Shown piece after piece: positions 1-36,583 of a stretch of DNA of 36,583 nucleotides. The stretch lies in contig JAESQQ010000517.1 of assembly GCA_016765095.1 (NCBI GenBank), positions 1-36,583 on the forward strand, written 5' to 3'. Each line of letters opens with the position of its first letter. Position 1 is the first letter of the stretch. The DNA comes from Planctomycetota bacterium. GTDB lineage: Bacteria; Planctomycetota; J058. The notes under the pieces are model-generated. The model was given only the letters and a program-made list of their open reading frames with translations, searched no databases and was not told the DNA's origin. Both the position numbers and the translations under genes were made by a program.

Positions 1-1255
1 CCTTGGCGAGCGCGGCCTCGGCCTCGCCCCGAGCCTGACGGGCCTCCTCGGCGCGAGCCTTCTCTTGGGCGAGGGACTCCTGGATCTGGATCGAGCTCCA
101 CCAGCCGCCGGTGCCGAGCGCCAAGAGCAGTCCTGCGACGACGATCGCGCTGAGCGCGCCGAGGGTCGCCAACGCCGGGTTGCGCCGGGCCCAGCGGCGG
201 AGGTGCTGGCCGCGGGTCAGGGCTCGAGCCGTGACGGCTTCGCCACGGAGGAAGTGCTGCAGCTCGTCGGCGAGCGCAGCGCCGTCGGGATAGCGGTCTG
301 CGGGGTCCTTCTCCAGGCAGCGGAGGACGACGTTCTCAAGGTCGAGGGGGATCCGGGGCTCGATCTCTCGCGGCGGGGTTGGGTCCTCGGAGGTCACGGC
401 GACCAGGATCTCGGTCAGGTTCTCGGCGCCGAAGGGGAAGCGCCCGGTCAGGCCGTAGTAGAGGACTCCGCCGAGGGAGAACACGTCGGTCTCCGGGCCG
501 AGGTCCCCGCTGCGGCCCGCTTGCTCGGGGCTCATGAAGACGGGCGTCCCCAGGAGCGCGCTGCTGCGCGTGAGGTGGACGTCGTCGTCGAGCCGCTTGG
601 CGAGGCCGAAGTCGGTCAAACGCGCGTGGCCCTCAAGGTCGATGAGGACGTTAGCGGGTTTGACGTCGCGGTGAATGATCCCCGCGGCATGCGCCGCCCC
701 GAGGCCTGCGGCGACTTCAGCCGCCCACGTCACGAGTTGACGAAAGCTCGGGCGGGCGGAGCCTTCGAGTCGAAGTTTGCCCTCGAGGTCACCGCCTGCC
801 ACGTATTCCATGGCGAGGTATGGGCGCCCCGCTTCGGAGCCGACTCCATAGACCTGAACCAGGTTTGGGTGAGCGAGGGTTGCTGTGGCTCGCGCTTCGC
901 GGGCGAAGCGCTGCTTGGCGGCTTCGGCTTGCGAGCCCTCCTGCTCCTTGAGGGTGAGCTGCTTGATCGCGACTCGTCGCCCCAGGCGGGTGTCGTAGGC
1001 CTTGTAGACGACGCCCATTCCGCCTCGCCCGAGTTCGAGCTCGATTAGGTATTCACCAAGCGAGGCGGGCGGCAGATCCCCGGCCCAATCTGGAGGAACC
1101 CTCTCGAGCCAAGACGCTTCGTCCTCGCTCAGCAGCCCGCGTCGCAGGGCGGACTCTGTCAGGGGGCCCTCGCTCTCGAGGAGGGCTAGGGTCTCTCCGC
1201 TAGCTCTGCCGGAGCGGAGCAGCCAGGTGCGAAGGAGGTCGAGGGAGGAGCCCAC
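1..1255 (-). CDS. Serine/threonine protein kinase (Hanks type), C-terminus runs off window start
   Basis: Minus-strand reading gives GRGGMGVVYKAYD, IIHRDVKPANVLID, DFGLAKR, GTPVFMSPEQ, then a TM segment (LATLGALSAIVVAGLLLALG); GTG start near 1255. Absent from the ORF track because it has no stop inside the window; the 65..1048 + ORF is its antisense. Confidence 0.93.
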   Translation of the reverse strand, partial: MGSSLDLLRTWLLRSGRASGETLALLESEGPLTESALRRGLLSEDEASWLERVPPDWAGDLPPASLGEYLIELELGRGGMGVVYKAYDTRLGRRVAIKQLTLKEQEGSQAEAAKQRFAREARATATLAHPNLVQVYGVGSEAGRPYLAMEYVAGGDLEGKLRLEGSARPSFRQLVTWAAEVAAGLGAAHAAGIIHRDVKPANVLIDLEGHARLTDFGLAKRLDDDVHLTRSSALLGTPVFMSPEQAGRSGDLGPETDVFSLGGVLYYGLTGRFPFGAENLTEILVAVTSEDPTPPREIEPRIPLDLENVVLRCLEKDPADRYPDGAALADELQHFLRGEAVTARALTRGQHLRRWARRNPALATLGALSAIVVAGLLLALGTGGWWSSIQIQESLAQEKARAEEARQARGEAEAALAK

Positions 1256-1365
1256 GCCTCGATCCTAGTCCCCCCCCGGCTCGGGCGCCCGTCGCTTTGG
1301 GGGGCGGACGCCAGCGCTCGGGCTCCCTCAGGAAGTGGACAAGGTCGATCAGGGGCGTCCTGCGG

Positions 1366-1436
1366 GCGTGTCCAGGCCGCGCCGGCGGCTGAACCAGTCC
1401 GCGTGTCTAGGCCGCGCCGGCGGGCTGAACCCGTCC
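1366..1436. repeat. Two-copy imperfect tandem repeat (35/36 bp)
   Basis: gcgtgtccaggccgcgccggcggctgaaccagtcc (1366-1400) followed by gcgtgtctaggccgcgccggcgggctgaacccgtcc (1401-1436). Confidence 0.8.
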
Positions 1437-1624
1437 CGAGGTGGGTTTCAACTGAGGCGCTTGGCCGCGTCGAAAGCGGCCTAGCCGAGCATGCGACTGC
1501 CTGATCCTTTTGGCTCCCCTCTTTCTTCATACGAGTCGCCGGCTCCGCAACCTCTAGCCGGACGAGGCGAAAAGCCAGCGCTCCTGCCGTGGCACCCCCT
1601 GCGCTTCCTGTGTAGCCACATCCT

Positions 1625-1909
1625 GTGGCAGGTATTCCCCCTTCACAGCCCCCCGGCGACGAGTGTCCGAAGTCGAGGCCCCTCGGCCGTCCAGCAGGCG
1701 AGAACGAGACCCTCCCCTCCCCCCCACCCGGCGGACCGACGGGCTTTGAGGTCGGTCGAAGGTCAGCGCAGCTCCCGAGCACGATCGGTCCCTACCTGAT
1801 CGTCCGTGAGCTCGGCGCCGGTGGAATGGGCGTCGTCCCCAACGCTGAGAAGCGCCTCAGGGCGATCGACGAGGTCGCTGCCCGCGAGCGTGCTCGAAGG
1901 CCCCGCTAG
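1625..1909 (+). pseudogene. Truncated Ser/Thr kinase remnant (N-terminal glycine loop only)
   Basis: ORF contains TIGPYLIVRELGAGGMGVV, a canonical kinase start, then diverges to PNAEKRLRAIDEVAARERARRPR and stops; no catalytic loop. Confidence 0.6.
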
Positions 1910-1971
1910 CTCTCCCTTGAAGCTCTCAAGCCTGCGCTGCCTCAGCGGCTGCGGGCTGTCATACTCAAGGC

Positions 1972-4392
1972 GTGCAGACGCGACTCGAACGACTGGTCCA
2001 GAGCATTGTCGATCTTGGGTTTACGACTCAGGACGAGATCGACGCTCTGGCCAAGGATTGGTCGCGGACTCTGCTCGAGGACGTCACGACTTTCGACGAC
2101 GACCACGAGACGACGGGCTTCCTCAACTTCCTGCAGACCCACGGGGTCCTCACGAGCCCTCAGCTTCGCGGGTTGATGGCGATCCTCGACTCCGCAGGCC
2201 CTCCTCAGCCGGCGGCTTCGACCGACCCCCTCGTCGGGCGGCGATTCGGGGAGTTCGTGACCGAGGAGAAGCTCGGCGAAGGGGCCATGGGCAAGATCTA
2301 TCGGGCCCGCAAATCCGACGAGGCTGGCCCGAGCAACTATGTCGTCAAGGTCTTCACTTCGGCAGAGAGCGAAGACGACTTGGAGCGGATCCGCCGCGAG
2401 GGAGAGCTCCTCGATCAGATCCAGCACCCAAACGTGGTCCGCTCGTTTGGGGGCGGGCGCGAGGGCGAGTGGCACTACTTGATCATGGAGTTCGTGCAAG
2501 GCGAGACGCTCCAAGAGCTCATGGAGCGCCGTCGGCGCCTCCCCTGGGAGGGGGCGATTCGTGCGGTTGGTCAGATCGCTCAAGCGCTCCGCGCGATTCA
2601 CCTCCTGGGGATCGTGCACCGCGACGTGAAGCCCCACAACGTGCTGGTCAAGAGCGACGGGACGCTCAAGCTCTGCGACTTCGGCCTCGCGAAGGCCGCT
2701 GACGCGGTCCAGGTCCGCTCGCGGGCCGGCATGATCCTCGGCTCCCCTGCCTACATTGCCCCCGAGCAGTGGGGCGACCATGACGTCGACGCGCGGGCGG
2801 ATCTGTTCGCGCTTGGGGTCGTGTCCTACTTCCTCGTGACCGGCGCCTACCCCTTTCGCGGGCGGACTCCGGCTGACTTCGCGATCCGAATTCGCGCCGG
2901 GGACTACCCCCCGCTCGAGACCCTCGCCCCTGGAGTCCGGCCGGCCTTGTCTTGGGTCGTGACTCAGCTCCTCGAGCGAGATCGTCGCTACCGAACGCCC
3001 ACGGCCGGGGCCCTCGTCGAGGACTTGGCCCGCGTTCTCCAGCAGAAGCTCCCAAACGTCCCGCGCCTCGAGGGTCCCGGCGGCGCGTTCTTGGCCATGG
3101 TCGGGAAGGACATGTTCAAGATCGGGCGGAGCCCAAAGTGCGATCTCTGGCTCGACAACCCCGAGTTGGCCGAGGTTCACGTTCGGCTCGAGCGCACAGT
3201 CAGCGGTCTCCTGTTGCGCACGATCGACGAGGCGGCCTGGGTCGAGGTCAACGGGCAGCGCGTGCAGGGAGAGGTCGCGCTCAAGCCTGACGACGAGGTC
3301 TTGCTTGGGTCAGGCGAGCCCTGGATCTATCGCGCCGGCAACTTGGCGACGAACCGCAAGGCTCGCCGCCGGGGGGAGTCTGAGCGCTACGACGTCCTGC
3401 CCGCGCCCGAGGCGGAAGTCAACGTCGTCCTCCCTGCTTTGACCGTCGACGCGCTCGTTGACGGAGGACACCCGCTGGCGCTCTTGGCCTGCATTGAGGA
3501 CCTCGACCAGCGCGCGCTGGGCGTTCGAATCGAGCGCTCGGTGAGCGCCGCAGTCTCGGCCGAGGTCGGCTCCGAGCTCGTCCGCCGGATGCGAACTCGG
3601 GCTCGCCAGATCGGGATTCGCCGGTGCGAGTGGCTGAGCAACTGCTTGTTCCATACGACTTACGAGAACCTGGGCGCTGAAGTCGACGCCTGGCTGGTGT
3701 GGTGGTGGGACGCGCGTGAGCGCTACCCCGTCCAGGTCCGGCCCGAGCGGCCCGTCCAGCGCGCCTACGTGGACATTGAGGCCTCGGACGGACGCCGCCG
3801 GATCGGCCTCGACAGAGCTCTAAACGAATGGGCGGTCGGACGTTCCCTCCAGAGCGAAGTCAGCATTCGCGACGCCTCCGTCTCCCGGAATCACGCGACC
3901 CTCCTCCGCCTCGGGCGGGGTTACGCCTTTCGGGATCTCGGCAGCCGTCAGGGGGTTCGGATCGACGGAGAGCGCTGCACGCTGGGCACGCTCCTTCCCG
4001 GCGACGTGCTCCAGCTCGGCCGGGTCAAGGTCCAGTTCGGGCTCGAGGAGGAGCAGAGCGCGGGTCCCAATCAGCCCGCCTGGATCGACCGGCTCTGCTT
4101 CACCGTCCTCGTCGAGGAGGCAGCCCCCCAGGTGATTCGCGCCTTGATTGGGCTTCTGGATCCGGAAGGGCTGGCGGCGAAGCTCTCGCCGCTCCTCGAG
4201 CCGAGGGCGCCGGGGGTAACACAGGACCTGCTCGTGCCCTTCCTCCACACGCAGTGCCGCCAGGCCCTCGAAGCGCTCCCTCGGGCCTGCAACGTTGACT
4301 ACGGCGACGAGGCGTCTCGCTGGATGGAGTGGTGGCACCTCAACGCCAGCCGAACGCCTCCTCAGCTCGCGCCGCAGGGCTGGCTCCTCTAG
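1972..4392 (+). CDS. Ser/Thr protein kinase with two FHA-like domains and two W-x-x-W-W helical modules
   Basis: LGEGAMGKIYRA, IVHRDVKPHNVL, DFGLAKA, GSPAYIAPEQ; FHA-like FKIGRSPKCDLWLDNPELAEVHVRLE and WAVGRSLQSEVSIRDASVSRNHATL; WLVWWWDARERYP and WMEWWHLNASRTP. Confidence 0.92.
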   Translation: MQTRLERLVQSIVDLGFTTQDEIDALAKDWSRTLLEDVTTFDDDHETTGFLNFLQTHGVLTSPQLRGLMAILDSAGPPQPAASTDPLVGRRFGEFVTEEKLGEGAMGKIYRARKSDEAGPSNYVVKVFTSAESEDDLERIRREGELLDQIQHPNVVRSFGGGREGEWHYLIMEFVQGETLQELMERRRRLPWEGAIRAVGQIAQALRAIHLLGIVHRDVKPHNVLVKSDGTLKLCDFGLAKAADAVQVRSRAGMILGSPAYIAPEQWGDHDVDARADLFALGVVSYFLVTGAYPFRGRTPADFAIRIRAGDYPPLETLAPGVRPALSWVVTQLLERDRRYRTPTAGALVEDLARVLQQKLPNVPRLEGPGGAFLAMVGKDMFKIGRSPKCDLWLDNPELAEVHVRLERTVSGLLLRTIDEAAWVEVNGQRVQGEVALKPDDEVLLGSGEPWIYRAGNLATNRKARRRGESERYDVLPAPEAEVNVVLPALTVDALVDGGHPLALLACIEDLDQRALGVRIERSVSAAVSAEVGSELVRRMRTRARQIGIRRCEWLSNCLFHTTYENLGAEVDAWLVWWWDARERYPVQVRPERPVQRAYVDIEASDGRRRIGLDRALNEWAVGRSLQSEVSIRDASVSRNHATLLRLGRGYAFRDLGSRQGVRIDGERCTLGTLLPGDVLQLGRVKVQFGLEEEQSAGPNQPAWIDRLCFTVLVEEAAPQVIRALIGLLDPEGLAAKLSPLLEPRAPGVTQDLLVPFLHTQCRQALEALPRACNVDYGDEASRWMEWWHLNASRTPPQLAPQGWLL

Positions 4393-4462
4393 CCTTAGGA
4401 TGCGACTGGAGACTCGGACTGGCCGTGGCAGGCCGATAGGTCCGAGGAAGCCAGAGGTTGGC

Positions 4463-5917
4463 GTGGCCCTCTCTCACCAACAGCTCGGTCCGTACAAGAT
4501 CCTGAACCTGATCGGGCGGGGCGGGATGGGGGCCGTTTATCACGCTCGGCACCCGAGCGGCGTGGAGGTCGCCCTTAAAGTCCTCCTCGCTGGAGGACGG
4601 GCGAATTCGGCCCAGCGGGAGCGCTTCCGCCGTGAGTTGAGCGCGCTCCAGCGTCTTCGCCACAGCAATGTCTTGAGCGTGATCGACGCAGGCGAGGCGC
4701 CTGACGGCTCCCCCTGGATCGCTATGCCTCTCGTCCAAGGGGAGGACCTCAAGGAGAGGCTGGCGCGGGCCGGACCGCTTCCGATCGACGAGGTCCTCGA
4801 TCTCGCGGCCCAGATCAGTGACGCGCTGGCTCATGTCCATTCCCTAGGTCTCGTCCACCGGGACGTGAAGCCTGACAACATTCTGTGTCGGGAGCAGGAC
4901 GGACTTTCGCATTGGATCCTGACCGACTTCGGACTCGTGAAGGACTTGGAGGTCAAAGAGAGCCAAGCCCTGTCCAGGTCGGGCGCGATCCAGGGAACGC
5001 CCGGGTATTGGGCGCCGGAGCAGGCCGCAGCGCGGCCGACGGGGTCCTTCACCGACGTCTACGGGCTGGGAGCGTTGCTCTATGCCGCGCTGACAGGCAC
5101 TCCGCCCGTGAGCGGGGTCACCTTTTGGGAGGTCGTCGTCGCGACTCAGCAACAGGCGCCTCGGCCTCTTCGGGAGCTCCGCCCAGAGGTTCCAAAGGCG
5201 CTCGAGAGCCTGATCATGAGGTGCCTCGAGAAGGACTCTGCCGATCGCTTCGCCGACGGGGCCGAAGTCGCTGAAGCCCTGGAAGGGCTCTCTGCCGCGG
5301 CGCCGGGCGTCCGGTCTGGGACCTTGCTCGGTGGACTTGCCTTGTTGGCGACGCTCTTCGTCCTCGGAGTCGCCGCGTTCGGCGAGTTGGCGGCTCCCGC
5401 CCGGACGCCGACCCTGATCCGAACCCCTGGCGCGAGCGTTGAGTCGAGCGCCGCCCTCTCGCCTGCGTTCGCGGGGGCAGAATCTCGGGTCGTCGAACTC
5501 CGGGCGCGGGCTCTCGAGGGCGATCGTGAGGCCTGCTTTGACCTGGGGCGGCTCTTGACCGCGGGTGTCGAGGTCGAGCAGGACCTGAGGGCTGCGGAGA
5601 GGTGGCTGACCCGAGCCGCCGAAGGAGGGCACCTCGACGCTCATTCGGTCTTGGCGTCCCTCCTCGTGCAACGACGCGGCCCCTCCTTCGACCGAAAGAA
5701 GGACCAAGCTGCGGCCTACACGATCGCGGCGAGGGGGGGCGTCGCCGGTGCGATGCTGCCCCTCTCGGGCCTGCATAGGCGGGGGTTGGGTGGCGAGCGC
5801 GACTACACGGAGGCTCGTCGCTGGATGCTGGAGGCCGTACGGCACGGGGTCCCCAGGGCGTCCGAGCAATTGAAGGCCTTGGAGGAGGAGATCGCGGCGG
5901 CCCGCGGTGACGACTGA
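4463..5917 (+). CDS. Ser/Thr protein kinase with TM segment and Sel1-like repeats
   Basis: LGPYKILNLIGRGGMGAVYHARH, LVHRDVKPDNIL, DFGLVKD, GTPGYWAPEQ; TM ALLATLFVLGVAAFG; Sel1-like CFDLGRLLTAGVEVEQDLRAAERWLTRAAEGGHLDA. ORF opens at 4295 but the GTG at 4463 fits domain start. Confidence 0.9.
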   Translation: MALSHQQLGPYKILNLIGRGGMGAVYHARHPSGVEVALKVLLAGGRANSAQRERFRRELSALQRLRHSNVLSVIDAGEAPDGSPWIAMPLVQGEDLKERLARAGPLPIDEVLDLAAQISDALAHVHSLGLVHRDVKPDNILCREQDGLSHWILTDFGLVKDLEVKESQALSRSGAIQGTPGYWAPEQAAARPTGSFTDVYGLGALLYAALTGTPPVSGVTFWEVVVATQQQAPRPLRELRPEVPKALESLIMRCLEKDSADRFADGAEVAEALEGLSAAAPGVRSGTLLGGLALLATLFVLGVAAFGELAAPARTPTLIRTPGASVESSAALSPAFAGAESRVVELRARALEGDREACFDLGRLLTAGVEVEQDLRAAERWLTRAAEGGHLDAHSVLASLLVQRRGPSFDRKKDQAAAYTIAARGGVAGAMLPLSGLHRRGLGGERDYTEARRWMLEAVRHGVPRASEQLKALEEEIAAARGDD

Positions 5918-6043
5918 GCAAAGGGTCTCATAACCCCTGTCGCCACAGCCGAAAGGGGGCCAGTCGAGGCTCAAGACAGCAGGGGCCGCTGCCGAAGATG
6001 AGACTCAAGGCGGTCGCCGCTGAGGCGCCCCAGGGAGGACACC

Positions 6044-6247
6044 ATGAGTTGGATCGCGAAGGGTTTCGAGCAGGTCTCCGCCCCGTGCTGCCCGTGGCCG
6101 GGTGAGTGCGGCTGTGCTCCCACGGCCCAGGCGGAGGTGCGCTTTCGGGCGATTTCGCGCTCTGCGCCGCCCCTCTCGAGCCTAGATCTCAGCGCGTCCG
6201 GCGACCACTGGGAGGTCGTGCTCGCCGATCTGGTTACACTTCGTTAG
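6044..6247 (+). CDS. Small Cys-rich hypothetical protein
   Basis: 67-aa ORF preceded by AGGGAGGACACC-ATG; no recognised domain. Confidence 0.3.
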   Translation: MSWIAKGFEQVSAPCCPWPGECGCAPTAQAEVRFRAISRSAPPLSSLDLSASGDHWEVVLADLVTLR

Positions 6248-6419
6248 TCCAAGGCCGAGCTAGACTTAGCTCCCTCGAGGGCCGCCCCGTCAAGGGCTGT
6301 AAGCCCCGTGAACTCTGGGGTTGGGGCGCTTCAGGCCGCACCGTCGCTCTTCGCAAGCGGCACCAGATCCGTTAGGTTCTCGGGGCTGAAACGTTTACGA
6401 GCGCAGAGAAAGAGGTGTC

Positions 6420-7796
6420 ATGGGGCAAGTTACAGGCAATTCCCCATCCACCTATCGCGCCTACCTGCGCGGGGCCGTGGACCGGATTCCGCAGCTTCAG
6501 GGTCTGAGCGACGACCAGCGCCTAGCGCTGAAGACCGTCTCAGCGGTCCTGCCCTTCAAGGTCAACAACTATGTGGTCGAAGAGCTGATCAACTGGGACG
6601 ACATCCCAAACGACCCCATTTACCAACTGACCTTCCCTCAAGAGGGCATGCTCGCCACCGACGACTTCCGGCGGGTCCGGGATCTCATTCACTCTGAGGC
6701 CAGCCCAGGTCAGCTTGCAGTCGCAGTCGAGGAGATTCGCCGCGGCCTGAACCCGCACCCGGGGGGCCAGCTCGAGTTGAACGTGCCTCGCCTCGACGGC
6801 GAGCCCGTGGCGGGGCTCCAGCACAAGTATCGGGAGACCGTCCTGTTCTTCCCAAGCCACGGTCAGACCTGCCACGCCTACTGCACCTATTGCTTTCGGT
6901 GGGCCCAGTTCGTCGGTTCGAAGGAGCTCAAGTTCGCCAGCAGCGACGTGACAACCCTCGTTCGCTACCTCGCGGAGCACCCGGAGGTCACCGACGTCCT
7001 GATCACGGGCGGCGACCCCATGACCATGAAGACTCGCGTTCTGCGGCGCTACCTAGAGCCTCTGCTGGAGGTCGAGACCCTGACTTCGATCCGGCTCGGG
7101 ACGAAGTCGGTCGCCTGGTGGCCTCAGCGGTTCTTAGAAGGCGAGGAGGCAGACGACTTAATGCGGCTCTTCGAGCAGGTTCAGGCTCGGGGCAAGCACT
7201 TGGCCTTGATGGCCCACTACAGCCACCCGCGTGAACTCTCGACTCAGGTGGCTGAGCAGGCTCTCCGTCGAATCTCGTCAAGCGGGGCGGTCGTGCGCTG
7301 CCAGGCTCCCTTGATCCGAGGCGTCAACGACAGCGCGGAGGTCTGGGCAGAGCTCTGGAAGCGACAGGTCCGCCTCGGCGCGGTCCCCTACTACATGTTC
7401 GTTGAGCGAGACACCGGGCCGAAGGAGTACTTCAAGGTCCCGCTGGCTCGGGCCTTGGACTTGTTTCAGGAGGCCTACGGCACCATTTCGGGCCTGGCTC
7501 GGACGGTTCGGGGCCCCACGATGTCCGCGACGCCGGGCAAGGTTCAAGTCGTCGGCTCGACCGAGGTCGCTGGCGAGCGCTTGTTCGTCCTCAAGGTTCT
7601 CCAGGCCCGCGATCCACGTTGGATCAACGAGATCCTGTTCGCACGCTACGACGCGGAGGCGGCTTGGCTCACCGAGCTTCGGCCTGCGCTGGGGAGCGAC
7701 GAGTTCTTTGCGCAGACCCCCAGGCAAGCTGCCCCGAGGGCTTCTCGTCCCTCCGCGCGGGTGGCGCTTCCGCTCGCGGAGGTCCTAGGGTCCTAG
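6420..7796 (+). CDS. KamA-family radical SAM protein (lysine 2,3-aminomutase-like)
   Basis: CHAYCTYCFRWAQFVG radical SAM CxxxCxxC, LITGGDPMTMKTRVL, GTKSVAWWPQRF, VRCQAPLIRGVND, PYYMFVERDTG. Confidence 0.93.
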   Translation: MGQVTGNSPSTYRAYLRGAVDRIPQLQGLSDDQRLALKTVSAVLPFKVNNYVVEELINWDDIPNDPIYQLTFPQEGMLATDDFRRVRDLIHSEASPGQLAVAVEEIRRGLNPHPGGQLELNVPRLDGEPVAGLQHKYRETVLFFPSHGQTCHAYCTYCFRWAQFVGSKELKFASSDVTTLVRYLAEHPEVTDVLITGGDPMTMKTRVLRRYLEPLLEVETLTSIRLGTKSVAWWPQRFLEGEEADDLMRLFEQVQARGKHLALMAHYSHPRELSTQVAEQALRRISSSGAVVRCQAPLIRGVNDSAEVWAELWKRQVRLGAVPYYMFVERDTGPKEYFKVPLARALDLFQEAYGTISGLARTVRGPTMSATPGKVQVVGSTEVAGERLFVLKVLQARDPRWINEILFARYDAEAAWLTELRPALGSDEFFAQTPRQAAPRASRPSARVALPLAEVLGS

Positions 7797-7801
7797 GACG
7801 C

Positions 7802-7816
7802 CCGCGCTTCGCGCGG
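7802..7816. terminator. Possible bidirectional terminator hairpin
   Basis: CCGCGC-TTC-GCGCGG in the 34-bp gap between convergent genes; no strong T tract. Confidence 0.35.
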
Positions 7817-7830
7817 TTGAGTGAGCCAGG

Positions 7831-8598
7831 TTATTCGCTGTCGCCGTCGCCGCCCCATTCGCCGTGGACCGTGCGCATGCCGGTCAGGGGCTCGTCGTAC
7901 TCGTCGCTCTCGTCGTCGCCGATCTCCTCCTCGCCGCTTTCGTCGTCGCCGATCTCCTCGTCGCTGATCTCGTCGCCGCTCTCCTCGAGGGTCATGAGGT
8001 CGTCAGCGGTGAGGACCTCCTCGTCGTCTTCGATCGGACTCGGCTTGAGGCCAGGGAACCCGAGGCGGAAGTCGAACTCTCGCTCCGTGACGATCCGGGG
8101 CTCGTCGAGCACGACTCGGCCGATCCACTGGATCAAATCGGTGTCGAGGAAGTAGCTGTCGGGGATCAGGTCCCAGTCCGGGTAGTCCTCTGCGATTCGC
8201 CCGGCGTCCCGAATCAAGTCGTCGAGGTCGAAGGGGTCGAGGAAGAAGACCAGACCGCGAATCTCCTCGCCCTCGACGTCGAGCGAGGTCGAGTCGCACG
8301 TGTCGGGGTGGTCGTCGCTTGGGAACACGGAGAATTGGGGGAGGTAGCTCGCGTCGGGCATGTCTTCGTTGAAGCCGAGCACGAGGTGGAGCGCGATATT
8401 CCGATTGAGCAGGATTCGGAAGGGAGCGCCCCAGCCCTCGTAGCGCTCGATTCCGAACATGAAGCGCTGGCTGAGGGCGTCGAGGTGACGGTAGAGCCCC
8501 GCTGGATTGTCCTTCCGCAACGCCTGGAGCTGGTCTATCTGGAGGATCTCGTTCTGGGGAATGCCGTCGTCGAGGTCGTCAGGGTCGTCGTGGGGCAT
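7831..8598 (-). CDS. Hypothetical protein with acidic repetitive C-terminus
   Basis: MPHDDPDDLDDGIPQNEILQIDQLQALRKDN... with tail SGDEISDEEIGDDESGEEEIGDDESDEYDE; start from the in-frame ATG at 8598. Confidence 0.75.
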   Translation of the reverse strand: MPHDDPDDLDDGIPQNEILQIDQLQALRKDNPAGLYRHLDALSQRFMFGIERYEGWGAPFRILLNRNIALHLVLGFNEDMPDASYLPQFSVFPSDDHPDTCDSTSLDVEGEEIRGLVFFLDPFDLDDLIRDAGRIAEDYPDWDLIPDSYFLDTDLIQWIGRVVLDEPRIVTEREFDFRLGFPGLKPSPIEDDEEVLTADDLMTLEESGDEISDEEIGDDESGEEEIGDDESDEYDEPLTGMRTVHGEWGGDGDSE

Positions 8599-8635
8599 GG
8601 GGTCCTGGGTGTGGGTGGGAGGGCGCGAGGGCGCG

Positions 8636-11600
8636 CTACTCGTCGTCAGATTGCCACAGGTCTCGGAACCAGTCGATCGTCGAGAGCGGGTTGAGGTAAG
8701 CGGTGATCTTGGGTCCCTCTTCGCTGGTGAACGAGCCGCGGTAGTTGTAGCCCGCGCCTGGAATCCACTTGAGGAACTGGTGGAGCCCACCCGAGGTGTC
8801 GAAGGGAACGACGTCGATATCAATGTAGCCGTCGTAGCGGAAGATCCCGTCCTCGCCGTGGACCTTCATATCGCGGCCCCAGAGGTCGGCGCTCTTGATC
8901 CTGAGGCCGGTCTCGTTCATGCGGAAGTCGAGGGCTAGGTTGGGCAGGGGCTCCTGGGAGTCAGACCCTCGAATCGTGGCGACGACGACCTGGAGCGCCT
9001 TGAGGAACGCGGTGTCGAGGAGGTTGGAGTCTTCGAGGCGCAGTTGGCCTGCGCCGGAGAAGGGCCGCGGCCGCCCCGCGAGGTCGGTCCCGCCGCCCCC
9101 GCACGAGATCTTCGCGCTCAGCCGTCCGCGGAAAGCGAAGGGGATCTTGCCCTCCTTGGGGGGCTCGTCCGAGAGCCGATCCAGCTCGCGCATCATGGTC
9201 GCGAGCCTCCCGAGCCGCACGTCGCGCCCGAGGCCGAGGGCGAATTCGCAGGCGTAGGCGCCGTCTTGGAAGTCGTAGTCGGCCCGCCCGAGGAAATCGC
9301 CCTCGTAGAGCCGCGCGCGGAAGGGCTTGCCGGGCACGCCGAGCGAGAGCTTGCCCCCCTGGATTTGAAACGGACCGCGAAGGTCCCGGAATGACTGCTT
9401 GAAGAAGTCGGCTCGCGAGAGGTAGAGTTCGCCAGCGCAGCTCCCCTGCTCGAGCTCGGCGAAGCGCCCCTTGAGTCGGATCACGCCGGACATGTCCGTG
9501 AAGCCGATTCCGTCCGCGCGCTCGCCGGGCCGAGGGGGCGGGGCGTCGTCGAAGCGAGTGAGGGTCATAGCGGCGTCGCGGAAGCGAGTCTCGGTCACCC
9601 AACGCATGGCGTCGCGGGGGTCGGTTGGCTGGTAGATCCAGGCCTCGACGTCGAAGGTCCCCGCCAGATCGAACTGATCGAGGGTCTCGCGCCAGGTCGC
9701 TGGGAGCCGGGCCTCGAAGCGCTCGCGGAGGCTAGTCGGTCGATCGGGGCCCTTGACCAGGGGGTAGCGCTGGAAGTGCGTGATCGAGACGCGATAGACC
9801 TGCCCGGCCTTCCCGCGACCGGGGAATCGCTTCTCGCGCCCGGCCTCGCGCCGGATTCGAATCCGGGCCGCGTCGGGGTCCGCGGGCGCTGTCCCCCCTT
9901 GGACACGCGGGGGCGAGAGGAATCCGGTCAGGTCGATCTTGACCGGCTCGCCGTCCTCGATCCGGGCCGTTCCTGTCAGGCCGCTGACGGGGACGGCGGC
10001 GAAGTCCGCCCGAACCAAGGCCCCGCGTGGGCGAGCCTCAATGTGCACGTGCACTGTGTCGTTGGGGGACGCCTGGAAAGTCCGCAGGCTGAGTTCGGTC
10101 GGGCCTTCGACGTAGAAGGTCTTGAAGAACTCCTGGGCGGCTTCACCGGCGAGCGCTCGGGTCCGCTGGTTGATCACGAGGCCGCGGAGCTCGACGGGCA
10201 TGTCGAATCCAGTGATCTCGCCGTCTGCGAGGCGGATCTCGCCAGCCGCGAGGGTCAGGCGGGCCTTGGCGGTCGTGGCGCTCATGTCTCGGAACGTGAT
10301 CCGCTCGGGGGCGATCCCGATTCGCCCCTCGAGGTCGGTCACGGGCGCGGACTTGAGCTGGCTCATTCGCTCGTGGATTCGGTGGAGCGTGATCCTCCCC
10401 TTGGTCGCCCTCAGCTCGCCTCGGACGTCGGCCGGGCGGCTGGGATCGAGTCGGATCTTCAACGAGCCGCTCAACTCGCCGCTCGGCGAGAGCACTCGGA
10501 GCGCGTCGCGGGTCCCCTCGGGGAGGACCTCGACGAGGGTCCGCTCGAGGGGGACCCGCTCGAGCGTGACGTTGAGTTCGAGGGGCGGCGGCTCGGCACC
10601 TCCGAGGTCGATCCAGCCCGTGACTTGGAGCGATCCGCCTTGCGGCTTGCCCCCCAGCACCCGCCGGGCCACCGCGTCGTGGAGCAGGACTCGGTCCACA
10701 GCGACCTCCACGTGGAACCGCTCGACGCGGAGGGGGACGTCGAAGGCCTTGGGCCGGACCTCGAGTCCAGCTCCGACGCCCTTGACCCAAAGCGCCTGGG
10801 GGCTCTCGATGTGGACTTCGACTTGACGCGCGAGTCCGCTCGGCCGGACGGTCTTGAGCAGGTCGCGAATCAGGGCGGGGAGGACTTCGACCTTGAGTTC
10901 GCCGATCGTGGCGTTGAGGTTGGCGTCGAACTCGAGGCCGTCCTTGGGCTGAGTCGGAGGGAGGCTCAGGGTTCCGCTCGCGAGCGCGGCGATCACTCCC
11001 TCTCCTTCGAGGGCGAGGTCGAGCGCGATGTCGATTCGGTCCGGGGCCTCTTGTTCGTCGGTCGCGAACTGAGGCCGGACCTCGAGCGTGCCCGTCGCCA
11101 CGAGCGGGATCGAGGCTTCGAGGTGGTCGAAGCCGACCTTGCGGAGCTTGACCTTGATCACGGGCACGATGGGCGCGTCGAGGTGGGGCTTGGAGACCCG
11201 GACGTCGAGGTCGATCTCACCGCCCTTGAGCCGGAAGGGCTCGATCATGGCCTTGCTGTTCCCGGGCATGGCGTCGATCAAGCCCTGTCCGATCGGGACG
11301 TTCTTGGCCGTGACGTGCACGCTGATCAAGTCACCCGCCATGACTTGGGCCAGGACTTTCGCGGTCCCGCCGTGTTCGAGGGTCCCCTCGCAGTGGACCT
11401 GGACGTTGCCGCCTTCGCGGAGCTCGAACCAACCTTGAATGTTCTCGAGACGCTCGGGCACGTCGCGGAAGGAGGCTGAGAGGCGGCCGTCGAGGCGCGG
11501 GACCCAGACCGCGATCTGGGGCTCGGAGTTCTGATCGATCTTCACCACGTCGCGGACCGCCTCGATCCACTCGCGTTGCTGGAAATCCACGAATCGGATC

Positions 11601-13024
11601 GCCGCGTCGAGCCCCTTGGATCGAGGCTGCTCAGCGCTCGGGATCATGTCGCCCATCGCGTTCACCTCGAGGACGGCGTCGGGGTCTATGAGTCCGCGGA
11701 TCTTGCGCCCGTCGGACAGGACCAGAGTGTCCCGCTGCTCGGGACCCTTGCTGATCATGATGTGGGCCTCGGGGACTGTCCCCTGGGGATCGAACAGGTC
11801 GTAGACCGCGCGAATCTTGGGGGGGATCGCGTTCACGAGGTGGGGCGCGAGGGGGAGGTCGTAGGCCTGAACGGTGATCTGGAGGATGACGTTCTCGGTC
11901 TCACGGCCGGGGTAGACGGTCCCCCGGCTGATCAAGAGGCCCAGGCCCGGGTCGCCTGGCTTGGCGCCGCTGATCTTGGCGTGGACCTCCTCCCAGCTGA
12001 CGCCAAGGAAGCGGAGGTTTCCCTCGGCGACCGCGATCGAGATCTCGAACCGGCCGCCCTCGATATCGACCAACTCGACGGGGAAGCCCTTGGCCTTCAT
12101 GGCGACCGCGTGGGGGGTCAGCGAGAGGTCAATGCTGATTTGCTCTTGAGCCTTGGTGATCCGGGCCACGAGGTCCGCCTCGCCTCGCAGCGGGTTGATC
12201 ACGTCCCAGACCTCCGTCTGGAAGGTGGGCGGGATCAGGCCGCGGATCGCCCGGCTGACCACCGCCTTTCCGTGCGCCACGACGGAGAGCGGGCCGCCCG
12301 CGGTCTGGCTGAGCTCGACCGTGAGGTCGGGGAGGACGGCCTTGAACTCCTCGTTCCAGCCGAGGCCCTTGATCACCTGCTTGGGGCTGAGCCCCGTCTT
12401 GGGGACGACGGAGCCAATGCTGAGCGAGAGCGCGCCCTCACACGAGAGGTCCTTGAGAATCCGGATCCGTCGGTCTGGGAGGGTCCGGAGCTCCGAGACG
12501 AGGATCGTGGCGCCGATCCCCTCGAAGTCGTTCCTAAGCCGGAGGACCCCGCCTTCGATCTTGATGTCCAGGTCGAGGGGGAGGCTCGTGACCGGCTCTT
12601 CGTCTTCGGTGCTCTCGAACGCGAACCCCTTGATCTTCCCCTCGCGGGTGATTGTGAGGTTCGCGGTCGGATGGATTGCGGTGATCGAGAGCCGGGTCGG
12701 GATCAGGCCGTCGCTCTCGACCTTCAGCGTTGGGACCTCGAACAGGACGTCTTCGGGCTTGGTGCTGCCCTGTCGGTGGATCTTGACGTCTGAGAGGGTC
12801 AGCGTCCCCGTGAAGAAGTTGAACTCGGTCTTGGGGCCAAACTGGGCCGAGTAGCCCGGCAGCGCGGCGCGCACGAAGCGCTTGGCTTGGGCCTCGAGCT
12901 CGCGGGGGTTGCGGAGGAAGAGCCGGTAGTCGACGTAGACGTTGGCCGAGACCGTGAAGAGCACGATCGCGACCGCGAGGTGTCGCCGCGTGAACCTCTT
13001 TCGCAGGTTGGTGAGGGCTCCCAT
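8636..13024 (-). CDS. Very large AsmA/YhdP-like envelope protein
   Basis: ~1,460 aa, single N-terminal TM (HLAVAIVLFTVSANVYVDYRLF), long beta-rich body, AsmA-like C-terminal KWIPGAGYNYRGSFTSEEGPKITAYLNPL; alternative start at 13069. Confidence 0.72.
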   Translation of the reverse strand: MGALTNLRKRFTRRHLAVAIVLFTVSANVYVDYRLFLRNPRELEAQAKRFVRAALPGYSAQFGPKTEFNFFTGTLTLSDVKIHRQGSTKPEDVLFEVPTLKVESDGLIPTRLSITAIHPTANLTITREGKIKGFAFESTEDEEPVTSLPLDLDIKIEGGVLRLRNDFEGIGATILVSELRTLPDRRIRILKDLSCEGALSLSIGSVVPKTGLSPKQVIKGLGWNEEFKAVLPDLTVELSQTAGGPLSVVAHGKAVVSRAIRGLIPPTFQTEVWDVINPLRGEADLVARITKAQEQISIDLSLTPHAVAMKAKGFPVELVDIEGGRFEISIAVAEGNLRFLGVSWEEVHAKISGAKPGDPGLGLLISRGTVYPGRETENVILQITVQAYDLPLAPHLVNAIPPKIRAVYDLFDPQGTVPEAHIMISKGPEQRDTLVLSDGRKIRGLIDPDAVLEVNAMGDMIPSAEQPRSKGLDAAIRFVDFQQREWIEAVRDVVKIDQNSEPQIAVWVPRLDGRLSASFRDVPERLENIQGWFELREGGNVQVHCEGTLEHGGTAKVLAQVMAGDLISVHVTAKNVPIGQGLIDAMPGNSKAMIEPFRLKGGEIDLDVRVSKPHLDAPIVPVIKVKLRKVGFDHLEASIPLVATGTLEVRPQFATDEQEAPDRIDIALDLALEGEGVIAALASGTLSLPPTQPKDGLEFDANLNATIGELKVEVLPALIRDLLKTVRPSGLARQVEVHIESPQALWVKGVGAGLEVRPKAFDVPLRVERFHVEVAVDRVLLHDAVARRVLGGKPQGGSLQVTGWIDLGGAEPPPLELNVTLERVPLERTLVEVLPEGTRDALRVLSPSGELSGSLKIRLDPSRPADVRGELRATKGRITLHRIHERMSQLKSAPVTDLEGRIGIAPERITFRDMSATTAKARLTLAAGEIRLADGEITGFDMPVELRGLVINQRTRALAGEAAQEFFKTFYVEGPTELSLRTFQASPNDTVHVHIEARPRGALVRADFAAVPVSGLTGTARIEDGEPVKIDLTGFLSPPRVQGGTAPADPDAARIRIRREAGREKRFPGRGKAGQVYRVSITHFQRYPLVKGPDRPTSLRERFEARLPATWRETLDQFDLAGTFDVEAWIYQPTDPRDAMRWVTETRFRDAAMTLTRFDDAPPPRPGERADGIGFTDMSGVIRLKGRFAELEQGSCAGELYLSRADFFKQSFRDLRGPFQIQGGKLSLGVPGKPFRARLYEGDFLGRADYDFQDGAYACEFALGLGRDVRLGRLATMMRELDRLSDEPPKEGKIPFAFRGRLSAKISCGGGGTDLAGRPRPFSGAGQLRLEDSNLLDTAFLKALQVVVATIRGSDSQEPLPNLALDFRMNETGLRIKSADLWGRDMKVHGEDGIFRYDGYIDIDVVPFDTSGGLHQFLKWIPGAGYNYRGSFTSEEGPKITAYLNPLSTIDWFRDLWQSDDE

Positions 13025-13113
13025 GTGGAGCGCATGATAGGCGGGCTCGATCGAATCCGCAGGCTCCACCGGCGCGAAGGGGCCGATCTCCCGGGTGAGG
13101 CTCCGCTGGGGCC

Positions 13114-14055
13114 CTACTCGCCGGGAACGTCGGCCGGGGGCTCGTCGTCTGCGGGAACGTCGGCCGGGGGCTCGTCGTCTGTGGGAGCGTCGTCCATGGG
13201 AACGTCGTCCATGGGAGCGTCGTCCATGGGCGTGTCGGCGTCGCTCGGAGCCTCTTCGTCCAGGTCGTCCTCGACTGTGTTACTGACGGTCAAGGTCTCG
13301 GGGGTGGGCTTGGCCTTGGACTCGTTGCCCGCGAAGAAGGCCCTCAGGCCAGTGGTTGGAGCGTTGCTCCGGAGGATCTTGGCCTTCGCTAGAGCCACCT
13401 CGTAGTGGTCTGAGAACCGGTCCATTTCCCGCTTTGAGGTGTCGATCAACTCCTCGCACTCGAACCGACTCATGCCCGCGCGGACTGCGCGACGGCAGTA
13501 GCGAATCGCTTCCTTCTCGGAGAACCCAAGACGCATGAGGTCCTTGTAGACCGGCAGCCAGTGGAGGGCGTTTCCGCAGTGAGGCGGGCGGTCGATCATG
13601 CGCTCGAGGGGATACCACAGCTCAACGGCCTCCTCGGTCGGCAGCCCGTAGGCAAAGGCGTCCTGGTCCTTCTTCTCTGACGTTGCTCCCTGAGCGACGT
13701 GGGCGGCGTCTAGGGCGTCGAGGAATGCCTCAGCGTCCTCCTCGTGGATATCGAGGAGCTTATCTATGTCGCGGGCGCTGACGGTCGTGCGAGCGCTGCG
13801 GCGAACCTGGTGGTCTGCCTCCTCGGGGAGGACCCCAATCGCGACCATGCCGGTGAAGACCGACGACCAGCGCAGGGAGCTGGCGTAGTAGGGCGGGTGC
13901 TCGAGGTCGTCGCAGAGCTTATCGAGGAGCTCCTGGGCCAAGACCTCTTCGTCGATCTCGGTCTCTGCCTCAGGGGCTTGGTTGTTGTGGTTGTGCGCAC
14001 AGCCTGCGCTGAACACCCCGAGCAAGATCGCCGCGGCGAAGAGTCGTGATTTCAC
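13114..14055 (-). CDS. Lipoprotein with Pro/Asp-rich tandem-repeat C-terminus
   Basis: Signal plus lipobox MKSRLFAAAILLGVFSAGC; tail PMDDAPMDDVPMDDAPTDDEPPADVPADDEPPADVPGE. Confidence 0.85.
   Translation of the reverse strand: MKSRLFAAAILLGVFSAGCAHNHNNQAPEAETEIDEEVLAQELLDKLCDDLEHPPYYASSLRWSSVFTGMVAIGVLPEEADHQVRRSARTTVSARDIDKLLDIHEEDAEAFLDALDAAHVAQGATSEKKDQDAFAYGLPTEEAVELWYPLERMIDRPPHCGNALHWLPVYKDLMRLGFSEKEAIRYCRRAVRAGMSRFECEELIDTSKREMDRFSDHYEVALAKAKILRSNAPTTGLRAFFAGNESKAKPTPETLTVSNTVEDDLDEEAPSDADTPMDDAPMDDVPMDDAPTDDEPPADVPADDEPPADVPGE
13122..13226. repeat. Coding minisatellite: 2 x 30 bp plus 3 x 15 bp
   Basis: cgggaacgtcggccgggggctcgtcgtctg twice (13122-13181), then tgggagcgtcgtcca-type unit three times (13182-13226). 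Confidence 0.9.
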
Positions 14056-14167
14056 AGCCCACCTCCAGTGATGCGCGCCAAGATAACTCCAACTGGGGCT
14101 GATTTCTTGCTTCTTGGCGGGCGTGTTTGTTCCAAGGGCCAGAGCCGTCGCGCGAAGGGGCTCCTCG

Positions 14168-16240
14168 TCAGCGATCGCGGAGGGCGCCGGTCAGGCCCGC
14201 GGAGGAGCCCAAATGAGCGTCCAAGGCGGCTTGGCGCCGGAGTCTGGCCTTCGCTGGGTCCAACAGGCGACGGTCTTCCTTGCGGAGGAGCGCTGCGGCC
14301 AGGTCGAGGACGAGGGCCTGGTCCTCGTAGGTCTGCGCTCGGTTCTTGCTCGCGCCGCCAAGCGAGTGGCCCAGCGCGCTCCGAAGCCGACTGCGGCCCC
14401 AGGCTGCGAGGCGATCGGTTCGCCCCCCGTAGAGGTCATGCCTCACGCCGAGGCCGGCTCGGAGCCAGCGCGCCTCGCTGAGATCGAGCTCTGTCAGGAG
14501 CACGTGGGGGCGCCGCTTGGCGGCGTAGATATCTCTCAGGGCCTTCGCTGTTGCCTCTCGGTTGGCCTCGATCGCGGCGCCGGCGTCGGCTGCGATCTCC
14601 TCGCGCTCGGATTCTTCCCGGGCGGCAGCCCAGGCCTCGAGGGAGCCGTAACGAGCGAGGAGCCGAGCCTTGAGCGCGGGGGTTCGCTCGAGGCGCTCGA
14701 GCGAGGCGCGGTGCTTGTCCGCGAGGACCTTGGCGCGCTCGCCGAGCTTGGCCATTCGGGCCATGAGGCGGGCCTCCTCGTCCTGGAGCGGTGTCAGGAG
14801 CCAGGCTCGGTAGGCGTCCCAGGCCTCGCCGTAGGTCGCTACAGCCGCGGCCACAGCGTCGGGTTTGGGGTTCTTGGCGAAGGCCTCGATCAGGGTCAGG
14901 CCCGCCTCGCCCAGGGCCTCGCGGGCCGCGCGGGCGTCCTTCCAGGCGTTGAACTGGCGCTCGATCGCGTCGGCGGCGATCAGGACGATCGTTGTCTCGG
15001 CGACGGTGTAGGCGAAGCTCCCGAGGCGACCGGCGCGGCGGAAGGTCAGCCCGAGCCGCGTCAGCCGAGAGGAGCGGGCGCCGACCCAGCGGAGCGCGCT
15101 GAGCTGAGTTCGGACCGCGGTCGAGGCCAACCCGAGCGCGGTCAGGGAGACCGCGAATCGCTCCCCGTCGAAGGTCCCCGTCGCGAGCTGGGGGAGGGCC
15201 AACCCGGCCGCCAGGGCGAGGTTCGACTTGAGGAGATTGCTCACAAAGCGCGGCCGGACGTGGGCTTGGAGGTAGCGCGCGTAGGCGACCTCGCCGGCCC
15301 GGGCGCCTACCGCGAAGAGTCCGTAGTGGACGAAAAAATCGGTGCTCGCGAGGCCGTCGAAGAACTCTCCGATCCGGAGCTTGTCGCCGGTGTGCATGAC
15401 CACCGCGAGCTCCTTGAGGAACAGCGCGAGCGTGAATCGCGCCAGCCCGCTGCCCTCCTCGACCAGGACTCGGTCTCGGAGGAGCGTCTTCCAGCGGAGC
15501 GTCTTGTCCGCCCGGCGGTAGCGATCGAGGAGCCCGGCCTTGCGGGCCAACTCGGTCTGATACTTGGCCGTCAGCTTGTTGACCGAGGCCTCGAGCTTGG
15601 CGGCGAGCTCGGGCGAGCGGGGCCGGAGGCTCTCGATCACCTGTTCGCGCGTCGCCTGGAGGTAGCCGAGCTTCCCGACGACCTCCCAGCCCCTCATGTC
15701 GCGCACGTTGTCGAGGCGGTCGAAGTATTTGAGGACGTGCGCGCTCTTGGGGGCGGTTCGGAAGCGCTCGTAGTAAGCCTTGTCGCGGGCGACTTTGTCA
15801 CCACGGAAGCGCTCGATCGGGTCGAGGGTGACCCACTGCACGATCTCGGCTGTCTTGGGTCCAAAGGCTGCCCGGATCTTCTCGATCCCGACCTTGGTGT
15901 CCTCGACCACGTCGTGGAGCACGGCGGCCTCGACCGCCACGCGATCACCGGGGGAGCCCTTGAGGAGCGCCTGGCTGATCCTCAGCGCGTGGAGGATCGC
16001 GGGCTTCCCGCCGCTTCGCACTTGCCCGTGGTGGGCCTCGCGCGCGAACTCGATCACGCGCTTGTAGCGCGCCAACTCCGCGGGGCTGAACCCAGCGGCC
16101 TTGGCGGCGGCCACGGTCTCGGCGATCGACTTCTGGATGTCCGCTGTCAGGTCTTGGCCTGTCGCAGGAGCGAGCAGTGCCAGACAGAGCAGGACGGGCG
16201 CTAGGGCAGAGCGGAGCGAGATTGCGGATCGAGTGGTCAC
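14168..16240 (-). CDS. Exported RelA/SpoT-type HD hydrolase-like protein fused to a novel C-terminal domain
   Basis: N-terminal signal (ALAPVLLCLALLAPATGQ); AREAHHGQVRSGGKPAILHALRIS, AAVLHDVVEDTKVGIEKIRAAFG, DRLDNVRDMRG match the HD hydrolase family pattern; C-terminal ~430 aa shared with the next gene. Confidence 0.82.
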   Translation of the reverse strand: MTTRSAISLRSALAPVLLCLALLAPATGQDLTADIQKSIAETVAAAKAAGFSPAELARYKRVIEFAREAHHGQVRSGGKPAILHALRISQALLKGSPGDRVAVEAAVLHDVVEDTKVGIEKIRAAFGPKTAEIVQWVTLDPIERFRGDKVARDKAYYERFRTAPKSAHVLKYFDRLDNVRDMRGWEVVGKLGYLQATREQVIESLRPRSPELAAKLEASVNKLTAKYQTELARKAGLLDRYRRADKTLRWKTLLRDRVLVEEGSGLARFTLALFLKELAVVMHTGDKLRIGEFFDGLASTDFFVHYGLFAVGARAGEVAYARYLQAHVRPRFVSNLLKSNLALAAGLALPQLATGTFDGERFAVSLTALGLASTAVRTQLSALRWVGARSSRLTRLGLTFRRAGRLGSFAYTVAETTIVLIAADAIERQFNAWKDARAAREALGEAGLTLIEAFAKNPKPDAVAAAVATYGEAWDAYRAWLLTPLQDEEARLMARMAKLGERAKVLADKHRASLERLERTPALKARLLARYGSLEAWAAAREESEREEIAADAGAAIEANREATAKALRDIYAAKRRPHVLLTELDLSEARWLRAGLGVRHDLYGGRTDRLAAWGRSRLRSALGHSLGGASKNRAQTYEDQALVLDLAAALLRKEDRRLLDPAKARLRRQAALDAHLGSSAGLTGALRDR

Positions 16241-16264
16241 GTTAGGGCGAGGGCCTCCTCGGGC

Positions 16265-19200
16265 TCAGTCGTCGCTCTCGCCCATGCGCTCGAGGGCCTT
16301 GGCCGCGCCTTCGTTGCTGGGGCCTGCGTCGACGATCCCCGACTTGTGCTCGATCAACTCGGTGTCCATGCGCTTGGTCTTGGCGATCAAGGCGACGAGG
16401 TCCTTGAGGACTTCGGCGTTGGCTGCTCTCCCTTGGGCGCGCAAGGCGGCGGCGACTTTGTTCAGGATCAGGGTCTCGTCGTCGTAAGCCTGGAGGCGGT
16501 TGGTCGAGGTGGACTCGAGGGCGTTGTTGAGCCCGCGCTCCGACCAGCTCCGACCGACGTTTGCGAGGACGTCGCCTCGAGTCCGGTAGGGGTCGCCAGC
16601 GGCGCCCCGCTCCGCGCCGAGCAGCTGCCAGTCGAGGTCCTCGACCCCGTCGAGGATTCCCTTTGCACGGCGATCACCCTTGTAGACCTTGTTCAGGCCC
16701 GCCTCGAGCGCGTTGAGGTAGGAAGCTGAATACATGTCGGCTTTGCGGTCGAGCTCCTTCTCGTCGGCCTTGACGAGGCTGTCGGCGTAGCCCTCGAGCG
16801 AGCCGTAGCGCCGGACCATGCTCTTCTTTAGAGCGGGGTAAGACTCGAGGCGTCCCAAGGCCGCCGCGCGCTTGTCCGCGGCGAGCTTGGCGTCCTTAGC
16901 GAGCTTGGCTATGCGCTCGGCGTAGACCGCCTCTTCCATGTAGAGCGGGGTGTAGAGGTAGTTGCGGTAGTCGATCCACTTCTCGTGGTACTTATCTGCC
17001 GCGTCGTTTATGTCCTCGGGCGTCGCGTCGGCGTCTCCGGCGGCCTTGAAGAACGTCCGGCCCGCGTCGCGCATGCGATCGCGCGCCTCGGACAGCTCGA
17101 GCTTTTCGTTGACCCAGCCGCCGACCTCGTCGGCGAGGTAGAGGACGACCGCCAGCTCGGCGGCGGTGTAGAACCAGCCGGTCATGCGCGCCAGGCGGGT
17201 GCTCAGGCCGAGGCGGGCCAGGGTGCCCGCGCTGCGCGCCTTGCGGAGGTTGACGACCCACTTGATCCCGGCTGCGCCGCTCTTGACCGCCGCGCTCGAG
17301 AGCGAGAGCGAGCCGAGCGAGATCGTGAGCGCCTTCCCGCTGAAGTTGCCCTCCGCGATCATGGGTAGGGCCAAGCCCGCCCCGAGCACGAGGTTGGTCT
17401 TGAGGATCCCGTTCACGAAGCCGGGCTTGATATAGCGCTGGGCGTATTTGACGTAGGCGACTTCACCGATCCGGGCGCCGGCCACGAACAAGCCGTATTG
17501 CTTGTAGAAGTCGGTCGTCATGAGCCCGTCGTAGAACTCCTCGATCCGGCTCCGGTCGCCGGTCGCGGCGACGGTCGCGACCTCCTTGAGGAACAGCGCG
17601 AGGCCGAAGTGAGCCAAGCCGCCGACTTCGCTCAGCGCCTTGCTGCGAGTCAGCTCCTTCCACTTGAGCGTCCCGTCGGCGCGACGAAAGGCCTTGAGCG
17701 GGTCCTTGCCGCCGAGCGCGGCGTCTTCGAGCGCGCGGATCCGCGCTCGCTCGCTGCCGTAGCGCTTGAAGACCTTGAGGCGCTCGATCAAAGAGCGGGT
17801 GTGGGCCTTGCCGACGGGGTTCTTGAACACGCCGACCGCAGCCCGGATCGCCATGTCGCTCAGGGGTCCGCGCGCGATCTCATAGGCCCGCACGCCCTCC
17901 ATGTCGGCGACCTTCTCGACCTTGACGCCGCTGACGTGCGCCAACTCGTGGGCGGCGATCAAGCCGACGGCCTGGCGAATCACGGCCCGGCGGGCCTCAG
18001 AGGGGAGGTTGGCGGTCTTTTCGGCGAGGGCGTCGAGGAGCCCTTGGCTGATTCGAACCTTGGAGCCTTGGGCCTCAGCGAGCACGTCGCTCGTCTTGAC
18101 GATCTCGAAGGTCGAGGTTTGGAGGTTCGCCTTGCCGCGCTGGAGCTCAGCGCGCTCTTGGCCGGTGGCCTCTGCGATTCGCTCGTCCATGCGAGCGACC
18201 ATGCCCTCGCGGATCGCGGTCAGATCGGGGGCGAGGCTCTTGGCGTCGAAGCGAGGCTGGGCCTTCTCGGCGTCGGACGCGGCGCGGCGCGGGGCGAAGC
18301 CCTCGGCCGCTGGCGGGTTGGCGGCGGCCCACTCGGCAGCGCGGTTCTTGCCGGTTTCGTTGCGGTAGCGCTCGGTCCGCTCCTCGATCTCCTTGGGCTT
18401 AAAGACCGAGGTCTCATACCACTCGAAGAGCTTGGCGCTCCGGCCGGAGTCCTTGTAGACCTCGTTCATGAAGTCGTAAATGATCCGCCGCGCGCGGCTG
18501 GCGGTCTTCATGGGCTGATAGCCCTCTGTGCCGAGTTGGCCGAACTCACCGCCTTGGACGCGCTCGGCGAGGCGCACGAGCTTGCGCGTATAGATGGCCT
18601 TCTGCTTGGCGACTTGCTCTTGGACGCCCTCGGGCAGGGCCGGGTCGTATTCGAGCGGGAGGAAGAGCCAATTGAAGGAGCTCGGGAGGAGCATTTTCTT
18701 CCCGGCCTCGGTGTCGGCGGTCGCGAGCGCCTTAACGCCCGTGCGGAGGTCTGCGTCGGCCATTGAGGAGCTGACGTTGAACCGCCCCTTGTTTTTGAGG
18801 ACCTCGTCGGCGAGCCACTCGAGCTCGCCGGCGTTCCAGCTGCTCTTGCCGGCGCTCCCGAAGCTGCGGAACTTGATCACGCCCTTGGAGCTGTGCTCGA
18901 ACATGGGGTTGGTCGCGTCGTAGACGGTCTTGCTCCCGTTGGTTCCGCCGTTTCCGAAGGTCTCGGCCGTCGCCTTGAGGTAGCTCTCAAGGCGGCCCGT
19001 GTCCTTCATGAGGCCGCGGAACTCAATGTCGATCTTGCGCTCTTCGCCGTTGCCGAGGCGTGAGACGCGGATCCCGCGGCGCTCGATAATGTCGCCTTGG
19101 GCGCGGGGGTTCTCGGCCGAGAAGATCTTCAGAGCCTTGCGTAGCTCCTCGACGTTGACCGGCTGGTTGTCCATGGACTTGAGCACGAAGTCGGTCTTGG

Positions 19201-19825
19201 AGCTGTAGTCGGCCCGCTTGAGCGCGACGGCCCACGAGGTCCGGCGGAGCCACTCCGTGAGCGCCTTGGCCTTCTCCGCGTTGACTGTGTCGGGGAAGCG
19301 AAGGTGCATGTGGAACGCGATCGTCTCTTTGACGTCGGCCTTGAGCGCCTTCATGTTCGCGAGGGCTTCGCGGGGGTTCGTGTAGGGGTTGCTCCGCACT
19401 TCAATGTGCGGAATGTTCATGCTTCCGTACCAGGAGATCGTCTTGTCGAGGTAGGGATACTTCTCGACGTTGGCCTGGAAGTTGTTGGAGTTGTAGCCAC
19501 CCTTGTAGGCCTTGAAGAAGAAGCCCGTGCGCTCCTTGATCGAGAGCTCGCTCCAGCGATCCACGACCGCGCGCTCTTCGGCCGACCAGTTCGCCGACGC
19601 GATTGGAATGATGTACTTCATGAGCGAGTGGCTGGCGGTCCGGCCCTCGGGACCGTTCCCGTGGGTCGTGGTCTTGAGCTCATAGCCGACCGTCATGGGG
19701 CCGTTGCCGACTGTGACCGACTCGGGGACGGGCTGGCCGAGCGCGACGCCTCCCGCAGCGAGGGTCAGGAGGATGGATCCCGCGAGGAAACCTGTGCGCC
19801 AAGCGCGCGGACGGGTGGTCGACAT
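16265..19825 (-). CDS. Large exported protein with HExxH metallopeptidase-like motif and the shared C-terminal domain
   Basis: Signal FLAGSILLTLAAGGVALGQ; AVGLIAAHELAHVSGVKVEKVADMEG; C-terminal half homologous by eye to 14168..16240. Start from the ATG at 19825 (ORF track opens at 20092). Confidence 0.8.
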   Translation of the reverse strand: MSTTRPRAWRTGFLAGSILLTLAAGGVALGQPVPESVTVGNGPMTVGYELKTTTHGNGPEGRTASHSLMKYIIPIASANWSAEERAVVDRWSELSIKERTGFFFKAYKGGYNSNNFQANVEKYPYLDKTISWYGSMNIPHIEVRSNPYTNPREALANMKALKADVKETIAFHMHLRFPDTVNAEKAKALTEWLRRTSWAVALKRADYSSKTDFVLKSMDNQPVNVEELRKALKIFSAENPRAQGDIIERRGIRVSRLGNGEERKIDIEFRGLMKDTGRLESYLKATAETFGNGGTNGSKTVYDATNPMFEHSSKGVIKFRSFGSAGKSSWNAGELEWLADEVLKNKGRFNVSSSMADADLRTGVKALATADTEAGKKMLLPSSFNWLFLPLEYDPALPEGVQEQVAKQKAIYTRKLVRLAERVQGGEFGQLGTEGYQPMKTASRARRIIYDFMNEVYKDSGRSAKLFEWYETSVFKPKEIEERTERYRNETGKNRAAEWAAANPPAAEGFAPRRAASDAEKAQPRFDAKSLAPDLTAIREGMVARMDERIAEATGQERAELQRGKANLQTSTFEIVKTSDVLAEAQGSKVRISQGLLDALAEKTANLPSEARRAVIRQAVGLIAAHELAHVSGVKVEKVADMEGVRAYEIARGPLSDMAIRAAVGVFKNPVGKAHTRSLIERLKVFKRYGSERARIRALEDAALGGKDPLKAFRRADGTLKWKELTRSKALSEVGGLAHFGLALFLKEVATVAATGDRSRIEEFYDGLMTTDFYKQYGLFVAGARIGEVAYVKYAQRYIKPGFVNGILKTNLVLGAGLALPMIAEGNFSGKALTISLGSLSLSSAAVKSGAAGIKWVVNLRKARSAGTLARLGLSTRLARMTGWFYTAAELAVVLYLADEVGGWVNEKLELSEARDRMRDAGRTFFKAAGDADATPEDINDAADKYHEKWIDYRNYLYTPLYMEEAVYAERIAKLAKDAKLAADKRAAALGRLESYPALKKSMVRRYGSLEGYADSLVKADEKELDRKADMYSASYLNALEAGLNKVYKGDRRAKGILDGVEDLDWQLLGAERGAAGDPYRTRGDVLANVGRSWSERGLNNALESTSTNRLQAYDDETLILNKVAAALRAQGRAANAEVLKDLVALIAKTKRMDTELIEHKSGIVDAGPSNEGAAKALERMGESDD

Positions 19826-20030
19826 ACATATCCCTCTCTCGGGGTCAGCACGTGGCTGGACCTCCGGAGCGTCGGACGAATCAAAGCACGTCCTGGGGGC
19901 TAGATTCAAGGGATTTAGCGCTTTTGAACCCTGCGCCGGGGGGTGACTCCTCCCTCTGAGTGCGGGCTGTCTCGCGGGCGGGTTCGCGGGTAAGATCCCG
20001 CCCCTCTCTTGCCTAGCTGGGAACTGCGAA

Positions 20031-22277
20031 ATGAAGCGCTCGACCCTGATCATTGTCGGCCTCAGCCTGTTGGCCGTCGGCTGCCCGGACACCCGCTCCT
20101 CTCGGAGCCCTCAAACCGTCGCGGATATCGCGCGGGTCGAGGCGGATCTCCAGGGCGTCAAAGCCCGGGTGACCTCGCTTGAGGGCGGGAACGGCTCGGT
20201 TCAGGCGCTCGAGAAGCGCGTCGCCGCGCTGGAGACCCGGCCGGTCAACGTTTTCGTGAGCGGTGGCGGCGGCACGGCGAGTCCAGATTGGCAGCCCGTC
20301 AAGGGAGGGGCCAACGGCAACGGCGGAACCGCCGCGACGCCCACGGCGACGCCGGTCGATGGGGGCGGCCCCAAGCGCCCGAGCCTGGTCTCTGCGGACG
20401 AGAAGCAGGGAATTGACGCCTGGAACTCGCTCCGCCCGCGCGAAGCGGGTGAGAAGCCAGTTCGGGGCGGCAGCATTCGAGTCTGCTTTGCCAGTCAACC
20501 CGCCAAGCTCAACTCCCACCTCGATAACAGCGCGGTGACTGGCTACATCACCACCTACATAAACGAGAGCCTGATCGAGCAGAACGGCGTCACCTTCGAG
20601 TTCGAGCCACTCCTGGCCAAGGCCTGGGAGAAGGAGGACATGCTCTACGAGATCGTGGGCGACGAGCCGATCACCAACGTCGAGTTCGTCGCGAGCCAGC
20701 AGAAGTGGGTCCGCAAGGAAGCGGACGGGACGACTCAGGACTGGTGGCCTTGGGAGATCGTCAAGGAGGGCAGTGGCTTCAAGAAGCTCAAGCTCAAGGA
20801 GCACATTGGCGTCGTGACCAAGACGGCCAAGGGCTACACGATCAAGGACAAGGCTGGCAAGACCAAGAGCTTCACGTTGGCTGCGGTGACGGAAGTCAAC
20901 ACAGGCACGGTGTTCACCTTCCACCTCCGCGAGAACGCGCTCTGGCACGACGGGAACCCGGTCACGGTCGAGGACATCATTTTCTCGCTCGATTTCATTA
21001 AGTGCGAGTTCGTCGACTGCCCCTCGCTGCGGAGCTACTACAAGGACGTGCGCCCGGCGACCAAGGTCGGTCCGAACTCGGTTCAGATCATTTACGAGAA
21101 GCAGTATTTCAAGGCGATCGAGTTCGCGGGCGGGATCGTTGCTTTCCCGAAGCACGTGTTCGACCCAGACAACCTCCTCGTCAACGACCCCAAGGCGTTC
21201 GGCGAGAAGTTCAACAAGCACCCCATGCACCGGAGGCCGGTCGGCAGCGGCCCCTACAAGTTCTCCAAGTGGGACGAGGGGATCTCGGTCACGCTCACGC
21301 GCTTTGAGGGCTATCACTCGCCCGAGAAGGGTGGCTACTTGGACGAACTGACCTGGCGCTTCATTCCCGAGAGGCAGGCCGCCTTGGCGTCTATGCGCGC
21401 CGGCGAGATCGACTTGCTGCCCGGAATGACGCCGACCCAATACTTCGACGAGACCAAAGGCGACTTCGAGAAGCGCTTCGTCAAGCCGCTCTACTACTAC
21501 GGCAACATGGGCTACATGGGCTGGAACATGCGCCGCCCGCCCTTCGACAACCAAAAAGTCCGCAAGGCCATGGCGCACGGCGCGCTCAACATCCCCGAGT
21601 TCATAAAGACCGTCCTCTATGGGGCCGGCCAGCAGGTCGCGGGTTCCCAGTACATCAAGGGCCCGGCCTACGATCACTCGATCAAGCCCTACCCCTTCAG
21701 CCCGAAAATGGCACGCAAGCTCCTCCGCGAAGCGGGTTGGTTCGATCGCGACGGCGACGGCGTGATCGAGAACGCTGACGGCATGCCCTTTGAGTTCGAA
21801 ATGCTGACTCCCCAAGGGAGCCCCACGACCCGGCAAATGATGGCGATCGTCGAGCAGAACCTGAGCAACCTCGGGATCAAAATGAGCATTCGTGAGCTTG
21901 AGTGGGCGGTGTTTATTGACAACATAAACAGCCGCGCCTTCGACGCCTGTCGGCTTGGCTGGGGCCAGTCGATCGAGAGTGACCCCTTCCAACTCTGGCA
22001 CAGCTCAGGCAGTGAGGACGGCAGCAACCACTGTGGCTTTGTCTCCGCCGAGGCCGACGAGTTGATCCTCAAGCTGCGCAAGACGCTCGACAAGAAGGAG
22101 CGCCAGAAGCTCCACTTTGCGTTCCAGAAGATCCTCTACGAGGCCCAGCCGTACACCTTTCTCTATTGCGGCCCGGCGTTGGGTGCCTACAACCCGCGCT
22201 TTCACGGGGTGCGCTTCACCCCGCTTCGCCCGGGCTACGACCTGCGCGAGTGGTACGACGTGGACGCCCAGAAGTAG
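20031..22277 (+). CDS. ABC transporter substrate-binding lipoprotein, family 5 (peptide type)
   Basis: Lipobox LLAVGC; GSIRVCFASQPAKLNSHLDN, FHLRENALWHDGNPVTVEDIIFSLDF, VGSGPYKFSKWDEGISVTLTRFEGYH, NQKVRKAMAHGALNIPEFIKTVLYG. Confidence 0.93.
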   Translation: MKRSTLIIVGLSLLAVGCPDTRSSRSPQTVADIARVEADLQGVKARVTSLEGGNGSVQALEKRVAALETRPVNVFVSGGGGTASPDWQPVKGGANGNGGTAATPTATPVDGGGPKRPSLVSADEKQGIDAWNSLRPREAGEKPVRGGSIRVCFASQPAKLNSHLDNSAVTGYITTYINESLIEQNGVTFEFEPLLAKAWEKEDMLYEIVGDEPITNVEFVASQQKWVRKEADGTTQDWWPWEIVKEGSGFKKLKLKEHIGVVTKTAKGYTIKDKAGKTKSFTLAAVTEVNTGTVFTFHLRENALWHDGNPVTVEDIIFSLDFIKCEFVDCPSLRSYYKDVRPATKVGPNSVQIIYEKQYFKAIEFAGGIVAFPKHVFDPDNLLVNDPKAFGEKFNKHPMHRRPVGSGPYKFSKWDEGISVTLTRFEGYHSPEKGGYLDELTWRFIPERQAALASMRAGEIDLLPGMTPTQYFDETKGDFEKRFVKPLYYYGNMGYMGWNMRRPPFDNQKVRKAMAHGALNIPEFIKTVLYGAGQQVAGSQYIKGPAYDHSIKPYPFSPKMARKLLREAGWFDRDGDGVIENADGMPFEFEMLTPQGSPTTRQMMAIVEQNLSNLGIKMSIRELEWAVFIDNINSRAFDACRLGWGQSIESDPFQLWHSSGSEDGSNHCGFVSAEADELILKLRKTLDKKERQKLHFAFQKILYEAQPYTFLYCGPALGAYNPRFHGVRFTPLRPGYDLREWYDVDAQK

Positions 22278-22298
22278 TAGAGCGGAGACCTCGGGCCG

Positions 22299-23753
22299 AT
22301 GCGCGACTACATCCTCAGGCGACTTCTCCTGGTGCCGGTGACCCTGTTCGGGATCAGCGTGATCACGTTCATGATCATTCGGCTCGCGCCGGGTGATCCG
22401 GCGGAAATGAAGGTCTCGCCAGGCGTCGGCGGCGAGCAGCAGGCCGACAAGAACGTCTCGAAAGAGATCTACGAGCGGACCCTCGAGCAGTTCGACCTCG
22501 ATAAGCCTCGCCACATGCAGTACCTGCGCTGGGTTGGAAAGCTCTGCGGGATCGACGTCCAAGTCGAGGGTGCCAAGAACGTCTACAAGGCGGAAGTCCT
22601 GGCGCTCCTGGTCGAGAAGTACAAGGGGATCAGCGCCCCCCAGATCGAGAAGCGCAAGGGCGAGATCGAGGTCTCGGTCGCCAAAGAGGCGAAGTTGGCG
22701 ATCCGGGCGAGGGACGCCAGGCTCCAGAGAGACCTGAACGAGGGCACGTCTCCCGACCCCGAGTTTGTTAAGCAGGAAGCCGCCAAGTTCGAGGCCAGAT
22801 ACGGCCCGGCAGGGCAGGAGGCGCGGGCCGAGAAGCAGCTTAACGCTTGGATCAAGGCCCAGGCTGCGGACCAGCGCTTCAAGTACGGCGACGAGATCAA
22901 TACGATCCGGGCGCGGTTCCGAACCGAGTATGGCGACGACTTCGAGTCCTACTTCAGTTGGAAGGGGTTGGCGCTCAATCGAACCCAGGACGGCGGTTGG
23001 TATCCGCTCGATTTTGGAAGGTCGTTCAAGGACGACCGTGAAGTCCTCGTGATCCTCAAGGAGAAGATTCCGCGCTCCCTTGAGCTCTCGCTGTTCTCGA
23101 TCTTCTTGGCCTACGTGATCGCGATCCCGATCGGGATCCACAGCTCGGTCAGCCAGGGCAAGCTCAGCGATCAAGTCATTACGACGACGCTCTTCGTTCT
23201 CTACTCGCTCCCGAGCTTCTGGGTCGCGATCATGCTCCTGCTCTTGGTCTCGGCGGGCGGGGTCTTTTTGCGCTGGTTCCCGGTCGGCGGCCTAGGCCCA
23301 GACGTCACGGACCCGATCTCGCTGTTCGAGCACCTGTTCCACCTTGTCCTGCCGGTGTTCTGCCTGACCTACGCGAGCTTCGCCTACATCAGCCGCCAAA
23401 TGCGGGCAGGCATGCTCGAGGTGATTCGCCAGGACTTCATTCGCACGGCGCGGGCCAAGGGCCTCCCCGAGCATGTCGTGATCCTCAAGCACGCGCTCCG
23501 CAACGGAATGATTCCGCTGATCACGATCGTGGCTGTGATCCTGCCGGCCTTGATCGGCGGGAGCGTGATCATTGAGACGATCTTCAATATCGACGGGGTC
23601 GGGCAGCTGAGCTTTACGGCGATCCTGACCCGCGACTATCCGATCATCATGGCGATCTTCACCCTCTCCGCTCTGCTGACGCTGTTCGGGATCCTGCTCT
23701 CCGACGTGCTCTACGTCATCGTCGATCCGCAGATCTCCTTCGAGGGCAAGTAG
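22299..23753 (+). CDS. DppB/OppB-like ABC permease with ~145-aa insertion
   Basis: MRDYILRRLLLVPVTLFGISVITFMIIRLAPGDPAE; FIRTARAKGLPEHVVILKHALRNGMIPLITIVAVILPALIGGSVIIETIFNIDGVG. Confidence 0.93.
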   Translation: MRDYILRRLLLVPVTLFGISVITFMIIRLAPGDPAEMKVSPGVGGEQQADKNVSKEIYERTLEQFDLDKPRHMQYLRWVGKLCGIDVQVEGAKNVYKAEVLALLVEKYKGISAPQIEKRKGEIEVSVAKEAKLAIRARDARLQRDLNEGTSPDPEFVKQEAAKFEARYGPAGQEARAEKQLNAWIKAQAADQRFKYGDEINTIRARFRTEYGDDFESYFSWKGLALNRTQDGGWYPLDFGRSFKDDREVLVILKEKIPRSLELSLFSIFLAYVIAIPIGIHSSVSQGKLSDQVITTTLFVLYSLPSFWVAIMLLLLVSAGGVFLRWFPVGGLGPDVTDPISLFEHLFHLVLPVFCLTYASFAYISRQMRAGMLEVIRQDFIRTARAKGLPEHVVILKHALRNGMIPLITIVAVILPALIGGSVIIETIFNIDGVGQLSFTAILTRDYPIIMAIFTLSALLTLFGILLSDVLYVIVDPQISFEGK

Positions 23754-25807
23754 TGAGCGACACGGACACAGCAGCCGCCGCCGAGGAGCGCACGCGCGAG
23801 CAGGCGAGCGGAGTCATCGACCGAACCTACTTCGACATCGTGGCGGATCAGTTCAAGCGCAACCGCCTGGCGGTGGTCGGTCTGCGGGTGATCGTTGCCC
23901 TGATCCTCGTGGCTGTGTTTGCGCCTTTCCTCGCGAACAGTCGCCCGATCGTGTTCAACGGCTACCGCTACAAGAGCTACCTCGAGGCCTACGACCAGCT
24001 CGTCTACGCCCACGGGGACCTGTTCGGTGTCGGACGGGACGGGGAGAAGCTCCAGATTCCCGGTCTCGAGGGCAGCGACGACGCGAATCTAGCCCCAGAG
24101 GACAGAGGCCTCAGCCTGCCCGGCTTAGGGACGGTCTATCAGAACGAGATCAAGGACTGGGACGCGGGGACTCAGACTTGGAAGCAGGTTCGGAACGTCT
24201 CATTCGGTGAGGCCGAGCCGCTCATGAACCGGCTTCGGGTTCGCCTCGAAGAGGAGATCCCCAGCCTCGAGAAGGACAACCTCTGGAAGCGGGGCTACCG
24301 CAAGATCTCCTACCTCAGGACTCGCGGAATCCCCAAGGACATTGAGGCCGACCTCGACGACCTCTTGGTCCTGGCCCGCAAGAACCTCGACGAGGGCTAC
24401 CGCGCCAAGGCCGCCCTCCGCCAGCGTTCGCTCCTTCAGCAGTTCAAGACGCTCCAGGCCGAAGTCTCCGCCGAGGACCGCGAAGCGATCCGCGAGTTCG
24501 CGGCTCGTTACAAGGCGGCCGTCGTCGGCGACTTCCACATGCGACCTCCCGCCGAGCTGGCGGAATACGACGACTTCCTGATCGAGGTCCGGACTCGTTT
24601 GGCCCCCAGTGAGGGTGTCGGCTTGCCTGGGGTCAACTTCGAGTCGCACTGGGACTTCCCGGCGATCCGTCAACTGGAGGCGCTCGAGATCCTGTTCTTG
24701 GTGTTCGTGATCTTGGCCGGGAGCGTTCGGCTCTGGGGTCGCCTGATCCACTGCGAGCGGCCCCAGGACGAGCTGATCCGCAAGGTGATCGTGATCGCGA
24801 TCCTGCCCTTCCTCGTGGCGGGAGCCTGGGCGGTGTTAGTGCCCAGATACAGCGACACGACGGACTATCAGGCCGGGATGGTCAACGGAGATTTGCGAAC
24901 CAACTTCCGGGTCATGGCACCCCTGCGCTACGGCGTCAACGACAACAACCCGAGCAAGAAGTGGACGCCGCCCTGGTGGTTTGGGGACAAGGAGGAGACC
25001 GAGGCGAAGTCGAAGGCTGTCCTGGGCGTGACCCAGCTCGATCGCGACTTGGCCCTGCTTGAGCAGCGGATCGAGAAGCTCAAGACCGTCCCCCCGGGCG
25101 GGGAGGGTGGCTGGAGCTCGTTCCTCGACTTCCTCAACCGTCACCACATGGGCACAGACGGAACGGGTCGAGACCTGACGACGCGCATGATCTGGGGCAG
25201 CCGGATCTCACTCTCGATCGGTTTCGTAGCGGTCGGGATCTATATCTTCATTGGGATCGTGCTGGGTGCCATGGCGGGCTACTTCGGCGGGACGGTCGAC
25301 ATGGTGATCAGCCGGATCATTGAGATCGTGATCTGCTTCCCAACTTTCTTCCTGATCCTGACGGTGATCGCGTTCATTGGTCCGAGCATTTGGAACATCA
25401 TGTTCGTGATCGGAATTACGGGTTGGCCTGGTGTGGCCCGCTTGGTTCGCGGTGAGTTCCTGCGCCTGCGGAGCCGCGACTTCGTCGTCGCTGGCGTCGC
25501 GCTTGGCTTCAGCGACTTGCGCTTGATCTTCCGCCACATTCTCCCTAACGCCCTCGCGCCGGTCCTGGTGGCTGCGACCTTCGGTGTGGCGAGCGCGATC
25601 TTGGTCGAGTCGAGCCTCTCGTTCCTGGGCTTTGGCGTGAAGGTCCCGACCCCGACCTGGGGCTCGGTCCTCAGCTCGGCTCGCGAGAGCTACAAGTTCT
25701 GGTGGATCACGCTCTTCCCGGGCCTCGCGATCTTCCTGACGGTGACGATGTACAACCTCGTCGGCGAGGGAATCCGCGACGCGGTCGATCCCAAGCTGCG
25801 CCAGTAG
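23753..25807 (+). CDS. DppC/OppC-like ABC permease with ~370-aa insertion including extra TM helices
   Basis: FKRNRLAVVGLRVIVALILVAVFAPFLA; HHMGTDGTGRDLTTRMIWGSRISLSIGF; LVRGEFLRLRSRDFVVAGVALGFSDLRLIFRHILPNALAPVLV. Confidence 0.93.
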   Translation: MSDTDTAAAAEERTREQASGVIDRTYFDIVADQFKRNRLAVVGLRVIVALILVAVFAPFLANSRPIVFNGYRYKSYLEAYDQLVYAHGDLFGVGRDGEKLQIPGLEGSDDANLAPEDRGLSLPGLGTVYQNEIKDWDAGTQTWKQVRNVSFGEAEPLMNRLRVRLEEEIPSLEKDNLWKRGYRKISYLRTRGIPKDIEADLDDLLVLARKNLDEGYRAKAALRQRSLLQQFKTLQAEVSAEDREAIREFAARYKAAVVGDFHMRPPAELAEYDDFLIEVRTRLAPSEGVGLPGVNFESHWDFPAIRQLEALEILFLVFVILAGSVRLWGRLIHCERPQDELIRKVIVIAILPFLVAGAWAVLVPRYSDTTDYQAGMVNGDLRTNFRVMAPLRYGVNDNNPSKKWTPPWWFGDKEETEAKSKAVLGVTQLDRDLALLEQRIEKLKTVPPGGEGGWSSFLDFLNRHHMGTDGTGRDLTTRMIWGSRISLSIGFVAVGIYIFIGIVLGAMAGYFGGTVDMVISRIIEIVICFPTFFLILTVIAFIGPSIWNIMFVIGITGWPGVARLVRGEFLRLRSRDFVVAGVALGFSDLRLIFRHILPNALAPVLVAATFGVASAILVESSLSFLGFGVKVPTPTWGSVLSSARESYKFWWITLFPGLAIFLTVTMYNLVGEGIRDAVDPKLRQ

Positions 25808-25813
25808 TCCGCC

Positions 25814-26491
25814 GTGCGCGAGATCCTGCGGGGCTTCTTCGTCTGCGACAGCCGGGCGGAGTTCATTTCGCTCTTCCTATGGGTCGGGCTCGTCGTCTGC
25901 GGGCTGACGATCTACTCCAAGGTCCAGGGCGAGCCCTACGGGCTCGGCGACACGATCGTGCTGGCCTGGGCCGGCGGAATGCTCGTCTCTTCGGCGGGAC
26001 TCAAGTGGGACTTCTTCGGGGCTCGCTGGCTAGGGGTGGCCTGTCTGCTGCTCTCCGCGTGCTCCTCCTGGTTGTTCAACCTCCTCCGCCAGGAGGTCTC
26101 GTTCGGGACTCTCTTTGGGTTCGTGCTCCTCGGCTGGGCGATTCAACTCGTCCGCCTAGACTTCGAGAGGGAAGACCTCGAGCTTCACGTGAAGGCTTTT
26201 GGCGGGGTGCTCGCGGCCTTCGTGACGAACGGGGTCGTGCCGCCCAAGGAGCTCGGTGATCCCTGCGTCGAGGCCGCGCTCAAGTACCACTTACGTCGGC
26301 ACACGGGCGACTGGGCGCAATGTGTCGAGGAGCTCTGCGAGAAAACGCGAGCGCTGGAGATCCTGCTGAAGGACACCCTCATGCCCCCGAGCCACGAGGA
26401 GCTGCACGAGCGCGCGCAGAGGGAGTCCTCGGACGAGGCGCCGCCGTCGGACGCGGAAGGAGCCGGCTCAGAGGAGTCGAGTCCGCTCTAG
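25814..26491 (+). CDS. Hypothetical integral membrane protein
   Basis: Several hydrophobic helices (FISLFLWVGLVVCGLTIY, GVACLLLSACSSWLFNLL, LFGFVLLGWAIQLV); GTG start 7 bp after the permease stop. Confidence 0.7.
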   Translation: MREILRGFFVCDSRAEFISLFLWVGLVVCGLTIYSKVQGEPYGLGDTIVLAWAGGMLVSSAGLKWDFFGARWLGVACLLLSACSSWLFNLLRQEVSFGTLFGFVLLGWAIQLVRLDFEREDLELHVKAFGGVLAAFVTNGVVPPKELGDPCVEAALKYHLRRHTGDWAQCVEELCEKTRALEILLKDTLMPPSHEELHERAQRESSDEAPPSDAEGAGSEESSPL

Positions 26492-26532
26492 GGCAGAGCG
26501 CGCGGCAAGCGCACACCAGGGCCGGGGCTGAG

Positions 26533-26584
26533 AGGCTACACGTGTAGCCTTCGGCGGGAGGCAGGAAGGCTACACGTGTAGCCT
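26533..26584. repeat. Two identical 18-bp perfect palindromes between convergent genes
   Basis: AGGCTACACGTGTAGCCT at 26533-26550 and 26567-26584. Confidence 0.95.
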
Positions 26585-26595
26585 TGGCTGCCGAC

Positions 26596-27438
26596 TCAGG
26601 CCGCGAGGAGGACGTTCGTGGCGTAGATCAGGAGGCCGCGGCGGGCGGCCTTCGCGGTCGGGTGGACCCGCGTGACGGTCTTGCGCGTGCCGGTTTGGCG
26701 AACGAGGTAGACGGTCATGTCGCTGTCGAGGTAGTAGCGGTGAAGCGCTTCGCCGGCGGGGACGGGGGTGCGAAAATCCTCTTCAAGCCAGGCCACACGC
26801 TCGAGGCCGCTCGCGGCTTGGAGGATCTCGCGGACTTCCTCGCCGGAGAGTGAGTCTTGGCTGCCGCGCTGATAGCTGCCGGACTCCAGGCGGGGCTCGA
26901 GGCGCAGGAGGCCTTCGCGGGCCTTGCCGTCCTGACCGGTCCGGGGCCCCCGCAGGCGGGGTTGGGGGAGGGTCCGAATCCCGCGAGCCCGCAGCTTTAG
27001 CCAGAGGCTCTGCTGGCGGCGCAGGGGGGCTAGCTCCATGGAGTCGGCGAGGTCGAGGCGCCCGTAGGGCTCGTAGCCTTCGCTCCCGAAGTCGCGGGGC
27101 TCGAGGCAGGTCAAGTATTCGACGCTGTGGCGGCCGGTGACGCGGCGCTGGAAGCAGCGGAACTCGTCGAAGGGCCCGGCCTTAAAGAGTAGGAGAGAGC
27201 CCATGGCCGAGGCCAAGCGGAGCTCGAAGGGGAGCAGCCTTCGTCGTTCAGCCTCTGCGGTCGCTCCGACCGACGCCGTGACGACTGCGCCCTCGCGGCG
27301 CTGAAGGCGTGGGTGGCGCCCGCTGGGGCAGACCTCGCCGCGCTTCTCCATCAGCTTCCGAGCCCAGGCTCGTGAGCCAAAGCGGGCCGTTGCTTCTCGC
27401 TTAGGGCGCTGAGCCCCGCTCTCTGCTTGCTGATCCAC
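26596..27438 (-). CDS. Hypothetical protein
   Basis: 280-aa ORF, codon-coherent C-terminal half; start uncertain (alternative 27351). Confidence 0.6.
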   Translation of the reverse strand: MDQQAESGAQRPKREATARFGSRAWARKLMEKRGEVCPSGRHPRLQRREGAVVTASVGATAEAERRRLLPFELRLASAMGSLLLFKAGPFDEFRCFQRRVTGRHSVEYLTCLEPRDFGSEGYEPYGRLDLADSMELAPLRRQQSLWLKLRARGIRTLPQPRLRGPRTGQDGKAREGLLRLEPRLESGSYQRGSQDSLSGEEVREILQAASGLERVAWLEEDFRTPVPAGEALHRYYLDSDMTVYLVRQTGTRKTVTRVHPTAKAARRGLLIYATNVLLAA

Positions 27439-27598
27439 TTCGACCCCCCCTGCGGCCGTCCTCTGACCTGCGTCCTATCGGCAGGGGGCCTTTCGGACCT
27501 GAGCGAGAAAAGGGAACGGGCTCCCTTTCGGAAAGACTCCTCTGGTTCTGCAGCGCCTCTACCTCCGAGCGCATGCCCCCCGTAGAATCCCGCCCTTA

Positions 27599-27672
27599 CG
27601 GGCGGTAGCGCAGCCTGGTAGCGCACGTGCTTTGGGAGCATGAGGTCGGAGGTTCGAATCCTCTCCGCCCGA
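27599..27672 (+). tRNA. tRNA-Pro (anticodon TGG)
   Basis: CGGGCGG acceptor, GCGC-AGCCTGGTA-GCGC D arm, CGTGC-TTTGGGA-GCATG anticodon arm, GGAGG-TTCGAAT-CCTCT T arm, CCGCCCG + A. Confidence 0.97.
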
Positions 27673-27674
27673 TC
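27629..27674 (+). repeat. attL core (46 bp, inside tRNA-Pro)
   Basis: gctttgggagcatgaggtcggaggttcgaatcctctccgcccgatc, identical to 35917-35962. Confidence 0.93.
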
Positions 27675-27676
27675 CT

Positions 27677-27706
27677 GCAGGGCAGTCACTTAGGTGGTTG
27701 CCCTGC
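27677..27706 (+). terminator. Hairpin downstream of tRNA-Pro, element-derived copy
   Basis: gcagggcagtcac-ttag-gtggttgccctgc, 13-bp stem with G-U wobbles, followed by ttcgttt. Confidence 0.7.
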
Positions 27707-27721
27707 TTCGTTTCAGGGCCT

Positions 27722-27741
27722 CGGACCACATTTGGACCACA
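27722..27741 (+). repeat. Left-end phased repeats, NGGACCACA x2 at 11-bp spacing
   Basis: cggaccaca 27722-27730 and tggaccaca 27733-27741. Confidence 0.85.
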
Positions 27742-27804
27742 GAGCCCCACTCCCAGTCCCCAAGGCCTGTTGGTCTATCTTCCTCGCGCGCGGGGTTGAG
27801 ATCT

Positions 27805-27943
27805 ATCTTCACATCTTCACGGATCGCCCAGAAGCCAGCACTGGAAGGACCTACAGCCTGTGAAGATCCGCCGAGGGATCTTCACGCCATGTTCACGCCC
27901 ACTCGAAAGCCGCGCCCCTCCTGGCCTACAGGCGTGAAGATCC
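27805..27943. repeat. Left-end cluster of GTGAAGATC / GTGAACATG motifs
   Basis: atcttcac x2 tandem (27805-27820), gtgaagatcc 27860-27869, ggatcttcac 27876-27885, catgttcac 27888-27896, gtgaagatcc 27934-27943. Confidence 0.88.
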
Positions 27944-28021
27944 GTGTGGGCGAGATGCAGCCCGCTGAGCGAATGTTCGCTCGGGACATCCTAGGGGTCG
28001 GATTGGGCAGCGAGAGGCCGA

Positions 28022-28354
28022 CTAGGCCCGCGAGACGGCGTCCCTGCTCAGAGGGAAGAGGATCGGAGTCCCCGTCTCCTCAAGGCGCGCCGTCGCTTCG
28101 TCAAGGAGGCCTCGAACCGCCCGCGCCGAGAGACGAACCCCCTACTCCACCAGCCCCCGGAGGATCCGGCGCTCTGCCTCAGGCATGAACGCCATGGGCG
28201 AGGCCGTGGGCACCCGCGCGCGCGGCATAACTGCCTCGGTGAGGAACGACACCTTGTTCCCGCGCAGCTCCATGAGATCGAAGGGCGCGCCCCTTCTCGC
28301 AGCGCACCTAGCGGCTACGCTCGGCGCCATGGACGAGGACGACAACAACACCAA
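28022..28354 (-). pseudogene. Possible small gene interrupted by an in-frame TAG
   Basis: Continuous frame ...MPEAERRILRGLVE*GVRLSARAVRGLLDEATARLEETGTPILFPLSRDAVSRA*; TAG at 28142-28144. Confidence 0.35.
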
Positions 28355-28592
28355 ACCGACCCCGCGCCGGCCCGCTCGAGGAAGCAGCTGGATCGAGTTC
28401 TACCCGCTCGTGCGGCGCTCGGTAGCAGTGGGTCTTCGCGCAGAAGCCCACGCCCGCCCCCTCGCCGTAGGGATGCGCCCCGTCTTTCGCTAGCAAAGAG
28501 GCGTTCCTTGGCCGACAAACTAGTCCCGCCGGAATAGTTGTCAGACGATGGCTCGATACTGCGCAATCGAGGACCGAGTCCCTGGAGGGCCC

Positions 28593-29120
28593 ATGAAATC
28601 TGAACTCGTCTTGTCCGCGAAAACCGTGCACCCCAGCGAAGGCCAGTCGCAGTCGGAGTTCGCTTCAGAACTGAGCGAGGCCATGAGGCACGTGCTCACC
28701 GAGGTAGGAGCCTGGCCGTCCGCTGGGCTAGCGGGGGTTTCTGGACAGGCGGCTTTGGTGGCCGCTCGCTTGGCAGAGACGACGGGCTATTCACCTGGAG
28801 TCCCCGCGGTCGAGGTGGCTGCGAACGCCTTTCAAGGTCACTTGACTGTGAAGGTCGAGCCGAGAGCAATGCTGCTGCCTCTCCTCGCAGTCGAGGACAG
28901 TCCCGCGATCGAGTCTGAGCCCTTGTTTCACCAGGAGTCACAAGATTCGGCGCTCTGCTTTCAGGACCGACCTCGTCACCAAAACAACCAGGGGCGACAT
29001 CCCGTCACGAAGTCCGCGCTACGCTCGACGCCACACACGTTTGCGGAGCAGTGTCGGGATGTCGCCCCTACGTATAACACGCAGCAATCGCTCGTAACCC
29101 ACTGCAAGGTAGTCGCTTAG
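28593..29120 (+). CDS. Hypothetical protein (element cargo)
   Basis: CTGGAGGGCCC-ATG start context; MKSELVLSAKTVHPSEGQSQSEFASELSEAMRHVL...; C-terminal part less convincing. Confidence 0.45.
   Translation: MKSELVLSAKTVHPSEGQSQSEFASELSEAMRHVLTEVGAWPSAGLAGVSGQAALVAARLAETTGYSPGVPAVEVAANAFQGHLTVKVEPRAMLLPLLAVEDSPAIESEPLFHQESQDSALCFQDRPRHQNNQGRHPVTKSALRSTPHTFAEQCRDVAPTYNTQQSLVTHCKVVA
28990..29069. repeat. 15-bp perfect inverted repeat with 50-nt loop
   Basis: aggggcgacatcccg (28990-29004) / cgggatgtcgcccct (29055-29069); inner CAC/GTG and CCGC/GCGG pairings. Confidence 0.9.
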
Positions 29121-29156
29121 GTTATCGGCGAGGCCTCGCCGTCTGTTCGTGACGGT

Positions 29157-29723
29157 CTAGGGCCTCTCGCCTGCGGCTCCGAACAGCTTGAGCATCTTGT
29201 TCAGCGCTCTGATCCGGCCGAACTGATTGCAGACTGCCTGCCCCTTCTCGAGTGCGCCTTCGCTCGCGTCCAGCAGCCCCTTCACGTCGCGCACCACCTT
29301 CGCCCTCTCTGAGTGCCCGTCCCAGGCCGCGACCTTTAGCGCAATCAGGTGGCCGACACCAATCACGCGAATCGTCTCGCTGCCTGGCAGAAACTGTTGC
29401 GCCCGATCGATTGCGTCCCGTGCAAGCGGTTGCAAGTCGCCGCCCATGCTATTGGTGCTATTGCGAAAGTTGACGATCTGAACGAGCTGCTCTTCGAACC
29501 ACACGTCCACAACCCCGCCAAGCGGATCGAGGTGTTCCGGTTCCCGCAGTTCGACCTTGAACCCAGCGTCGCTGGCGCGCTTGGCAATCCCCTTGAGGTC
29601 CTCAAGGTGGACGGCAACGCCCAGGTCCAGGTCGTCTGTGGGTCGGTCGTAGCCGTGAACGAGCATTGCCCAAGCTCCGATCAGGGCGAAGTCCGCCCCT
29701 TCGGCAGCGACGAAACCCGCCAC
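29157..29723 (-). CDS. Nucleotidyltransferase, AbiEii/MenT-like
   Basis: FALIGAWAMLVHGYDRPTDDLDLGV resembles the G-x-A...R-x-T-x-D-x-D nucleotidyltransferase pattern; GTG start at 29723, frame stays open upstream. Confidence 0.7.
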   Translation of the reverse strand: MAGFVAAEGADFALIGAWAMLVHGYDRPTDDLDLGVAVHLEDLKGIAKRASDAGFKVELREPEHLDPLGGVVDVWFEEQLVQIVNFRNSTNSMGGDLQPLARDAIDRAQQFLPGSETIRVIGVGHLIALKVAAWDGHSERAKVVRDVKGLLDASEGALEKGQAVCNQFGRIRALNKMLKLFGAAGERP

Positions 29724-29752
29724 CTGCTCAGCGAGTTCGAAGCCTTCGAGGG

Positions 29753-29917
29753 TCAGCGTGCCGCGCGCTGCGCGGTGAGGGCGGCACGAAGGCGCGCGCG
29801 GCGAGCGACGAGCCCTGCTTCGCGCTGAGCACGAACGTGCGCAGGAAGGGCGCGCTCGGCCGCTTCTTGCTTGCGGCGAGAGGCGTCTGCACTCTTGCTA
29901 GGGATCTGCCCGTCCAT
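29753..29917 (-). CDS. Short basic protein upstream of the nucleotidyltransferase (possible antitoxin)
   Basis: MDGQIPSKSADASRRKQEAAERALPAHVRAQREAGLVARRARLRAALTAQRAAR; stop 30 bp before the downstream GTG. Confidence 0.45.
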   Translation of the reverse strand: MDGQIPSKSADASRRKQEAAERALPAHVRAQREAGLVARRARLRAALTAQRAAR

Positions 29918-29995
29918 GACGCAAGCATAGAGCCATCGGTGCGGGGCTGTCCAGGGGCAATTGTCTCGCGCTAGGCGCAAGCTTGTCGGTCACAG

Positions 29996-30361
29996 CTACG
30001 ACCTCCGGCCGCGGACTGGGCCCAGGGAAGTCACAACGCCTGAGGCGTCCCGGAGTTTCGCCCAGTTGAGGCGAGCGTCGGTGACCCCCTCGGGTGTCGA
30101 GCTGGCGGAGAAGAGGGCGCTCTTGATCTCGCCCAAGGCGTCCTCGACCTGCTCCCGCGTCCAGTGCTGGAAGCGTGCGAGGCGCTGCGCCACGAGGTCG
30201 ACGAGCTCGCTCGAGCAAACGCCGACCTCGGTTCCCGAGCGGCGGTGCACCGCGACCGGGTCCGCGCCGGGTGCGATCCGCCAGGTGAAGCCCCCGCGGT
30301 GCGCTTCGTGCGCACAGCGGCCAGCAAGCACGTAGTCTACGCAAGCCGCGAGGCCGATCAC
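29996..30361 (-). CDS. Hypothetical protein (element operon)
   Basis: 121-aa ORF overlapping the upstream gene by 4 bp (30358-30361). Confidence 0.6.
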   Translation of the reverse strand: MIGLAACVDYVLAGRCAHEAHRGGFTWRIAPGADPVAVHRRSGTEVGVCSSELVDLVAQRLARFQHWTREQVEDALGEIKSALFSASSTPEGVTDARLNWAKLRDASGVVTSLGPVRGRRS

Positions 30362-31104
30362 GCGGACGCTCTCCAGTCCGCGTAGAGCTGATTGACGGCG
30401 CGGGGCTCTCGACCCATGCCGGCGCGCGCGCCGCGAGAGTCCTCGTAGGCAGTGAGGTAGGCCTGGCCAGCTTCAGCAACTGCCACCTTCGCTTGCCCGA
30501 TCGAGGTCTGCTCCGCGAACTCTGCCCGCTTAATCAGGCCTGTGGCGCGCCTTCGGTTGGCGGCCGAGGGGTGCTTCCCGGCAGCCCTGGCGGACTCTCG
30601 CAGTCCGTCTGAGAACGGCTTGCCGCCCTGCACGTCGACGAGCCGCGAGTGCACGTTGCGGAATGCCACCTCGGCGGCTTCGAGCGCCTGATCGGTCTCT
30701 CCGATCGAGAAGAACACGCTCGGCCGCAGCTGACGAAGCCGCTTCTCGATCATGTAGGGGCGGTTCCCGAGCGTCGAAGCCTCGCCCAGCTGCTCGTCCA
30801 CCGCGGCCTTGGCGTCAATGACCGCCTGCTCCAAGACGGGGATCCTCTCGTGCGCCTCTCGGACAGCGTCACGAGCTCGGGGCAGCTCCTCAAGGAGCGC
30901 GCTGACTTCGGCGTCTTCCTGTCGCTGCTGAAGGATCTGATCCCGCAGCTGTCCGACCTCGTCCAGGTCTGCCGCCGACATGCCAGCGAGGTCGGGCTTC
31001 TTACCGTCTGCGATCGCGATCGCGGCCAAGTTGATCTTGGCGGCGCGTTCAGCGGCTGAGGCTGCGACCTCGGCTCGGGCGGCTTGGAGTGGGTCTTGGG
31101 TCAT
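30358..31104 (-). CDS. Hypothetical, predicted coiled coil
   Basis: MTQDPLQAARAEVAASAAERAAKINLAAIAIADG..., Ala/Glu/Arg-rich helical composition. Confidence 0.7.
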   Translation of the reverse strand: MTQDPLQAARAEVAASAAERAAKINLAAIAIADGKKPDLAGMSAADLDEVGQLRDQILQQRQEDAEVSALLEELPRARDAVREAHERIPVLEQAVIDAKAAVDEQLGEASTLGNRPYMIEKRLRQLRPSVFFSIGETDQALEAAEVAFRNVHSRLVDVQGGKPFSDGLRESARAAGKHPSAANRRRATGLIKRAEFAEQTSIGQAKVAVAEAGQAYLTAYEDSRGARAGMGREPRAVNQLYADWRASA

Positions 31105-31368
31105 GGGGCACCTCGTGGGCTGCAGGGGTTGGCTTTGGTGCGGGGCCTCGTCCGAAAGGAGTGCGGCAAGGGCGGTTGCAACGAGCAGCCCGCCCTCGCC
31201 ATCGACTCACAGACCGGGGCTCAGCCGGTCCGGGGCGCCGCTCGCGGTGTTCGCAAGCGTGCCCACTTTCAACGCACCCACGCATTGAGGGGGAGACAGC
31301 CAGCGAAGGGCCTAGCCAACCAAGGCCTAGACGCTCCGCGGACTGCCGTGTTTTGGTGGCCGCGAGGA

Positions 31369-31797
31369 CTAGGCCCACGACTCGATCTGCGCAACGATCT
31401 GCGCGGCGCTGTAGCCCTGGGCCTTGAAGCGGATCACGGCCTGTCTCTCGGACTCGCCAGGGAGTTGGCCAGCGGTGGCCGCGGCGGAGGCTGGACGGCT
31501 CGAGCGAGGCGCGGAGGCCCCAGGCCTCGGGCTCCGAGGTGGGGCCGGTGGCGTTGCCGTCTTGTTGGCCAAGGCCAGGCCTGCGGTCGAGGCTTCTTGC
31601 TCGAGCTGACGAAGCTGGGCCAGTGCCCCTTGGACCCGCTGCTCGCCCAGCGCCACCATGCTTCGGTCGACAAAGGCGCCGGGCCTGGCCGGTTTGGAGA
31701 AGTGCTCGCGGTCTCGCTCTTCGACCTCGAGCTCGTGGCGGGCACGAACGATCGCCGCCGCCTCGATCTCGTGGACGCGCTTGGCGGGGTCGGCCAC
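31369..31797 (-). CDS. Hypothetical protein (element operon)
   Basis: GTG start 31797, directly after the upstream stop (31799); VADPAKRVHEIEAAAIVRARHELEVEERDREHF... Confidence 0.6.
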   Translation of the reverse strand: MADPAKRVHEIEAAAIVRARHELEVEERDREHFSKPARPGAFVDRSMVALGEQRVQGALAQLRQLEQEASTAGLALANKTATPPAPPRSPRPGASAPRSSRPASAAATAGQLPGESERQAVIRFKAQGYSAAQIVAQIESWA

Positions 31798-31798
31798 C

Positions 31799-32179
31799 CT
31801 AGACCTCGGTCCACGGGTTCGCCTCACCAGCGAAGCCGCAGCGCTCCATGATCTCGGCTTCGAAGCTCGCGGCCTTGGCTACCAGAAGCGCGCGGGTCTT
31901 GGTCTCGTCCACCGCAGCGCGGGCCCTGGAAGCGGCGAGTTGCTCTGCCTGGCGCACCTCGGTCGGTTGCGGGGTGCGCGAAGCGCGGGCGTGCTCTTCG
32001 CGAAGGCGCCGCGCCTCGGCCTTGGCCGCTTTGTAGTCAGCGTCCGGCTGGTGCCGTCCCCCGGCTGCTTGGATCGCGGCGTCGAGCTCGCGCAGCTTCG
32101 TAGCGCTCGCGGGTCGATCCGCCTCGAGCTGCTCGCGGATCTCGGCGACGGTCATGCCAGCCGCGCGCGAGGCGCTCAA
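31799..32179 (-). CDS. Hypothetical protein, helical (element operon)
   Basis: TTG start 32179 overlapping the upstream TGA (TTGA) or ATG at MTVAEIREQLEADRPAS; ends GFAGEANPWTEV. Confidence 0.6.
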   Translation of the reverse strand: MSASRAAGMTVAEIREQLEADRPASATKLRELDAAIQAAGGRHQPDADYKAAKAEARRLREEHARASRTPQPTEVRQAEQLAASRARAAVDETKTRALLVAKAASFEAEIMERCGFAGEANPWTEV

Positions 32180-32412
32180 GCGACGACTCCCTGGCGGAGC
32201 TTGTAGGCCCGGAACTGCCCTGGGAGCTGCGCCGCGAGGGCACTCTGGGCGGCGCCGAATCCGATCCCGCTCTCGGCCGCGCGCTGGCGGACAGCCAGGA
32301 TCCAAGGGTCCTGGTTGTGGGCCGCGACGCTTTGGCGGTGTTCTGCGGCGTGTTGGGCGCGCGGGCTGAGGTTGCCCCGCGCCAGGCTGAGGAAGTTGCT
32401 CGGGTTGCTCAT
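32176..32412 (-). CDS. Hypothetical small protein (element operon)
   Basis: MSNPSNFLSLARGNLSPRAQHAAEHRQS...; 4-bp overlap with the upstream gene (32409-32412). Confidence 0.6.
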   Translation of the reverse strand: MSNPSNFLSLARGNLSPRAQHAAEHRQSVAAHNQDPWILAVRQRAAESGIGFGAAQSALAAQLPGQFRAYKLRQGVVA

Positions 32413-32708
32413 GACGTGCTCCTGGGCGTCCTTCCGCCCGGCTGTGAAGGTGTAGGGCTGGGCCCGATCTCGTCGGCCGCGGCTTGGAGCATGTCCCTCG
32501 CCACGGGCTCACGTTGGAGGATCTCGCGGAACTCGGCGCTCTCGGCCGCGCACTCGACGGTCACTTCGCCTGACGCGAGCAACGCGGATCGCACGAGGCT
32601 GCGCACCATGAGGGAGCGCGAGCCGCCCACGCTCGAGGCGAGCCGGTCTACCGCCTCCAAGTCTTGGCGGAACAGCCGCACCGAGAATCTGTCACCGAAG
32701 TCGTTCAT
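32409..32708 (-). CDS. Ribbon-helix-helix-like small protein
   Basis: DRFSVRLFRQDLEAVDRLASSVGGSRSLMVRSLVRSALLAS resembles an RHH (CopG/Arc-type) fold. Confidence 0.6.
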   Translation of the reverse strand: MNDFGDRFSVRLFRQDLEAVDRLASSVGGSRSLMVRSLVRSALLASGEVTVECAAESAEFREILQREPVARDMLQAAADEIGPSPTPSQPGGRTPRSTS

Positions 32709-32851
32709 GCCTAGCCCTCGCTTGAGACTGCCCAGGGCTGCCTCGCGCTGACCACTGCATCAATTGCCCCCGTCAGGCCGGGGGAGTATTTCTCAATTCG
32801 GTGTCAGCACAGGACTTGGGTTGGGGCCGCGAGGGAGGAAGGGGCAAGAAG

Positions 32852-32881
32852 AAGGGTGAGCGCATTCTTGCGCTCACCCTT
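32852..32881 (-). terminator. Strong rho-independent terminator (minus strand)
   Basis: Perfect 13-bp stem aagggtgagcgca-ttct-tgcgctcaccctt; minus-strand read is followed by CTTCTTG; sits after the zinc-ribbon gene stop. Confidence 0.8.
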
Positions 32882-32913
32882 TCCGAGGTGCAGCCCCGCT
32901 ACGTCGTTGTGCG

Positions 32914-33066
32914 TCAGGCGCTGACGGTTCGCTTGCAACACGATCGGCAGGAAATCACGCGGTAGCCCGGCCGCGTCTGGAGGACCCTCGTGCTTCGAGA
33001 CCCGCAATGCCGGCACGGAACCCGAAGGCGGGGGCGTCCGCGCTTGGCTCCGAGGAGGCTGCTCAC
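32914..33066 (-). CDS. Small zinc-ribbon protein
   Basis: GTG start overlapping the upstream stop (GTGA); VPCRHCGSRSTRVLQTRPGYRVISCRSCCKR has two Cys pairs. Confidence 0.65.
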   Translation of the reverse strand: MSSLLGAKRGRPRLRVPCRHCGSRSTRVLQTRPGYRVISCRSCCKRTVSA

Positions 33067-33890
33067 GAGGCAGCCTTTGTCTTGCCGCGGCGCCAGGCCT
33101 GGAACTCCGCATACTCCGCTTCGAACTCCGACTGGATCTCCGACTGGCTCTCGTCGCTCGACGCGTCTACACGTAGATCGTGGGCAAGGGCCGCGAACCA
33201 TTGGCGGGCCTCGCGCTGCTGCGCTTCGCCGTCGAGCTGCTGAAAGCGCTTGTCTGAGAGCCAGATCGCGACCTGGGGACCAAGCATGGCCTCGGCGTTG
33301 TTGAGAACGCGCACCATGCGCTGACCCAGGATTGAGGCCATGAGTTTGACTTCGTAGAGCGGGACGAGCAGCTTGCGGTCCTTAGCCAGCTCGAAAGCTG
33401 ATCGCTCCGACTGGCGCAACTCAGCGAGGGCCTTCGTAGCAGCCGTCCAGCTCGCGGCGCGCGCCGCGCCCGCGCGAATGTCGCCTGCAAGCTGGCGAGT
33501 CGACAGGACGAGGATCTTGTGGGCGGCTGCGACGGTGCTCGAGCTGGCGTCATGGACGTCGGCCTCGAGCTCCGCCAGGATTGCGTCAAGGTCGGCTGCT
33601 GCCTGCTGCTCCGCGGGCGAGGGCTCCTGCGGAGCGGGCATTGAAGGAGGGGCTAGCCCTGGGCTTGGCTTAGAAGGGAGGGCTTCTGTTCGCCGCTCTG
33701 CGCGCGCCTCGACCTTCGCTGGGTCTAGGTTCCGCGCCAGGGCCTCGCGGACCGACGCAAGAGTCCAGCCGTCGGCGCTGCGGGCTGGGAACCAGTCCTT
33801 CTTGGTGAGCGAGGACACATATTGGCGGCTGAATCCGAGGGCTCGCGCTAGGGCTGACTGGGACTTCACGAGGGTCGCGGCTTGTGTCAT
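33063..33890 (-). CDS. Phage terminase small subunit-like (Nu1-type) protein
   Basis: N-terminal HTH SQSALARALGFSRQYVSSLTKKDWFP; later ELAKDRKLLVPLYEVKLMASILGQRMVRVLNNAEAMLGPQVA, the Nu1/TerS-like L-V-P-x-x-E-V arrangement. Confidence 0.6.
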   Translation of the reverse strand: MTQAATLVKSQSALARALGFSRQYVSSLTKKDWFPARSADGWTLASVREALARNLDPAKVEARAERRTEALPSKPSPGLAPPSMPAPQEPSPAEQQAAADLDAILAELEADVHDASSSTVAAAHKILVLSTRQLAGDIRAGAARAASWTAATKALAELRQSERSAFELAKDRKLLVPLYEVKLMASILGQRMVRVLNNAEAMLGPQVAIWLSDKRFQQLDGEAQQREARQWFAALAHDLRVDASSDESQSEIQSEFEAEYAEFQAWRRGKTKAAS

Positions 33891-33923
33891 GCGAGGACTA
33901 TAGCACGCTCCACTGGCACGCTT

Positions 33924-33971
33924 TTGTCAGGTGACAGCTCACCTGACGCCACCTGGCACGTCACCTGACAA
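33924..33971. promoter_or_regulatory. Putative operator upstream of the TerS-like gene
   Basis: GTCAGGTGA 33926-33934, TCACCTGAC 33939-33947 and 33961-33969; outer 12-bp IR TTGTCAGGTGAC/GTCACCTGACAA. Confidence 0.7.
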
Positions 33972-34267
33972 CGACGGGGGTGACCCGCAGCCCAGGCGCA
34001 GAAGGCTCTTGGGGGGCTTCGCTGTCGCGCGGAGCCCCTCAGGTCGTGTCAGGTCAGGAATTCGCAACGGGCCAGAAGTTGATCACTAGGGGCCCATAGG
34101 TCCGTTCCTGGCCGTTCTGGCGTCCAAGGACCCGTGCGTTTTTCTGGCCCACTCGAGCCGGTATTCAGGTGGCTTCTCTGCCTTGGCTCTGCTTGGCAAC
34201 CTGGGCAGCGCCCTGTGCCACTTCACTGTGTGCAGCTCGAGTCGACTCCTCTAGTCGCCCGATTCGG

Positions 34268-35016
34268 TCAAGCGTCTTGACTATGGAGTCGATAGGAAAT
34301 AGGAACACCAGGGAGCTGGAGGAGGCCATGGGCCCGGGACATGAGGTCCTCCGTCTCTTTGATCAGACTGTCAATGTCCTCGTGAGGGTTGGGCGACGCC
34401 AGCGCCTTTGACAGCCTCAGGGCTAGCCGCAGGGATTCGCTGAGCGTCATGGTCATTGCGGAGCTGTCTCGCGCGAGGCGATTCAGCAGGTCGCTCATGA
34501 AGACGTCTTTCAGGTCGCTGTATTGAGCTGAGAAGTCCCCGTTCTCCAACTCCGCGAGCTCCTGCCAGCCTGAAGGGAACAGCGAGACTTCGATCTTCGC
34601 GTCGCGGAGTCGTTGCACTCCCCTACCAATGATGTCCGGGTTGGGATCAAGGGATCAAGCATGCCGATCACGACCCGCCCGACGCCAGCCTGGATTAGCC
34701 AGTCGACACAGGGGACCTTTGGCTTCCCGTCCTTCGTCTTCCCCCGCTTAACGCAAGGCTCCAAGGTGGTGTAGAGGGTGTGCCCGACGAGGCCTCTCTC
34801 CCCTCCCAGCTTCTTCTGGAGCAGAATGAACTCCGCATGGTCCCCGGGGCCGGAGTCGCCGCAGGGCTCTCCGCGGTATGCCATTTCGATCGTGGCGCCG
34901 TCGGGAGAGACGATCACCGCCCCGACCCTGGGTGGGATCCCGCCCTTGCGATCCTCCGACCTGCACTCGCGGGCCTGGAGGAGAGCCAGGCGGCAGTAAG
35001 TCTCGTCGTCTCTCAT
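34268..35016 (-). pseudogene. Cytidine/deoxycytidylate-type deaminase, frameshifted by an 8-bp tandem duplication
   Basis: ORF 34510..35022 has GDHAEF and TLEPC...VPCVDWLIQAGVGRVVIGMLDP then shifts; the natural continuation NPDIIGRGVQRLRDAKIEVSLF is in frame with ORF 34268..34618. gggatcaa duplicated at 34643-34658. Confidence 0.85.
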
Positions 35017-35047
35017 GGGCACAAGCCTACTGACTGACTCGGATGCC

Positions 35048-35461
35048 TCAGGGCGCGTTCTGGTTTGGGGCGGTCGAAGCGTCCAGCAGTGCTCGGAAGG
35101 ACTCCTTAATCTGTAGCAGGACCTCTCCTGCCTCCTCCACCTTCTTTGGTGGCCCCTGCCAGGGATCTTTTTCCGGGTCGTCCAAGACTTGCCCCGCCCT
35201 CTCGCGCTTAAGCCCGATCTCGAACGAACCCACTGCCCGGAATAGAACAGTCAGGTAACCATCGCAACAATCGAATAGCTCGTTTGGCAGGTAGAGGGCG
35301 TTCATGTGGAGACTGAGTGCGGCCTCCCTGACCCTCGAACGCGCCTGGCGGAAGACTTTCTGGTTGTGTTCGGCCTCTGCCTCCTCGTCATTCTGAAAGT
35401 CCTCGCGAATGAAGCCGGGGCGCATTGGAGAAACCGCAGTTCTCGTCTCAATATGCGCCAT
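35048..35461 (-). CDS. Hypothetical protein upstream of the deaminase
   Basis: MAHIETRTAVSPMRPGFIREDFQNDEEAEAEHNQKVF...; same strand, ~30-bp gap to the deaminase. Confidence 0.6.
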   Translation of the reverse strand: MAHIETRTAVSPMRPGFIREDFQNDEEAEAEHNQKVFRQARSRVREAALSLHMNALYLPNELFDCCDGYLTVLFRAVGSFEIGLKRERAGQVLDDPEKDPWQGPPKKVEEAGEVLLQIKESFRALLDASTAPNQNAP

Positions 35462-35587
35462 GGTGACTTCATGCGAGACCTCCTTCTCCGAGCATGCTAA
35501 TCAAGCGACGACGAACTAGGGGGACTTGATTCTGTTCCGAGGGGGCCGAGGGACTTGGCCAAGGCTCAAGGAGTTGCGTGACGATCC

Positions 35588-35680
35588 GTGAACATGCGCC
35601 AGGCATGTTCACGCTGATCTTCACGGCTTTCAGCCCGCTCAGTGAAAGGCCTCCAGTCGATCTGTGAAGATGTGAAGATC
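35588..35680. repeat. Right-end cluster of GTGAAGATC / GTGAACATG motifs
   Basis: gtgaacatg 35588-35596, catgttcac 35604-35612, gatcttcac 35616-35624, tandem gtgaagat x2 35664-35679. Confidence 0.88.
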
Positions 35681-35761
35681 AAAGTGCGATCCCACACGCG
35701 TGAGCGCGCGCGCGGACCCCATATCCCGGAACCGGACACGCGTTCGTTTCACGCGACGCCC

Positions 35762-35803
35762 CGGACCAATCTCGGACCATAGTCGGACCATAGTCGGACC
35801 ACA
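35762..35803 (+). repeat. Right-end phased repeats, CGGACCAYA-like x4 at 11-bp spacing
   Basis: cggaccaat 35762, cggaccata 35773, cggaccata 35784, cggaccaca 35795. Confidence 0.92.
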
Positions 35804-35816
35804 GCTGGACGTTTCC

Positions 35817-35903
35817 AGACGTCCCCAGACGTGAGACGAACCCGTGCCAACGGCGCAAACCCTCGCGGTGACTCAGCGTGAGGTCCCTAGACGTCCCCAG
35901 ACG
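35817..35903. repeat. AGACGTCCCCAGACG direct repeat x2 near attR, flanked by CGTTTCC/GGAAACG
   Basis: Identical 15-mers at 35817-35831 and 35889-35903; CGTTTCC 35810-35816 and GGAAACG 35903-35909. Confidence 0.88.
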
Positions 35904-35916
35904 GAAACGCGTAGCC

Positions 35917-35962
35917 GCTTTGGGAGCATGAGGTCGGAGGTTCGAATCCTCTCCGCCCGATC
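35917..35962 (+). repeat. attR core (displaced tRNA-Pro 3' fragment)
   Basis: Identical 46 bp to 27629-27674; the tRNA 5' half is absent here. Confidence 0.93.
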
Positions 35963-35964
35963 AA

Positions 35965-35994
35965 GCAGGGCAGTCACTTAGGTGGCTGCCCTGC
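35965..35994 (+). terminator. Hairpin after the attR tRNA fragment (original chromosomal copy)
   Basis: gcagggcagtcac-ttag-gtggctgccctgc then tttcgt. Confidence 0.65.
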
Positions 35995-36078
35995 TTTCGT
36001 GTATCTGGCTTCGGGCCACCCTTGGGGCCACGCGGGCCAGCGAGAGCTAAGGAGTCGAGAGCGCCGGATCGGAGCGCT

Positions 36079-36583
36079 TTAGTCGCTGGAAGACGACGCG
36101 TTTCGGATCGCGCCCGATCCACTAGAGGCTGTCTGGCAATTCAGCGGAGGCTCGGGAGGTCGGCAGACGTAGACGCGGGCGTGGCTGGGCGTCACGGAGG
36201 CGAGCTGGTGGCGACGGCAGAGCTCCGCGCTGCCGCTCCGCGTCCGCGCGCCGCTCCCGAGGAGCTGCGAGCGCTCGAGGGTCGCGAGGAGCTCAAGGCC
36301 CTCTTGGTCGAACAGGTCGCGTCCGCAATCGGCGACGAGGAGCGTCGCGTCGCGACGGACCAGCGCGGCGAGCCGGGCGCGGATCGCCGGCGCGGATAGC
36401 GAATACTCCATGTCGGCTGCGAGGACGACCTCCGGCAGCTCGGGCGGATCAGCCTCCACCAGATCCCAGCGCAGGGTCTCGACGTGGACTCCGTTCCTGG
36501 CGGCGGCGAGGCTCGTGACGCGGAGGGCCCATGGATCGATGTCGAGCGCGATCACGCGCGCGGCGCCGGCGATCGCCGCGGCG
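36079..36583 (-). CDS. Class I SAM-dependent methyltransferase-like, N-terminus beyond window end
   Basis: Frame stays open to the window edge: AAAIAGAARVIALDIDPWALRVTSLAAARNGV, then PEVVLAADMEYSLSAPAIRARLAALVRRDATLLVAD. Confidence 0.75.
   Translation of the reverse strand, partial: AAAIAGAARVIALDIDPWALRVTSLAAARNGVHVETLRWDLVEADPPELPEVVLAADMEYSLSAPAIRARLAALVRRDATLLVADCGRDLFDQEGLELLATLERSQLLGSGARTRSGSAELCRRHQLASVTPSHARVYVCRPPEPPLNCQTASSGSGAIRNASSSSD

What the first reader, a model, noticed from the sequence alone, without database searches (positions are those of the whole stretch)
14168..19825. Two adjacent exported proteins share a ~430-aa C-terminal domain but carry different catalytic heads
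RRADKTLRWKTLLRDRVL...ALFLKELAVVMHTGDKLRIGEFFDGLASTDFFVHYGLFAVGARAGEVAYARY (first gene) aligns with RRADGTLKWKELTRSKAL...ALFLKEVATVAATGDRSRIEEFYDGLMTTDFYKQYGLFVAGARIGEVAYVKY (second), and similarity continues through RYGSLE and the C-terminus. Shared parts are about 14168-15517 and 16265-17687. One head is an HD hydrolase, the other has HExxH. This is a modular common-chassis plus variable-head design, possibly a novel envelope system.
Basis: partly seen in the sequence, partly recalled or inferred. Interest (0 to 1): 0.8.

Follow-up and report, generated by a model that had tools for sequence, protein, structure and literature searches.

The report
Exported enzymes sharing one carrier tail
Two neighbouring genes belong to a previously unlabelled family, found in one order of Planctomycetota bacteria, in which the same tail domain is joined to many different enzymes that carry export signals; what the tail does is not known.

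Summary
Gene A (14168-16240, minus) and gene B (16265-19825, minus) share a C-terminal domain (42% identity over 426 aa, E 3e-83). The finding is larger than reported: the window's own genome holds 13 copies and seven related Planctomycetota MAGs of the same order hold 7-19 matches each, about 75 members in all. The N-terminal parts fall into more than 14 unrelated groups. Those above Pfam cut-offs include alarmone-hydrolase HD, amidoligase, transglutaminase, glutamate dehydrogenase, AstE/M14, Fic, amine oxidase, complete polyphosphate kinase and (half-length chassis) subtilase. Most start with a Sec signal peptide. B's HExxH is not its head: it is a separate peptidase-like module directly before the chassis, found in 22 members; B's head proper is amidoligase-like. 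The chassis is all-alpha, matches no Pfam model consistently and no solved structure, and is detectable elsewhere only as a half-match in RHS-repeat protein tails. It looks membrane-associated (alternating loop charges). Head types are mostly inherited with their chassis; recent swapping was not supported, and no immunity gene recurs. Best reading: Sec-exported enzymes carried by a membrane-associated tail, some with a release peptidase, possibly aimed at other cells. Function remains inferred.

The parts
14168..16240 (-). Gene A: 690 aa, signal peptide + RelA/SpoT-type HD domain + chassis; GTG start, second gene of the B-A pair
16154..16240 (-). Predicted Sec signal peptide of gene A (MTTRSAISLRSALAPVLLCLALLAPATGQ)
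   Evidence: hydropathy heuristic, not SignalP
15692..16051 (-). HD_4 / small alarmone hydrolase-like domain with HD-ED and DRLxN motifs retained
14171..15517 (-). Chassis (shared C-terminal domain) of gene A
16265..19825 (-). Gene B: ATG at 19825; signal peptide + amidoligase-like head + HExxH module + chassis
19733..19825 (-). Predicted Sec signal peptide of gene B (MSTTRPRAWRTGFLAGSILLTLAAGGVALGQ)
18551..19717 (-). Head of gene B: same family as the second amidoligase-like domain of the large paralogues (GxELK, IEVRSNP, FHMHLRF, DIEFRGL motifs)
   Evidence: hhalign prob 99.6, E 9.9e-24; membership in Amidoligase_2 itself inferred
17687..18331 (-). Peptidase-like hinge module (aligned stretch) with invariant HExxH-x2-G-x3-E-x2-AD; the HELAH motif is at 17936-17950
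16268..17686 (-). Chassis of gene B

Best explanation
A lineage-specific family of Sec-exported enzymes built on one carrier domain. SHOWN by sequence: signal peptide in most members; one of many enzyme heads; in 22 members an HExxH peptidase-like module (in 9 others a D-E-L-T-H variant) directly before the carrier; a conserved all-alpha C-terminal carrier. INFERRED: the first ~190 residues of the carrier form membrane-inserting helices and the C-terminal helical bundle sits outside the cytoplasm; the head is thus held in or beyond the envelope; in the peptidase-bearing members the head is cut free from the carrier. LEAST CERTAIN STEP: because many heads (Fic, SelO-like, polyphosphate kinase, glutamate dehydrogenase, alarmone hydrolase) need ATP, NAD(P) or alarmones that a periplasm is not expected to hold, they probably act in another cell's cytoplasm, i.e. 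as effectors against neighbours or prey; export itself would protect the producer, so no immunity gene is needed.
For: 13 chassis copies with different heads in one genome; >14 unrelated head groups in about 75 proteins; Pfam heads above cut-off: HD_4, Transglut_core, ELFV_dehydrog, AstE, Amidoligase_2, Fic, Amino_oxidase, PP_kinase, Peptidase_S8. Signal peptide-like start in 59 of 77 ORFs. Catalytic motifs kept in HD, transglutaminase, Fic (HPFWDANGRSTR), PPK (LKTHAK, EHTR). Hinge module with invariant HExxH...E..AD. Loop charges alternate +2.5/-3.2/+3.3/-0.8/+4.2/-1.7 around five hydrophobic helices in 37-38 sequences. LysM behind the chassis in one member. Chassis half related to RHS-protein tails. 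Precedent: Sec-exported alarmone synthetases toxic only in the cytoplasm and without immunity genes (PMC12691689).
Against: Helices are only marginally hydrophobic (mean 19-residue maxima 0.8-1.5), so membrane insertion is not certain; the membrane half is modelled at low confidence. The alternating charges suggest the head side of helix 1 is cytoplasmic in the membrane concerned, which sits badly with a signal-peptide-bearing head in the producer's own inner membrane. Heads are conserved between genera, G004/G006 pairs mostly show dN/dS 0.08-0.4, and recent head swapping was not supported: unlike fast-evolving toxins. Several heads (glutamate dehydrogenase, PPK, amine oxidase) are not known toxins. 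No delivery machine is tied to the family; the T6SS sheath gene was not found in G003 and G008, which have the family.
Confidence: 0.4

Rival explanations
1. Envelope-resident enzymes: the chassis is a permanent membrane/cell-wall anchor and each head works on extracytoplasmic substrates (peptides, amides, scavenged nucleotides) of the producer; no second cell is involved.
For: Stable vertical inheritance of head types, purifying selection, no immunity genes or recurrent neighbours, LysM in one member; several heads are peptide/amide enzymes (transglutaminase, AstE/M14, amidoligase, subtilase).
Against: Fic, SelO-like, PPK, GDH and alarmone-hydrolase heads use cytosolic cofactors or substrates (established knowledge of these families).
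Confidence: 0.33
2. Inverted polymorphic toxin system: constant C-terminal delivery domain, swappable N-terminal toxins, used against close kin.
For: Effector-like heads (Fic, transglutaminase), processing peptidase, RHS kinship of the tail.
Against: Toxins are N-terminal, no immunity genes, AU tests do not reject one origin per head type: HD p 0.64, SelO p 0.30, GDH p 0.15 and 0.66, B type p 0.08; polymorphic toxins are defined by C-terminal toxins with immunity genes (PMC3482391).
Confidence: 0.15
3. Scaffold or compartment-targeting tag: the chassis is an assembly domain that gathers diverse enzymes into one body (vesicle, membrane fold or coat).
For: Highly conserved Gly/aromatic residues and low monomer confidence in the first 190 residues, as expected for an oligomer; unrelated enzymes share only the tag.
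Against: No direct evidence for co-assembly; the hinge peptidase would remove the head from the tag.
Confidence: 0.08

Closest known systems
Polymorphic toxin systems (Zhang et al. 2012, PMC3482391)
   Same: Constant trafficking part, variable enzyme part, built-in processing peptidases, Sec or RHS-linked export
   Different: Order reversed (variable part N-terminal), no immunity genes found, head types inherited vertically, chassis is a new domain
Exported alarmone synthetases (PMC12691689)
   Same: RSH-family enzyme with Sec signal peptide and no immunity gene
   Different: Gene A has the hydrolase (HD) domain, not the synthetase, and carries the chassis
Small alarmone hydrolases / MESH1
   Same: HD fold and motifs; modelled head matches 3nr1, 5vxa, 3nqw at TM (target) 0.78-0.81
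   Different: Exported, fused to chassis; activity untested
RHS-repeat (YD) proteins
   Same: Their C-terminal tails are homologous to chassis columns 171-449 (hhalign prob 98.5, E 4e-15)
   Different: Lack the chassis' first ~170 residues as detected; head is an RHS repeat region, not an enzyme
Peptidase_M48 and other HExxH gluzincins
   Same: HExxH followed by E-x2-AD; 4 of 22 modules hit M48 weakly (best 3.8e-4)
   Different: Only 6 residues between HExxH and the conserved Glu; not above the M48 cut-off

Membership tests
Polymorphic toxin system | Toxin domain at the C-terminus, trafficking at the N-terminus | tested here: not met
   Variable enzymes are N-terminal, constant domain C-terminal
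Polymorphic toxin system | Adjacent immunity gene | tested here: not met
   No neighbour family recurs beside the members; definition from PMC3482391
Polymorphic toxin system | Recombinational exchange of toxin domains | tested here: inconclusive
   AU tests do not reject single origin per head type
Polymorphic toxin system | Growth inhibition of a target cell | not testable with these tools
   needs expression experiments
Small alarmone hydrolase (head of A) | RSH HD fold and catalytic motifs | tested here: met
   Pfam HD_4 58.5 bits; PDB fold match to MESH1/SAH; HDVVEDT and FDRLDN present
Small alarmone hydrolase (head of A) | (p)ppGpp or (p)ppApp hydrolysis | not testable with these tools
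   no assay
Amidoligase_2 (head of B) | Sequence match to the Pfam model | tested here: not met
   P0002 has no Pfam match; the first domain of its large paralogues does (33.0 and 32.3 bits over a 22-bit cut-off); B aligns with their second domain, which did not align significantly with the first
Peptidase M48 (hinge module) | Match above the curated cut-off | tested here: not met
   best E 3.8e-4 in 4 of 22; 17.9 bits against cut-off 20.3 in L092
RHS protein | RHS/YD repeats | tested here: not met
   A and B have no RHS match; only tail homology

The most novel reading that the evidence does not exclude
The chassis is a self-contained delivery device: after Sec export it inserts in a target cell's membrane with its N-terminal side in the target cytosol and its C-terminal bundle outside (as the alternating loop charges would predict), carries one of more than ten enzyme heads across, and in about a third of the family an internal HExxH peptidase cuts the enzyme loose. 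That would be a toxin-like delivery family with reversed polarity and no immunity genes.
Probability: 0.15. Interest if true: 0.9.

Novelty: new variant of a known kind. Interest (0 to 1): 0.68.

Why it matters
A single uncharacterised domain carries at least nine recognisable enzyme classes, several of which depend on cytosolic cofactors, out of the cytoplasm. If confirmed it gives a new carrier or delivery module, explains how an alarmone hydrolase, a polyphosphate kinase or a glutamate dehydrogenase could act outside the producing cell, and offers a ready profile for finding more such proteins. It makes an open question testable: what cytosol-type enzymes with export signals are for.

Tried and rejected
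Chassis against PDB sequences: only noise, E >= 0.066. Chassis against Pfam, 38 members: no consistent family. Chassis model against PDB folds: no match below E 0.44; the weak hits to alpha-pore-forming toxins (AhlB, SmhB) have TM-scores under 0.2 and are not used. PADLOC: nothing relevant. Viral contigs: no relative. Conserved neighbour or immunity gene: none. Recent head swapping: first suggested by the tree and by within-genome chassis identity, then not supported by AU tests; moreover the pair L009/L010, 72% identical in the chassis, may differ by an internal deletion and L009 lacks its 5' end. The AU tests for TG and, in the full tree, SelO did not finish. T6SS or contractile-sheath delivery: present in 6 of 10 genomes of the order each, but not in all that carry the family, and members have Sec signals. 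Reading one of the C811-type heads as an ADP-ribosyltransferase is my own impression; Pfam gives no match.

Full report
Observation. Genes A (14168-16240) and B (16265-19825) lie head to tail on the minus strand, 24 bases apart, B first. A carries a RelA/SpoT-type HD domain (Pfam HD_4, 58.5 bits). B matches no Pfam family.

Scale. A search of the window's own genome (8.57 Mb MAG, contig C304) found 13 places with the domain, 100% to 39% identical to A's. A profile of the 13 (A1) found 7-19 matches in each of seven further genomes of the same order. Among 392 genomes drawn across the phylum, none outside that order has a full-length match; one more genome of the order (G007) and two elsewhere in the phylum (G033, G164) have weak partial matches. 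Named records are all Planctomycetota or uncultured-bacterium MAGs. Viral contigs gave nothing. The same head-chassis combinations recur in independent MAGs, so they are not assembly chimeras.

Heads. I extracted every member with its stop-to-stop ORF and clustered the N-terminal parts; they fall into 19 groups by BLAST, many with no similarity to one another (a few are very short or possibly mis-framed). Pfam above cut-off: HD_4, Transglut_core (L011), ELFV_dehydrog (L012), AstE/M14 (L016), Amidoligase_2 (L070, L111), Fic (L078), Amino_oxidase (L104), all polyphosphate kinase domains (L075), Peptidase_S8 (L130), HHH_3 arrays. Below cut-off and therefore tentative: SelO (L014), phosphorylase (L018, L077), methyltransferase (L092). 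Catalytic motifs are kept in the HD, transglutaminase, Fic and PPK heads. Gene A's modelled head (pLDDT above 90 for most of it) matches MESH1 and small alarmone hydrolases, TM 0.78-0.81 on the target.

The HExxH. It is not B's head. It sits 83-98 residues before the chassis in 22 members whose upstream domains differ; aligned, the module has invariant H128 E129 H132 G135 E139 A142 D143. It hits Peptidase_M48 weakly in 4 of 22 and no solved structure. Nine other proteins, of the conserved neighbouring pair type seen on C811, have D-E-L-T-H at the equivalent place with an invariant Glu 38 residues later. B's real head aligns with the second domain of the large amidoligase-HhH paralogues (prob 99.6, E 9.9e-24); the first domain of those is Amidoligase_2 (33 bits), but first and second domains do not align significantly, so 'amidoligase-like' for B rests on position and motif pattern.

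Export. By a hydropathy heuristic 59 of 77 ORFs begin with a Sec-like signal peptide, typically ending AxA-Q(P); many of the rest are very long open frames whose true start was not located. One member has a LysM domain after the chassis, which suggests that the C-terminus faces the cell wall.

The chassis. AlphaFold2 gives an all-alpha protein: five hydrophobic helices in the first ~190 residues (pLDDT about 45-70) running into a confident helical bundle (pLDDT mostly above 85). No PDB fold match, no PDB sequence match, no Pfam family. Hydropathy is marginal for membrane helices, but net charge alternates regularly: +2.5, -3.2, +3.3, -0.8, +4.2, -1.7 in the stretches before, between and after the five helices. 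I read this as a membrane-inserting domain with its C-terminal bundle outside; with a signal-peptide-bearing head the topology in the producer's inner membrane is then not simple (four rather than five crossings, or insertion into another membrane). This is inference.

Relatives. The weak partial matches include tails of RHS-repeat proteins; profile-profile comparison gives probability 98.5, E 4e-15 over chassis columns 171-449. In G007 one match is a 685-aa protein with a signal peptide and almost no head (L133).

Evolution. No neighbour gene recurs beside members, hence no visible immunity gene. Two pairs recur as neighbours: B-A in four genera (window, L071, L094, L112) and the C811 pair in five genomes. 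In the chassis tree most head types group. Apparent re-pairing did not survive AU tests (GDH p 0.15 in the full tree; HD 0.64, SelO 0.30, GDH 0.66, B type 0.08 in a 32-row tree). Orthologue pairs of G004 and G006 have dN/dS mostly 0.08-0.4, one head 0.65 (the distant G000/G001 pairs are less reliable and the frame extents are approximate). So this is a maintained set of genes rather than a rapidly shuffled one.

Comparison. Polymorphic toxins as defined by Zhang et al. place the toxin at the C-terminus with immunity genes (PMC3482391); both features were tested and not met. The nearest functional precedent for gene A is the exported alarmone synthetases, Sec-exported RSH enzymes without immunity genes that are toxic when kept in a cytoplasm (PMC12691689). 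No paper found describes this family, within an open-access library only.

Verdict. A real, sizeable, apparently undescribed modular family in one planctomycete order. What it does is inferred: export is well supported, membrane association moderately, head release by the hinge peptidase plausible, action on other cells possible. The main uncertainty is where the heads act.

Noticed in passing
L135 1054-5688, L137 585-5282, L138 903-5660, L140 2235-8297, L089 49-4929: RHS-repeat proteins whose C-terminal tails are homologous to the chassis' second half and share an 'NPSxNRTISFQDEIDLL'-type motif; all end in this tail, no separate toxin recognised.
   Followed up: partly
L130 2-4765, L131 5368-10101, L132, L129: Large subtilase (S8) proteins carrying the first ~320 chassis positions in mid-protein, followed by a long further region not examined.
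   Followed up: partly
L017, L070, L097, L082, L111: Very large exported proteins (up to 2459 codons) with amidoligase domains and four or more helix-hairpin-helix repeats, a motif usually linked to DNA binding.
   Followed up: no
L018, L077, L086, L106, L121: Conserved neighbouring pair of chassis genes (one phosphorylase-like head, one unidentified head, mostly with a D-E-L-T-H hinge).
   Followed up: partly
window 8636-13021 and 13114-14055 (minus): TamB-like 1461-aa protein downstream of A, and between them a 313-aa protein with no Pfam match.
   Followed up: no
window 20031-25807 (plus): Family 5 solute-binding protein followed by two ORFs that look like the permeases of an oligopeptide ABC importer, divergent from B; the permease ORFs carry large inserts.
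   Followed up: no
window 1972-5917 (plus): Two Ser/Thr protein kinases, one with FHA domains, one with a Sel1 repeat.
   Followed up: no
G000 C797 and C975: T6SS VipA and phage-sheath-like genes in the window's genome and most relatives.
   Followed up: no
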